From IMG/VR virus record IMGVR_UViG_3300042015_000013, positions 1 through 51,756 of that record: a DNA stretch of 51,756 nt. One strand, given 5' to 3'. Shown piece by piece: positions 1-51,756 of the stretch. The DNA is from a virus. Every line of letters starts with the position of its first letter. The first letter of the stretch is position 1. Made by a program: the position numbers and the translations under genes. The notes under the pieces were generated by a model. The model saw only the letters and a list, made by a program, of their open reading frames with translations. It was not told the DNA's origin and did no database searches.

Positions 1-35
1 ATAAAGAGGGTAACGCAGACAAAAACCATTATCAA
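1..35. repeat. left copy of 35-bp end overlap
   Basis: Bases 1-35 equal 51722-51756 except base 9 (G here, C at 51730), so 34 of 35 match. The repeat lies inside one continuous reading frame. It is therefore best read as circular or terminally redundant overlap of one molecule rather than a functional repeat. Confidence 0.85.
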
Positions 36-533
36 CATTTTTCGGTAGAATATTACACTAAGATTCTTAATGCCTACAGGAAAAAGAAGGGCGACATCTG
101 GGGAAAGGTTCGTCAGGCATTACCAGCCCCTGAATTAGTCATATCGGAAAAAGTTAGACAGTACAATAAACAGGCTATCATTAACGAAATTTACGACGCT
201 TATATCGCGTATCAGAAAGGAGTTACGCCGCGCTTCCCTATTAGTGTTCACATTAACGAACTTATCGAACAGGGACACTTAAGGGAATTGCCTACACCCC
301 TGAACGAAGACTACGTGAAGGCTTATCGAATGATGTTAGTAAGCCCGCATCTTACTAAAGACCAGAAGAAGGAAATAAAAAAACAATATGCTTTGCCGGG
401 GATGCCTCTTTATCTTAAGACCGAAGCCCAGTCGATGGCGAATAATCGCGCAATGGCTGGCGTATTCGATGTCTGGATCGAAATGGGCTTCGACATCGTT
501 AAAACCGAACAAGATGGAAGTAATATTTCATAA
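1..533 (+). CDS. 3' part of the end-spanning replication-region gene
   Basis: The frame is open from base 3 to the stop at 531-533 and continues the frame that runs off the right end of the window (51322-51756). Joined through the 35-bp repeat it gives one protein of about 310 residues, of which 165 are encoded here after the overlap. I recognise no family: no Walker A or nuclease motif is visible, and the protein is mostly helical and charged. It follows a winged-helix initiator-like gene and precedes a RusA-like gene, so a replication accessory role such as helicase loading is possible but only inferred. An internal ATG at 288 is not needed as a start. Confidence 0.8.
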   Translation, partial: KEGNADKNHYQHFSVEYYTKILNAYRKKKGDIWGKVRQALPAPELVISEKVRQYNKQAIINEIYDAYIAYQKGVTPRFPISVHINELIEQGHLRELPTPLNEDYVKAYRMMLVSPHLTKDQKKEIKKQYALPGMPLYLKTEAQSMANNRAMAGVFDVWIEMGFDIVKTEQDGSNIS

Positions 534-1023
534 GACACTACCAGACCCGCCGACAAAATGGGTCTACGAGCGTAAGAAGGTAAAAATAAATAAAAGGGGC
601 GAACTGGTTGGCGATACCACCCATTACCTTACCGCAAACTTATTTTACGGCGATGTTCATTGGGTAACACGAAACACCGTTGTAAAATTTGCTAAGGAAT
701 GGCTGGTTCAGTTCCTTACCGATATTCCAGAACTGGAAAAATGCCAGATAGAAATTACTTACCATCACACGTCGGACGGATTCGATTTGGACAATAAGCT
801 TTACTTCTGGGTTAAGATTCTTCTGGATATTTTGAAGACACCGTCGTCCAGGCAGGAAGCGAAAGCGATAGATTACGATAACGAAATAATTTCCATTAAG
901 TGTCTAAAGGACGATACAGTTCAGTACGTAGATAGGATAAACATGGACTTCAAACGCGGTGCAACCGCATTAGAGATAAAAATAATAGGCAGGAAATCCG
1001 CCGTTCAGGAAACATTATTTTAA
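514..1023 (+). CDS. RusA-like Holliday junction resolvase
   Basis: Probable endodeoxyribonuclease that cuts branched recombination or replication intermediates before packaging. The 169-residue protein has two acidic clusters typical of RusA: D91-L-D93-N94-K95, and D120-Y-D122-N followed by an EIISIKCLKDD-like stretch. RusA proteins carry the same D-x-D-N and late acidic pattern, usually in about 120-140 residues. I chose the ATG at 514, which overlaps the upstream gene by 20 bases, because the longer frame from 388 would overlap it by almost 150. The YqaJ-like nuclease and annealing protein upstream fit a recombination module. Family assignment is by pattern only. Confidence 0.62.
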   Translation: MEVIFHKTLPDPPTKWVYERKKVKINKRGELVGDTTHYLTANLFYGDVHWVTRNTVVKFAKEWLVQFLTDIPELEKCQIEITYHHTSDGFDLDNKLYFWVKILLDILKTPSSRQEAKAIDYDNEIISIKCLKDDTVQYVDRINMDFKRGATALEIKIIGRKSAVQETLF

Positions 1024-1040
1024 CCCTTAAATTTAAAAAC

Positions 1041-1346
1041 GTGGAAACCTCAAATTACAAACCAATTAAACAGAACATTCTGGCAAATCTTGAAGATTTA
1101 CGGGATAAGGTAGATTACAAACGATCTACCCCACAGGTGGTAAGATTAGATTCTTACTACTTTGACGAAATGACGCAGGAACGCTACACGCTGGCAGTCG
1201 AAGTCGTAACTTCTATGCAGCAGACCGAAAACGGTCTGGATATTTCGGACATATATATCGAAGAAGTTCATTTCTTTAAAAATGATGGGGAACGACCGAA
1301 GTTCCTGTTCAGTAAAGCAGAACTTACCGATTACATAGATTTTTAG
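1041..1346 (+). CDS. hypothetical protein, GTG start
   Basis: A 101-residue acidic protein that I do not recognise. It begins with GTG at 1041 after an A-rich leader with no Shine-Dalgarno, and no nearby ATG gives a better start. It lies 17 bases after the resolvase gene and 2 bases before the next gene, so it is co-transcribed with the replication/recombination operon. No cysteine clusters or membrane segments are visible. Confidence 0.7.
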   Translation: METSNYKPIKQNILANLEDLRDKVDYKRSTPQVVRLDSYYFDEMTQERYTLAVEVVTSMQQTENGLDISDIYIEEVHFFKNDGERPKFLFSKAELTDYIDF

Positions 1347-1348
1347 AT

Positions 1349-1693
1349 ATGGGAACAGTAGATCAGTTCAAGTGTGAACAGCCCTGTAATAATTGCCCAT
1401 ACCGAAAAGATGCACCTTTGCGTCATTGGGCGGTAGAAGAATTCATTAATCTTATAGCTACAGAAAAAAGCCAGTTCGGTGCGGTTTTCGGTTGCCATAA
1501 AAATAATGGTAGTGTCTGCGTTGGCTGGTTAATGAAACAAGACGAACGATATTTCCCCAGCATCGCGTTACGGATGTCCTTAAGTAAGCATAAAATCACA
1601 CGGGACTATCTGGACAAATTAAATTCCCCTTCGCCATTATTCGACACCGTGGAAGAAATGGTTAAAGCAAACTATCCAGAATATAAATTTTAA
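1349..1693 (+). CDS. Cys-rich DUF6283-like protein
   Basis: A 114-residue protein with an N-terminal C-x3-C-x2-C-P-Y-R motif (residues about 9-18) and later cysteines in FGCHKNNGSVCVG, suggesting one bound metal ion. The CxxCPYR-D start resembles the small phage family DUF6283, whose function is unknown; this is recall by motif, not a search. It sits 2 bases after the previous gene in the early operon. Confidence 0.68.
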   Translation: MGTVDQFKCEQPCNNCPYRKDAPLRHWAVEEFINLIATEKSQFGAVFGCHKNNGSVCVGWLMKQDERYFPSIALRMSLSKHKITRDYLDKLNSPSPLFDTVEEMVKANYPEYKF

Positions 1694-1709
1694 CTATAAA
1701 TATTTTATT

Positions 1710-2357
1710 ATGAATGACCAACAAAAAAGGGTAATCCCTTATTCAGATTTTGACATGGTTTCGGTAAAGTACAGCCCGAAGACAGGTTTAGACGTTGTCT
1801 ATTTCAACAAAGCTACAGGAAGAAGGGAAAACCCTTCGGACGATAAGCACAAACCGCACCCCGATTTATTGGAAGCACTTAAGGCGTTAGCCCCACACGT
1901 AGCCCATATATTAGGATTACAGGACGGCTGGGACTATGCCCGCGAAAACCTGAAAGACAATTCGGATTTATTGAGAGGTGCCATGAGTGGCGCGAACGAA
2001 GCCGATGGTAGATTTACCGTTTCAGGGATCAGGTTCGCAGGGTCAGGCAAAAACGCATCGGTTAAGATTACAGGATCGCTTAAGTGTAAAACTGGTGCCG
2101 TGGGAATGGCTTCGCCTCTTATCAACTTCCAAAGCAATGCAATGGCAATAGAACAGACCATTCAAGCACTTTGCGAAAAGGTAAAAGAAGAAGTTTTCAA
2201 TTTCGTGATTACTGGAAAAGAAGACGCTAAACAGGAAGAAATAGACTTCAATAGTGCAAACGACCCAGACATCGACCAGCCAATAAAAAACAAAGGCGGA
2301 CGAACCAAAAAACAGCTAAGGGTAGACGAAGAAGCCGAAAAAGCTACCGAAGAATAA
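1710..2357 (+). CDS. hypothetical early protein with acidic tail
   Basis: A 215-residue protein of unknown family. The middle (about 90-160) looks beta-rich with a repeated 'GSxKxxSVKITGSLK' flavour, followed by a short helix. The C-terminus is a charged tail with a lysine/arginine patch (KNKGGRTKKQ) and an acidic end (DEEAEKATEE). An acidic tail in a replication operon is reminiscent of single-stranded DNA-binding proteins, but I see no clear OB-fold signature, so this is only a suggestion. The leader is A/T-rich. Confidence 0.7.
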   Translation: MNDQQKRVIPYSDFDMVSVKYSPKTGLDVVYFNKATGRRENPSDDKHKPHPDLLEALKALAPHVAHILGLQDGWDYARENLKDNSDLLRGAMSGANEADGRFTVSGIRFAGSGKNASVKITGSLKCKTGAVGMASPLINFQSNAMAIEQTIQALCEKVKEEVFNFVITGKEDAKQEEIDFNSANDPDIDQPIKNKGGRTKKQLRVDEEAEKATEE

Positions 2358-2391
2358 TTATAACGGGGGATTCGTCCCCCTTTATTTCCTT

Positions 2392-2832
2392 ATGATGAAA
2401 TCAAAAGATACCGGCCCATGTCAGAATCCTGACTGCGATGGAACATACAAACTTTACCGAACGACTGATCCGAAGTTCTGTTCGCCTGAATGCCTGATTA
2501 AATGTAAGCCACCAGCCCAGAAAAAGCCATATACACCCGCAGAAAAAAAACAGTATAAAATAGCCCGGCGATCTAAAAAAAGGGCAAAAGAAGAAATTGT
2601 TTACAATCAACTCGTAAAGGTGTGGTTAATTGGTAAAATTTGTCCTATCACAAAGAAGCCAGCTACAGAAGTCCATCATAAAAAAGGGCGAATCGGAAAA
2701 CTTCTTTTAGATACCAGATTCTGGTTAGGCGTAACGCGTAAAGGGCATAAATGGATCGAAGAACATCCAGAAGAAGCGAAAAAACTGGGCTACTCATTAA
2801 GCAGACTGGAAAAAGATGGCGAAGAAGGCTAA
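2392..2832 (+). CDS. HNH/NinG-like zinc-binding protein
   Basis: A 146-residue basic protein. Residues 9-35 carry C-x4-C and C-x3-C pairs (QNPDCDG, FCSPECL), a likely zinc site. Residues about 85-125 contain C-P-x3-K-P-A-T-E-V-H-H-K-K-G-R and then R-x-G-H-K-W-I, an HNH-like arrangement also seen in phage NinG-type recombination proteins. Catalysis is not certain because the usual central Asn is not obvious. ATGs at 2392 and 2395 are both possible starts. It overlaps the next gene by 17 bases. Confidence 0.6.
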   Translation: MMKSKDTGPCQNPDCDGTYKLYRTTDPKFCSPECLIKCKPPAQKKPYTPAEKKQYKIARRSKKRAKEEIVYNQLVKVWLIGKICPITKKPATEVHHKKGRIGKLLLDTRFWLGVTRKGHKWIEEHPEEAKKLGYSLSRLEKDGEEG

Positions 2833-3037
2833 CGAAAACAGGGTCTTCCGAAAGGATGGTGTAGAGTACTTCGGCATTCTACCGCTTACCACCGAAGTCG
2901 AGGTCGTCGCGACAAAGGACGGTAAAACCCATAAGACTAAAATGTCTTACGACGATGCGTTATGCATGAAGAAAGTGGCTGGATGGACTTATAACATTTA
3001 CCAGCCGAATTTTTGTTCAATCCCTGATACAAAATAA
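2816..3037 (+). CDS. hypothetical small protein
   Basis: A 73-residue, lysine-rich protein of unknown function. It starts inside the end of the HNH-like gene, and its stop (TAA, 3035-3037) shares a base with the next ATG. Such overlap supports translational coupling in the early operon. No motif recognised. Confidence 0.6.
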   Translation: MAKKANENRVFRKDGVEYFGILPLTTEVEVVATKDGKTHKTKMSYDDALCMKKVAGWTYNIYQPNFCSIPDTK

Positions 3038-3303
3038 TGGAAGACGATAAAATAGTATGGTACGAATCGACCGAATGGCCCGAAGTACTAAAGGAATCAA
3101 TAACTGGAACTTCCATCGATGTTCTGGTTTACGATCCAGTTGCCGATCAGCATACAGTAGGGTGGTACGACTTTAATTTGTTTACGTGGCATTTTCTAAG
3201 CAACGAAGACGTTAACCCCCGATTTGTATGGCGATACTTTAACGACAAACATGATAGATATAAACCCAAAAAAAGAAAAACCAATGAGTATAAGACAAAG
3301 TGA
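3037..3303 (+). CDS. hypothetical small protein
   Basis: An 88-residue Trp/Tyr-rich, acidic protein with a basic C-terminus. Its ATG overlaps the preceding stop in a TAATG junction, and its end overlaps the next gene by 20 bases. No family recognised. Confidence 0.6.
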   Translation: MEDDKIVWYESTEWPEVLKESITGTSIDVLVYDPVADQHTVGWYDFNLFTWHFLSNEDVNPRFVWRYFNDKHDRYKPKKRKTNEYKTK

Positions 3304-3478
3304 ATTATTGATCGTTGCTGCCGATTATATTCGGGAAACCAAAGACAGCTACTACCTGGACTGCGAAGGCGATCTGGAATGGTTCCCGAAAAAGCTTGTT
3401 AAGTTTAACGCGGAAACTAAAGAACTGGAAGCCCCTCGATGGCTACTGGAAGAAAAGTTCCCAGATACAAAATTTTAA
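3284..3478 (+). CDS. hypothetical small protein
   Basis: I take the ATG at 3284 rather than 3224 because the shorter form (64 residues) overlaps its neighbour by 20 bases instead of 80, and the leader before 3284 is A-rich like other starts here. The product is acidic, with many Trp and Leu. Function unknown. Confidence 0.58.
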   Translation: MSIRQSELLIVAADYIRETKDSYYLDCEGDLEWFPKKLVKFNAETKELEAPRWLLEEKFPDTKF

Positions 3479-3481
3479 ACC

Positions 3482-4015
3482 ATGCCAGTAATAACATTTT
3501 CCAGACGGTTCCCTGCTACCCATCCAAAGGCTGGGGAACCTACTCTTTTCGTCCAGCAAATACTTAACGCCTTACGAATACCAATCGACCACAATTATAA
3601 GACGTGGCTTAAAGAACATAATCCGAACGTCGATGAAAAAACGATCAGTATGTTTTATAAGGATTTGACAGATAACCCGACTAACGGTGTTAAGATGCAC
3701 ACGATACGAGGTGGTAAGAATAGAAAGATCGGCGGAACGTTTTCGCCCCGCGTCTGGTCTTTTAAGCCGTACAATAGCCCACAGATAACCTTTGCCCCCG
3801 ACTGCGAAATAAAATCGCTGTACGACTTCCAGATCACGCCAGACGGTGCCTATATGATTGACGGGTGGAAAGCCCAGACAGTACAAAGGTGTCGGGTAGC
3901 GGTAAACGATGGGTTAAGTTCTGGCGACTTTCAGGACTGGTTCATTCCCCCCAGCGGTAAAAAGTTCGGCGGATTCAAGGGGCAAATTATAGGCATAATC
4001 CCAGTTACATACTAA
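3482..4015 (+). CDS. hypothetical protein, possibly ASCH/PUA-like
   Basis: A 177-residue protein, last gene of the operon before a terminator. The central 'KMHTIRGGKNRKIGGTFS' stretch, followed by a beta-strand-rich C-terminus, resembles the H-T-I-R and glycine pattern of ASCH (PUA-like, nucleic-acid-binding) domains. The resemblance is weak and by eye. Without that fold it would be an unknown phage protein. Confidence 0.6.
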   Translation: MPVITFSRRFPATHPKAGEPTLFVQQILNALRIPIDHNYKTWLKEHNPNVDEKTISMFYKDLTDNPTNGVKMHTIRGGKNRKIGGTFSPRVWSFKPYNSPQITFAPDCEIKSLYDFQITPDGAYMIDGWKAQTVQRCRVAVNDGLSSGDFQDWFIPPSGKKFGGFKGQIIGIIPVTY

Positions 4016-4022
4016 GAAAAAC

Positions 4023-4052
4023 AAAGACGATCCGATGTGGTCGTCTTTTTTT
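4023..4052 (+). terminator. rho-independent terminator
   Basis: AAAGACGA (4023-4030) pairs with TCGTCTTT (4041-4048), followed by a T run. It ends the operon that started at 47.0 kb and crosses the window join. Confidence 0.85.
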
Positions 4053-4074
4053 ATGCAAAAAATAAAACAAATTA

Positions 4075-4107
4075 TTTGTTTTATATAAAATAAATGATTT
4101 ATATTTG
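4075..4107 (+). promoter_or_regulatory. early promoter P1 (Bacteroidetes type)
   Basis: TTTG at 4075-4078, a 21-bp spacer and TATATTTG at 4100-4107 match the Bacteroidetes -33/-7 consensus. The -33 box lies in a perfect inverted repeat, ATAAAACAAAT-T-ATTTGTTTTAT, which could be a repressor or activator site. Close copies occur at 8434 and 46990. Transcription should begin near 4110-4113. Confidence 0.85.
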
Positions 4108-4109
4108 CT

Positions 4110-4125
4110 CAACCAATTAAAGTAA
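4110..4125 (+). promoter_or_regulatory. early leader segment complementary to putative sRNA
   Basis: The 16 bases CAACCAATTAAAGTAA, 7 bases upstream of the ATG at 4133, are the exact reverse complement of 19965-19980. This is the 5' end of the P1 transcript, so pairing would cover the ribosome-loading region. Confidence 0.5.
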
Positions 4126-4132
4126 ATGACTT

Positions 4133-4429
4133 ATGAATTACGACGAATCATTATTACAAGGGGCATACGCAAACGACAATCGCCCGGCTACAGAACCAGA
4201 AATTATCTATCTGGTAATTATCGACAAAAAAAGTGTTTCTTATTCTTCCGCAGACAGGGACGAAGTTTATACCCAGTATGAAGAAGAAGTTAACGAAGCG
4301 ACGGAAAACTTAGAAAATAAGCGAATCGAATTCGGGTGGGTTTACGACCACGACTACCACCAGAAAGATTTCGCTAAAACCTACAAAAGTTTTACCGCAG
4401 AAGAAGACCATAGAATCAGAATTAAATAA
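4133..4429 (+). CDS. hypothetical early protein
   Basis: A 98-residue, strongly acidic protein (many Glu/Asp/Tyr), first gene of the P1 operon and so probably among the first products after infection. Small acidic first-operon products are often inhibitors of host or defence proteins, but no family is recognised here and that is speculation. Its leader contains the sRNA-complementary segment. Confidence 0.7.
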   Translation: MNYDESLLQGAYANDNRPATEPEIIYLVIIDKKSVSYSSADRDEVYTQYEEEVNEATENLENKRIEFGWVYDHDYHQKDFAKTYKSFTAEEDHRIRIK

Positions 4430-4440
4430 TTCAAATTACC

Positions 4441-4674
4441 ATGAATAATCAAAGACGTAAGGAATTACAGGAAATATCGGACGGCATTTCCGAATTAAAG
4501 GAAAAGTTAGAATCGTTAATGGAACAGGAGCAGGAAGGTTTAGATAACCTTCCAGAATCCTTTCAGAATGGCGAAAGAGGCGAAGCGATGCAGGAATGTA
4601 TCGATCAGATGCAGGAAGCTATCGACAGCATGGAATCAGCAATGGAATCAATAGAAGAAACAATAAATCGTTAA
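4441..4674 (+). CDS. hypothetical coiled-coil protein
   Basis: A 77-residue, almost entirely helical, Glu/Gln/Met-rich protein with heptad-like spacing, predicted as a coiled coil. It follows the previous gene by 11 bases. The nine bases before its ATG (CAAATTACC) are also complementary to the putative sRNA (19980-19988). Function unknown. Confidence 0.7.
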   Translation: MNNQRRKELQEISDGISELKEKLESLMEQEQEGLDNLPESFQNGERGEAMQECIDQMQEAIDSMESAMESIEETINR

Positions 4675-4676
4675 GA

Positions 4677-5045
4677 ATGGGAAATTTAATCAAAACATGG
4701 AATGATCTGGATAACGTGAACCAGCTAATTCATAATTCAGAAATAGCCATCGACAATATTAGTAGATGGCCCAATAAGACCAGCAGGGATTATCAGGAAT
4801 ATGAACTTATTACTAAGCAACTGGCAGAAGCTAAAGAAGAAAAACTTCGTCTTCTTAATCAACTGATCGAAGATGCAGAAGAAGAAAAAGTAAAAGTGTG
4901 TGACACCATCCCAGACGAAGAACCGACAACGTATTCCGAAAACACTTTCAATTACAAAGAGTGGGAAGCGGCAAAAAATACCGTTAGCCCTGTAAGCGGT
5001 GGCGTGTTTGTCGGGGGTAAAACCAGCGCGCCAGACGAAGAATAA
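4677..5045 (+). CDS. hypothetical protein
   Basis: A 122-residue protein using the ATG at 4677, two bases after the upstream stop; a longer frame from 4596 would overlap that gene. The first two-thirds are helical and charged, possibly coiled coil, and the end is glycine-rich and flexible. Not recognised. Confidence 0.65.
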   Translation: MGNLIKTWNDLDNVNQLIHNSEIAIDNISRWPNKTSRDYQEYELITKQLAEAKEEKLRLLNQLIEDAEEEKVKVCDTIPDEEPTTYSENTFNYKEWEAAKNTVSPVSGGVFVGGKTSAPDEE

Positions 5046-5065
5046 CCAATTAAAATTTTAGTAAT

Positions 5066-5494
5066 ATGTGTACACCGAATCCACCTTTTAACCCGTTCGC
5101 TTTTCCTAATGATGAAAAAGCAACCGATAGTTACGGAATGACCTTAATGGATTATTTCGCTTCCACAGCACCGCCACCGCCAGACTGGTTTAGACCTCAT
5201 ATAGAAGAAAGACCCAAACGTTCGGCGCGACTTCACGAAATATTTGGTAAAGGTTCAGAACACCCAGATTCTGAATTGTTTCTAAGGTATTACAATGACG
5301 AATCGAACGAATGGGAAGGCGATAATATCCCCCCTAAACTTAAAGCCGAAGTAGCAGAAGCCGATAAGAACCTCGACATCTGGATTCAGAAGACTAACGA
5401 ATGGGAAGCAAAAAATAACATTCAAACTATTGTACAATGGCGATTTGTCTACGCTACAGAAATGCTTAAACACCGTCAACTAATAACCATATAA
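5066..5494 (+). CDS. hypothetical protein
   Basis: A 142-residue protein starting with a Pro/Phe-rich segment (MCTPNPPFNPFAFP, then TAPPPPDWF) and continuing as an acidic helical domain. The leader holds AACCAATTAAA, the same motif as at 4111. Its stop overlaps the next ATG (TAATG). Function unknown. Confidence 0.68.
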   Translation: MCTPNPPFNPFAFPNDEKATDSYGMTLMDYFASTAPPPPDWFRPHIEERPKRSARLHEIFGKGSEHPDSELFLRYYNDESNEWEGDNIPPKLKAEVAEADKNLDIWIQKTNEWEAKNNIQTIVQWRFVYATEMLKHRQLITI

Positions 5495-5796
5495 TGGAAA
5501 ATTTACAAAATAACAAAACATTTATTTTCCAGTTCTATTCTTCTACGGGGGGAGTACTGGCAGACACCGACCTTCTTACGAGGGAAGAAGCCGTAAAACT
5601 TTGGAATGACAACTACCCAGTTGCCGCCGAACTGATAAAAAACGGAACCACGATCCAGATGGCTGTATGGGCTGGAATGGACGAAAACATGATGTTCGAT
5701 AGGAATAACGTTCTGGGATTTATCGACTACGATTACACTTCGGACGGTACCAGAATACTGTCTTCAACAATGCAACCAATTAAACCGACTATATAA
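5494..5796 (+). CDS. hypothetical protein
   Basis: A 100-residue protein of mixed alpha/beta composition with no recognised motif. It shares its start base with the preceding stop and its stop with the next start, so it is translationally coupled in the P1 operon. Confidence 0.65.
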   Translation: MENLQNNKTFIFQFYSSTGGVLADTDLLTREEAVKLWNDNYPVAAELIKNGTTIQMAVWAGMDENMMFDRNNVLGFIDYDYTSDGTRILSSTMQPIKPTI

Positions 5797-6485
5797 TGGA
5801 AAAAATAGATTTGACCCGTATATACTTTTTCAATAACCGAGCGGTTAAAATACTACGCGAAGAAAGCGACCAGTTCGTTTTAGTTCAGGCGCAACTTAAT
5901 ATCGATCACGATATTACTGGCGGTAACTTTTGTCATGGATGCATGGTGGGACACTATCATCACGATTGCGAACAGGCTGGCGAAGTTATCGAAGCGGTTA
6001 TGGAAAATATTAGCGATGCAGAAGTGTTCTGGGTGGCTAAAAAATACCTACAGGAAGAACCGTTCGAATACAAAGAGTATCAAAAACTTAAGGAAGCGAA
6101 TAAGGCACTTACCGAACAAAGGGATAATCTTATCGATGTGGTTTTTGAACTTAAGAAAGAAGAATCGAAGTTGCTGGATTCTTGCAAGGGTCTACAGCTT
6201 GCGTTCCAGCGTAAGGTAGAAGACAAAATCGCGCTTGAATTTAATTACATAGCTTCCAAACTTAAGCACGACGAATTGAAGGATAAGATTAAAGAATCGA
6301 AGTCGGCAATAGTGAAGGGAACTAATGTAGTTATATCGGCGGACAGAATGCTGGAACTTTTACAGGCAGACATTACACTTCGCCGTCTGAAAAGTGGTGG
6401 CGTTGATAACTGGGAATGGTATGGCGAAAGTATGAAGGGCGGTAGTGTAGAAAAAGAAGCCTTCGAAACCTTTAAAAATCTATAA
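5796..6485 (+). CDS. Cys/His-cluster coiled-coil protein
   Basis: A 229-residue protein. Residues about 44-58 hold a dense C-x2-C and His cluster (FCHGCMVGHYHHDC), a probable metal site. Residues about 95-185 form a long charged coiled coil. The family is unknown. It is coupled to both neighbours by overlapping stop/start codons. A nucleic-acid or protein-binding scaffold is possible; nothing indicates catalysis. Confidence 0.68.
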   Translation: MEKIDLTRIYFFNNRAVKILREESDQFVLVQAQLNIDHDITGGNFCHGCMVGHYHHDCEQAGEVIEAVMENISDAEVFWVAKKYLQEEPFEYKEYQKLKEANKALTEQRDNLIDVVFELKKEESKLLDSCKGLQLAFQRKVEDKIALEFNYIASKLKHDELKDKIKESKSAIVKGTNVVISADRMLELLQADITLRRLKSGGVDNWEWYGESMKGGSVEKEAFETFKNL

Positions 6486-6829
6486 TGAAAAAGATATTTA
6501 TATTCTTTGTAATGGTTCTTCTGGTGTCTTGTAACACCGCCAAAACCATAACCCTTTCTTACAATCACGTTACTGACGAAGTAAGAGTAAATGACAGCCT
6601 ACAGAATCCCCACGCTATGGATGTCTGGAACCAACTGGACGACGAATTCGAAATCGTGATCCATAAGCACCGAATAAAAAGCATTACACCCGTAGGCTTC
6701 AAATACGAATATGAACCATACTACACAAATGGTCGCGTATACTTCTACAGCCCTGATATGTCCAAATACATGGCGGACAATGAATGGTTTACTTTTATAG
6801 TAGTCTATAAAAAACGCCTTAATGAATAA
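6485..6829 (+). CDS. phage-encoded lipoprotein (early)
   Basis: A 114-residue protein beginning MKKIFIFFVMVLLVSC, a short basic N-terminus and hydrophobic run ending in a lipobox with Cys16. The mature part has beta-strand character. It should be lipidated and anchored in the envelope. In other phages, early lipoproteins often block superinfection or receptor use, so surface exclusion is a reasonable inference; no sequence motif proves it. It overlaps the next small gene by 8 bases. Confidence 0.75.
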   Translation: MKKIFIFFVMVLLVSCNTAKTITLSYNHVTDEVRVNDSLQNPHAMDVWNQLDDEFEIVIHKHRIKSITPVGFKYEYEPYYTNGRVYFYSPDMSKYMADNEWFTFIVVYKKRLNE

Positions 6830-6992
6830 CTTTTATTACCCGCCAGACCTGATCCGCCTTATTATTCTCAACTGGGAAGTTTATCGAATCAGGCTGGCTT
6901 ATAATTCAGAACCTGAAAAGCGAATATATGTACCGTATATTTTCTATTGTCCAGCGGTAGGGCCATTCGCATTTATCCATCACTTAAATTAA
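6822..6992 (+). CDS. small hypothetical protein
   Basis: A 56-codon frame starting MNNFYYPPDL and ending just before the next gene. Its ATG overlaps the end of the lipoprotein gene by 8 bases, as is common here, and it fills an otherwise empty stretch. Rich in Tyr/Ile/Phe; a hydrophobic middle is not long enough for a clear membrane helix. Function unknown. Confidence 0.5.
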   Translation: MNNFYYPPDLIRLIILNWEVYRIRLAYNSEPEKRIYVPYIFYCPAVGPFAFIHHLN

Positions 6993-6996
6993 AATT

Positions 6997-7671
6997 ATGA
7001 AAGCATTTTTAGACCCAAATAATATAGCCGTCCTGATTTTGGGAACGCTATTCGTGGTAATTATTATTTATCTGCATAATATTTCAAAGACCTTCCCTAA
7101 AATTCCAACCTACGGCGATCTTACAAAAAGGCAAAAAGAACTGTTTTTAATATGCAAGCAATCTAATAACATAGAATATCACGAAGAACTTATTAAACTA
7201 AGTAAGAAGCTTCGGGACATGGAAAAATCTATTCCATTCAGAAGCACCCCCGGCGGAAACTATACAAAAGGCTTTGAAGAATTATCTTCTTTGATTAAAG
7301 TAGATTCTGAATTGCAGAGTGTAGAACAAAAACTAACGAAAACTGGGGAAGTCACACCGCCTTCAAAACTTGACATATTCACGGCTCATAAGGCTTGTAC
7401 AAATAACATTAACGGGATTCTGGCTGGTAGACCCGACCTGTCTTTTATCACCGAAGGTAAAACTAAAACCGCCCATGACTTTAACGAATACTATCGAGGT
7501 CTTACCGAAAAACAGGCGGAAGCTTACGGTCGCGCCGATGCACACATTCCAGAACTGGTTCAGATAGCTGAAATGTACTTCGACAGTATGGTCGGCACGC
7601 CAGCAGAAAACGGTCTTCCTTACGCTATTGTAAAACAAACTTTAAAAGTTATCGCAAATGGGACAGCATAA
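6997..7671 (+). CDS. membrane-anchored hypothetical protein
   Basis: A 224-residue protein with one hydrophobic segment at residues about 9-27 (IAVLILGTLFVVIIIYL) and a soluble, helical, basic remainder. It probably sits in the inner membrane with a cytoplasmic domain. It overlaps the next gene by 14 bases. No family recognised. Confidence 0.68.
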   Translation: MKAFLDPNNIAVLILGTLFVVIIIYLHNISKTFPKIPTYGDLTKRQKELFLICKQSNNIEYHEELIKLSKKLRDMEKSIPFRSTPGGNYTKGFEELSSLIKVDSELQSVEQKLTKTGEVTPPSKLDIFTAHKACTNNINGILAGRPDLSFITEGKTKTAHDFNEYYRGLTEKQAEAYGRADAHIPELVQIAEMYFDSMVGTPAENGLPYAIVKQTLKVIANGTA

Positions 7672-8119
7672 AAAACCACTAACCGAAATGTTTAAAAGCA
7701 ACGCCTTAAAGGAGTTGAAAAAAATAGAACACCCGTTACAGTCAATGCCTAAAAACATACTACCTTCTAAGGCAATTGACCCGACAAAAATAACGCAGTC
7801 GATTATAGCGAACGAAGTCGCCCTGGATTTTATGCGAAATATAGTGGGTACCAAATACTACAGACAGTCGGTAAAGAATGCCGTAAATCTGGCAAATAAA
7901 GAACTACAAAAAGCTTCTGAAAAGGATTTCGATATGTTTTTCGAAGCAGGGGAAAATCAAAGCAAAGCGGCGGACGATCTTTTTAATGCCATGCATAGCA
8001 TGACGAAGGAAATATCAAGTCTGGGAATTACCCACTTTATGGTAATTACTGACATGATTAAGGCGTACAAAAAAGACCCAGCCAGCATTAGCGGAATAGT
8101 AAACAAAATAAACCGATAG
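7658..8119 (+). CDS. hypothetical helical protein
   Basis: A 153-residue basic, mainly helical protein without recognised motifs. It overlaps the membrane-anchored gene upstream, and a two-helix membrane protein follows 1 base later. The three may form one membrane-associated unit, which is inference from arrangement only. Confidence 0.65.
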   Translation: MGQHKKPLTEMFKSNALKELKKIEHPLQSMPKNILPSKAIDPTKITQSIIANEVALDFMRNIVGTKYYRQSVKNAVNLANKELQKASEKDFDMFFEAGENQSKAADDLFNAMHSMTKEISSLGITHFMVITDMIKAYKKDPASISGIVNKINR

Positions 8120-8120
8120 C

Positions 8121-8324
8121 ATGAGCCAGAAATCAATAATTTGCCAGTTGCTACTGTTTTGTAGCTTATGTGTAGCCCTTATTTGTTATATGCTATGGCA
8201 GGAAACTGACACGGTAGAAGACAGTAAATTCTGGGCTTTGTGTGTTATGTCTTCAATATTCTACACGGGTGCTTTGATTGTGTTTTCCAGAATTAAACAG
8301 AAAGACACGTCAGCTAAGAAATAA
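8121..8324 (+). CDS. small two-helix membrane protein
   Basis: A 67-residue protein with two hydrophobic segments (residues about 7-25 and 37-57) and a basic tail, predicted as a membrane hairpin. It is the last gene of the P1 operon before a terminator. It lies far from the lysis genes, so a holin role is unlikely. Confidence 0.65.
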   Translation: MSQKSIICQLLLFCSLCVALICYMLWQETDTVEDSKFWALCVMSSIFYTGALIVFSRIKQKDTSAKK

Positions 8325-8328
8325 TTTC

Positions 8329-8336
8329 TATATTTG
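8329..8336 (+). promoter_or_regulatory. possible promoter -7 box
   Basis: TATATTTG fits the Bacteroidetes -7 element, but no good TTTG lies 18-22 bp upstream. If active it would make only a transcript of about 65 bases before the terminator at 8373-8407. Confidence 0.4.
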
Positions 8337-8342
8337 TTAAGC

Positions 8343-8407
8343 CATAATCGTAGACAATAGCCCATCTTTGAGAAACCCCACCCGATAAAAAGGAGTGGGG
8401 TTTTTTA
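8343..8407 (+). ncRNA. putative short terminated RNA A
   Basis: Lies between the -7-like box at 8329 and the terminator at 8407, with no reading frame. It may be an independent small RNA or simply the 3' end of the P1 operon transcript. I saw no strong complementarity to another leader. Confidence 0.3.
8373..8407 (+). terminator. rho-independent terminator
   Basis: AAACCCCAC pairs with GTGGGGTTT, followed by six T and an A/T tract. It closes the 4.1-8.3 kb operon. Confidence 0.88.
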
Positions 8408-8433
8408 TTTTTAGTAAAAAATAAATCAAATTA

Positions 8434-8466
8434 TTTGTTTTATATAAAATAAATGTTTTATATTTG
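8434..8466 (+). promoter_or_regulatory. early promoter P2 (Bacteroidetes type)
   Basis: TTTG at 8434-8437, 21-bp spacer, TATATTTG at 8459-8466. The sequence is almost identical to P1, including the inverted repeat around the -33 box with one mismatch. The expected transcript starts near 8470 and reaches the 17.2 kb terminator. Confidence 0.85.
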
Positions 8467-8481
8467 CTCTTATAAATGTGG

Positions 8482-8501
8482 AACCAAAATTACCGAACAA
8501 T
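8482..8501 (+). promoter_or_regulatory. second early leader complementary to putative sRNA
   Basis: AACCAAAATTACCGAACAAT, running into the ATG at 8500, pairs with 19973-19992 in the putative sRNA at 17 of 20 Watson-Crick positions plus one G-U. Pairing would mask the start codon. Confidence 0.42.
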
Positions 8502-8703
8502 GGAAAAGCTAATCGTAAATAGCACCGACTTATCACTACCAGTAAAATTCGCAAATCCTATGAGCGAATTTGAAACTACTGCAACCTTCACAATTACCGA
8601 ATATAACCCGAATACAGGTAGCGTCCTGATTGTTTGGAATGCTGACCCGATGCCAATTAAAGGCACTCAACGCGTAAGATTAACTGACCTTACAAACGCT
8701 TAA
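8500..8703 (+). CDS. hypothetical small protein
   Basis: I choose the ATG at 8500, because an upstream ATG at 8476 would leave almost no leader after the P2 start site. The 67-residue product is beta-rich and acidic. It is the first gene of the P2 operon. Function unknown. Confidence 0.62.
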   Translation: MEKLIVNSTDLSLPVKFANPMSEFETTATFTITEYNPNTGSVLIVWNADPMPIKGTQRVRLTDLTNA

Positions 8704-8705
8704 TC

Positions 8706-9038
8706 ATGGGATGTAATAAAGTGTTTACTTCCATCATGGAAGGATATAAGGAACCGACCCTTAACGAAGCGTTAGCCGAATTGGTAGATAATGGGTGCCT
8801 GACAACAGAAAAAGCTTCCGAAATGGAAGAATTATCAAATCTTATTATATCAGAACTGAACGGCTTTTTTTATTCTGCGATGTATGCAGGGTTAAATAAT
8901 TCTTTCAGCGCATCAGGTAAGTTTCTGGTAGGTATTAATACAGGCTACAGTTATTGTATAGAAATAAAATTCCATAATCCTTATGGTGGAAACTGCCCTA
9001 CGGATGGTCTTACTTCTTATTATCATTTATTCAATTAA
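8706..9038 (+). CDS. hypothetical protein
   Basis: A 110-residue acidic protein with a helical N-terminal half and an aromatic-rich C-terminal half (YSYCIEIKFHNPYGGNC). No recognised domain. Two bases separate it from the upstream gene. Confidence 0.66.
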   Translation: MGCNKVFTSIMEGYKEPTLNEALAELVDNGCLTTEKASEMEELSNLIISELNGFFYSAMYAGLNNSFSASGKFLVGINTGYSYCIEIKFHNPYGGNCPTDGLTSYYHLFN

Positions 9039-9048
9039 AACCAACAAT

Positions 9049-9534
9049 ATGAAAACAATTATCACAGCTTTATTTTTTGCCTTCGCCTTCGCTTCATGCG
9101 ATAAAGAATCGTATAACGAAGAACTCCCGTCTTATGTTAGGGAAAACCGTAATGATGCACCGCCATCTAACTTTAAAGGCGAATGGACTTGCACGTGCGA
9201 CAAATCAGAAATTATCATGTCGCTATCTGACACTTCCTTAGTGTTGAATCTGGAAAAATACGGAAGGGGTAAAATAGTTGTCGACCTGACCGACGAAGCC
9301 CTGTACAAAGCCAATATCGAAAACAGGCTTTACACCGTGGAACGTGACGGCATGAGTATAAACCTTTCTAATGGTTTGGGGGATTACGAGAAATTTGTCA
9401 CGCTTACAATAGACAACGACTGTATTACCCGAATGATGTTGTTTATTCCGCCAGTAGTTGATCCAGTAGAACCAGAACAGCCAGAACAGCCCGCAGAACC
9501 AACAGAACCAGAACCCTCTGTAAATGTCAACTAA
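9049..9534 (+). CDS. phage-encoded lipoprotein with Pro-Glu tail
   Basis: Starting at the ATG at 9049, the 161-residue protein opens with MKTIITALFFAFAFASC, a clear lipoprotein signal with lipidated Cys17. A beta-rich domain follows, then a repetitive tail of Pro-Glu-Pro/Gln units (residues about 137-157), probably an extended spacer. The longer frame from 8983 would bury the signal, so I reject it. A second early lipoprotein suggests envelope remodelling or superinfection exclusion, by inference. Confidence 0.75.
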   Translation: MKTIITALFFAFAFASCDKESYNEELPSYVRENRNDAPPSNFKGEWTCTCDKSEIIMSLSDTSLVLNLEKYGRGKIVVDLTDEALYKANIENRLYTVERDGMSINLSNGLGDYEKFVTLTIDNDCITRMMLFIPPVVDPVEPEQPEQPAEPTEPEPSVNVN

Positions 9535-9794
9535 TGAAAACAGAATATGTCTGTCAAAGGTGTGGGTACACTCATAAAGTTGAGCCACCAAAAAAAGAAC
9601 CACAGACCCACACGGAAGTCGAAGAAGCTTTAATCGAAATGGGCTTCGATGTGGTTTCGGCAAATAAATCGAATGTCGTCTTCTGGTACCGTGGCAACCA
9701 CATAATTTATTTTCTGAAAAAGAAGTGGGCTTCTGGTAAAGGAATCGAAGACGGAAGGGGATGGGATCATTTAGTAACTCAAATAACAAAATAA
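9534..9794 (+). CDS. zinc-ribbon-like small protein
   Basis: An 86-residue protein with an N-terminal C-x2-C (YVCQRCGY) knuckle followed by an alpha/beta region. It is coupled to the lipoprotein gene upstream and the exonuclease gene downstream by overlapping stop/start codons. Only half a classical zinc ribbon is visible. Function unknown. Confidence 0.63.
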   Translation: MKTEYVCQRCGYTHKVEPPKKEPQTHTEVEEALIEMGFDVVSANKSNVVFWYRGNHIIYFLKKKWASGKGIEDGRGWDHLVTQITK

Positions 9795-10528
9795 TGAAAA
9801 TAGTTAAATCGATAGTTTTTTTCGACTTAGAAACCACAGGAACCAGTACATCAAAAGACAGAATAGTACAAATCGCCGCGATAAAGTTATCGCCAGATGG
9901 TTCGCGCGAAACTAAAGAAATGTTTATTAATCCAGAAATGCCGATCCCTGCGGGTGCTACCGAGGTTCACGGAATAACCGACGACATGGTTAAGGACGCG
10001 CCGAAGTTTTCCCAGATTGCAAAAGGTTTAGTGGGATGGCTGTTCGGTTGCGATTTGGGCGGGTTCAATTCGGATAACTTCGATATACCGCTTCTAATGG
10101 AAGAATTCCACCGAGTAGGTATTGAGTTTCCTACATGGGAATTATGTTTCGTGGACGTGCTTAAAAATGAGCGTAGGAAGTCGCCGAACAAACTTGGCGA
10201 TGTTTACCGACGATATACTGGTACCGAACTGGAAAACGCCCACGATGCATTAGCCGACATTTCAGCCACTATTGAGGTGGCAATGTTACAATGTGCCGAC
10301 GAACCAGAATTGACCCCGCAGGACATCGATAAGTTATGTCAGGGCGATAAAGAACGCTTCGACTATGCCGCTAAAACTTACGTAAAGGATGGTGTAGTGT
10401 ATTGGGCATTCGGGAAGAACATGGATAAAGCTGTCCTTAGTGACCTTCCTTACCTTCAATGGGTACTGAACGCCGACTTCCCGATGCAGACTAAAAAAGC
10501 ACTTAAAGAACTTCTAACCAAAAAGTAA
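9794..10528 (+). CDS. DnaQ-like 3'-5' exonuclease (DEDDh)
   Basis: A 244-residue member of the DEDDh exonuclease family that removes 3' nucleotides, as in DNA polymerase III epsilon. ExoI is seen as FFDLETTG (D11, E13), ExoII as FNSDNFDIPLL and ExoIII as H150-x4-D155 (HDALAD). 'EVHGITDDMV' is also typical. I start at 9794, where it overlaps the previous stop. No polymerase is present in the window, so it may act with the host polymerase, in recombination, or on host or defence nucleic acids. An extra C-terminal region of about 80 residues has no recognised function. Confidence 0.88.
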   Translation: MKIVKSIVFFDLETTGTSTSKDRIVQIAAIKLSPDGSRETKEMFINPEMPIPAGATEVHGITDDMVKDAPKFSQIAKGLVGWLFGCDLGGFNSDNFDIPLLMEEFHRVGIEFPTWELCFVDVLKNERRKSPNKLGDVYRRYTGTELENAHDALADISATIEVAMLQCADEPELTPQDIDKLCQGDKERFDYAAKTYVKDGVVYWAFGKNMDKAVLSDLPYLQWVLNADFPMQTKKALKELLTKK

Positions 10529-10529
10529 T

Positions 10530-10826
10530 ATGAAAACGAATCTTGACATCCAGATAACTACAGCGGAAGAAGCGAAATCATTCCTTACCGACCTGTTCAC
10601 TAACGGCGAACACTACCACCCAGAAGACGACGCGTTCGACGTTCAGTTCGCTGGCATGGAAACACAACCCAGCAAAGAAGAAAGGGGCGCGCTTAATGCT
10701 TTGATGGATCAGGCTTACGGAAAAGATGGGTTCGATCCTTGCGACTATATGTACGATCTGATATACGGAAAGCCTGTAATTATTAATGACTTTCCACCAT
10801 GTCAAAACTTCGCTAAAAATGATTAA
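10530..10826 (+). CDS. hypothetical acidic protein
   Basis: A 98-residue, very acidic protein of unknown family between the exonuclease and the methyltransferase. Its stop overlaps the methyltransferase start by 8 bases. Confidence 0.66.
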   Translation: MKTNLDIQITTAEEAKSFLTDLFTNGEHYHPEDDAFDVQFAGMETQPSKEERGALNALMDQAYGKDGFDPCDYMYDLIYGKPVIINDFPPCQNFAKND

Positions 10827-12261
10827 GGTAGGTTCTGACTTTTCAGGGGTGGGAACCTTCGATCAGGCTTTGCGCTATCTGGGCATAGAATATAAAAGTC
10901 TTTTCGTTTGTGACATGGACAAACACGTCCGCCAGACCTACGAACTGAACTACGGAAAACCAGCTTACTACCCCGAAGATGTCTACGACCGTGAAATACC
11001 AGTCGACCCCCTCGACATCTATATGACATCGCCCCCGTGTCAGGGGTTTAGTATTGCAGGGCTTCGGAATGGAAGTATTTTGTTTTTTAACTCCCATGAG
11101 TTTATAAAGAAGAACCGCCCCCGCTTCTTTATTTTTGAAAATGTAAAAGGACTTTTAAGCCACCACGATAAAGAAGACAAAGCCCAGAAGAAAGGTTACA
11201 CTTTCAGCCAATGGGTGGCATATCTGGGCGGAAAATCGGTAAACGGTAATCCTACCATATTCCCACATGACGAAAGCGTTCCTTATCATATTTACTACAG
11301 CACGCTTAACGCCCTCGACTATACAATTCCGCAGAACAGGGAACGGGTTTTTATAATAGGGATCAGGGACGACGAAGACAATAACTTCGACTTTCCGAAA
11401 CCCGTAGAATTGAAGAAGCGTCTTCGTGACGTTCTGGAACCGAAGGTCGACGAAAAGTATTACCTATCGGAAAAGATGCTGGCTGGATTGATCGCCCACA
11501 CTACCCGACATCAGGAAGCTGGACACGGGTTTAAGTTAGAGATCAAAAACGGCGACGACATCGCAAACTGTATTCTTAACCGCGTGCATAAGATGGGGCC
11601 ATGTGACAACTATGTCGAAGTAGAATCCGCAGCCGTCCGCGGTCGTGATCCAGACAATCCGAAAAGCCGAAAGAAAAATGATAAAGGCTATGTCCAGATG
11701 TTAGAAGTTAATGATCGCCCAGACATAAGCAACACTTTGACATCGGTAGAAAAAGATAATCTGATTGTTGAATCGTATTACCAGACGCAGAAGGATGGCA
11801 TAGAAATAAAGTCCAATACTGAAAAAGGCTTCGATCTGTTTAGCGAAGGCGATTCGCTGGACTATAAGCACCCTAACAGTAAAACCAGACGCGGAAGGAT
11901 CGGCAAAGAAATCGCCCAGACACTTGACACCGAGTGCAAACAGGCAGTAATCGAACCGGCCCCAACCTTAATGCAATTGTTCAGTTTAGACGGCGACAAA
12001 AATGCGCAAGCGAACAGGGTCTACGATTCGAATGGCGTATCGGTAACGATAACAGGCGAAGCTGGTGGCGGTGGTGCTAAAACAGGATTGTATCTGGTAA
12101 AAAGAAGAATCCGCCGACTTACGCCCCGTGAATGTTTTCGCCTTATGGGATTCCCTGACGAATTTCGATGGGAGTGTTCCGATACACAGGCATACAGACA
12201 GGCAGGAAACGCAATCGTTATGCACGTTCTGGCGGCTATTATAAATAAATTACCACTATAA
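10819..12261 (+). CDS. cytosine-C5 DNA methyltransferase
   Basis: A 480-residue enzyme transferring methyl groups from S-adenosylmethionine to C5 of cytosine in DNA. Motif I (DFSGVGTFDQAL), motif IV with catalytic C74 (SPPCQGFS), motif VI (FENVKG, E107), motif VIII (QNRERVFIIGIR), motif IX (RRLTPRECFRLMGFPDEF) and motif X (YRQAGNAI) appear in normal order. The target-recognition region between VIII and IX is long (about 215 residues). No restriction partner is nearby, so protection of phage DNA from host nucleases is the likely role. The start at 10819 places motif I close to the N-terminus, as usual. Confidence 0.95.
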   Translation: MIKVGSDFSGVGTFDQALRYLGIEYKSLFVCDMDKHVRQTYELNYGKPAYYPEDVYDREIPVDPLDIYMTSPPCQGFSIAGLRNGSILFFNSHEFIKKNRPRFFIFENVKGLLSHHDKEDKAQKKGYTFSQWVAYLGGKSVNGNPTIFPHDESVPYHIYYSTLNALDYTIPQNRERVFIIGIRDDEDNNFDFPKPVELKKRLRDVLEPKVDEKYYLSEKMLAGLIAHTTRHQEAGHGFKLEIKNGDDIANCILNRVHKMGPCDNYVEVESAAVRGRDPDNPKSRKKNDKGYVQMLEVNDRPDISNTLTSVEKDNLIVESYYQTQKDGIEIKSNTEKGFDLFSEGDSLDYKHPNSKTRRGRIGKEIAQTLDTECKQAVIEPAPTLMQLFSLDGDKNAQANRVYDSNGVSVTITGEAGGGGAKTGLYLVKRRIRRLTPRECFRLMGFPDEFRWECSDTQAYRQAGNAIVMHVLAAIINKLPL

Positions 12262-12271
12262 AAATAAGATT

Positions 12272-12808
12272 ATGGCAAAAGGAGATCAAAACGACGTTTG
12301 TTTCACAAAGGATTGTGAACGCGACATGGCAATCTGTATGCACCAACCCACAAAGAAATACTACTGCGTAGGGTGTGCAATGATAATGAAGAATATGGTT
12401 CGCGGGAAATGGAATGGCGATACGAACATTCTATTTTGCGCCGTGGATTATGTAGTTCAGCAACCCAGTAACCCGATGTGGTGGTCTGCCCATCATGTGG
12501 GGGAAACCAGACAGGGAATTCTGGTTCTTAATCCAGAAGACGGCTACAGGTTTTTAATAGACAATAAATTCGGCGACGGCTGGTATAAAGTAGCGGTCGG
12601 AAACGGTTCGCCCGGATGCGGTCATAAAAGTGCCGACGTTGCCTGGGTTTCGAATATCGATGTCGATGTCGTGGCATGGGTAAGGGTACCAGACTGGGAA
12701 GGCATTAAAGCCGAAAACCAGATGCATGAAGAAGCCATTAAGAAATCTGATCCCATTGCTTACGAAAGGCTTATGGCTATAAGGTCGGCAATGTCTAAAA
12801 GTAAATAA
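12272..12808 (+). CDS. hypothetical Cys-rich protein
   Basis: A 178-residue protein with C-x4-C, C and C-x2-C residues in the first 35 positions (VCFTKDCERD, YYCVGCAM), a possible zinc site, then a beta-rich, Trp-rich region and a helical C-terminus. Unknown family, 10 bases after the methyltransferase gene. Confidence 0.67.
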   Translation: MAKGDQNDVCFTKDCERDMAICMHQPTKKYYCVGCAMIMKNMVRGKWNGDTNILFCAVDYVVQQPSNPMWWSAHHVGETRQGILVLNPEDGYRFLIDNKFGDGWYKVAVGNGSPGCGHKSADVAWVSNIDVDVVAWVRVPDWEGIKAENQMHEEAIKKSDPIAYERLMAIRSAMSKSK

Positions 12809-12810
12809 GA

Positions 12811-12951
12811 ATGGCTACAGCACTAACACACGACGAATTTATGGCGGTAGCGAAATGGTTTTTCGAATGCGGTCAGGAAGGCGTAGTCACCTTCGAACAA
12901 AGCTGGGAATTATTCAAAGAAGAAGCTAAAAGACGAACCGATGGCAAATAG
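12811..12951 (+). CDS. small hypothetical protein
   Basis: A 46-residue frame (MATALTHDEFMAVAKWF...) that starts two bases after the upstream stop and overlaps the next start by 11 bases. Codon use matches its neighbours (GAA-rich), and it fills the only gap between two genes. Predicted helical; function unknown. Confidence 0.5.
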   Translation: MATALTHDEFMAVAKWFFECGQEGVVTFEQSWELFKEEAKRRTDGK

Positions 12952-13279
12952 GCAATGCGAAGAATTTCTAAAACTGCATAGCTTCGTATCTGAATGGGTA
13001 AAGACACGATTTAAGCCCTTTACTATACATGATGCGCTAAAAGCTTACTACGAGGCAGGAAACCCCGACATACGTAATAAATCAGTTGTCGGGGCTGTTA
13101 CCTACGAACTACAAAAATCCGAATCGATCTATTCTACCGAAAAGTATGTCAAGGTAAAACGCCCTGACAAAAAGAGTAGGCATATTCTGGAATTTATCAG
13201 TAAAGAATACAGCATTAAACAAAGGGGCAACCGCCTTGCACCCTATAAAAGTCAGGGCGAATTATTTGATAATCCATAA
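12941..13279 (+). CDS. hypothetical protein, possible winged helix
   Basis: A 112-residue basic protein. The pattern '[27 protein letters not shown]...' followed by beta-strands with YVKVKR resembles a winged-helix DNA-binding fold, by eye only. Its stop overlaps the next ATG. Confidence 0.6.
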
Positions 13280-13590
13280 TGGAAGAATTAAAGAAAAACC
13301 ACGAAGCCCAGCACGATCCAGAAAAGGCGATGGCACTTAAGGAAAAACTGGACAAAGAACTGGATAAGGTAATCGCCCAGAATGATCCCGATATGTGTGG
13401 CAACTGTCATAAGAAGCCAGCCTTCAAAACTAACGGTAACGGGATTCCCCTTTGCGAACGATGTGCCGATCCAGCCACACTTCCGCTTCAAGTTATACAG
13501 CCCCCCGGCAGGAATACGCCCTGCCCATGTGGATCAGGAAAGAAGTTTAAGACGTGCTGCATAAACATAATAGTTAAAAAATACGTGTAA
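13279..13590 (+). CDS. SEC-C zinc-motif protein
   Basis: A 103-residue protein with an N-terminal helix, a central C-x2-C...C-x2-C zinc finger ([12 protein letters not shown]) and a C-terminal [18 protein letters not shown], a clear SEC-C motif. In SecA and related proteins SEC-C binds zinc and mediates contact with SecB or ribosomes. A stand-alone SEC-C protein in a phage may target host translocation or translation, which is inference. It is coupled to both neighbours by overlapping codons. Confidence 0.8.
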
Positions 13591-14084
13591 TGAAATATAC
13601 GAGCGACATAACAAACGGTCAAATCGCCATCGTTTCCGACGACGGAAGGGCGGTCTGTTTTATACCGTATCTACACCCAGATTCGGAACAGATAAAGAAA
13701 ACAATTCTTCACGCCCTTAATACGCCATCATGGTACGACGCGAAGGAAATGCATAGGTATTTAAAAATGAACGGCTACAGCGATTTGATAGCTGACGAAC
13801 TTTGCGCCGACTATGCGAATAACTTGCAACTGGCTTACGAAAAAGGAATGGCCCAAAAGCCGAAGGATGTTAACGACATCAATGTCGTGGACACCTCGCT
13901 GGTGGTTAATCCTGTCAGGGAAGCGGTGGAAGCTTATATTAAAAAATGCAACTACACCCACACATACGAAGATATTCTTATGTACTATAACGAATATTAC
14001 ATCAAAGGGCATTACGTTTCGCATACCACAAAGGACGTGATCCGAAATTCACTTCTTCCAGCAATGGGTAATAGTTTGAAGTAA
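13590..14084 (+). CDS. hypothetical protein
   Basis: A 164-residue mixed alpha/beta protein, tyrosine-rich at its C-terminal half. No known domain seen. Starts in a TAATG overlap with the SEC-C gene and ends in the same way with the next gene. Confidence 0.65.
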   Translation: MKYTSDITNGQIAIVSDDGRAVCFIPYLHPDSEQIKKTILHALNTPSWYDAKEMHRYLKMNGYSDLIADELCADYANNLQLAYEKGMAQKPKDVNDINVVDTSLVVNPVREAVEAYIKKCNYTHTYEDILMYYNEYYIKGHYVSHTTKDVIRNSLLPAMGNSLK

Positions 14085-14488
14085 TGAAGTGCCACAACTG
14101 CGATAAGGAATCCGATTATCTGGAACGAATCAATCCGAAGGGTGTCGATGGTGTCTGGTTTTGTTCAGGATGCCTTAAAGAACATCAGGAAGCCGTCGAC
14201 GAACTAAAATCGATGGAACGGGAAGAACTCGATCTGGTTCAGTTTACCGTAGTGAAGTGGATTTGTTCTGGTAAGGGGTGCCGTGGGCATACGAAAGTAA
14301 GGGACTACGGCATCGCACCAGAATACTGGCACCCACGAAAATCAATCGGATGGTTCAGTATTTTAAGAACTTTTTGGATGTGTTCGAAACATTATAAGTT
14401 TTACAAGCGTCTTAAGAAGCGCGGTTATTCAGAAGAACACATCGTCCGAAAATTATTCACATCTAAAAATAACATTACATCTTTATGA
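14084..14488 (+). CDS. hypothetical protein with two zinc-like clusters
   Basis: A 134-residue protein with C-x2-C (KCHNCDK) paired with C-x2-C (FCSGCLK) at residues 3-31, and a second set (ICSGKGCRGH, later MCSKH) near the middle, suggesting two metal sites. Basic C-terminus. Could bind nucleic acid; not assigned to a family. Confidence 0.66.
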   Translation: MKCHNCDKESDYLERINPKGVDGVWFCSGCLKEHQEAVDELKSMEREELDLVQFTVVKWICSGKGCRGHTKVRDYGIAPEYWHPRKSIGWFSILRTFWMCSKHYKFYKRLKKRGYSEEHIVRKLFTSKNNITSL

Positions 14489-14928
14489 TACAGGCAATAA
14501 AACCAATTACGAGGGATCAGGCTATCGCAGTAGCCTGGGCAGAACTTGAAATCGATGTAACAGAAGTAAAACTGGAAGAAAACGGGGGGATTAAGTTCTG
14601 GCTATTCGAAAAAAGCCAGCACGACTTTGTTACTAAACATCGTGATAAAATTACTATTACAGATCAGTTCGCACGTGACGGATATGTTTACCGTCCCATA
14701 TCAATCGAAGGCATCGATAATAACAGGGGCTGGATCGTTTTGTCAAAGCCAGAAGACCTTCCGATGGGCGAATCCTGTTTTCTGGAATGCTATGGAAGAC
14801 ACCCAGATTATTACCCGCAATTCTTCCACCACTTTAATGGAACAGAAATGGACGCAAAGTATATCTTTCAGAAAGCTTCGTGTTTCAAACGGGTGCCGTT
14901 TTCGCACCCCGTATTTACCGAATTATAA
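14485..14928 (+). CDS. hypothetical protein
   Basis: A 147-residue protein overlapping the previous gene by 4 bases. Alpha/beta composition, aromatic-rich second half, no motif recognised. Confidence 0.66.
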   Translation: MIQAIKPITRDQAIAVAWAELEIDVTEVKLEENGGIKFWLFEKSQHDFVTKHRDKITITDQFARDGYVYRPISIEGIDNNRGWIVLSKPEDLPMGESCFLECYGRHPDYYPQFFHHFNGTEMDAKYIFQKASCFKRVPFSHPVFTEL

Positions 14929-14948
14929 ACCAATTAAATATTTAAGCA

Positions 14949-15632
14949 ATGACAAAAAGTGCAATTTTAGCGAATGAGTTAGATTCCTTACAACTGGACA
15001 AAGGGGTGTCTATCATTAATGTAAATGCGGAAGAAATCCGTAAAAACAATCTGTTAGTTATCTACGGATTAAGCTTTCAGAAGGCATCGCCTGTAAAGCT
15101 TAGGGGAGCAATTACCGAAGACTTGGAAGACGGATGTATTCTTCTGGTTCCTGCGGGTCACGAAGTAGAACTTTACGACGAAGACGAAAAACAAAGATGG
15201 CGCGAAGGTAATCCCCAGTTTGCCGTAGCGGTACAGTTAAAAGACGATGCCAGCGAACGACCGAACATGGTTAAGGCTGACGTTAACGACGACGATGTAT
15301 GGGAGTTTGAAACATCGGTTCCGCACGATTCATTCATGCTTTTTAACGGCGACGATTTGTTTTGCGTGGGTATCATTATCGACATGAACGATCTGGATAT
15401 ACCAAAAGCGTTACCAGCAGAAACCAACGAAATCAAGTGGCTGGAAATAGACCCAGAAAACCTTCCCGAAAATGAAGTTTTAGCGGCTAATTTTGGCGGG
15501 GGCTTTGGCTACAAAGAAAAGCTTATCGGCTATATACTGGTAATGGAAGAAGGATTACAATGTGAAAGCGACCATGAACTTTTACAAGGTGTAACGCATT
15601 ACATCGATATTAACGCATTCGACCCGGTGTAA
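14949..15632 (+). CDS. hypothetical acidic protein
   Basis: A 227-residue, strongly acidic, beta-rich protein of unknown family. Its leader contains AACCAATTAAA, like the leaders at 4111 and 5046. High acidity could mimic DNA, as some anti-restriction proteins do, but this is only a suggestion. Stop overlaps the next ATG. Confidence 0.66.
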   Translation: MTKSAILANELDSLQLDKGVSIINVNAEEIRKNNLLVIYGLSFQKASPVKLRGAITEDLEDGCILLVPAGHEVELYDEDEKQRWREGNPQFAVAVQLKDDASERPNMVKADVNDDDVWEFETSVPHDSFMLFNGDDLFCVGIIIDMNDLDIPKALPAETNEIKWLEIDPENLPENEVLAANFGGGFGYKEKLIGYILVMEEGLQCESDHELLQGVTHYIDINAFDPV

Positions 15633-15874
15633 TGGATTCAAAAACCACCGTCCACGTAGTTAAGCGACTGGTCGGCGTTGTAAACCCGATTGGACAATCG
15701 AGTGCCGACCTTGTAAGATTTGAGAATCTTAGACACCTTACCGAAGTTACCGAAGAACTTCTGGAAATTATAAAGCACGTACACACATCGAACCAGCATT
15801 CGCATGAGCATAGCGTTAAGCGCGCATCGAACCACGCTGGGGAATTTTTGGAACGAATTAAACAGGAAATATAA
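15632..15874 (+). CDS. hypothetical small protein, possibly MazG-like helical
   Basis: An 80-residue His-rich helical protein (VTEELLEIIKHVHTSNQHSHEHSVKRA). No conserved catalytic pattern is evident. Coupled to the preceding gene through TAATG. Confidence 0.55.
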   Translation: MDSKTTVHVVKRLVGVVNPIGQSSADLVRFENLRHLTEVTEELLEIIKHVHTSNQHSHEHSVKRASNHAGEFLERIKQEI

Positions 15875-15877
15875 ATC

Positions 15878-16081
15878 ATGCGACGCATACTAAGAACCAG
15901 TATTTACAGGGCTAACTTCTGGATTGCCTATCTTAAGAAAGACGGCGACGACCTTTTCCTTATCAGGTTCAGGAATTACTATAAGCTGGGCCAGTTCCAC
16001 TTCTTCACAGTACACAATGAACACGGGCTGTCTTACGAAGTTATAATCTTAAATATTGGCTTTACCTGTATGGGTGGCTAA
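15878..16081 (+). CDS. hypothetical small protein
   Basis: A 67-residue basic, aromatic-rich protein, probably beta-rich, with no recognised motif and no clear membrane segment. Three bases after the upstream stop. Confidence 0.58.
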   Translation: MRRILRTSIYRANFWIAYLKKDGDDLFLIRFRNYYKLGQFHFFTVHNEHGLSYEVIILNIGFTCMGG

Positions 16082-16092
16082 ACACTACAAAA

Positions 16093-16278
16093 ATGATACA
16101 AAAATTAATTTTAGACCTTATCCTGGCTTACTGCATCGTGTTCGGGTTCTTAGTGACTTTCGATGTTATGGTGTTCATGGTAAAGCCAGCACCGAAAATA
16201 CAGTATTTCAATAAGCACGCAACAGTTTTAGGGCTGTTCTGTACGGCTTATGTAGTATATAAATTCTTTATACAGTAA
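16093..16278 (+). CDS. small two-helix membrane protein
   Basis: A 61-residue protein with hydrophobic segments at about 5-30 and 43-60, likely a membrane hairpin in the inner membrane. Embedded among small early genes, so host-envelope modification is more likely than lysis. Function unknown. Confidence 0.6.
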   Translation: MIQKLILDLILAYCIVFGFLVTFDVMVFMVKPAPKIQYFNKHATVLGLFCTAYVVYKFFIQ

Positions 16279-16281
16279 GCT

Positions 16282-16449
16282 ATGAAAAGAGAAATCGGGT
16301 TTTACTGGGTAAGAATAGGAATTGAATGGGAAGTATGCCAATGGGCAGGAAGCTTTTGGATATGCCCTGGGCTGGATGTGGAAGCGATGCCGTCAGACGA
16401 TGCATTCGCTTCGATTGATGAACGTAAAATAATTAATCCAAATGAGTAA
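16282..16449 (+). CDS. small hypothetical protein
   Basis: A 55-residue Trp-rich frame (MKREIGFYWVRIG...) beginning three bases after the upstream stop and overlapping the next start by 8 bases. The alternation of aromatic and polar residues suggests a small beta-sheet. Unknown. Confidence 0.5.
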   Translation: MKREIGFYWVRIGIEWEVCQWAGSFWICPGLDVEAMPSDDAFASIDERKIINPNE

Positions 16450-16795
16450 AGAAGCAGTAGATCAAAAATTGATAGATGGCGGTTTTATAGAAGGTAAAAA
16501 ATCATTTGAACACCTCGCTAAGATTATTAACGAAGAATTCAAATGGAAGAACGTTCATAAAGCCATGAAAGCCCTGAACTGGTGCTGGTACATGGGGTCT
16601 AATGTAGCAGAAGACAATAAGACTAATGATAACATGGGAATCCCCAGTATAAGCACCCTTAAGAATGCGGCCTTTAAATTGCTAAAACAGGCATACGACG
16701 AAGAAAAGGCGGTCGGTTCTGGTGGCTTCTGGGCTTACTGGGAAGACGGTGGTTTATGTTTAACCTTTACGCTGGAAGAAGCCAGCACAAATTAA
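16442..16795 (+). CDS. hypothetical protein
   Basis: A 117-residue, mostly helical protein rich in Trp and Lys. No recognised family. It overlaps the small gene before it and is followed after 3 bases by the next. Confidence 0.66.
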   Translation: MSKEAVDQKLIDGGFIEGKKSFEHLAKIINEEFKWKNVHKAMKALNWCWYMGSNVAEDNKTNDNMGIPSISTLKNAAFKLLKQAYDEEKAVGSGGFWAYWEDGGLCLTFTLEEASTN

Positions 16796-16798
16796 ACT

Positions 16799-17008
16799 AT
16801 GGAAGACCCAAAAAACGAAAAAATACAATTTGAATTAGGCAGTATAAACGCCTTAGAATGTATTTATACTAAGTCGGAAACAATCATTCCGATTATATGC
16901 GATAAGGATAAGTTACTCTGGCAATGCTTAAGAGTTGGTAACGATGCCAACAAAGCCGAGCCGATTATTCTTCACACAGACGAATTAATGAAAATTAAAT
17001 ATATCTAA
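16799..17008 (+). CDS. hypothetical small protein
   Basis: A 69-residue alpha/beta protein with two cysteines (ALECIY, IICDK). No motif recognised. Near the end of the P2 operon. Confidence 0.6.
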   Translation: MEDPKNEKIQFELGSINALECIYTKSETIIPIICDKDKLLWQCLRVGNDANKAEPIILHTDELMKIKYI

Positions 17009-17009
17009 G

Positions 17010-17183
17010 ATGAATGAATCAGAAATGGAGATCAGGAACACAATAGGTCAGCTGGAAAAATCTTTGACCATTGCATCGCGATACATGGACGAAGACACGT
17101 ACAGCGATTACTGCGACCTTACTTACGGGGCAATAGCAAAACTGCGGGCCGCCATGCATAAGGTAAGCGACGTACAGGGATAG
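17010..17183 (+). CDS. small hypothetical helical protein
   Basis: A 57-residue acidic helical frame (MNESEMEIRNTIGQLEKS...) starting one base after the upstream stop and ending 11 bases before a terminator hairpin. It is the last gene of the P2 operon. Unknown function. Confidence 0.55.
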   Translation: MNESEMEIRNTIGQLEKSLTIASRYMDEDTYSDYCDLTYGAIAKLRAAMHKVSDVQG

Positions 17184-17194
17184 ACCCAGACAAC

Positions 17195-17221
17195 AAACCC
17201 CACCCATTGCGGTGGGGTTTT
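17195..17221 (+). terminator. rho-independent terminator
   Basis: AAACCCCACC (17195-17204) pairs perfectly with GGTGGGGTTT (17211-17220) around a 6-base loop. Its 3' end overlaps operator O1. It closes the long P2 operon. Confidence 0.85.
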
Positions 17222-17236
17222 ACGTTTAAGCGTAAA
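17219..17236. promoter_or_regulatory. operator O1, 18-bp palindrome
   Basis: TTTACGTTTAAGCGTAAA has matching half-sites TTTACG/CGTAAA. Same length and half-site pattern as O2 (17261) and O3 (17676). Centre-to-centre distance to O2 is 42 bp, about four DNA turns, so two dimers could bind on the same face. Confidence 0.65.
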
Positions 17237-17250
17237 TTTATTATTTATTG

Positions 17251-17282
17251 TTTGGCGTGGTTTACGCTATAGTGTAAATTTG
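17251..17282 (+). promoter_or_regulatory. regulator promoter
   Basis: TTTG at 17251-17254, 20-bp spacer, TAAATTTG at 17275-17282. Operator O2 fills the spacer and overlaps the -7 box, so the downstream XRE-type protein probably represses its own promoter. Confidence 0.8.
17261..17278. promoter_or_regulatory. operator O2, 18-bp palindrome
   Basis: TTTACGCTATAGTGTAAA is palindromic except for one symmetric pair. It lies between the -33 and -7 elements of the promoter, a classic repression position. Confidence 0.68.
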
Positions 17283-17302
17283 CAGGATAAAACATTACAG
17301 CC

Positions 17303-17650
17303 ATGAACGAACATTTATTACGGTTAATCAAAATGTCGGGTCTATCCAGAAAAGAGGTGGGCGACAAATCTAAGGTTCCAGCTTCCCGTATGTCCGAATG
17401 GATAAACGGAAAGAAGGAAATTCAGTTCGAAAGCCTGAAAAAGATTGCCGAATCAATTGGATTTACTATCGAAGTCCATATCCTGAACGCAAGCGGAAAA
17501 GAGAACAGCACGATCGACAATAAGCCCGAAGTTATCGGCGTGACGATCAAGCCCACCGAATACCGATGCGGGTGCAAAGTTCAAGGGGCTTTATTCGTAA
17601 GGTCTAAGACGTGCAAAGTTCCACGCGTCGACCACGACACTACTTCATAA
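17303..17650 (+). CDS. XRE-family HTH regulator
   Basis: A 115-residue DNA-binding protein. Residues about 3-55 form an XRE/Cro-type helix-turn-helix: LSRKEVGDKSKVPASRMSEWINGKK, with a recognition helix at SRMSEWI. The C-terminal 40 residues include C-x-C and a later Cys and have no clear fold. The gene has its own promoter, is isolated by terminators on both sides and is flanked by three matching palindromes. It therefore likely autoregulates and may time the early-to-late switch. It could also be a lysogeny repressor, but no integrase is present. Confidence 0.85.
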   Translation: MNEHLLRLIKMSGLSRKEVGDKSKVPASRMSEWINGKKEIQFESLKKIAESIGFTIEVHILNASGKENSTIDNKPEVIGVTIKPTEYRCGCKVQGALFVRSKTCKVPRVDHDTTS

Positions 17651-17672
17651 CCACCAGATCGGTGGTTTTTTT
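17649..17672 (+). terminator. rho-independent terminator
   Basis: AACCACC pairs with GGTGGTT around AGATC, followed by T7. The stem begins at the regulator's stop codon. Confidence 0.82.
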
Positions 17673-17675
17673 ATT

Positions 17676-17693
17676 GTTACCCTTAAGCGTAAC
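17676..17693. promoter_or_regulatory. operator O3, 18-bp palindrome
   Basis: GTTACCCTTAAGCGTAAC matches the O1/O2 pattern with G/C instead of T/A at the outer base. It lies about 60 bp upstream of the terminase promoter -7 box, so the regulator may act on late transcription. Confidence 0.6.
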
Positions 17694-17749
17694 TGGGGGC
17701 GGGTTTTGACAGCATTTCCCGCATAATAAAAAGGGACGGTACATTTTAC

Positions 17750-17757
17750 TAACTTTG
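17750..17757 (+). promoter_or_regulatory. late (terminase) promoter -7 box
   Basis: TAACTTTG fits TAnnTTTG, 27 bp before the terminase small-subunit ATG. No TTTG lies at the right distance upstream, so it may need an activator. An inverted repeat, AGGGAC (17732-17737) and GTCCCT (17757-17762), brackets it. Confidence 0.6.
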
Positions 17758-17783
17758 TCCCTGAACATTTAATCACTTTTGAA

Positions 17784-18173
17784 ATGAAACGGGACAAAAT
17801 TTCAAACGATAAGATCATTAAGGCATTGCACAAACATTGCGGTATCGTTCAATCGGCTGCGACCATGCTTAAGATAGATCGTGGCACTTTGGCGGGCTGG
17901 ATCAAAGACGACGAAGAACTACAGAAGGCGCAAGAAGCGGCACGCGAAGGGCTACTGGACGAAATGGAAAGTAAACTACTTCAAAACGTCAGGGACGGCA
18001 AAGAAGCCAGCATTATATTCGGGCTTAAGACGCTGGGACGTAATCGTGGCTATGTGGAACGTATCGAATACGCAGAACACATCGAACAGGAACTTTTCCC
18101 AGACGGTAACGATAACCTCGAACCAGAACCAGACGAAGAAGAAGAAGGCGAAGACTACCTTAACGAAGAATAG
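17784..18173 (+). CDS. terminase small subunit
   Basis: A 129-residue protein with an N-terminal helix-turn-helix (CGIVQSAATMLKIDRGTLAGWIKDD, residues about 17-43) for binding packaging DNA, a central helical oligomerisation region and a very acidic tail. Size, HTH and position two bases before the large subunit are typical. It recognises phage DNA and loads the motor. Confidence 0.82.
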   Translation: MKRDKISNDKIIKALHKHCGIVQSAATMLKIDRGTLAGWIKDDEELQKAQEAAREGLLDEMESKLLQNVRDGKEASIIFGLKTLGRNRGYVERIEYAEHIEQELFPDGNDNLEPEPDEEEEGEDYLNEE

Positions 18174-18175
18174 TT

Positions 18176-19441
18176 ATGCCGATAATCAGTAAACAGCACG
18201 TAAGCAAGCTTAACGCCTTTAAGCGTACTACCGCGATAAATAAGATTCGCGCCATGCGTAAGCGTATAAGGGTAATCCCCGGCGGTACGTCCGCGGGTAA
18301 GACTTACGGCATTCTTCCAGTTTTGATTAATCGTGCAATAAAAACCGATGGCATAGAAATTTCGGTGGTGTCTGAAACTATGCCCCATTTGAAGAAGGGG
18401 GCTATAAAGGACTTCATTAAGATAATGAAGCAGACAGGACGCTGGAAACGATCCCATTGGCACGAAACCGATAAGAAGTACACCTTCCATAATGGATCGT
18501 ACATCGAATTCTTTTCCGTGGACGACGAAGCTAAGGTAAGAGGCCCGCGTCGTAACGTGCTTTATGTGAATGAAGCCAATAATATCAAATGGGAAACATT
18601 CTACCAGCTACTGATCCGTACCGACCGCGAAATCTACATCGATTATAACCCTGTATCTGAATTCTGGGTACATACCGAAATTATCCCTAAGAAGAACGCC
18701 GAAGTCCTGACCCTTACTTACAAGGATAACGACGCGCTGGCACGTACCATCGTTAAAGAGTTAGAAAGTAACCTGTATAAAGCTTACTACAACGTCAAAG
18801 GCGACTACGACGACCCTAAGAACATCAAAGACCCGTACTGGGCGAACTGGTGCAAAGTTTATTTACGTGGGGAAGTAGGTGGTCTACAGGGTGCGATATA
18901 CAGCAACTGGACGCAAGTGGACGAAATACCCGCAGGGGCTTCGCTATTGGGTTATGGTATGGACTTCGGGTACACCAATGACCCTACCGCGCTGGTGGCT
19001 GTATGGTACTACGATGGCGAATATTACCTGGACGAAGTGATCTACAGGACGGGGCTTAAATCTGGTCAGTTGTGCCAAATGATGGAATCGTTAGGGGTCA
19101 GTAAGTACCAGAATATATTCTGCGATGCGGCAGAACCGCGCCTACGTGACGAAATCAGGGAATACGGCTTCTCGATCAGGGGTGCCGTTAAGGGTGCCGA
19201 TTCTATTAACGTCGGTATCGACATTCTACAGGGCGTTAAGTTGAATGTAACGAAGCGATCTACGAACCTGATTACTGAATTCAGGAACTACGTATGGGCT
19301 AAAGATAAGCAGGGCAAAGAAACGAACGAACCGATCGACGACTATAACCACGGTATGGATGCTATGCGCTACTTCGGGGTTATGCGTATCGGTAAACGTA
19401 AGCGCGCCGACGACGATGTGGGGGTTTCATATTCCAGATAA
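18176..19441 (+). CDS. terminase large subunit
   Basis: A 421-residue packaging ATPase-nuclease. Walker A is GGTSAGKT (residues 36-43), Walker B is VLYVNEAN (128-135, catalytic Glu at 133). The C-terminal RNase H-like nuclease shows MDFGYTNDP near 263, FCDAAEP near 320 and DDYNHGMDAMRYF near 390. It translocates DNA into the prohead through the portal and cuts it. Length is normal for the family. Confidence 0.96.
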   Translation: MPIISKQHVSKLNAFKRTTAINKIRAMRKRIRVIPGGTSAGKTYGILPVLINRAIKTDGIEISVVSETMPHLKKGAIKDFIKIMKQTGRWKRSHWHETDKKYTFHNGSYIEFFSVDDEAKVRGPRRNVLYVNEANNIKWETFYQLLIRTDREIYIDYNPVSEFWVHTEIIPKKNAEVLTLTYKDNDALARTIVKELESNLYKAYYNVKGDYDDPKNIKDPYWANWCKVYLRGEVGGLQGAIYSNWTQVDEIPAGASLLGYGMDFGYTNDPTALVAVWYYDGEYYLDEVIYRTGLKSGQLCQMMESLGVSKYQNIFCDAAEPRLRDEIREYGFSIRGAVKGADSINVGIDILQGVKLNVTKRSTNLITEFRNYVWAKDKQGKETNEPIDDYNHGMDAMRYFGVMRIGKRKRADDDVGVSYSR

Positions 19442-19451
19442 GGAATTTATC

Positions 19452-19459
19452 TATATTTG
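19452..19459 (+). promoter_or_regulatory. promoter -7 box
   Basis: TATATTTG, 11 bases after the terminase stop, with TTTC 23 bp upstream as a weak -33. It would drive the signal-peptide gene at 19485. Confidence 0.6.
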
Positions 19460-19484
19460 CATAATATTAATTAAATCTATAACC

Positions 19485-19922
19485 ATGAAAAAAATTCTTC
19501 TTATTGCTGTATTGGGGCTTATGACGACCATGTCGTTCGGTCAGTCAAACTTCAAACTATCAAACGGCGAAGGCTATCTTAAGAGTACCTTCACGCACCC
19601 AGCTACGGACACGATCACGAATTCAACTACCAAAAACCTGTATGTACAGGTAGATGGTTTTCAGGATGCCATAACCATCCAGCCGACGTTCGTTAAAATA
19701 TCGGGTACGGCTGCGGCAACTGCGAAGCTACAGGGTAGCGTCGACAATGTGGCTTACACAGATGTAGCTGGCGCAAGTTCTTACACCGTGACCGACGTAG
19801 CGACCCAGACCACGGCATGGGTAGTCACGAATTCGCCGTATCGCTTTTATAGGGTAAACATAGTCCCTACAGGCACGCAATCGGTAAAGGTTACAGCCCC
19901 CGTTATAGTACGAAAACGGTAG
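19485..19922 (+). CDS. secreted beta-rich protein with signal peptide
   Basis: A 145-residue protein starting MKKILLIAVLGLMTTMSFGQ, a standard signal peptide with cleavage before Gln20, as common in Bacteroidetes. The mature part is Thr/Val/Ala-rich and beta-rich. I start at 19485; the longer frame lies inside terL. It sits between terminase and head genes. It may be a virion decoration exposed after export, or a secreted factor; neither is proven. Own promoter upstream. Confidence 0.75.
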   Translation: MKKILLIAVLGLMTTMSFGQSNFKLSNGEGYLKSTFTHPATDTITNSTTKNLYVQVDGFQDAITIQPTFVKISGTAAATAKLQGSVDNVAYTDVAGASSYTVTDVATQTTAWVVTNSPYRFYRVNIVPTGTQSVKVTAPVIVRKR

Positions 19923-19946
19923 GTTACGAAAAGAAGATCTTTTTTG

Positions 19947-19954
19947 TATCTTTG
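19947..19954 (+). promoter_or_regulatory. promoter -7 box for the putative sRNA
   Basis: TATCTTTG fits TAnnTTTG. The -33 region is weak (TTAC 19 bp upstream). The expected start is near 19958, about 65 bases before a terminator. Confidence 0.55.
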
Positions 19955-19957
19955 CCC

Positions 19958-20023
19958 CATCATGTTACTTTAATTGGTTGGTAATTTGGGTTAAGCCACT
20001 TCCAGAAATGGGGTGGCTTTTTC
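19958..20023 (+). ncRNA. putative trans-acting antisense small RNA
   Basis: A non-coding stretch between a -7 box and a terminator. Bases 19965-19980 (TTACTTTAATTGGTTG) are the exact reverse complement of the P1 early leader at 4110-4125. Bases 19973-19992 match the P2 early leader (8482-8501) at 17 of 20 positions, and 19980-19988 match the leader at 4432-4440. The terminator hairpin forms the 3' end. The arrangement (promoter, unstructured pairing region, terminator) is that of a bacterial base-pairing sRNA. Its existence as a transcript is inferred. Confidence 0.5.
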
Positions 20024-20024
20024 T
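19993..20024 (+). terminator. terminator hairpin
   Basis: AAGCCACTTCCA pairs with TGGGGTGGCTT (one bulge, one G-T pair) followed by a T run. ATGGGG in its 3' arm could instead pair with CCCCAT at 19955-19960, giving an alternative fold. Confidence 0.72.
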
Positions 20025-20052
20025 ATTAGTACGGATAATATCATTTTTCTTA

Positions 20053-20060
20053 TACCTTTG
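20053..20060 (+). promoter_or_regulatory. late structural promoter -7 box
   Basis: TACCTTTG fits TAnnTTTG; a TTAG lies 23 bp upstream. It would start the transcript for the structural gene at 20129. Confidence 0.6.
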
Positions 20061-20066
20061 TAAGCG

Positions 20067-20087
20067 TATTGCCACGGGAACGCAATA
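20067..20087 (+). other. 5' leader stem-loop
   Basis: TATTGC (20067-20072) pairs with GCAATA (20082-20087) around a 9-base loop, right at the predicted transcript start. Such 5' hairpins stabilise abundant mRNAs, which would fit a major structural gene. Confidence 0.5.
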
Positions 20088-20128
20088 GGAAATAAGAATT
20101 ATTTTATTAATCAAAACTTTTAATTATC

Positions 20129-20746
20129 ATGGATTGTAATTGTCCCGAACCTACAGCATTAACCAGCATCCCAGTAGAAAACTGCGTGGTTAATATGAAG
20201 CAAATCCAGAAGCTTGGATTTCAAAGGTTACAGTCGACCCCATTCTTTGACGCTACTACCGTTATAGATTTAGCAGAATGGCAAACGGCATTAACCGCAA
20301 CCGACGACACTAAAATCGTCGTTACACCACTAATCGGGGGCGACCCTATAATCGAGGCTGGCGACGCTATTACGTCAGGTGGTGGCGATAACTCAACACT
20401 TAACGGGGTAGAAGAAAACGAAGGAACGAATCCTTCTGCTTTTTCCGCGCTTTTCAAAGGACTATCGGCAGTTACTGAAAAAGCACTAAAAGCCCTTATG
20501 TGTGAACCACGCCTTACGGTATTCTTCTTCCTGCAAGGTGGTAAGATCGCCGTACTGAATACTGGCGACGGAACACCAGTAGGTAAAACAGGATTCCCAC
20601 TACAAGGAACGCCGTTCATTTCCGACAGGAATAACGCTGGTTTTGCCACTAAAGACACCCATAACATTTCCTTTTCCCTTGCGCCGGGCTGGTCGGAAGA
20701 CTTGGAAATAATTTCCCCTGACTTTAACCCGTTAACTGATCTTTGA
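20129..20746 (+). CDS. probable structural protein (unassigned)
   Basis: A 205-residue acidic, beta-rich protein with two Cys near the start (MDCNCPEP) and more at 19 and about 127. It has its own promoter, a 5' stem-loop and a long A/T-rich leader, features of a highly expressed virion protein. It lies between terminase and portal, which is not a usual site for a tail-tube gene, but none of the other genes looks like a tube protein. Tail tube or head decoration are both possible. No family match recognised. Confidence 0.6.
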   Translation: MDCNCPEPTALTSIPVENCVVNMKQIQKLGFQRLQSTPFFDATTVIDLAEWQTALTATDDTKIVVTPLIGGDPIIEAGDAITSGGGDNSTLNGVEENEGTNPSAFSALFKGLSAVTEKALKALMCEPRLTVFFFLQGGKIAVLNTGDGTPVGKTGFPLQGTPFISDRNNAGFATKDTHNISFSLAPGWSEDLEIISPDFNPLTDL

Positions 20747-20768
20747 TTACCCGCGGATAACGCAGGGG

Positions 20769-20821
20769 TCTTCGCTGTTGAGTTTGCACCAGAATTCGAA
20801 TAGAAAGAAGATCAGCGAAGA
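20769..20821 (+). other. inverted repeat in the intergenic leader
   Basis: TCTTCGCTG (20769-20777) and CAGCGAAGA (20813-20821) pair perfectly with a 35-base loop, between a stop at 20746 and the ATG at 20853. No T run follows, so it is not a typical terminator; RNA processing or stability control is possible. Confidence 0.45.
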
Positions 20822-20852
20822 ATTAGTATTAATGCAAACACCACAATTAAAG

Positions 20853-21686
20853 ATGAAAAAGTTAATTATTTTATCGGCACTTATGGGGACTTTCACGGTC
20901 GCCCATGCACAAACCACAGGAACGGAACTTAAAGCCCAGATCGACACCGACATCACGAATAAGACTGGGGCCGGTTCGATCACTAAAACGGCGGTAGGTA
21001 ACAACATGAAAGACATTGTCGATTATGTAGACCAGCAAACGTCTGGCGGTACCACCCCAGACGCGCAAGCCGTATTTGAACAGGGTTCAGAAATCGCCCT
21101 GCCTGTTCAGGTTTACTACACCATAGGAACGACAACGCCTACAGAATTACGCATCCATCCGACTTTAACAACGTTAAGCACCAACACAATAAACTTTAAC
21201 GCCCGTACAGCCTTCAATATGACGACCGAAACGGGTAATTCCGCGTTACTTAACTATGTGCCGATTATCACAAGGATAAACGGCGAACAGGCGGAAGCAA
21301 ATGGGGATATTCAGGTGGGTGGCTACGAATGGTCGGCGCAAGTATCACAAACAGGTACTGGCGCACCGATACCACAGGCAACAGCGGTAAACACTATAGA
21401 AGGTGTGGGATTCGGCGAAGACCAATATAGGGAACTCGTATGGGCGCGTACAGGCGTAGGAACCTACACGGTTAAACTTTACTACACGGCGGGTAATCTC
21501 GACGTTTCTAAAATAGCCCTATACACCCCTTATAACGTTAAGATCACAGCGAAGAACGATGGTTCGGACGGTGGTGGGCCATTTAGACAGTACACGTTCC
21601 AGTCAGTAGATAATACTGGGACACCAGCCGACGACCTTCTTACGGGAAATAACGGCGGTTACTTCAATATCAGAATTTATCAATAA
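20853..21686 (+). CDS. secreted or virion fibre-like protein with signal peptide
   Basis: A 277-residue protein starting MKKLIILSALMGTFTVAHAQ, a signal peptide with cleavage before Gln20. A helical segment follows (ELKAQIDTDITNKTGAGSITKTAVG...DYVDQQ) like the N-termini of Bacteroidetes phage fibres, and then a long beta-rich region. The upstream ATG at 20832 is possible, but 20853 puts the signal peptide at the N-terminus. Gene context is structural. Export of a fibre through Sec would be unusual. Confidence 0.66.
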   Translation: MKKLIILSALMGTFTVAHAQTTGTELKAQIDTDITNKTGAGSITKTAVGNNMKDIVDYVDQQTSGGTTPDAQAVFEQGSEIALPVQVYYTIGTTTPTELRIHPTLTTLSTNTINFNARTAFNMTTETGNSALLNYVPIITRINGEQAEANGDIQVGGYEWSAQVSQTGTGAPIPQATAVNTIEGVGFGEDQYRELVWARTGVGTYTVKLYYTAGNLDVSKIALYTPYNVKITAKNDGSDGGGPFRQYTFQSVDNTGTPADDLLTGNNGGYFNIRIYQ

Positions 21687-21704
21687 CCATTTAATACCTG
21701 TATC

Positions 21705-21938
21705 ATGGCAGAAGAAAAAAACACCAGTAAAGGGGTTCAGGGTTCAGAAGGAACCACAGCCCCAGCAAGCGAACCGAAAATCGATAAGGTTAAGCTAAAG
21801 AAGAAAAACGGTAAGGAAAACGACGGAAGGGAATTCCCTATCGCCCAGGCAAACACCTTACTTAAGTTGCCGAACTCCCAATGGGAAATAGGCGACAATA
21901 AATACCAATGGAACGGAACCGAAATAGCTAAAAAGTAA
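21705..21938 (+). CDS. hypothetical small protein
   Basis: A 77-residue Lys/Glu-rich protein with a disordered first half and a short C-terminal domain (EIGDNKYQWNGTEIAKK). It sits 4 bases before the portal gene, so a head-assembly accessory role is possible. Unknown. Confidence 0.66.
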   Translation: MAEEKNTSKGVQGSEGTTAPASEPKIDKVKLKKKNGKENDGREFPIAQANTLLKLPNSQWEIGDNKYQWNGTEIAKK

Positions 21939-21942
21939 TTCT

Positions 21943-23706
21943 ATGAAATTCGCAGACCCAAACAAAGCCGTCGACGTAATTAAAATGCCAAACCATAAGG
22001 AGCAACTGAAATCGGTAAGAAATCAGGAAAGCCAGTTGCGCGTATTTACGGAAGAAATGGATCGGGACGAATTAGGTCGCGAAGTGTACTGGAATTCTTT
22101 TAAAGCAATAGTAAAAACACGGTCAGCTAAAAAGTTCGACCGTGTTTTTGAATTTGCGAGGTATCCGTTACCCGTGGGTCAGTTGACCGATTCCATCCTG
22201 TCAGATTTCTTTAAGGTATTCGATGGTAAAAACCGCCATTTCCACGTCGATGGGGACAGGGACTTAACGGTGCTTAACCGCTGGATAGCGAATGTAAGTC
22301 TGGACAAATGGATCGAAAACCATGCCCGTGAGGTATTTAAAAACAAACCATGTTCTTTCGTAGTAATAGACAAAGACAATAGCGGAACACCTTATCTGAT
22401 ATTTGTAGATTCTGGAAGGCTAATCGATGCACAGTTTAAATCTAAGAACGGCGATCTTGAATACATTGCTTTTATCCACTCGATGGGTAAGGACGATAAG
22501 GGACGCGACTTCGTTAAATATTCCGTGTATGACGACGACACCTTCTATGTGTTCGTACAGTATGAAGGGAACGATACTTTCGAACTATTATCGGCAAACA
22601 AACATAATATCGGATATTGCCCTGCTATTGCTTTTATATCACAGCCTTCTAATGATAAGAATTACTTTAAGCGAAGGGTAGCTTTCAGTAACGCGCTGTC
22701 AAAACTCGAAGACTGGACGATTTTCGATATTTTTAGGAATTACGTAGACCACTACGCGCCATTTCCTGTAACAGAAGCCCCGAAAATCAAATGCCCGAAC
22801 CCAGACTGTAAAAACGGTAATATCAGAACGGAAACGCTAAAAGCTGAAACCCCCGGCTTACCGCCTACGGCTTACGTGACGTGGGACGACTGCCCAGCCT
22901 GTAAAGACAGGAACGACGATCTTATTATGCCCGGCACGCACATCGGAATTCAGATACGCCCAGACAAAACCGAAGAAGACGGTTCTGGTAAGTTTAGAAT
23001 GATATTCCCTGATACGGACAAAATGGATTACGTACCGAATAAGCTGGACGATCTGGAACTGGAAATCAGGCATAAGACAGTAGGGCTTAACTATATGCAG
23101 ACTACTAACGAAGCCATGAACGAAATGCAATTAAAGGGAAGCTTTTCGTCTATGGAATCGGTATTGATGCGTACAAAGGAAGAATTAGACATCCTTTACA
23201 AATGGATCGTCCAAACCGTTGCCAGACTTTACTACAAAGACATTGTCCTGAAAGTAGATGCGAACTTCGGTACTGAATTCTACCTTATATCAGAAGACGA
23301 CCTACAGACGCGCTTCCAAAACGCGAAAAAGATGGGTCTTCCACAGGAAGAACAGTTAATGATCTATAAGCAATTGATTGAAACTAAGTACAAGGGCAAT
23401 CCAAACAAGGTATTGCGCCAGAATATGCTTCTGGACTTACAGCCGTTACCACTATACGACACTTCCGAAGTCATAAACATGAAGGATAAAGGACTGGTAG
23501 ATGATGCCACTTTATCAATGAAAATAAATTTCCTTAGTTTTGTAACGAAGTTCGAGTTAGAGAACGGCCCTATTACCCAGTTTGGAATCCGTCTGGACTA
23601 TGACAAACGTATCGAGGCTATAAGGGCGGCACTCGATAAATATAATACCGCTGCGATGGCTAACTTACCAAAACCTGACCCAGCAAAAGAACCTATTGTT
23701 CAATAA
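21943..23706 (+). CDS. portal protein
   Basis: A 587-residue protein in the portal position after terminase and before the scaffold and capsid genes. The N-terminal half has the alternating helices and beta-strands of portal proteins, and the second half a long helix rich in Gln/Asn/Met (LNYMQTTNEAMNEMQLKGSFSSM). It would form the dodecameric channel for DNA. Cysteines C284, C289, C317 and C320 (CPNPDC...CPAC) form a zinc-ribbon-like insertion that is unusual for a portal. Assignment is by size, order and pattern. Confidence 0.8.
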   Translation: MKFADPNKAVDVIKMPNHKEQLKSVRNQESQLRVFTEEMDRDELGREVYWNSFKAIVKTRSAKKFDRVFEFARYPLPVGQLTDSILSDFFKVFDGKNRHFHVDGDRDLTVLNRWIANVSLDKWIENHAREVFKNKPCSFVVIDKDNSGTPYLIFVDSGRLIDAQFKSKNGDLEYIAFIHSMGKDDKGRDFVKYSVYDDDTFYVFVQYEGNDTFELLSANKHNIGYCPAIAFISQPSNDKNYFKRRVAFSNALSKLEDWTIFDIFRNYVDHYAPFPVTEAPKIKCPNPDCKNGNIRTETLKAETPGLPPTAYVTWDDCPACKDRNDDLIMPGTHIGIQIRPDKTEEDGSGKFRMIFPDTDKMDYVPNKLDDLELEIRHKTVGLNYMQTTNEAMNEMQLKGSFSSMESVLMRTKEELDILYKWIVQTVARLYYKDIVLKVDANFGTEFYLISEDDLQTRFQNAKKMGLPQEEQLMIYKQLIETKYKGNPNKVLRQNMLLDLQPLPLYDTSEVINMKDKGLVDDATLSMKINFLSFVTKFELENGPITQFGIRLDYDKRIEAIRAALDKYNTAAMANLPKPDPAKEPIVQ

Positions 23707-23721
23707 TTAAAACTGAATAAA

Positions 23722-24426
23722 ATGTCAAACAAAGTAACCGCGAATAAGTATTCGCACGCAAAGAAGGAACTTCAAAAGATAGATTCCGATTACGGTGTCA
23801 AAGTTGCCGATCAGCTACCGAGTGAAATAAATCAGTCTGACGAAGGACACTACATGGTAGCCTTAGTTCAAATAAACGAGTTGCCCGGCACTAAGAAACG
23901 CGTAGGGGTGTTACACATCCAGCAATACGATCGTTTAAGCCTTGAAAAAGTTTCTAAGGGTGTAACACAATTCGGATATGATGTAGCTATCGTTTTCCAT
24001 GAGCCTACAGTTAACCAGACAGTAGATTCTATTTTGAACGCTGGGGGCGCGCCTGATCCTGTTAAGACAGAAGCCGAAATCCGTGCCGAAGTAGAAGCCG
24101 AACTGGATGCTAAGTACGCTAAGAAATTCCAGTACGTTCAGGAACCACATTTCGCCGACCTATCGGGTATGCAGGAAGACGACCTGAAACTGTTTGCCGA
24201 TGTAAACAAAATCAGTCTTAAAGGTGCTAAGACAGCCGAAGAAATGAAGGCTTTGATCGCCGACTGGCAGTTGTACACCGCAAACCCTAAAGAATTCGCT
24301 ATCGCGGGTCTTTCGGAAGAAGAACTGAAACTGTTTGCAAGCCTAAACGACATCGACGTTAAGAAGGCTAAAAACGTAGAAGAACTTACGACCGCTATTA
24401 CTACATGGCAAGCGGATAAAAAATAA
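23722..24426 (+). CDS. HeH/LEM-like repeat protein
   Basis: A 234-residue protein between portal and scaffold. The C-terminal third has two copies of a repeat of about 38 residues: 'LSGMQEDDLKLFADVNKISLKGAKTAEEMKAL' and 'LSEEELKLFASLNDIDVKKAKNVEELTTAI', resembling helix-extended-loop-helix/LEM modules. N-terminal domain alpha/beta; a charged helix (KTEAEIRAEVEAELDAKYAKK) links the parts. Perhaps a head-assembly factor; function unknown. Confidence 0.7.
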   Translation: MSNKVTANKYSHAKKELQKIDSDYGVKVADQLPSEINQSDEGHYMVALVQINELPGTKKRVGVLHIQQYDRLSLEKVSKGVTQFGYDVAIVFHEPTVNQTVDSILNAGGAPDPVKTEAEIRAEVEAELDAKYAKKFQYVQEPHFADLSGMQEDDLKLFADVNKISLKGAKTAEEMKALIADWQLYTANPKEFAIAGLSEEELKLFASLNDIDVKKAKNVEELTTAITTWQADKK

Positions 24427-24468
24427 GCCACGTAAATCACACAGTAAACATTTAAAAAGGGAAATAAA

Positions 24469-25437
24469 ATGGAATTACAAGCAATCTTAGATGAGATCGG
24501 AAAGAATCCATCGTTAATCGACGGGCTTATGCAGCCGATCTTTGACAGCGAAAAGGGAAAAGCCGCCATCGCAAACAGGGTTAACACCGAAGTGGCTATA
24601 CAAATAGCCGAAAAGATAAAAGAAACGCATACCCGCTACGACGAAGACATGAATTCTATTCTGGGCGAACGTCCAGGTCAGAAGGAAGGTGGAGCAAAAG
24701 AAAAGACTTACGAAAAAGTAAAGGCTTTATTTGAAGAACTTAAGGGCTTAAGGGGACAAAAAGAATCCCTTACCAAAGATGCAGAAGTCGCCAGACTTAC
24801 CGCGGAAATAGAATCCCTTAAGAAAACAGGCGGGGGCGAAATTATCAAACAGGCGTTTGACGAAGCTAAAGCGCAATGGACGGCGAAAGAAGCTGAATAT
24901 CTAAAAAAGATTGAAGATTCAGGAAAACAGGGAACTGAATTCCAGATTAAGTCTGCCTTAGCAACTGCAAAAGCGGGTCTTAATTTTAACCCAGACATGG
25001 ACGAAGAAATTCGTAACATCGTTCTGGAAAAAGCCGAATCGACTTTACTGTCAGGTGCCAAAGTAGAAGGCGATAAGATTACCTTCTTCAAACCAGACGG
25101 GAAGCCGTATCTTAATCCAACAACATACGAGCCAATGACCGCCAGCGAAGTTCTTTCTTCGTTAGAAGGTGTTCAGAAAATCGTTAAAAAAGACGGTCAG
25201 CAAGGTGGCGGAGCCGATCCAGCCATGAAAGGAGGCATTACTACCGTTAAAGTCGAAGGGAAAGACGATAAGAAAAAGCTTGATTTACAGGGAACCTTTA
25301 AAACCCAGATGGAATTCACAGAAGCCGCCGATAAGCTTCTTCGCGAATCTGGTGTTACTAAAAGTGACCCTACTTACTTCCAGCTTAAAGACGAAGCTTA
25401 CAAAGAACATAATGTGGCATCGCTTCCGCTACAGTAA
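24469..25437 (+). CDS. scaffold-like capsid assembly protein
   Basis: A 322-residue, highly charged protein with long coiled-coil stretches (residues about 50-160, 'ELKGLRGQKESLTKDAEVARLTAEIESL') immediately before the major capsid gene. Capsid scaffolding proteins have the same place, size and coiled-coil nature, and guide prohead assembly before being lost. No protease motif seen. By position and composition only. Confidence 0.72.
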   Translation: MELQAILDEIGKNPSLIDGLMQPIFDSEKGKAAIANRVNTEVAIQIAEKIKETHTRYDEDMNSILGERPGQKEGGAKEKTYEKVKALFEELKGLRGQKESLTKDAEVARLTAEIESLKKTGGGEIIKQAFDEAKAQWTAKEAEYLKKIEDSGKQGTEFQIKSALATAKAGLNFNPDMDEEIRNIVLEKAESTLLSGAKVEGDKITFFKPDGKPYLNPTTYEPMTASEVLSSLEGVQKIVKKDGQQGGGADPAMKGGITTVKVEGKDDKKKLDLQGTFKTQMEFTEAADKLLRESGVTKSDPTYFQLKDEAYKEHNVASLPLQ

Positions 25438-25456
25438 CCCTTTAAAAACTTAAAAA

Positions 25457-26515
25457 ATGAGCTTAATAGCCACTATCTTACAGCCCATCAGGGCGAACTA
25501 CCCTTCAAACCTTGACAGGGACGAACTTAGAAGAACCAGAAACGGTCTTCTTTATGCCGCTATCGACATGACAAAATCGCCAATGTCGATCATAAGCGCG
25601 GATTTACAGAGAAAGGCGGCTGAATCCGAAGGACTTGCGTTATCAGTCCCTGTTATGACAAAGGGCGACGTAACGATCACTAACGTAAGAAGCTGTACAA
25701 TAACAGACCCGCAAAGTGCGTCAGCATTGGTTAACGTTATCTGGAAAACGGCTGTTCTTAACGTTACGATGGTACCAGTACAGTACACAAACAACCTTAT
25801 CGGTTATCAGGCTGACTTAGGTAAGAAAATAGCCGACAAAGTGGAAGCTTTGAAGTCTTACATCGAAACTGACATCGATACAGCCCTTAACACCAACAAA
25901 ACACAGGTTTACGGATCAACTATCCCGACTACCGATTATACCATTTCTGGTGGTGCTATTCAGGTGCCGAATGACGATAAGTACTTCCTTAACAACGTTG
26001 GGGCTATCAACTTCGCAGACGACTTCTTCGCAGCCGAAACGTATTTCCTTGCATCGCCGAACCTTATGCCGTATGTAACACGTTACTACAATCAGGGTGC
26101 CGCTAACAGCGAAAACACACAGTTCCAGTTCCAAGACAAAAACTTTGGTTACTCTAACCGTGTAGTTGTTGCAGCAGGGAAGATCGCTACCGCTTACTTT
26201 ATGCCAGACGGTACGCTGGGATTCCTTACCCGTATCGATAAGACAGCCCGTGCGGGTGTTAAGTCGACTGACGGTACCGAATGGGATGTGGAACAGTTGC
26301 CGGGTCTTCCTTTCCCAGTTGGTGTTCAGTATAAATCTACTTGCGCCGACAAATCGGCACTTGACGGATCGCTTACTGCCCACTTAACTGCGACGCTGGA
26401 AGAAAAATGGCAGTTTTCAGTCGATTACGCTATCCTAACGCCTTACAACAGCGACCCAGCTACTAAAGCGGGTGCGATACGCAAAATCGAATTGGTGCCA
26501 TCAACAACGCCATAA
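25457..26515 (+). CDS. major capsid protein
   Basis: A 352-residue protein following the scaffold gene and followed by a terminator. It has an N-terminal helical arm, a long beta/alpha core and a 'DYAILTPYNSDPATKAG' C-terminal strand region. Size and position fit an HK97-fold capsid protein. An A-rich leader (AACTTAAAAA) precedes the ATG. A/T to G/C balance matches its neighbours. Fold not verified. Confidence 0.82.
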   Translation: MSLIATILQPIRANYPSNLDRDELRRTRNGLLYAAIDMTKSPMSIISADLQRKAAESEGLALSVPVMTKGDVTITNVRSCTITDPQSASALVNVIWKTAVLNVTMVPVQYTNNLIGYQADLGKKIADKVEALKSYIETDIDTALNTNKTQVYGSTIPTTDYTISGGAIQVPNDDKYFLNNVGAINFADDFFAAETYFLASPNLMPYVTRYYNQGAANSENTQFQFQDKNFGYSNRVVVAAGKIATAYFMPDGTLGFLTRIDKTARAGVKSTDGTEWDVEQLPGLPFPVGVQYKSTCADKSALDGSLTAHLTATLEEKWQFSVDYAILTPYNSDPATKAGAIRKIELVPSTTP

Positions 26516-26534
26516 TTTTACCCTTAACCATGCG

Positions 26535-26572
26535 AAACGCCTTATCTCGATTATGAGGTAAGGCGTTTTTTT
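26535..26572 (+). terminator. strong rho-independent terminator
   Basis: A 14-base stem (AAACGCCTTATCTC with GAGGTAAGGCGTTT, one G-T pair) and a T run directly after the capsid gene. It may reduce expression of downstream connector genes relative to the capsid. Confidence 0.9.
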
Positions 26573-26585
26573 AATACTGAAATAT

Positions 26586-27761
26586 ATGTTTAGAAGTAAA
26601 TCAGTTGTACCCGCCTATATGACCCTGTTAGGGTGGCAACCGTTTTTCGATGGTTCGATAACGATTAACACAGACCTACAGAAATCAGACACGGGCGAAT
26701 ACTATCAGGAAAAACACCCAGCTTTAAGGCTGGATTACATAAAGGCTACGCTATCCGCAGGGATGGACATTAACGCCTATCTTACCCAAAAGATGCAATC
26801 AGGCATTAACGGGATGCTTAACGATGTCCTTCAATACAGGAAGGTGGCTAAATACGGGAAGACGCTTCTGGAACAGGCGCAACTACTGAACCGATTAAGC
26901 TGGAAGGGCGACCGCATTATGAATCAGGGTCGGTTCGTCGGTTTTCAAATATCAGTAAGGGACGTTACAGCCCTGCAACTGGTAATTAACGAAGTCGGTC
27001 TACAGTTGTCTGGTTCGGACACCGTAAAGCTTTATCTTTTCCACTCACAGGTAGAAGACCCGCTAATGACAATGGACATAACCACCACGGACACGTCTAC
27101 TAAATGGATGGTACCAACTACACCCGCACCCGTAGAAGGCGACCCGCCTATCCCAGCAGAATGGAACCTGAACGCTATATCCCCAGAAAAGTACCACGGC
27201 GGTGTCTTCATTCTGGGTTACTATCAGGACGATTTGAGTACACAGGCGATAAACTATCCAGATTTTAACTGGACGGCTGGCGAATGTGGCGGGTGTAATA
27301 ATAGCTATTACGGGGTATGGACATCGATAAGACAGCACTTCTTTGTATTCCCACTTTATGTCCCGGCTGGTAACTTTACGGTCGGCAAAATGTTTGATCT
27401 GGAAAAGGCATCATTCAGTAATACCGAATCGTGGGGTCTTAACCTGAAATTTTCCGTTAGGTGTGATCTTACCGACTTCTTCAATCAGAACAGGTTCGTA
27501 TTTAAGAACCTTCTGGCGTACAAAGTAGCCCACCTGATTTTAAACGACATGAAGTTCACACAGGAAACCAGCTACATAGAAGAAAACCTAAAACACATGA
27601 TAATCCGCGATCTGGAAGGGGATAAGGAAACCAACGCCCTGAACATTTCCCAGCAGTACCAGCGCGAATTAAAAGCCGTTTCTTTTGATATGTCAGGAAT
27701 AAATAACAGGTGCCTGGATTGTGAAGACACGACCTTCGTACCTACAATTGGCGTGATGTAA
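26586..27761 (+). CDS. unassigned structural/connector protein
   Basis: A 391-residue protein between major capsid and neck genes. It has beta-rich sections, a Cys pair in a C-x2-C (ECGGCNNS), and C-x2-C near the end (RCLDCEDT). A DNA-translocation or head-tail connector role would fit the position, but I cannot name a family. The stop shares bases with the next start. Confidence 0.62.
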   Translation: MFRSKSVVPAYMTLLGWQPFFDGSITINTDLQKSDTGEYYQEKHPALRLDYIKATLSAGMDINAYLTQKMQSGINGMLNDVLQYRKVAKYGKTLLEQAQLLNRLSWKGDRIMNQGRFVGFQISVRDVTALQLVINEVGLQLSGSDTVKLYLFHSQVEDPLMTMDITTTDTSTKWMVPTTPAPVEGDPPIPAEWNLNAISPEKYHGGVFILGYYQDDLSTQAINYPDFNWTAGECGGCNNSYYGVWTSIRQHFFVFPLYVPAGNFTVGKMFDLEKASFSNTESWGLNLKFSVRCDLTDFFNQNRFVFKNLLAYKVAHLILNDMKFTQETSYIEENLKHMIIRDLEGDKETNALNISQQYQRELKAVSFDMSGINNRCLDCEDTTFVPTIGVM

Positions 27762-28213
27762 TGATATTTGGGAAACAAATAGCCTACTTTCAATCGTTCG
27801 ACGATGTCCTTAATGACGAACTCCAAAAAGCTATAAGTAGCTTCGGTTTTGTCATTAAGGATTATGTCGTTAATAAACAGCTATTCCAGAAGGGTATCGA
27901 TGGGGACGGTAACAAGCTTCGAGGCTACAAGCGTATAACAATACAGCTTAAGAGGGCTAAAGGGCAACCGACCGACCGAACCACCTTAAGGGACGAAGGC
28001 ACATTTCACGCCAGCATAGAAGTAAGGGCGTATGAAGATTCCTTCGAGGTGTCCAGTAACGTTTCTTATGACAAATACCTGATCGATCCTTCGGAATCAT
28101 ATTACGCATACGGTTATCACGTCCTAAAGCCTACAAAAGAGAATATGACGGAATTTTTTAAGACCTTCGTTATTCCGCAACTGCGAAAGACCATTCAGGA
28201 AGGATTGAGATAG
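27761..28213 (+). CDS. head-tail connector (gp10-like) protein
   Basis: A 150-residue protein in the neck region. The pattern of a helical first third, a basic middle (KRITIQLKRAKGQP) and YLI...Y-A-Y/G-Y-H motifs resembles HK97 gp10-like minor head or tail-completion proteins. It starts in the stop of the preceding gene. Medium confidence. Confidence 0.6.
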   Translation: MIFGKQIAYFQSFDDVLNDELQKAISSFGFVIKDYVVNKQLFQKGIDGDGNKLRGYKRITIQLKRAKGQPTDRTTLRDEGTFHASIEVRAYEDSFEVSSNVSYDKYLIDPSESYYAYGYHVLKPTKENMTEFFKTFVIPQLRKTIQEGLR

Positions 28214-28311
28214 TCACACAGGCGATTATATACGCCTTGAAGTATAAGACAATATCCAGAAGGCAGAAAGTGTCTTAAATCGATTTAAAATCAATAATAA
28301 AAATTACCACC
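28214..28311 (+). other. 98-bp intergenic region with two hairpins
   Basis: AGGCG (28220-28224)/CGCCT (28233-28237) and TAAGACA (28245-28251)/TGTCTTA (28271-28277) can form small stem-loops. No promoter of TAnnTTTG form or ORF is seen. It may be an RNA processing or leader element. Confidence 0.35.
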
Positions 28312-28908
28312 ATGCTAACGAATCAAACCGATATACAGTTCGACATAGATAATCCCGTGGAAATAGACAAAGTATGTAACGATCTTAGGCTATTGCTTAA
28401 GGATAAATTATCGTGGGTGTCCCATCCGTTCCACATCGCCCAGCGTTTCTTCCAGAAGAAGCCTAACGATGTGGGCTACATTTACCCGCAAACATATATT
28501 AAGAATCCAGAAGATTCAGTTCCGAAGTACATTACACTAACCCCGAATAACGGCTATAAAGGAATGTTTTTCTTTATGGTAGGGGCTGGTAAGAATGACT
28601 TCGACACGGCTACTAACAATAACATCACATGGCCCGTATCGATAATATTTTCCTGTAATCTGGAACTGATCGATCCGACTAAATTAAAAGAAGACGGCAT
28701 ATTCACGCAGGATTTAATAAGGTCAGCCAGACGCGTTCTTTCCGAGGCTATATATAACTTCGACTATATGTATAAGGTCGTTTCTGAAACCCGCGACCTT
28801 CGCGAAGTGTACAGGGAATTCAGTCTTAACGATCTGGAACAATACAACAGATTACCCCTGCAATGTTTTCGTATTGATTTACTGGTAACTTTGCAAGAAG
28901 ATTGTTAA
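28312..28908 (+). CDS. tail-completion/terminator-like protein
   Basis: A 198-residue protein between connector and tail genes. Mixed helices and strands; a Pro/Tyr-rich central part (DVGYIYPQTYIKNPED) and an acidic end. Position suggests the tail terminator joining tail and head, but this is not backed by a motif. Leader A-rich (AAAATTACCACC). Confidence 0.55.
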   Translation: MLTNQTDIQFDIDNPVEIDKVCNDLRLLLKDKLSWVSHPFHIAQRFFQKKPNDVGYIYPQTYIKNPEDSVPKYITLTPNNGYKGMFFFMVGAGKNDFDTATNNNITWPVSIIFSCNLELIDPTKLKEDGIFTQDLIRSARRVLSEAIYNFDYMYKVVSETRDLREVYREFSLNDLEQYNRLPLQCFRIDLLVTLQEDC

Positions 28909-28925
28909 CCTTTAAAACCACAATT

Positions 28926-29192
28926 ATGATACAATTTATTTTAGTAGTGTTCGGTCTGGTGCTATTCGTAGACCAGCTATTTGTTAAATGGGCATGGTAC
29001 GATAAAGTCAGCCTATGGGCGAAGTACGAGCGTAAGAACGACTTCATTAAGGATATGGTAGAATGTCCGTTTTGTTGCCGCACACACATAGCCGTAGTCA
29101 TTACGATACTGGCTGGGCTAATCACAGGGTTCGACAATTACATGATTGTCGTTCCCTTTGTCGTTTCTGGACTAATGACTTTTAAAAAATAG
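28926..29192 (+). CDS. small membrane protein, DUF1360-like
   Basis: An 88-residue protein with two hydrophobic helices (residues about 3-20 and 57-84) and a C-P-F-C-C cluster (VECPFCCRTH). The C-P-x-C next to a membrane segment resembles small DUF1360-type proteins. Start taken at 28926. It lies in the tail operon, where a membrane protein is unexpected. Confidence 0.62.
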   Translation: MIQFILVVFGLVLFVDQLFVKWAWYDKVSLWAKYERKNDFIKDMVECPFCCRTHIAVVITILAGLITGFDNYMIVVPFVVSGLMTFKK

Positions 29193-29197
29193 TACTC

Positions 29198-29216
29198 AAT
29201 CGGTACGGTACCGATT
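29198..29216. promoter_or_regulatory. 19-bp perfect palindrome
   Basis: AATCGGTAC-G-GTACCGATT in the gap before the gene at 29240. It could be a protein-binding site or a short RNA hairpin. No TAnnTTTG box is nearby. Confidence 0.5.
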
Positions 29217-29239
29217 CCCGTACCAAAAATATTATCATT

Positions 29240-30013
29240 ATGGCACTATATAAGCATGGCAAACACGAAATTGAGGTTTACGATTCTATCCAGAACCTTC
29301 CGATATTGAGGTTCCAGAAGTTCAATAAATACCAAATGATCCAATCCGAGATAGGCAACGACTTCGCCGATTACGATAAGCGAACCGAAAAAGCCCTGGC
29401 ATTTTTGCACAAAAACATGATTGCAGAAGCTATTCAGGAACTGGCAAACAGGCGACAAACTGTTCATTACGCGTACAATGAATTTACACCGATGGGTAGA
29501 TCGTTCGCGGTTATGATAAAGCGAATCGATAACGTTCTTTATGAAGAATACGCCCCGGATGATCTGGACAGAATCCTGACCCACCTTAACGACATCGGGT
29601 TCGATATTGAAAAGACTGTTACTTCCTTAGTAGCGGTCAAAAAAAAAATCGAAACGGAACTGGTGGTCTATTTTCCGTCTTCCTTTCCGCGTGGTGGGAA
29701 CAAAGAAGAAACCGCGTTAAGATATTCACGTCTTAACCTACTACTGGATAAGGTTATCGAAAATAAAGACGGTGTCGATCAACAAATCTACAGGGTTGAG
29801 AAAGACATCTTAGAACAGGATAAACCGAATGTCTGGAATGTATGGCAGGAAAACAATATGGAACGGGTTCTGGAAGTAGACTTCCGAAAATATGGGTTAA
29901 CGGTGGCTGAAATGTCGGGGCAGGATTTGGACAATATGACGACCTTCGATTTCTACGCCACCGTAGAATTATTAAAAGAAAAACATTCTAAACATGGAAA
30001 ACATAATAGTTAA
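29240..30013 (+). CDS. protein upstream of tape measure, tail-chaperone candidate
   Basis: A 257-residue helical, charged protein whose end overlaps the tape-measure start by 20 bases. Tail-assembly chaperones normally occupy this position and often use a -1 frameshift. A run of ten A (29639-29648) lies at codon 133-136; a -1 slip would give a shorter product of about 165 residues. I recognise no chaperone signature, so the role is positional inference. Confidence 0.62.
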   Translation: MALYKHGKHEIEVYDSIQNLPILRFQKFNKYQMIQSEIGNDFADYDKRTEKALAFLHKNMIAEAIQELANRRQTVHYAYNEFTPMGRSFAVMIKRIDNVLYEEYAPDDLDRILTHLNDIGFDIEKTVTSLVAVKKKIETELVVYFPSSFPRGGNKEETALRYSRLNLLLDKVIENKDGVDQQIYRVEKDILEQDKPNVWNVWQENNMERVLEVDFRKYGLTVAEMSGQDLDNMTTFDFYATVELLKEKHSKHGKHNS

Positions 30014-33000
30014 ATACAGCGAACTATTCGAAGACGACGGCGGAATGAATAAACTGGTTTCTGACTTCACGAAGACAGGGGAACAGTTAGTCGCCGAAGC
30101 GCGCCGAATCAAAAAAGAATTTAACGATAGTTTCACGCTGGAAAACCCAGAAGTTGTCGCCAAATATGAAGCGCAAGTTACCAAACTTACGAAGGTAAAC
30201 GAGGCTTACGAACAGGCGAAGAAAGACCTTATCGCTATAGAAAAAGCCTACACGGAAGCCCTTAACAAGACCACCCAGTCAGAAATACAGTCGGAGCGTG
30301 CCAAACAGGAAAAGCTTAAGACCCTGAAAGCCGAAATAAATGCCGAAGCCGAACTTAGTAAGGGAATAATCGCAGAAAATAACGCCCAGAAGTCCCAGAT
30401 AGCCTTATCGGAAGCGCAACGTCGCCAGCGTGAAATCGCGGAAAAGGCTATCATAAAAGAAAAAGACGCTTACGCCCAAATGTCGGCGGAACTGAATAAG
30501 CTTTTCAGGGCATCCGCCAGCGTTGCCGTGGAAATGTACCGTCTGGAAGAAGCTGGGCAGAAGAACACGCCAGCCTATGCCAGATTAGCTTCTGAATTCG
30601 GTGTTCTACAGGGTAGGACTGTAAAACTGGACAAAGCCCTTAAGGACATCGATAAATCGCTGGGCAGGAACCAGCGAAATGTAGGTAACTACCAATTCGA
30701 TGCGCTGGGTAACTCAATACAGCAAATATTAAGGGAAGCCCCTTCCGCGGCGGTGTCCCTGAATACCTTCTTCTTAGCAATATCGAATAACTTACCCGGA
30801 TTCTTCGACGCAATGAAGGATGCAGGAATCGAGATCAAACAATTACAGGACATTGTAAAAGAAGCGTCCGCCGAATTAGTTGCCCAGCAAGCTATTCAGG
30901 CAGAATCAAAAGCCATAAGCGAAGAAGCGACCGCCGCCTTAGATGGACAGGTCGAAAGCGTAATCGAATCGGTTGCCGCATCCCACGAACAGGCTACGGC
31001 TATACGTGAACAGGTGTCCGCCCACGTTGCTGAAATAGAAACTACAGGATCGGCTACCACCGCGACAATAGCGAATACAGAAACGGTTCTGGCGAATGCT
31101 GGGGCAACCACCGACCAGATAGCTGTTATACAGCGTCAGGTAGCCGTAACTGGCGAAGCGGTTGCAGCAACAACCGCCGCCACTTCTGCGGAAAATTCAC
31201 TTACCGCAGCAGTAGCGAGGGCGAACGCCACATTAACCGCACAACCTACATTATTACAAAGGGTTTCTTCTTCTTTGTTTTCCCTAAATACATTCTTCAC
31301 GCTGGGGGTTTTAGCCTTAACGTTATGGGGTGGTAAACTGGTAGAAGCCGCAAAAAACCTATTTGATTTTGGCGAAGAACTGGAAAGCGTTAAGAAAAGT
31401 CAGGAAGAACTATCCAAAGCCCAGTTAAATGGTCTTAAGGCTACAGTCGCGGATTCAAGGGAATTGCGTAGTAATCTGGCTATCGCACGCGATAAGAACT
31501 TACTGGACGAAGAAAGAATGATCGCCCTCAAAGCTTTACGCGCTCAATATCCATTCTACTTTAAAAACCTGACGGACGAAGAAATTCTTCTGGGGCGTAC
31601 AGCTAAGGCGGAAAACGAGATTATAAAAGCCCTGAATAAGCGTGCCGAAGCGGAAAAAGCAAACGACCAGATCGTTAAGAACCGCCAGCGACAATTAGAG
31701 TTAGCAGATGAACAGGCAAAAAAAGAAGCCCAACTTTTGCAAGCCCAGGCAGAATATAGGAAACTCGCTACCCAGACCGTGGCACCATCACAGGCAGAAA
31801 ACGCCGTGGAAAGGGAATTGACCGCGCTGGGGAAAGTCAGGAATCTGGAAGGGGAAATCCAGAAGATAAAAACCGAAACCAGTAAACTGGATAAGCAGAA
31901 TCTTAGCTATGAAGGTAAAATTCTACAGTTCGAAAAGGATTCGGTAGGATTACGCTATAAGCAGGAAAAAGCCCAACGCGAAAAACTGTCTAAACAGATA
32001 AAAACCGTCGATTATCTGGCTTCCGAATACGAACTTATGAAGACTATTCTGGACAATGCCATCCAGAATAACCGTGAGATATACGAATCCGATAAGTACA
32101 CGCTGGAAGAACGTCTGGCGGCCCGTGAAAAGTTTCTGGATCAATCGAAGACCCTTTCCGAGTTGGAATATAAAGAAACCCTTCGAACGCTGGAACGCAC
32201 ATACGACGAAGAAAGGAAAGCGACAATCCGTTCCGCCGATGGTCTTACCCAGATTTCAAAATACACCCAGAACGGTTTAGCTGAATTGAAAAAACAGTAT
32301 GATTTTGACACCCAGAAAGCTACTAAGGATCACGAACAGCGACTTCTTAATATTGAGAAAGAAAGCGGCGAAGTTTCTAAGTTACAGCAATTACAAATGC
32401 AGTTGCAGAAACTGGAATACGACCGTCAATATTTCAGTAAGTCTTCGCAAATGTTTCAGGCATATACCAAGGAAATATCCTTACTACAAAATGAGATCAA
32501 TAAGATCATAAATCCATTTGAAGGCTTCCAGCTATCTGACGCAATAAGCATAAGCGAATCTGAACTTACACAGGTCAAAGAACTAAGGGCAGAATTATCG
32601 AAGATACTGAATGGAAGATCGCTTTCAGAACTTAATCCAGCCGAAAGGAAATCGGTTCTAAAACAGATCGAAGCCTTTGAAAAAGAAAGAGCCGAGATAG
32701 AAGGAAACTACGATGTTACCCGTAAACAAAGAAGGGTAAAACAGATCGAAGAAGAACAGAAGCAATTTGCCGAAACGACTAACGAGTTCAAACAGTTGGA
32801 ACTGGAAAGGCAGTCTATTCTTCTGGATATTGAAAATAAAGGCATTGACGATATGCTAAAAGCCCAGAAGGAAAAAGCCGAAGCGTTTAAAACCTTTATG
32901 GAAGACATTAACAAGATTGTAGGGCTGGTTCTGGATAAAATGATCGAGTTAACCCAGCGACGCATCGAGCAAAGCGAAAGGGCTATCGATAAACAGTCCG

Positions 33001-33671
33001 AACGCGTAGACGATCAGGTACAACGCGCCCAGAACGGGCTTAAGAATACGCTGGCGTTCGAACAGGAAGAACTGGCGAAGCGTGAAGCGGAACTTATCAA
33101 ACAACAAAAAAGGGAACAGCGTCTTCAAAAGATCAAATCCCTGTATAGTGCTTACGCTGGTTATGCAGACAAAGACCCCGACACGGCTATCGCCAAAGCC
33201 CTTCGGGATTTTGCCGTTTTAGAAGCCGTTACAGCTTCGTTCGGCGAAGGTGGTATCGTAGAAGACAGGCTTCCATCTGACGGAATATTCCGTGGGCCAT
33301 CACATCGAAGCAGAAGCCGGGGAATTCCGATCATGGTAGAAGGTAAGGAAGGTATCTTAAGCACCCGCGAAATGGCGAACATGGGTAAAGACAACTTCTA
33401 CAGAATGAAGGAACTGGCAGGGATGGGTAAAATCGACGAAAACTTCTTCACGAAGCAAAGGCAGTCATTTGTCCAGACTGTTGGGGTTCCTGTTCAGAAC
33501 GAAGCCATCATTACCGAACTACAGGAATTAAGGCGCGAAATGGCAAACAAACCAGTATCAAACTGGAAGGTTGCAGAAGTAGCGGAAGGCACCATGAAAC
33601 TGGTGGAAGAAGTTATCGAAGGAAAGAAAACAAAAAGGAATCATTACGTAATTAAGAAACCAAGACCATGA
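29994..33671 (+). CDS. tape measure protein
   Basis: A 1225-residue protein, by far the longest of the first tail block. Long coiled-coil regions rich in Ala/Glu/Gln/Lys fill residues 1-300, 460-740 and 820-1060. Hydrophobic segments lie near 240-260 and 430-445 ('FTLGVLALTLWGGKLV'). It sets tail length and is ejected with the DNA. At about 0.15 nm per residue it suggests a tail near 180 nm. The end is more globular and basic. The start overlaps the upstream gene. Confidence 0.92.
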   Translation: MENIIVKYSELFEDDGGMNKLVSDFTKTGEQLVAEARRIKKEFNDSFTLENPEVVAKYEAQVTKLTKVNEAYEQAKKDLIAIEKAYTEALNKTTQSEIQSERAKQEKLKTLKAEINAEAELSKGIIAENNAQKSQIALSEAQRRQREIAEKAIIKEKDAYAQMSAELNKLFRASASVAVEMYRLEEAGQKNTPAYARLASEFGVLQGRTVKLDKALKDIDKSLGRNQRNVGNYQFDALGNSIQQILREAPSAAVSLNTFFLAISNNLPGFFDAMKDAGIEIKQLQDIVKEASAELVAQQAIQAESKAISEEATAALDGQVESVIESVAASHEQATAIREQVSAHVAEIETTGSATTATIANTETVLANAGATTDQIAVIQRQVAVTGEAVAATTAATSAENSLTAAVARANATLTAQPTLLQRVSSSLFSLNTFFTLGVLALTLWGGKLVEAAKNLFDFGEELESVKKSQEELSKAQLNGLKATVADSRELRSNLAIARDKNLLDEERMIALKALRAQYPFYFKNLTDEEILLGRTAKAENEIIKALNKRAEAEKANDQIVKNRQRQLELADEQAKKEAQLLQAQAEYRKLATQTVAPSQAENAVERELTALGKVRNLEGEIQKIKTETSKLDKQNLSYEGKILQFEKDSVGLRYKQEKAQREKLSKQIKTVDYLASEYELMKTILDNAIQNNREIYESDKYTLEERLAAREKFLDQSKTLSELEYKETLRTLERTYDEERKATIRSADGLTQISKYTQNGLAELKKQYDFDTQKATKDHEQRLLNIEKESGEVSKLQQLQMQLQKLEYDRQYFSKSSQMFQAYTKEISLLQNEINKIINPFEGFQLSDAISISESELTQVKELRAELSKILNGRSLSELNPAERKSVLKQIEAFEKERAEIEGNYDVTRKQRRVKQIEEEQKQFAETTNEFKQLELERQSILLDIENKGIDDMLKAQKEKAEAFKTFMEDINKIVGLVLDKMIELTQRRIEQSERAIDKQSERVDDQVQRAQNGLKNTLAFEQEELAKREAELIKQQKREQRLQKIKSLYSAYAGYADKDPDTAIAKALRDFAVLEAVTASFGEGGIVEDRLPSDGIFRGPSHRSRSRGIPIMVEGKEGILSTREMANMGKDNFYRMKELAGMGKIDENFFTKQRQSFVQTVGVPVQNEAIITELQELRREMANKPVSNWKVAEVAEGTMKLVEEVIEGKKTKRNHYVIKKPRP

Positions 33672-35431
33672 CAGAATTAACCCATATAATGGACGGCGAA
33701 TATCGAGGCGAACCCAGAGGCTGGCAAAACCTTGAAATCGTAATCGACTGGCTGAATAAGAAAGAATCGGGATCGATAAACGTTTCCGATTTGGCGTTCG
33801 TAGGCGCGGCGAAGGATTATATTTCCCAAAGAATAAAATCTGGCGTAAATGGCGGGGTAGGAATATTCGAGGGCATTCCGTACCAGATTCTGGTAGGCGA
33901 ACAAACCAATCCTGTTTTTACTTTCCGTGGGTACCTGGACATGACAGACGAAGAACTGACAGTTCTGGGTAAGGAAGAAATAAAAGTCGGTCTTAAGAAG
34001 GAACAGGGCGAAGACTGGCTGGCAGACGTGGCGGACAGTTTTTCATTTGCTTATCTGTACAAAATAGGGATCATTACGCAATCGGATTTCGTCAAAGTTC
34101 CTTACGTGATAAACTACGTCCCTGACGGGTTACAGTTGATCCTGATTTCTATGTCCATCTACATGATGTCAAAGGAACTTATAGAAAACATTCAAGCGAT
34201 AGCGGAATCAATAGGCGACATTACCGACGCGTCGACACCTGTTATCGGTGTATCGGTAGGACTGGGGGCTGGTGTAGTTACAGCGTGGGATTTAGGTAAC
34301 TATATTATGGCTGCGTTAAAAGTAATCGCCAGAATTGCCTATGCGGTCGCTATCATAATAGCGATTAAAAATCTGGTAGAAGCCTTATTCGAACAGCTTA
34401 TGCCGAAGAAGCGTTTTCATTTGGGAATGAGATATAAAACCATGTTCGAAAAGGCGTGCCAATACCTTGACCTGACGCTTAGTTCTTCGATTCTGGACAG
34501 TATAGAAGACAAAGTGTATATTCCGCCAAAAGATAGGCAGGGGGGCGAATCTGGGGAAACTGGCTATCCTACCAATTCCAGCGCGATTTATATATTCGGC
34601 GATCTTATCAGGAAAATGAAAGAACAGTATAACGCCGACTACAGGATTCAGAACGGCGTATTCTATTTTGAACGTAGGGATTCTTTCAGGACACCATCCA
34701 TTTATCAAATGCCGTCATTCTTTACCGATCAGGACAGAAAGCTGGACGCAAACGGCTACAACACGTCGGAACTGGTAGCGAACTATAACATTTATTACGA
34801 ATATGATGTTCAGGATCAGAACACTTTGGACGATCAAACGGGAAGGGTATTTCAGGCAATTACAACCCCGATCGTAGTTGGCGACCAGAAACTGGTTAAT
34901 GTGAAGGGGCTTACGCAAATATCGATTCCTTATTCGCAGGGTAAGGAAAAGACAAAGCTTACCGATGTGGAAAAATTACTGAAAACGCTGGGACAGGTGG
35001 TGGACGGGTTAACGGGTATATTCGGGGGCGGAACGAACTTCGCTTCAAAAATAGAAGACCGAATCGGAAGCCTTCTTCTTTCTTCGCATTTTCTTACTAT
35101 CGGTAAGGAAGTCGTTATGTCAGGGGCAAAACTGGCGGATAACCAGCGCGGTTTACTGGATGCTAAATTACTATGGGACAATTACCATTATATAAATTCA
35201 TTCGCGCCATATCAGGGTACACATAACCAGTATGCAAGATATAAGGAAGCCCCCGTCCCGATGTCCTTACAGGATTTTGCCTTACTTTTGGAAAACAATT
35301 TGGCAATAGATAGCGAGGGTAACGAATACGAAATCGAAAAAGTAATTTATAACCCTTACCGTCGCCGGGCTAAACTGGATTATCGAATCAAAGAACTGTA
35401 CACCAACAACCTTAAAGTAGAGATAGTATAA
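33668..35431 (+). CDS. tail-tip/distal tail protein
   Basis: A 587-residue protein starting in the stop of the tape measure gene, the usual place of the distal tail or tail-tip protein. Residues about 190-245 hold a hydrophobic region (VIGVSVGLGAGVV, AYAVAIIIAIKNLVEA), possibly a membrane-interacting segment. The rest is beta-rich. May take part in baseplate formation and host envelope contact. Confidence 0.68.
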   Translation: MTELTHIMDGEYRGEPRGWQNLEIVIDWLNKKESGSINVSDLAFVGAAKDYISQRIKSGVNGGVGIFEGIPYQILVGEQTNPVFTFRGYLDMTDEELTVLGKEEIKVGLKKEQGEDWLADVADSFSFAYLYKIGIITQSDFVKVPYVINYVPDGLQLILISMSIYMMSKELIENIQAIAESIGDITDASTPVIGVSVGLGAGVVTAWDLGNYIMAALKVIARIAYAVAIIIAIKNLVEALFEQLMPKKRFHLGMRYKTMFEKACQYLDLTLSSSILDSIEDKVYIPPKDRQGGESGETGYPTNSSAIYIFGDLIRKMKEQYNADYRIQNGVFYFERRDSFRTPSIYQMPSFFTDQDRKLDANGYNTSELVANYNIYYEYDVQDQNTLDDQTGRVFQAITTPIVVGDQKLVNVKGLTQISIPYSQGKEKTKLTDVEKLLKTLGQVVDGLTGIFGGGTNFASKIEDRIGSLLLSSHFLTIGKEVVMSGAKLADNQRGLLDAKLLWDNYHYINSFAPYQGTHNQYARYKEAPVPMSLQDFALLLENNLAIDSEGNEYEIEKVIYNPYRRRAKLDYRIKELYTNNLKVEIV

Positions 35432-35670
35432 TGGACGCAAATTATTTTAACGAACTTCTGGCAAACACACAGATCGCCACAGACGCGCTTAAGAAGTCGC
35501 TGGATGGTATGGAAGTAATGCTGGGCGAAGCTTTGAAGAATGCACCAGAACAGGATAAGCATAAGGTCGCCGCTATGAAAGGCGGAATCGAAAGGGCTAT
35601 GACCGCCGCTAAAAATGGCGACACTAACGGAATTCAGGACATCTTAAAATCATTTGAACAATGGCAGTAA
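35431..35670 (+). CDS. hypothetical small helical protein
   Basis: A 79-residue helical, Lys/Glu-rich protein inserted between two large tail genes, with which it overlaps by 1 and 10 bases. Possibly a tail chaperone. Unknown family. Confidence 0.62.
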   Translation: MDANYFNELLANTQIATDALKKSLDGMEVMLGEALKNAPEQDKHKVAAMKGGIERAMTAAKNGDTNGIQDILKSFEQWQ

Positions 35671-38600
35671 AAATCAGAAATAGAAAATACTCCGAAGTAT
35701 TTACGAATACTTCTTCAGTAGATTGGTTACTGGGAAATGTGGGCGAATGGCAGAAACTTTTATTAGATGCCGAAGTAAGTATCGACTATCAGGCTACGCA
35801 GCAGAACCCGATCCAAATAGATTACCTGAATAATAGCTTCGTCCTGAATTCTGGAACATGGGGTCAGTATGGATTCGATACGGGTATGTCGGTTACATTC
35901 AGGTATAAAGTTCTTTTCGGAAGCGATGGGGCTGGCGGTTACTTGTATGTTTCTTCATATCAGAAAACTTTCCAGATTGTGAATATATCAGGAACAATCA
36001 TGGAAGTAGACGAAGAAATCGACGGACAGGGCTTCCAAAGCCTTCCAGCCGATTACGGCACCCGAAAGGTTACCGATGTACTTCTTTATTCTTCCAGCCC
36101 GTTACAGGGTACCAGACTTCGATACGGTCATGTATTAAATAACGATACTTCAAACAACCTTAATTCTGTAATCGACGGGTCTACAACAGAATTTATTTAC
36201 GTTGGATTAAATTCGCTACCAGTCAACACGTGGGCCGGCATGGAAGCGGTCGGTCTACAGTCTGGAATGTCAGTAAGACAGGCTAACGTAAGGAAAAGAC
36301 CCGCGTCTGCATCAAATTTATTTGTAACTCTTACGGCTGGAACCTATACAGAACAGGATTTATATACTGACTTTATGAAGGAAGGTAAATCGATTCCTGT
36401 TACATCGCCAGGGTCTTCGGGCGGATTCTTCACGGTAACATCACAAAGCGAAGTACCGATCAACAATTCGGGTATTTATCAAGGGGGTGCGAATCAGAAT
36501 CAGGCATTCTTATTTAACAATGCGGGCAGTTTTACACGCGACTTCATTTTCGATATAAAACTAAAGTTTACCGACGCAACGGGGGCGTTGCCGGGGGATT
36601 CTGCCAGTATTGTTCTGGTTAAGTACACCAATGGCACAGCAATGGACATCGTGAATAGAACAGTTCTTCAAAGTTGGATCAATCCGCAGGAATTGCTTAA
36701 CGAACATTTGGAATTCAAGGGTCACGCCACAGTAGAACTTAACACTTCCGATTCTTTGGTTCTGGTTATTGAACACGCAATCCCACAGGACAGAACAGGG
36801 GGGCAGGGAATAAGCTATCTTATTGAAGACCTTACGATTCAAGTGTCTAATGAAAACGAAACGCTTACGCTGGGCGAAAAACAGAACTTCCAGTTCGAAT
36901 TAGAATATCTGGTGTCTTCCTTCTTTGAAGAAGTTGGAAATTTTGTTGATGTAACACCGCCTTCATATCTACAGGGCGACGGGTCTTTATCGGATAATTT
37001 CTATACCGAATTTTACCCCGAATGGAATAACCCCAATGTAAAAATTGTAAATGATCCTTCTAAAACGAAGCGACTGGGGAATACAGGATGGTTTAACGAA
37101 AACTACAACCAGCTTTCGAATGACTTCACGGTTACGGATTTGGTTTATACAGACGACAACGGAAACGGAATGGATGGACTGGATTATTTCGCCACTACAA
37201 GGGTAAGGGCTAAGATTTCAGGTGTTCAGAATGTAAATGGCAACACTAAAGGCGGTTTCGGATTCATGTGGGTACCAAAATTTGAAGAAGACTATAAAAA
37301 CAAGACCACGCCGTTTTACAGGAACACATTTATCAACACGGGGGGCGGTGCTTATGATGTAGGTACCTTCTACCCAGATGTAGAAGTCGGGGGCGGTCTG
37401 GGGCTTGCATGGATGGAAGTAAAAAACGTTAAGTTTACTGATATGGGTGGGGGTGTTATCAACTTCGAAGCATTTTTCACGCCTTCGCCTGACTTTACGC
37501 TGTTATTCGACCAGAAGGGCGAAGACGACCGAAATTACATCCTATGGCTTTCAATAGCCGACCAGACGCTGGCGTGGAACTTTTCGAACAGGGTTTCACT
37601 TCTGGCAGACTACAATAAAATGATAAAAAGTGTTCCCCCGGCTGGCCCATATCCTTTTATCGAAAATGTCTTTATAGAACATCCATACGAATCGAATGTT
37701 CAAGGCGTAGAAGAATACGACGGATTTGTCCACGACGATGTCCTTTGCCGTGTTCCTTTTCAGGTAGACCCAACAACGACCCAGATGCGTAAATTTCGCT
37801 TCGGGGTCGAAGTGTTTAATTTAAGCACCAACAGCAGAAAGATTCTGGAAAAATACGACGTAGACATGACCCAGTATTACACCGACGTGAATGGTGTTCC
37901 CCAGTTTAGCCTTAATGCATCACGTGGCTTCAAATTAGGCGACAACAATAATAAAAACTGGGTAAAGATAAACAGGGAACCATCGTACGATAGTGCTGGG
38001 AAGTACGGTTATCTGGGCTTTTATGCATTTAAGATTCGCTGGGAAGACTGGATCGCGCTTACAGGGCTACCGAATGACTTCTTCAAGGCTGGAGAATTGA
38101 ATAGCGGATTTAATAATGACTGGTACCAGTTACTAATAACAACAGGCTGGCGACTTAACTTTTTTGTAGAAATTGATGCGATAGTCGATACAGAACTTAT
38201 TCAATATCGTAACAGATGGAACTTCAACTTCAAAGACTACGACCAGAATACGCGTTTACAGACCAGTCACAGCTATTTCAGGGATTCGGACGATACTTAC
38301 CTTAACGTCGGTAGTGATCCTGAAACTGGGAAGCCCCTGGGCGTTGTATTGAGTAATGAACCTACGCGTCTGGAAATACAATACGAAATACTGGACGCTG
38401 GAACATGGGACATCGATAAGGTTTACGCTACCACCACCATCGAGGTGGACAAAGGCGCGGGGTTTATGTCGATGCGACAAATTTCTTCGGTGTGGACATC
38501 AGAACCCGACTGTCCGCTTATACCTTTGCAGGGGCAGAACCACCTTCAAATAGTAGTCGACGGCACCCAGAAGATACTTACTACAAAATGCCTTATCGAT

Positions 38601-38720
38601 CCCGACCTTCTGGAAGACGGATCACGTTACAGGATTACGGGGCGTGTAGGATGTTACGACGGAACTGGCGCAATTCGATTCGGTATATATGAAAGCATTT
38701 ACGAAAGCAGATATGAATAA
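35661..38720 (+). CDS. large tail/baseplate protein
   Basis: A 1019-residue beta-rich protein with many Asn/Asp/Thr/Tyr and almost no cysteine, typical of tail-tip and receptor-binding assemblies. It follows the distal tail gene. No enzymatic motif visible. Likely a central tail-tip protein carrying fibres. Confidence 0.75.
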   Translation: MAVKIRNRKYSEVFTNTSSVDWLLGNVGEWQKLLLDAEVSIDYQATQQNPIQIDYLNNSFVLNSGTWGQYGFDTGMSVTFRYKVLFGSDGAGGYLYVSSYQKTFQIVNISGTIMEVDEEIDGQGFQSLPADYGTRKVTDVLLYSSSPLQGTRLRYGHVLNNDTSNNLNSVIDGSTTEFIYVGLNSLPVNTWAGMEAVGLQSGMSVRQANVRKRPASASNLFVTLTAGTYTEQDLYTDFMKEGKSIPVTSPGSSGGFFTVTSQSEVPINNSGIYQGGANQNQAFLFNNAGSFTRDFIFDIKLKFTDATGALPGDSASIVLVKYTNGTAMDIVNRTVLQSWINPQELLNEHLEFKGHATVELNTSDSLVLVIEHAIPQDRTGGQGISYLIEDLTIQVSNENETLTLGEKQNFQFELEYLVSSFFEEVGNFVDVTPPSYLQGDGSLSDNFYTEFYPEWNNPNVKIVNDPSKTKRLGNTGWFNENYNQLSNDFTVTDLVYTDDNGNGMDGLDYFATTRVRAKISGVQNVNGNTKGGFGFMWVPKFEEDYKNKTTPFYRNTFINTGGGAYDVGTFYPDVEVGGGLGLAWMEVKNVKFTDMGGGVINFEAFFTPSPDFTLLFDQKGEDDRNYILWLSIADQTLAWNFSNRVSLLADYNKMIKSVPPAGPYPFIENVFIEHPYESNVQGVEEYDGFVHDDVLCRVPFQVDPTTTQMRKFRFGVEVFNLSTNSRKILEKYDVDMTQYYTDVNGVPQFSLNASRGFKLGDNNNKNWVKINREPSYDSAGKYGYLGFYAFKIRWEDWIALTGLPNDFFKAGELNSGFNNDWYQLLITTGWRLNFFVEIDAIVDTELIQYRNRWNFNFKDYDQNTRLQTSHSYFRDSDDTYLNVGSDPETGKPLGVVLSNEPTRLEIQYEILDAGTWDIDKVYATTTIEVDKGAGFMSMRQISSVWTSEPDCPLIPLQGQNHLQIVVDGTQKILTTKCLIDPDLLEDGSRYRITGRVGCYDGTGAIRFGIYESIYESRYE

Positions 38721-38741
38721 CTAACTTAAAAATTTATAACA

Positions 38742-39464
38742 ATGGCAGATAATTTAAAAGACCTCAAAGCCTTTAAAGATCAGGTTTTAGACACCGAGGG
38801 CGGCCCTGAAAGTGTGACGGTCGTAAATCATAATGATCTGGAAGATCGGATTATATCGCAGTTAGGTAGATATACTGGTTTCCCTTTTGTTGCTAAAAAA
38901 GTTTTTCCTTCTGGCGTTATGGCGACTGGGGCTTTTTATTGGGGCAATAACTCTATGAACACAGAAACGCCTTTTAGTGTGAAATTTTCGTCTAAAACAG
39001 CAGACGGTACAAATTTAAGTTCGGTGTTATCAATAGTCCAAATAGGGGCGATACTAAAAACAAAAGACTTTGTCGGGAGGGCTGGTATTTTTGAAATAAC
39101 ATCTATAGACACATTCACAGACACCGCTTCAAATCTTTGTTTCGATTTGAATATCACAGGGAATGCAGATAATCCAAACTACACTTTTGGAGATTCAGAA
39201 AGCGAACCGATATTTTTAGAGTTTATAAACATCAGCAATTCCACGCCGCCGTCAGGTAGCCCGTTAAAAACGACATCTATTATCATTGCTTCTGACGGTA
39301 GTTCTATGGATAGTAGCGATTTAGTTGGGGCGACAAACGTAATATCAATTATGTCGCAAACTGGCGGAATTAAAACAGAAGGTTATACCTTTGACGGTGT
39401 AACAGGAACCATAAGCGGAATAGATGTTTATGAAAACGAGGTGTATATCATTAACTATAAATAA
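38742..39464 (+). CDS. tail fibre adaptor-like protein at cassette edge
   Basis: A 240-residue protein. The first 40-45 residues (MADNLKDLKAFKDQVLDTEGGPESVTVVNHNDLED) share the base and codon use of the surrounding tail genes; after about base 38865 the DNA becomes clearly A/T-richer with more ATT/TTT/AAA codons. It is probably a conserved virion-anchoring N-terminus joined to a variable domain. The rest is beta-rich, Ser/Thr-rich. Confidence 0.66.
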   Translation: MADNLKDLKAFKDQVLDTEGGPESVTVVNHNDLEDRIISQLGRYTGFPFVAKKVFPSGVMATGAFYWGNNSMNTETPFSVKFSSKTADGTNLSSVLSIVQIGAILKTKDFVGRAGIFEITSIDTFTDTASNLCFDLNITGNADNPNYTFGDSESEPIFLEFINISNSTPPSGSPLKTTSIIIASDGSSMDSSDLVGATNVISIMSQTGGIKTEGYTFDGVTGTISGIDVYENEVYIINYK

Positions 39465-39471
39465 TCACAAA

Positions 39472-41355
39472 ATGAAAAAGTTTATTTTATTTTTTACGTT
39501 GCTTTTTTCTATAGCAACTTTTTCACAATCAATAGACCCGCAAGGAAGCGAAAACAGGGCTTTCGAATATAAAGGAGGGGTTTTAATACAAAAAGGATTT
39601 GTTCTACCAAAAGCCAGTAATTCGGCGTTGTACCCTAATTTACCATCGTTGGGAAGGATAAGAACTTCTAATGATAGTCTAATAGAGTACAACAACGGAA
39701 ATTTATATCGTAAATTACAGAACACATTAGGCTTAAAATCGCCAGAAGATTACGGCGCTATAGGTAATGGAATCAACGATGATACACAGGCTATTAAAAA
39801 ATGTTTTTTACTAAACAATAAGGTTGCTTTAATTGGTAATTACGTTACGAGCGATGATGTTATAATCAGGGATGGAATGACGATACATAGTTTTAATGCA
39901 TCTATAAAAAGAACAACAACTGTTACCACCCCATCAAATAACGCAACATTAGTAGGGGCTTTTTCAGGCAACTTTAAACTTATTGGAAATTTAACACTAA
40001 AAGGAAGTGGTAAAGCAAACGGAAGTTTTATAGGTTTGTATTTAGCGGGATGTTATGCATTCCATATTGACGGCTTAACAGTTGAAGATATTGCAGGGGA
40101 TGGAATTAGATTTGCAGGGGGGTCTTCTTCTGCCCGTGGCGACAGAGGTGTTTTAAGCAACTTAAATGTAAGAAACAATTGGCGCGGGATTGCATGGACA
40201 CAAGCTGACGAATACCATTCAGTAACTAATCTAAATGCATCAGGGAATCACTTAGGGGTATACATTAATTCAGGTAACGTTAATATTACATCAGGAAGTA
40301 TTACGGACAATGATAGAGGGGTGATGTTAGAGGGGTTACTTGTACCTGACAATCATTTGCACGGAATTCTTAATGGTTTAGCAATTAATCATAATACAGT
40401 ATATAATTTATATGCGCTTAATTGTAAATTCGGGGAAACTATAAACGCGTGTCACTTTTACGGTACACCTACGGAAAACATTGTGTTACAGAATTCAAAT
40501 GCAATAAATTTAAATTCATGTGTTATTGATGGTGCGCTTGATGCTTATAATGATGTAGGTGTTACGCAAACAGGTAAAATAGCCGTTACAAATTGTTTTT
40601 TTGGGCCACAAATTAGCCTTACCCATGGCGATCAGCTACTCGCTATTAAAGATTGTTACGATATTGGAAATACAGGAACGCCTACCGAATTTTCAGCCTT
40701 AAATAATCAAACTGCTGTAGTTATCAATGATATGCAATCAGCTAAATTTTTAAGAAGTGGTTTCTGGTATTCGTCAATTTCGAGTCCTGCAAACAGTCCT
40801 TTTGCTACAGGGGCTTATGCTTCTGGAATAATGCTTTCGGCGGCTTACGACCAAAATACAAGTTTTGCAAGTTGGTTAGGTACTGACATAGAAGGTAACT
40901 GGTGGGCAAACAGAAAATATGTTGATGTTTGGCAAACGCCTAAAAAATTAGTATTCGATACAGATGCGGTTCTTCAATACAGCAATCAAAGTATATCGGG
41001 TACTAAAACATTTGCAGATATAAAAGTTTCAGTACAGGGAACTGATCCTGACGACTTAGTGCGTTACGATCAAGTGCAAAAAGTAATAAGACAGACAGAA
41101 ACAATAGATTTCCCAGATTTGGGTTCTGGAAATCAAGCAGCTTTTAGCGTACCGTTTACAGTTAGCGGGGCCGATATAGGGGATGAAGTTAGTATTATAC
41201 CGCCAGTATCTTTAATGTCGGCAGGGTCTTCGGAAAATTTAATTTTTGAAGCGTATGTTTCCGCATCGAACACAGTAACTGCTAAAGTACATAAATACAC
41301 TACAGGTGCCTTAACTATTCCTTCCGCAAGTTTTAATATAATTGTGAAGAAGTAG
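39472..41355 (+). CDS. tail spike with right-handed beta-helix and signal peptide
   Basis: A 627-residue protein starting MKKFILFFTLLFSIATFSQS, a signal peptide with cleavage before Gln or Ser. Residues about 90-130 show 'SPEDYGAIGNGINDDTQAIKKCF', the typical opening of pectate-lyase-like beta-helix spikes. Many Asn/Gly-rich coils follow, then a trimerisation-like C-terminus. It should bind or degrade host surface polysaccharide. The gene is A/T-rich compared with neighbours, so it was probably exchanged horizontally. Start at 39472 gives the signal peptide; 39424 would overlap the previous gene. Confidence 0.85.
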   Translation: MKKFILFFTLLFSIATFSQSIDPQGSENRAFEYKGGVLIQKGFVLPKASNSALYPNLPSLGRIRTSNDSLIEYNNGNLYRKLQNTLGLKSPEDYGAIGNGINDDTQAIKKCFLLNNKVALIGNYVTSDDVIIRDGMTIHSFNASIKRTTTVTTPSNNATLVGAFSGNFKLIGNLTLKGSGKANGSFIGLYLAGCYAFHIDGLTVEDIAGDGIRFAGGSSSARGDRGVLSNLNVRNNWRGIAWTQADEYHSVTNLNASGNHLGVYINSGNVNITSGSITDNDRGVMLEGLLVPDNHLHGILNGLAINHNTVYNLYALNCKFGETINACHFYGTPTENIVLQNSNAINLNSCVIDGALDAYNDVGVTQTGKIAVTNCFFGPQISLTHGDQLLAIKDCYDIGNTGTPTEFSALNNQTAVVINDMQSAKFLRSGFWYSSISSPANSPFATGAYASGIMLSAAYDQNTSFASWLGTDIEGNWWANRKYVDVWQTPKKLVFDTDAVLQYSNQSISGTKTFADIKVSVQGTDPDDLVRYDQVQKVIRQTETIDFPDLGSGNQAAFSVPFTVSGADIGDEVSIIPPVSLMSAGSSENLIFEAYVSASNTVTAKVHKYTTGALTIPSASFNIIVKK

Positions 41356-41386
41356 TTTTGAAAACTTAGTGCCTGACATTTTTATT

Positions 41387-41394
41387 TATCTTTG
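41387..41394 (+). promoter_or_regulatory. promoter -7 box
   Basis: TATCTTTG in the 68-bp gap after the spike gene, with an A/T-rich upstream and a small palindrome (AGTTTTGAAAACT, 41354-41366). Probably drives the genes at 41424-42464. Confidence 0.6.
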
Positions 41395-41423
41395 CGTATC
41401 ATTTTTAACTAAATATTTATACT

Positions 41424-41639
41424 ATGTGCAAACCTATTAGAAGTGTTGCGAAAATTTACGCTACATTAGCGGAAGAACTGGGACTGGAATTTAAAGACAG
41501 GAACGGCGATTTCGTAGTTTCGTTACAGCTTGCGGAAGAACTGGAAGTTGGGGACTTTACGGTAATACCAGCAAACTTCGACGGAATTCTTCCTTTGAAC
41601 CCGAAGAAGCCAATCGTAAGACCTAAACCGACAAACTAA
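41424..41639 (+). CDS. hypothetical small protein
   Basis: A 71-residue beta-rich protein with a Pro/Lys-rich tail (NPKKPIVRPKPTN). Base composition returns to that of the backbone genome. Stop shares a base with the next ATG. Function unknown. Confidence 0.62.
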   Translation: MCKPIRSVAKIYATLAEELGLEFKDRNGDFVVSLQLAEELEVGDFTVIPANFDGILPLNPKKPIVRPKPTN

Positions 41640-42052
41640 TGAAGTTTGTCAACAGAATAGGGGGCTGTTTTAGTTTGATAATCTTATCGATTATTGACTG
41701 GATCAGCCTCTTTTTTTTGATAGTTCTGGGTTTTGAATCTTACCTATATTTCGCGGATTACGAAACATTCAAATATTACTATCTGTATTTTTTGAATTAC
41801 TCCGAAATTAACTGGGTAGGCTTCATTTTCCTAATGGCATCGTACAGACGTATGAAGTTCGTGGGCAAAGTCGCAATTACAGGAATATTTTTTATCCTGA
41901 TAGCGAACACGGTTCAGTTACACATAGGATTTACAGACCGAATCTATTTTTTACTTTACATCGGATTCGTTTTCATGTTTATTTTTATAGCTTATGTCTG
42001 GGAAATTTTCAGACTGATAGAAGAATATTTTACAAATTCTAACCCTAAATAA
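41639..42052 (+). CDS. multi-pass membrane protein
   Basis: A 137-residue, very hydrophobic protein with about four membrane helices (residues ~10-35, 50-70, 80-97, 103-128). Holin is possible from its position near another small membrane protein, but four helices and distance to the endolysin make it uncertain; it may be an envelope protein. Confidence 0.62.
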   Translation: MKFVNRIGGCFSLIILSIIDWISLFFLIVLGFESYLYFADYETFKYYYLYFLNYSEINWVGFIFLMASYRRMKFVGKVAITGIFFILIANTVQLHIGFTDRIYFLLYIGFVFMFIFIAYVWEIFRLIEEYFTNSNPK

Positions 42053-42059
42053 TTTATAT

Positions 42060-42464
42060 ATGGAATCTTTGACTTTAACAACAGGTAACATTTTTATCGA
42101 CCTTCTTCTGGCTGGTCTTCTGGGAATGCTTATCTACATCTTTCTGGTAAAAATACCAGCAATCCAGCAAAGGGCAGAAAAAGCCAATACAGAAGTAAGC
42201 TTCGGAACCTTCTTTGGTAAGGACTACCCTTCCCTGATCGGTTCGTTTCTGGTCGTAATTGTCTACATATTTGTAGTAGATGAAATACAAACCTACAGCG
42301 AAACACTTGCGACATTTAAGAAGTTGCTGGGGGTCTTTATAGGCTACTGCGGTTCGTCTGTTTTATTACGTGCATTCGGTAGAACTGAAAAGCTTCTTCT
42401 TAAGGTTATTGATAGAAAGACAGATTTAGCGGACGGCAAACTACCACCGCAGGAAAACCAGTAA
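42060..42464 (+). CDS. holin-like membrane protein
   Basis: A 134-residue protein with three hydrophobic segments (residues ~10-30, 56-75, 88-108) and a charged, Lys/Asp C-terminus, the usual layout of class I holins. It ends just before a terminator. The lysis genes are 3 kb further downstream, so the assignment is uncertain. Confidence 0.5.
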   Translation: MESLTLTTGNIFIDLLLAGLLGMLIYIFLVKIPAIQQRAEKANTEVSFGTFFGKDYPSLIGSFLVVIVYIFVVDEIQTYSETLATFKKLLGVFIGYCGSSVLLRAFGRTEKLLLKVIDRKTDLADGKLPPQENQ

Positions 42465-42468
42465 AACG

Positions 42469-42497
42469 AAGCGATCCATCAGGGTCGCTTTTTTTAT
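42469..42497 (+). terminator. rho-independent terminator
   Basis: AAGCGATCC pairs with GGGTCGCTT (one G-T pair) around ATCA, followed by T7. Separates the membrane-protein genes from the next tail genes. Confidence 0.87.
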
Positions 42498-42498
42498 G

Positions 42499-42506
42499 TA
42501 GTTTTG
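42499..42506 (+). promoter_or_regulatory. promoter -7 box
   Basis: TAGTTTTG fits TAnnTTTG directly after the terminator, 19 bases before the ATG at 42525. No obvious -33 box, since the terminator occupies the upstream DNA. Confidence 0.52.
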
Positions 42507-42524
42507 TGAAGTAAAACTTTAATT

Positions 42525-44285
42525 ATGTGCGTAGAAAATATACAACAGATCATAAGTTTAAATTTCGCCACCACGAACGACGAACTTAACTGGATTAATA
42601 ATTCAGCAAACCCGATCACTACTACAGACGGGAAACTTATTCTACAGCCTGAAAGTGCGCTGTCTGTCTTTTCCAGACAACTGGGAACGATAGACCCTGT
42701 AAATAACCGCGTCCGCTTTAAGCTAAACTTAGAAATTTATTGTCCCCCGGATAATGGTACCGCAATCGGTTACTATCTGGTTCAAATATTTAACGGCGTA
42801 TCATTAGTCGGTCAGTCTACCATCTATCTGGAAGGAATGGACGCTGGACAGGTGGTTAAGTATTCGCTGGATCGAACATATAAATATGAAGAACTGTCTG
42901 GGAATATATCCATAAAGATAAAAGCTTCGCAAGGCTGGCAGAACGAAATAAGGCTGGTTAAACTGGATGTTTGGGATCAAACATTCTGCGAAGAAAACGT
43001 TAGGACATACTTTGTCTTTGATGGGTTATTTGAAGCCAGCCAGAACGCGCAATCGGCAGGAATTCGCTGTCTTACGTGGAAGGTCGACGGTGTAGAAACT
43101 CTAACGAATGCTTTTAATTCCCAGAACCAGTCCAGCGTCGGCGGTAATCCAGTAAGTGGCTGGAAATATGCAAAGGCTGACATCGACGGGGCGAACAGGG
43201 ATTCGGCTGCAACTGGTCGAAACACATTCAATCCTTTTGCCGACGAATTCGGGCTAATATTCGAAAATGTTTCAGGGAACTTCTGGGGTGGAAAACCGAC
43301 TGGTACCGTAGGCGGTCAGAACTTTGGTTCTGGTGTCATGTCCCTGGGCTTTGAAAAACCTGTTATCCTGAACGATCTTTTACAGTTAAAGGCAGGGGCT
43401 TTCTTTATCGACATAGACTACACCAAAGACCTTTATATCGAAATGGATGTTCTGGTAAATAACAACTCTACCAGCGTTTACAATAATCCGAATACATACA
43501 GGCGTTTCGTGTTTAAGTGGGACGCTACCACCTGTAAAAAAGACTTCTATTACCTGAACCAATTGCAACCGCAAGCCCCGCCAGTAGACCAGAATTCAAA
43601 TGGATTCCTGACAGGTCTTACCGACACGAATGTCGAAAGTACTATTCTTCCATGCGGTCAAACTTTGACGTTTAACGGAAATCAGGGGGCTTTTACTTTT
43701 ACGCTCGATCTGGGAACGGCGATAGGTCTGTTCGGCATAAACTATAACGCGCAGGATGTACCAGACAAATTCGATTTGTTATGGAATAATGTTTTCCAGA
43801 CTTCCAACTACAGAGGAAAAAGTACTTACAATCAGGCTTTAATAAATTCTGGAATCCCAGTTTCTCAAATAAACACCGCGAATCCATCAAATGGGGCCGG
43901 TCAGCTTCGAATGTTTAAGACCACGGCATTCCCTACCACAGCCACAGTTACAGTTACCGCCCCGCTGGGTGGTACCGCATGGCGAATAGATAGTGTCTGC
44001 CCGCTTGCATATATGGAAATATGGCTATACCGCGCTGTATGTGGCGACGATATTAGTGGAACGCCTACCGCTGTAAAATATCTACCATCGGAAAATCCTC
44101 TTACTTATGTGCCAGCTAATGGCGACGTAATTTTCGACAATACGGCATTAACTACCCCTTATAATGGCGGTGGCAATGTTTACAAAATGCGAATTCCGAT
44201 GGGAACATCTGGCGCGGTAACAGAAGTAAACTTCCAGTTTAATGTCGCTGTAAACGGTGTAATATCAGGTTTAACCCCATGCTAA
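42525..44285 (+). CDS. tail/receptor-binding candidate protein
   Basis: A 586-residue beta-rich protein with abundant Asn, Thr, Gly and Tyr, typical of virion surface proteins. Cysteines are spaced through it, including the N-terminal MCVEN. It follows its own promoter and precedes another structural gene. No enzymatic motif recognised. Confidence 0.62.
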   Translation: MCVENIQQIISLNFATTNDELNWINNSANPITTTDGKLILQPESALSVFSRQLGTIDPVNNRVRFKLNLEIYCPPDNGTAIGYYLVQIFNGVSLVGQSTIYLEGMDAGQVVKYSLDRTYKYEELSGNISIKIKASQGWQNEIRLVKLDVWDQTFCEENVRTYFVFDGLFEASQNAQSAGIRCLTWKVDGVETLTNAFNSQNQSSVGGNPVSGWKYAKADIDGANRDSAATGRNTFNPFADEFGLIFENVSGNFWGGKPTGTVGGQNFGSGVMSLGFEKPVILNDLLQLKAGAFFIDIDYTKDLYIEMDVLVNNNSTSVYNNPNTYRRFVFKWDATTCKKDFYYLNQLQPQAPPVDQNSNGFLTGLTDTNVESTILPCGQTLTFNGNQGAFTFTLDLGTAIGLFGINYNAQDVPDKFDLLWNNVFQTSNYRGKSTYNQALINSGIPVSQINTANPSNGAGQLRMFKTTAFPTTATVTVTAPLGGTAWRIDSVCPLAYMEIWLYRAVCGDDISGTPTAVKYLPSENPLTYVPANGDVIFDNTALTTPYNGGGNVYKMRIPMGTSGAVTEVNFQFNVAVNGVISGLTPC

Positions 44286-44297
44286 AAAATTACTAAT

Positions 44298-45251
44298 ATG
44301 AACGATCAGGAATTACTGGACATTGTCCACATACCAACGGGCGAATTTTCATGTAACACAGCAGGGAACTGCGTGTATAAGGAAAGAACGTTAAGTTTCG
44401 CGCTGGGGGTTAATATCCCAACGGTACCAGAAGACCCAGACGAAATCTTTAAGGAATGCTGTTATACTCACAATGTATTTGCCGATCTAAGTTCGGGCGA
44501 AGACTTCCGAAACGATTATTCTGGATTCTGGCACCAAAAGCAACTGTCTACAGAAACCGCCGACTTCTTTCTCTATGAATATTCTTCGGGTACCGAATAC
44601 CCGCTTAATAATGGAACTTATGGGCAATACTTCGGATTTGGCTACTACCCACAGAATGTAAACTTAAAAGGTTATAGGGTAGACTGGAAGAAGGTCTTAC
44701 AGGTTCGCGGGGCTGGTGCCTTCAAAATAATTAAGCGTGTTGTTATTGCTGGGGTGCCATTGGAATTCCCTTCGATAACCTTCACGCTTCGACCGTTTAG
44801 CTGGAAGTTTGCGAATACTACTGTCAGGATGGACATAGTAATGAACGGTCGTCTTGAACGTCTGGGCGTAGACTTTAAAGGAACAGGGTGGAAACATAGT
44901 CTTCGGGTACCCGGCTTCTTTGGTAGAAGGGAACCTAAATTCGAAGAAGACAATCTGATCGGAAGGGATTACGAAAGTACACAGGTTTCAATGAACCAGA
45001 ACAATGAATATAAATTCCAGACGAACCTTATCCCTTCATGCCTTACCAGCGAAATAATCGACTTTATGTTATTTGCGAACGACATCTACATGAACGATTA
45101 CAACCTGAATAACCATTCCTATAGCTTCCAGAAGTTCGGGGTAAAGCTATCAAACAATGACGGAACCAGATACGGGGTAAAGACCCGTAAAGCTTCCCTT
45201 AATCTGGTGTTTTCTGACAAAGTCGTTAACGCCATAAAAAGGAACTATTAA
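44298..45251 (+). CDS. hypothetical structural protein
   Basis: A 317-residue beta-rich protein (N/D/F/Y-rich) with two cysteine pairs near the start (FSCNTAGNCVY, ECCYTH). Gene order suggests a late virion protein, perhaps a tail-tip component. The stop shares a base with the next ATG (TAATG). Unknown family. Confidence 0.6.
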   Translation: MNDQELLDIVHIPTGEFSCNTAGNCVYKERTLSFALGVNIPTVPEDPDEIFKECCYTHNVFADLSSGEDFRNDYSGFWHQKQLSTETADFFLYEYSSGTEYPLNNGTYGQYFGFGYYPQNVNLKGYRVDWKKVLQVRGAGAFKIIKRVVIAGVPLEFPSITFTLRPFSWKFANTTVRMDIVMNGRLERLGVDFKGTGWKHSLRVPGFFGRREPKFEEDNLIGRDYESTQVSMNQNNEYKFQTNLIPSCLTSEIIDFMLFANDIYMNDYNLNNHSYSFQKFGVKLSNNDGTRYGVKTRKASLNLVFSDKVVNAIKRNY

Positions 45252-45538
45252 TGGGGGAAACATTAATAATAGCGTTAATAAGCATGGCATCCAGTTCGGT
45301 GGGTGGTTTATTAGTCTGGTTAAGAACCAGAAAGCGCGACGGCTACGAAGAAACTAAATTGATGCAGGAAGTCTACAGAAATATGTTTTCCGATATGCAG
45401 AAAAGCACCGACGACAAAATCGGTCAGCTTAAAGAAGAAATTCACATGATGCGGGTAACGCTGGAACAGGTGTACGGTAATTGCGAAGTCGAATCATGTA
45501 AAAATTATCCATTAAAAAAAAGTCACATTAAAAACTAA
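45251..45538 (+). CDS. holin- or spanin-like small membrane protein
   Basis: A 95-residue protein with one N-terminal hydrophobic helix (residues ~4-23), a basic stretch and then a coiled coil (YEETKLMQEVYRNMFSDMQKS...LKEEIHMMRVTLEQ). The position immediately before the endolysin is typical of a holin; the coiled coil is also typical of an inner-membrane spanin. Exact role unresolved. Confidence 0.68.
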   Translation: MGETLIIALISMASSSVGGLLVWLRTRKRDGYEETKLMQEVYRNMFSDMQKSTDDKIGQLKEEIHMMRVTLEQVYGNCEVESCKNYPLKKSHIKN

Positions 45539-45542
45539 GATT

Positions 45543-46244
45543 ATGCCAAAAGCAACAGCAGTTAAAAACATCGTGATCCATTGTTCCGCAGGGTTCGGTA
45601 ACGTGGAAAGTATTAAGAAGTTCTGGCGTGATACATTAGGCTGGCGAAGCCCAGGGTATCACATAATCGTCGATCTCGACGGAAACCTGAACCAGATTGC
45701 AGAATTTACCGCCATAACCAACGGCGTAGAAGGTCATAACAGCGATTCGATTCACATTTGCTACATAGGTGGTGTCGAAGTTGCTGGTAAGAACCAGAAG
45801 ACAGGGCAGAACATTTATAAAGGCAAAGACACCCGAACCGATGCCCAGAAGCTTGGAATAATAAAAGCCATTACCCGCGCACAGGATTGGCTTAAGGCTA
45901 ACGGTAAAGATGTAAAGAAGGACTTATCGGTGGTAGGGCATCGCGATTTCTCAAAAGATCAGAACGGCGATGGAATTATCGCATCATGGGAACGTATAAA
46001 AGAATGTCCCTCGTTTGATGCCATGCGCGAATACACTTTCTTTACATCGAAGAATAGACTTAACCTTCTTCCTACCGTGAAAGACATCGTGCAAAAAGAC
46101 GATTTTATAATTTACGCCGTTGTGCCGGGGGACAGTCTTTCGCTGATTGCCAAAAAGTACGACACCACCGTAAAGGCTATAAAAGAACTGAACGAGCTAA
46201 CAACTGACGTTATACAGCCCAGACAAAAACTTAAAATAAAATAA
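45543..46244 (+). CDS. endolysin: amidase with LysM domain
   Basis: A 233-residue peptidoglycan hydrolase. Residues 1-160 are an N-acetylmuramoyl-L-alanine amidase of the Amidase_2/PGRP type, with zinc ligands from IVIHCSA (H13) and VVGHRDFSKDQNG plus the aromatic GYHIIVDLDG strand. It cuts the bond between muramic acid and the stem peptide. Residues about 188-233 form a LysM wall-binding domain (VVPGDSLSLIAKKYDTTVKAI...). No signal peptide, so it needs a holin. Operon with 45251 and 46247. Confidence 0.93.
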   Translation: MPKATAVKNIVIHCSAGFGNVESIKKFWRDTLGWRSPGYHIIVDLDGNLNQIAEFTAITNGVEGHNSDSIHICYIGGVEVAGKNQKTGQNIYKGKDTRTDAQKLGIIKAITRAQDWLKANGKDVKKDLSVVGHRDFSKDQNGDGIIASWERIKECPSFDAMREYTFFTSKNRLNLLPTVKDIVQKDDFIIYAVVPGDSLSLIAKKYDTTVKAIKELNELTTDVIQPRQKLKIK

Positions 46245-46246
46245 CC

Positions 46247-46891
46247 ATGAAGTTAGATTTCAAAACCATACTGATCGCCGTTCTGGTCTTAATTATTATA
46301 CTAATACCGAAGAAATGCGGAAGCGGTAATGATACGGGCGTAAAACAGACCACAGAAACGACTATTTCCTACCAGACGGTAATAGATAGCCTGAATAACC
46401 TTTTAATGAACCAGAAGCCCGAAAAAGTACCTTACTATGTATTTAAGGACAGGATAGTTCCTGCGAAGTCAGATGGTAAAGGCGGTTTCGTCCCCGTAAC
46501 AGAAGAAGGCATCGACTGGATAGCTGGCGAAGATGAAGGTAACGAATTCGATTTCCAGTTCCTGAATGTTTACAAAGACAGTACAAAGCTTTCATTCGGC
46601 ACCGTGTATAATGAGATAACGACGGACGGAAAGGTGTTCAGTAATAAAGTTACTGCCAAATTCGACCAGAAGATCACTACGACGACAAAGACCACGGAAA
46701 CCACGAGGAACGCTTCTGGCTTCTTCCTGTCTGGCGGTGCTGGTGCAAATACTGATCTTAGAATCGATAACGTGAATGTCGGTCTGGATTATATCAGTAA
46801 AAACGACTTCGGTGTGGGCGTTAATACCCAGTACAACTTAATAACGAATGAACCTGTATTCGGTGTCCGTGTTTTGAAAAAAGTATTTTAG
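46247..46891 (+). CDS. possible unimolecular spanin-like protein
   Basis: A 214-residue protein with an N-terminal membrane helix (residues ~6-21), a periplasmic region of mixed charge and a C-terminal 57-residue segment of four amphipathic strands (GFFLSGGAGA, NVNVGLDYISK, FGVGVNTQYNL, FGVRVLKKVF) ending in Phe214. Terminal aromatics and alternating strands are signs of outer-membrane beta-barrels. Placed after the endolysin it could link inner and outer membranes as a spanin. No family recognised; the role is inferred. Confidence 0.62.
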   Translation: MKLDFKTILIAVLVLIIILIPKKCGSGNDTGVKQTTETTISYQTVIDSLNNLLMNQKPEKVPYYVFKDRIVPAKSDGKGGFVPVTEEGIDWIAGEDEGNEFDFQFLNVYKDSTKLSFGTVYNEITTDGKVFSNKVTAKFDQKITTTTKTTETTRNASGFFLSGGAGANTDLRIDNVNVGLDYISKNDFGVGVNTQYNLITNEPVFGVRVLKKVF

Positions 46892-46902
46892 TAGTATATT
46901 TG
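46873..46902 (+). promoter_or_regulatory. promoter within the end of the lysis gene
   Basis: TTTG at 46873-46876, 18-bp spacer, TATATTTG at 46895-46902, partly inside the stop region of the upstream gene. Good consensus match, and transcription would hit a terminator after about 60 bases. Confidence 0.65.
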
Positions 46903-46908
46903 TATCGG

Positions 46909-46970
46909 TTTCCACAAACCTATATTAAAACTCGACATTTTAGAACCGCCCCACGTTGGGCGGTTTTTTT
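46909..46970 (+). ncRNA. putative short terminated RNA B
   Basis: Between the promoter at 46873-46902 and the terminator at 46970 there is no ORF. A 5' hairpin can form from GGTTT/AAACC around CCAC (46907-46920). It might be an independent small RNA. No strong complementarity was noticed. Confidence 0.4.
46944..46970 (+). terminator. rho-independent terminator
   Basis: AACCGCCC pairs with GGGCGGTT around CACGTT, then a T7 run. It ends the late region before the early promoter P3. Confidence 0.87.
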
Positions 46971-46989
46971 ATGAAAATAAAATAAAATA

Positions 46990-47022
46990 TTTGTTTTATA
47001 TAAATAATTTGTTTTATATTTG
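46990..47022 (+). promoter_or_regulatory. early promoter P3 (Bacteroidetes type)
   Basis: TTTG at 46990-46993, 21-bp spacer, TATATTTG at 47015-47022, like P1 and P2 including the A/T-rich flank. It starts the replication and recombination operon that runs across the window join. Confidence 0.85.
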
Positions 47023-47045
47023 CTCAACATTAAAATATAAGTATT

Positions 47046-47222
47046 GTGGAAAATACATCAAACCAAAAGGATAATTTCCCGAAAATCGTGGAAATTTCCA
47101 AAGAAAAGAAAACCTTCAAGGTTAATCGAAACGACCCCGCGTTCGACCGCCCCCTTAGTCGCCTGGCAAAAGTACTCGCGCCAGAAAATCAAACAGGAAT
47201 ATTAATTTTTAAAATCAAATAA
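47046..47222 (+). CDS. small hypothetical protein, GTG start
   Basis: A 58-residue basic frame (MENTSNQKDNFPKIVEISKEKK...) beginning at GTG 47046, the first gene after P3. Its stop at 47222 is next to the regulator ATG at 47223. No family recognised, and the start codon is uncertain. Confidence 0.5.
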   Translation: MENTSNQKDNFPKIVEISKEKKTFKVNRNDPAFDRPLSRLAKVLAPENQTGILIFKIK

Positions 47223-47513
47223 ATGGATTCTACCAACACAGCTACATCGGACAAAGTTTCACTAAAGGACATGAATTATATTATCGATGTCGATAAGGTA
47301 AAAGAATGTTACGCGAAACTTAATCCCGAAAAGAAGCCACTTACTAATAGTGCGCTGGCGAAACTTACGGGTAAAACCCCCCAGTATTTTACCGACCTAC
47401 AGAACCCTAATAAAAGAAAGCCAGATACACCGCTTTTCCTTCTAAAGCTTTGCGAACTATCAGGTCAGCCACTTGGAAGTCTAATCGTAGAAGTAAAAGA
47501 AAATGACGAATAG
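47223..47513 (+). CDS. small HTH-type regulator
   Basis: A 96-residue protein with a helix-turn-helix-like region at residues ~40-75 (LTNSALAKLTGKTPQYFTDLQNPN...LFLLKLCELSG), like Cro/XRE proteins of Bacteroidetes. It is the second gene of the P3 operon. It may bind the shared palindrome in P1-P3 and control early expression; this is inference. Confidence 0.65.
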   Translation: MDSTNTATSDKVSLKDMNYIIDVDKVKECYAKLNPEKKPLTNSALAKLTGKTPQYFTDLQNPNKRKPDTPLFLLKLCELSGQPLGSLIVEVKENDE

Positions 47514-47667
47514 AAGCGAAGAAATCAGGAACTTTTGGATTATGCTGGCGTGTTATATTGCCGCCGCCATAATCGGAACAGTATTAATCATTAAAGAACA
47601 GCACGACGATGAACCAAAAACCCAAAACCAATCCCGACAACCTGATAACGCAGGAAGAAATCAGTAA
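47503..47667 (+). CDS. small membrane protein candidate
   Basis: A 54-residue frame beginning inside the end of the regulator gene (11-base overlap) and running into the next gene (59-base overlap). It fills the otherwise empty gap from 47514 to 47608. Residues ~11-31 (FWIMLACYIAAAIIGTVLIIK) are a clear membrane helix, which supports a real product. Function unknown. Confidence 0.42.
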   Translation: MTNRSEEIRNFWIMLACYIAAAIIGTVLIIKEQHDDEPKTQNQSRQPDNAGRNQ

Positions 47668-48259
47668 AATAGAAAATAGCTGGTTAAGCGATTACCAGAA
47701 AACATTCCTTACCATGCCGACCCCAGATAAAGAGGTCTACGATAAAACAGGCAAAGACGGTAAGAAATTAAAATACGTGAAAACCTCTTACGTGGAAAAA
47801 GTCCTGAACCTTATGTTCGACTTTAAGTGGGATTTCAGAATTAAGGATAAATTCCTGAATCCAGATAGTACACAGGTAATCGTACAGGGATGTCTTACTG
47901 TATTCGGCGAACATGAAAGCAGTACGTTTGACATCACAAAAGAACAGTTCGGGGGTGGCGATATTGAAGGCAGTTACGCAGACGCTTACAAATCCGCTTC
48001 CGCCGATTCTCTTAAAAAGTGTGCCACCAAACTGGGATTATTTGCCGACATCTACGGAGGCGACGAAACTGGAAAAGACCCTGCCAAAACAGCCGAAGAC
48101 AAACTGCAAACCATCAAAGAACTTATTAAGACCCTGAACGTTTTGGAAATAAAAATTACAGCAGGGGATCAGCGTTTTCTGGATCGTATTATCGAAGAAA
48201 AAGAAGTCGTGTCCTATGATAAGGCTATCACTCAATTAAAGAAAAAATTACCGAAGTAA
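47609..48259 (+). CDS. Rad52-like single-strand annealing protein
   Basis: A 216-residue protein of the Rad52-type fold: KYVKTSYVEKVLNLMFDFKWDFRI, then a beta-sheet with VIVQGCLTVFG, and a helix AYKSASADSLKKCATKLGLFADIYG at residues ~123-147. In Rad52 and phage annealing proteins this last helix has the same A-x3-S/A-x3-K-K pattern. It anneals complementary single strands and would pair with the YqaJ-like nuclease. The C-terminal 65 residues are helical and charged. Confidence 0.82.
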   Translation: MNQKPKTNPDNLITQEEISKIENSWLSDYQKTFLTMPTPDKEVYDKTGKDGKKLKYVKTSYVEKVLNLMFDFKWDFRIKDKFLNPDSTQVIVQGCLTVFGEHESSTFDITKEQFGGGDIEGSYADAYKSASADSLKKCATKLGLFADIYGGDETGKDPAKTAEDKLQTIKELIKTLNVLEIKITAGDQRFLDRIIEEKEVVSYDKAITQLKKKLPK

Positions 48260-48534
48260 TGGCAACTATAAAATTAACACCTGTACAGAAAGAAGTACTT
48301 CGTTTAATTAACGAAGAAGGCTACGAACTTGGAACCTACAGCGGTTATCATTCTTCCGTTAGTTTACAGAAGGGTGGATTAGGGAAAGGAGGCAAAACCC
48401 ATAAAATTACATGGGAAACATTTAGCGGTCTACAAACTAAAAATTTAATAGAGGCGTGTCCTAAAGACCCAGAAAGGCATTATTCATTAACAGCCTATAA
48501 AATATCAGAAGAAGGGCTAAAATTATTATCATAA
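48259..48534 (+). CDS. hypothetical winged-helix-like protein
   Basis: A 91-residue protein (LTPVQKEVLRLINEEGYELGTYSG...EEGLKLLS) with helix-turn-helix-like character and a C-terminal pattern seen in short winged-helix regulators. Could be DNA binding. It overlaps the annealing gene stop by one base. Confidence 0.58.
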   Translation: MATIKLTPVQKEVLRLINEEGYELGTYSGYHSSVSLQKGGLGKGGKTHKITWETFSGLQTKNLIEACPKDPERHYSLTAYKISEEGLKLLS

Positions 48535-48556
48535 CAACAATTTAAAAACCAATTAC

Positions 48557-49540
48557 ATGAGCAATTTAATTTCATTAAAAGCCGAAGATTTCGGAATCGA
48601 AGAAACAAGGGCAAAGCAAATCGCAGACCAGTTTAAACCCATGCTTACCCTAATGGAAGAACTGGAAGTCGAATACAACGAAGTGATAAAACTTCCAGTC
48701 GAAGAATTTATGACATCCAAAAGGGCAAAGGAATTGCGCCTTCGTTACGTTAAGGTAAGAACTGGAACCGCAGCCATCCACAAACAGCAAAAAGATTTTT
48801 ACCTACAGGCTGGGCGTTATATCGACGGCTGGAAGAATGCACAATTATTCGCCAGTCAGGGCATAGAAGACAAACTGGAATCGATAGAGAAATACGCCGA
48901 AAACAAAGAAAAAGAACGCATCGCAAAAGTACAGGCAGAAAGGGAAGCACTTCTGGCACCTTACGGACTGCAAAATCTGGAAACCTTAAATCTGGGTGCA
49001 ATGAACGACGATGTCTGGAATAACTTTCTTACTGGTACCAAAACGACCCACGACCAGAAGGTTCAGGCTGAAAAGAAAGCCGAAGAAGCTAAAAAAGAGA
49101 AGGACGAAAGAACCCAAAAGCTATTCGATGCAGGGCTTAAATTTAATGGGGAATCATTTGTATTTGAAAATGATTTCGGCTTAGTAGATATAAGCCATTT
49201 GGACGTACTGACCTACAGTAAGACAAAGTTTGAAACTACTGTTAAGGATGCTATAAAAAATATCGCCTTATGGAAGAAAGCCCAGAGCGATAAGGACGAA
49301 GAACTTAGGATTAAAAAAGAAAAGGACGACAAAGAAGAAGCCGACCGTCTGGCAGAAGAAAAAAAGCAGAAGGAACAATCCGACGCGCTGGCAAAAGCAC
49401 CAGTAAAAAAACAGCTTACCGCGTGGATCGAAGCCTTTGAATTACCTTCTACACAGGCAGACCATGAACTGGTAACAGAAATTAAGGCAAAGTTCGAATC
49501 ATTCAAAAGCTGGGCTAAAAATCAGGTTAATACATTGTAA
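48557..49540 (+). CDS. DUF1351-like coiled-coil recombination protein
   Basis: A 327-residue protein, long and helical, with a charged coiled coil (residues ~95-135 and 230-280) and a Lys/Glu-rich end. Phage genes of DUF1351 type lie next to annealing proteins and nucleases in the same way. Its role is unknown; it may hold the recombination complex together. The leader has AACCAATTACATG. Confidence 0.68.
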   Translation: MSNLISLKAEDFGIEETRAKQIADQFKPMLTLMEELEVEYNEVIKLPVEEFMTSKRAKELRLRYVKVRTGTAAIHKQQKDFYLQAGRYIDGWKNAQLFASQGIEDKLESIEKYAENKEKERIAKVQAEREALLAPYGLQNLETLNLGAMNDDVWNNFLTGTKTTHDQKVQAEKKAEEAKKEKDERTQKLFDAGLKFNGESFVFENDFGLVDISHLDVLTYSKTKFETTVKDAIKNIALWKKAQSDKDEELRIKKEKDDKEEADRLAEEKKQKEQSDALAKAPVKKQLTAWIEAFELPSTQADHELVTEIKAKFESFKSWAKNQVNTL

Positions 49541-49542
49541 TC

Positions 49543-50343
49543 ATGGCACTATCAAACAAGAGAACGGGAAGCATAACTTCAAGTGACATCGTAGCGATAG
49601 TTTCAAAGGGTACGGACGGCAAAAGTCCGGGCGTACCCTTCTACACCTACGTACAGGAATGTATAATGGAACACTTTTTTAAGCGTAAACTGGAAAACGA
49701 TACCGATGTTCTGGCGTTTTCGTGGGGTAAGCTTTGCGAAGTATTTGTCCATAATCTGTTACCGAATCAGTATGTCTTCCATTCAGATAAAACGCTCGAA
49801 CATCCTACGATCCCCAGCTGGGTAGGAACCCCAGACGGATCGAAAAGGAACCGATCCAAAATCCAGACCGTAACCGACATAAAGTGTCCGCTTACTTTAA
49901 AGTCATTTTTTGCCCTTATACGACCGATTTACGAATGGGATGGGTATAGGGCTAAAAAACTGGCGAAAATCGATGGTATGGAAGTTATGAACCGAATTCG
50001 GTTCGGTTATACCGATTCTAACGGAATGAAATGGCCCAAACATAAAGACGGCGATAAATTTTACTGGCAATTGGTTTCTAATGCATGCATCACGGGCGCG
50101 AAATTTGCCGAACTTATTATTTTCGTTCCCTACATCGAACAACTGGAAAAGATTACCACGTATAACAGATCGCTGGACGAACCTTACTGGCTGGTAGAAC
50201 GTGCCAAAGAAGGCGAACTTCCCTACATCTACAAACAGTCGGGCGTTAAGAATATTAACGTTATCCGATTCGAGGTTCCACAGGCAGACAAAGACTTCCT
50301 GAAAAGCCGTGTTAATTTAGCTATTGACTTAATCTACAAATAA
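49543..50343 (+). CDS. YqaJ-like PD-(D/E)XK exonuclease
   Basis: A 266-residue nuclease of the lambda-Exo/YqaJ type. The 'SITSSDIVAIV' start, GTPDG with D98, DIKCP (D112, K114) and a following YWQLVSNACIT helix are in the family's order. It would resect double-stranded ends so the Rad52-like protein can anneal strands. It starts just after the DUF1351-like gene (2 bases). Confidence 0.87.
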   Translation: MALSNKRTGSITSSDIVAIVSKGTDGKSPGVPFYTYVQECIMEHFFKRKLENDTDVLAFSWGKLCEVFVHNLLPNQYVFHSDKTLEHPTIPSWVGTPDGSKRNRSKIQTVTDIKCPLTLKSFFALIRPIYEWDGYRAKKLAKIDGMEVMNRIRFGYTDSNGMKWPKHKDGDKFYWQLVSNACITGAKFAELIIFVPYIEQLEKITTYNRSLDEPYWLVERAKEGELPYIYKQSGVKNINVIRFEVPQADKDFLKSRVNLAIDLIYK

Positions 50344-50344
50344 T

Positions 50345-50545
50345 ATGTTTATAAAAGTATATACCCGCGACAAAGTTCCAGCTTCGATTCTGACATCTTG
50401 CATACTACACACTAAGACATCAAAAGGGACTACCTTTACAGATGGATTTACAAACAACGGGAAAAGTGTGTTTATAGAAACTGATCTGGAAGAACACCAG
50501 ATCGTAGCTTTGCAACAGTTTTTAATAAACTGCATAGAACTATAG
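50345..50545 (+). CDS. hypothetical small protein
   Basis: A 66-residue alpha/beta protein starting one base after the nuclease gene stop and ending two bases before the initiator-like gene. No family recognised. Confidence 0.6.
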   Translation: MFIKVYTRDKVPASILTSCILHTKTSKGTTFTDGFTNNGKSVFIETDLEEHQIVALQQFLINCIEL

Positions 50546-50547
50546 TT

Positions 50548-51318
50548 ATGGAAAACCTGATAAGAAAGAAGTTTACACAGGTGCCGAACGATCTTATCGA
50601 CGACAACGAATTACACCCGATAGCCCGATTTATATTTGTCTGGCTATGTAGTAAGCCAGACGGGTGGAAATACTATAACAGCACCCTGAACAAATCTTTA
50701 AACTTAAGCGACGACACCCGCCGAAAATACATGAAGGAACTGGGTGGAAAAGGCTGGATCACTAAGATACAAAAACGGGGTGCTAATGGCGAATGGTGCG
50801 AAAATGATATTCAGTTAAACCCGTACCCGATTTTTTCCGAAACGGTACCGTATGGGAAAATTTCCGACACGGATAAAAACGGAATCGGAAAAACCACGGA
50901 ACATAATAATACTAATGATTTAAGTAATACTAATCTTAATAGTAATACTGACAGCCGTGGCGATGCCACGCTGTTCCCCACAGAAGAAATTCCGCCGATT
51001 AAGAAGCCGACCAGAAAAAGAAAAATAGTTACCGACGATTCGGAAACGTTATTCAAAAATTCCGAAGCTTTCAGTATAGAATACATGGAAGGCAAGCTGG
51101 CGGAAGAAAAAGGTCTGGGGGTAGATTTGGATTATTATTTTAATTCGGTCAAAGATTGGAACGCCAAAAAGCGTATAAAAAGAACCCCAGAAGGCTGGGT
51201 CGCAACGATGCGAACATTCATGCGTAAAGATCACGACGATAAAAAACTTAAATTTGTTGATGGCAGGGAACAGCCAAGCCAAAACAAAGACGAAGAACTG
51301 GCATACTTAAATATTTAA
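50548..51318 (+). CDS. winged-helix replication initiator-like protein
   Basis: A 256-residue protein. Residues 1-85 resemble the HTH_36/replication-protein type winged helix (KFTQVPNDLIDDNELHPIARFIFVWL...LSDDTRRKYMKELGGKGWI). A Ser/Asn-rich linker follows, then a basic region (KPTRKRK) and a conserved-looking C-terminal 'PEGWVATMRTFMRKDHDD'. This layout fits a phage origin-binding protein that recruits a host helicase. No origin iterons were identified. Confidence 0.75.
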   Translation: MENLIRKKFTQVPNDLIDDNELHPIARFIFVWLCSKPDGWKYYNSTLNKSLNLSDDTRRKYMKELGGKGWITKIQKRGANGEWCENDIQLNPYPIFSETVPYGKISDTDKNGIGKTTEHNNTNDLSNTNLNSNTDSRGDATLFPTEEIPPIKKPTRKRKIVTDDSETLFKNSEAFSIEYMEGKLAEEKGLGVDLDYYFNSVKDWNAKKRIKRTPEGWVATMRTFMRKDHDDKKLKFVDGREQPSQNKDEELAYLNI

Positions 51319-51321
51319 ATT

Positions 51322-51756
51322 ATGGACTTAAAACTTTTTAACGATCAGGTTTCTGGCAAAAATATTCCAGCGAAGGCGGTGGAAAAGTTCGTGGCTATAA
51401 TTGAACAAAAAAAGTCAATGCTTACAGTTCCAGAAGTACAGGCAAAGCTTACCACCGTAGAAATGCAAGTGGCTGAATCTGGTACCAAAGATTCGATAAG
51501 AGTTATTCCAGAAAAGGAACTGGTCGATAAAGTTAAAACGATGGCGAAAATGATCGCCCGCGATGCTGGTATAAAAACATGGAACGACGATTCTATGCAG
51601 TACGACTACACCCGTTTTTATACCGTCCTTAAGGGCTACTATTCTGAATTGTCAATCGAAGAAGTTAAGAAGGCGTTCGAACTTGCAATGGTCGGAATGC
51701 TGGACGAATATTTACCAAAGGATAAAGAGCGTAACGCAGACAAAAACCATTATCAA
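51322..51756 (+). CDS. 5' part of the end-spanning replication-region gene
   Basis: Begins at ATG 51322, three bases after the initiator-like gene, and stays open to the window end at an exact codon boundary. Its last 11-12 codons recur at 1-35, and the same frame continues there to base 533, giving a protein of about 310 residues. The visible N-terminal 145 residues are helical and charged. Family unknown. Confidence 0.8.
   Translation, partial: MDLKLFNDQVSGKNIPAKAVEKFVAIIEQKKSMLTVPEVQAKLTTVEMQVAESGTKDSIRVIPEKELVDKVKTMAKMIARDAGIKTWNDDSMQYDYTRFYTVLKGYYSELSIEEVKKAFELAMVGMLDEYLPKDKERNADKNHYQ
51722..51756. repeat. right copy of 35-bp end overlap
   Basis: Matches bases 1-35 except 51730 (C versus G at base 9), changing a CGT codon to GGT. 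Evidence of circularity or of terminal redundancy. Confidence 0.85.

Follow-up and report, generated by a model that had tools for sequence, protein, structure and literature searches.

Two short predicted RNAs in a virus of Bacteroidota with complementarity to many of its own early gene starts

The virus of Bacteroidota analysed here appears to encode two short RNAs able to pair with many of its own early gene starts. From sequence comparison we consider it likely that both, the anti-leader RNA ALR2 and its sister sRNA1, act as multi-target antisense RNAs and block the translation of early genes. The complementarity exceeds chance and is focused on initiation regions, and sRNA1 is conserved while tracking the leaders of each phage. 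This sister RNA, changing in step with the gene starts of the relatives, points to a new group of RNA switches in viruses. The original prediction of a trans-acting antisense RNA directed against early leaders keeps its core, strongly backed by position statistics, by the sister RNA and by sRNA1 leader tracking.

The stretch of DNA analysed (the window) is an IMG/VR record of 51,756 bases with the terminase gene at 18176, the capsid gene at 20129 and the portal gene at 21943. It is probably a near-complete genome, as a 26-base direct repeat at positions 10-35 recurs at 51731-51756, marking both window ends; such a repeat suggests a circular or complete genome, though the record is classed as linear. 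Portal and capsid proteins group the virus with Flavobacterium phages Fpv5/FpV9 and tant8-1 and with several IMG/VR contigs, the portal sharing 64% identity with Fpv5/FpV9 and 57% with tant8-1. The relatives were retrieved with the portal protein as query; the protein encoded at 24469-25437, used as single query, retrieved none. An early-promoter model trained on the relatives only, without the window, gives just three strong window sites, at 47015, 4100 and 8459, which are P3, P1 and P2 (Table 1). Rfam has no match above gathering score in the window and gives tRNA only in five related loci. The capsid mRNA leader (window 20053-20128) carries an element conserved in many relatives, in a CAAAGGGAAAGCGGTCGC or GGGAACGC form followed by a TTATTAAT-type sequence, and the similar element AAAGGGAA lies ahead of a different gene in both tant8-1 and G012; it is a possible late-leader signal.

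Table 1. Positions of promoters, predicted RNAs and their putative target sites in the window
Feature	Position	Strand	Basis
P1 early promoter, -7 box	4100..4107	+	early-promoter model from relatives
P2 early promoter, -7 box	8459..8466	+	early-promoter model from relatives
P3 early promoter, -7 box	47015..47022	+	early-promoter model from relatives
ALR2, anti-leader RNA (predicted)	19958..20023	+	weakly structured antisense body of ~35 nt plus terminator; 5' end inferred
TAnnTTTG -7-like box TATCTTTG, weak promoter candidate without -33 element	19947..19954	+	chance-frequency motif, low late-promoter score
ALR2 seed A, complementary to (C)AACCAATTAAA(GTAA)	19965..19980	+	complementarity
ALR2 seed B, complementary to (C)AAATTACC(A)	19979..19988	+	complementarity
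Intrinsic terminator, ends operon ahead of capsid gene	19993..20022	+	terminator at equivalent place conserved in relatives
Best predicted ALR2 target, CAAATTACAAACCAATTAAA, codons 4-10 of GUG-start gene 1041-1346 (phrog_13145)	1051..1070	+	19/20 complementary
ALR2 target site in P1 leader, gene 4133, 16/16	4110..4125	+	exact complement of 19965-19980
ALR2 seed B target CAAATTACCA at ATG 4441	4432..4441	+	complementarity
ALR2 target AACCAATTAAA, 22 nt before ATG 5066, inside operon without promoter	5044..5054	+	11-nt seed A match
ALR2 target CAACCAATTAAA, 23 nt before ATG 5796, T7 gp5.9-like domain protein	5773..5784	+	12-nt seed A match
ALR2 target in P2 leader, 17/20 plus one G-U, reaches ATG 8500	8482..8501	+	complementarity
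ALR2 target AACCAATTAAA, 21 nt before ATG 14949	14928..14938	+	11-nt seed A match
sRNA1, conserved sister RNA (predicted)	46895..46973	+	covariance model from relatives
sRNA1 -7 box	46895..46902	+	
sRNA1 hairpin, CCAC in loop	46906..46920	+	
sRNA1 antisense stretch		+	
sRNA1 terminator	46942..46967	+	
sRNA1 target, GUG start region of gene 1041, GTGGAAACC, 9 nt	1041..1049	+	loop complementarity
sRNA1 target, GUG start region of P3 gene (47046), TTGTGGAAA, 9 nt	47044..47052	+	loop complementarity
Third unit of -7 box, short body and terminator, just upstream of P2	8329..8411	+	weak sRNA1-model match, E=0.035

The 5' half of ALR2 would be a weakly structured double seed, with seed A directed against (C)AACCAATTAAA and seed B against CAAATTACC, and its 3' half the intrinsic terminator. 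The pairings first described for the leaders are all found. The reverse complement of 19965-19980, CAACCAATTAAAGTAA, is identical to 4110-4125 (16/16), that of 19973-19992 agrees with 8482-8501 at 17/20 positions with a G-U pair among the three differences, and that of 19980-19988, CAAATTACC, equals the nine bases at 4432-4440. The P3 leader, described as poorly matched, pairs only weakly with ALR2. A match of this length had been held to be unlikely by chance; its length does not carry that argument, as three further inverted matches in the window are equally long or longer (16-18 nt), but its position does. In a duplex-energy scan of 6465 plus-strand 40-nt segments (step 8) against the leaders, the segments at 19945-19961 rank first against P1 (-23.3 versus -18.3 kcal/mol for the next distinct one), and also for the summed energies with P1, P2 and P3. 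ALR2 reaches energies of -23.6 with its own P1 and -25.3 with its own P2, the leaders of seven related phages giving a mean of -11.4 (sd 2.7, best -16.3). Of dinucleotide shuffles of the 35-nt body, 0.5% attain the P1+P2 energy seen here. Where position is not controlled for, total duplex energy misleads, GC-rich terminators scoring well against P2.

The original prediction listed its targets incompletely: the best predicted one, gene 1041, had been missed, and P3 is covered by sRNA1 (46895). Perfect complementary runs of at least 9 nt were listed genome-wide, the initiation region being defined as -40 to +6 around the start codon. Nine of the 16 runs complementary to ALR2 fall in initiation regions (expected 1.1, p=2.7e-7), the complementarity beyond chance that a trans-acting antisense sRNA should display. 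When 35-nt plus-strand segments are ranked by the number of gene starts matched over at least 9 nt, ALR2 is the genome maximum with 12 genes (mean 0.7). The next-best distinct segments match up to 10 gene starts and at least one of them is A/T-rich promoter DNA, so that the weaker ALR2 targets call for caution; several of the 12 depend on 9 nt alone and, in sequences this A/T-rich, many 9-nt hits are of low complexity.

The predicted site in gene 1041 (1051-1070) pairs across both seeds, with a body duplex of -27.2 and a cofold gain of -22.8 kcal/mol. Seed A matches (C)AACCAATTAAA at 21-23 nt before the ATG of genes 4133 (16 nt), 5796 (12), 5066 (11) and 14949 (11), while seed B matches CAAATTACCA at gene 4441 and shorter forms at 8500, 12272, 28312 and 48259. 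The early protein encoded at 5796-6485 matches in its C-terminal part the T7 gp5.9 RecBCD-inhibitor family (Pfam E=5e-11), a gp5.9-like domain in a Bacteroidota phage whose gene bears the 12-nt antisense site in its leader.

The window has exactly three units made of a -7 box, a short non-coding body and a terminator, at 8329, 19947 and 46895. The last, sRNA1, immediately precedes P3, the first early promoter, which it covers and ALR2 does not. Its layout and position are kept in at least nine relatives (G001, G002, G003, G006, Fpv5, tant8-1, G010, G011, G012, L057), among them the cultured Flavobacterium phages Fpv5 and tant8-1; in tant8-1, whose host is Flavobacterium sp. LMO8, it occupies record positions 40431-40515. 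The usual form is a hairpin with a CCAC loop, an antisense stretch and a terminator, the latter with two-sided changes at 7 of 11 pairs. A covariance model built from eight relatives, with the window left out, finds window 46895-46973 as its best non-training match in 515 kb (E=0.0016). This locus has all the family traits: -7 box, CCAC-loop hairpin, antisense stretch, terminator, and a place upstream of the first early promoter. Both window genes matched by the sRNA1 loop, 1041 and 47046, begin with GUG-GAA. The homolog of gene 1041 in Fpv5 (at 24349, 42% identity) is matched by the sRNA1 of that phage in two blocks, leader and GUG start. The covariance model lists 46895 and 8329, not 19947, and ALR2 has no CCAC-loop hairpin; ALR2 may work like sRNA1, but its membership of the sRNA1 family is not supported. 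Complementary runs of the unit at 8329-8411 displayed no target enrichment, and no target was found for it.

Own leaders were compared with those of other phages in a set of 12 phages, and none of 20,000 permutations equalled the observed sRNA1 fit; with one member per close pair p is 1e-5, and 6e-5 without the window. The clear cases are G006, whose sRNA1 has a 13-14-nt complement to five early leaders, G001, Fpv5, G010 and G011. G002, G003 and L057 are individually unremarkable because an AACAAAC-type leader is common to them, and the Fpv5 isolates add no variation because they are identical over the sRNA1 region. In phage 1/32 (P132, locus L039) a unit in a similar position, at 5700-5790 upstream of an early promoter, fails to match the phage's own leaders (rank 11 of 12) and was counted as a failure; it could have another target set or a different function. 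Change of both partners together in related phages, originally put forward as a check, is strongly indicated by permutation for the sister sRNA1. For ALR2 no homolog was found, and it is not conserved at the equivalent position in relatives. Among the candidate ALR2 homologs considered, the pre-capsid promoter/terminator units of G001, G006, G010 and Fpv5 have no clear anti-leader by eye. The units TANT 13450 (tant8-1) and G012 14285 were dropped, their energies with own leaders not being outstanding; the 'box' of the former also sits within a small ORF.

Unrelated large phage contigs also use the AACCAATTAAA core as a recurrent early leader, with 7-13 copies, mostly clustered, in G018, G169, G170 and G172, and four in G171. 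Promoter plus AACCAATTAAA leader occurs 4-13 times before early genes in the contigs behind loci L110, L124, L127, L128 and L130; in L110, a large Bacteroidota phage contig (IMGVR_UViG_3300017917_003637), the repetition spans 599-10300. G018 was reached through L019 in an IMG/VR scan for P1-like leaders that otherwise returned mostly chance matches, and the window portal used as query finds no relative in it. It has 12 leaders with the AACCAATTAAA core and two reverse copies (AAATTTAATTGGTT), each adjoining an intrinsic terminator (1374 and 6776), one after a gene and the other after tRNA-Tyr. G170 has one 12-nt reverse copy immediately ahead of a terminator. No exact antisense copy adjoining a terminator was found in G169, G171 and G172, three of the five AACCAATTAAA-leader-rich contigs; two distant opposite-strand copies in G169, with no adjacent terminator, were not counted. 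We also considered AACCAATTAAA as a general host leader and rejected this: 149 host genomes, from the class to which a Crocinitomicaceae MAG with a related capsid gene belongs, hold 0-2 promoter-proximal copies each, and the leader is therefore mainly a phage feature.

As originally described, the ALR2 region is without ORF, has a TAnnTTTG box just upstream and a terminator at its end. This 8-mer is found 53 times in the window versus 52 in shuffles, that is at chance frequency, and a model of the relatives' late promoters scores the 19947 box at -3.2 versus 9.9 for the capsid promoter at 20053. In the relatives a terminator always closes the operon before the capsid promoter. ALR2 may thus be the 3' end of the upstream operon transcript, both because the box is a poor promoter compared with the relatives and because the terminator always ends the pre-capsid operon. 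A discrete ALR2 transcript and a late shut-off are the less secure parts of the original prediction. Whichever its origin, ALR2 would come from the late region, in keeping with the presumed timing first proposed.

The low promoter score and the pre-capsid terminator also favour a different reading, in which the anti-leader is the operon mRNA 3' end only and pairs intramolecularly or between mRNAs, tuning stability or translation with no separate small RNA. So do the antisense copies of G018: no promoter box precedes them, each directly follows a gene or tRNA, and the regions that hold them also start with the leader. We find this unlikely: the sRNA1 units are freestanding between a terminator and an early promoter and have their own -7 box, and the window operon that ends at 20022 does not begin with a AACCAATTAAA leader.

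We favour instead a mechanism in which ALR2, produced from the weak 19947 box or as the 3' end of a transcript stopping before the capsid gene, would pair in trans with the leader element repeated about 20 nt before several early gene starts, and also with codons 4-10 of GUG-start gene 1041. Such pairing would block ribosome loading on early mRNAs. Bacteroidota ribosomes rely little on Shine-Dalgarno pairing. sRNA1 (46895-46973) would cover the GUG-start genes 1041 and 47046 through its hairpin loop, whose sequence is complementary to the start codon, and the two RNAs could jointly lower or stop the synthesis of early proteins in the course of infection. Pairing at start codons normally blocks initiation, and the predicted duplexes cover or adjoin start codons, from which we infer repression rather than activation. 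This makes it improbable that the same leader pairing activates or protects early mRNAs, or confers superinfection immunity in the manner of a P4 CI-type RNA. In favour of such roles, the sign of the effect is not given by pairing alone, and sRNA1 lies directly upstream of the early operon, P4 CI RNA acting on sequences just up- and downstream of itself (PMC4825925).

The shared sequence could also be read as DNA, namely the site of a phage regulator just downstream of promoters with a reversed operator at 19965; the P1 copy and the 19965 copy do each lie shortly 3' of a -7 box. The copies at 5044, 5773 and 14928 lie inside operons, where no promoter is present; their constant spacing of 21-23 nt from the ATG argues for an RNA rather than a DNA operator. 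As the element moreover varies between relatives with its complement following, and as pairing crosses GUG start codons in two blocks, we regard an operator as very improbable. Least probable of all is a chance resemblance of A/T-rich stretch and leaders, for which the 16-18 nt inverted repeats elsewhere in the window, the low-complexity 9-nt matches and the misfit of P132 speak, and which the position-restricted, shuffle, swap and genome-rank tests reject, the sister RNAs repeating the pattern.

Known phage antisense RNAs mostly govern one or few genes of the lysogeny decision. OOP is transcribed from the strand opposite its one target, whereas the RNAs predicted here are encoded apart from most of the genes they would target and rely on a short, repeated seed. 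Phage antisense RNAs as such are a known kind, including sar, OOP, aQ, c4 and P4 CI (PMC12197685; PMC4825925). The immunity RNAs P4 CI and P1/P7 c4 are, like those proposed here, short phage RNAs that pair with the phage's own early or replication transcripts (PMC4825925; c4 in PMC12197685). P4 CI RNA, however, has two nearby sites and causes transcription termination, while here the matches lie in separate leaders and initiation regions, belong to many genes and fall on start codons or close to them. Two RNAs that a review terms asRNAs, P22 sar and lambda OOP, likewise block translation or expression of phage mRNAs by base pairing (PMC12197685). Two further phage regulatory RNAs, lambda PreS and VpdS of Vibrio phage VP882, function in the lytic cycle: PreS has host dnaN as its target, the Hfq-binding VpdS influences transcripts of both host and phage, and neither is described in that review as tracking the repeated early leaders of its own phage (PMC12197685). 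By description, there is a likeness to the multi-target Bacteroidota sRNAs GibS and FopS, which form hairpins, use short seeds and have promoters of the sigma-ABfr type (PMC11697453). For FopS RNAs, translational repression is reported in a Bacteroidota host, and the authors of that study suggest spread by phages (PMC11697453); the FopS targets are host SusC-type transporter mRNAs, whereas the RNAs here are matched to the phage's own early genes. The phage sRNA review makes no mention of Bacteroidota or Flavobacterium (PMC12197685), and a literature search of limited coverage returned nothing on such RNAs in their phages. The predicted novelty lies in self-targeting across a regulon, in the use of a repeated leader as address and in a co-evolving sister RNA.

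More tentatively, and with not quite even confidence, we propose that many Bacteroidota phages mark their early mRNAs with a common leader as RNA address and that one or more anti-leader RNAs adjoining a terminator shut the whole early class. This would be an RNA early-to-late switch replacing a protein repressor or acting beside it, with leader and anti-leader co-evolving. The present case would be a regulon-wide, self-directed antisense RNA in Bacteroidota phages with a sister RNA that co-evolves with its targets, and it gives a possible reason why these phages repeat one short leader before many early genes. A repeated leader with a reverse copy beside a terminator provides a search rule for more cases, and the model offers a testable mechanism of early shut-off for the cultured Flavobacterium phages.
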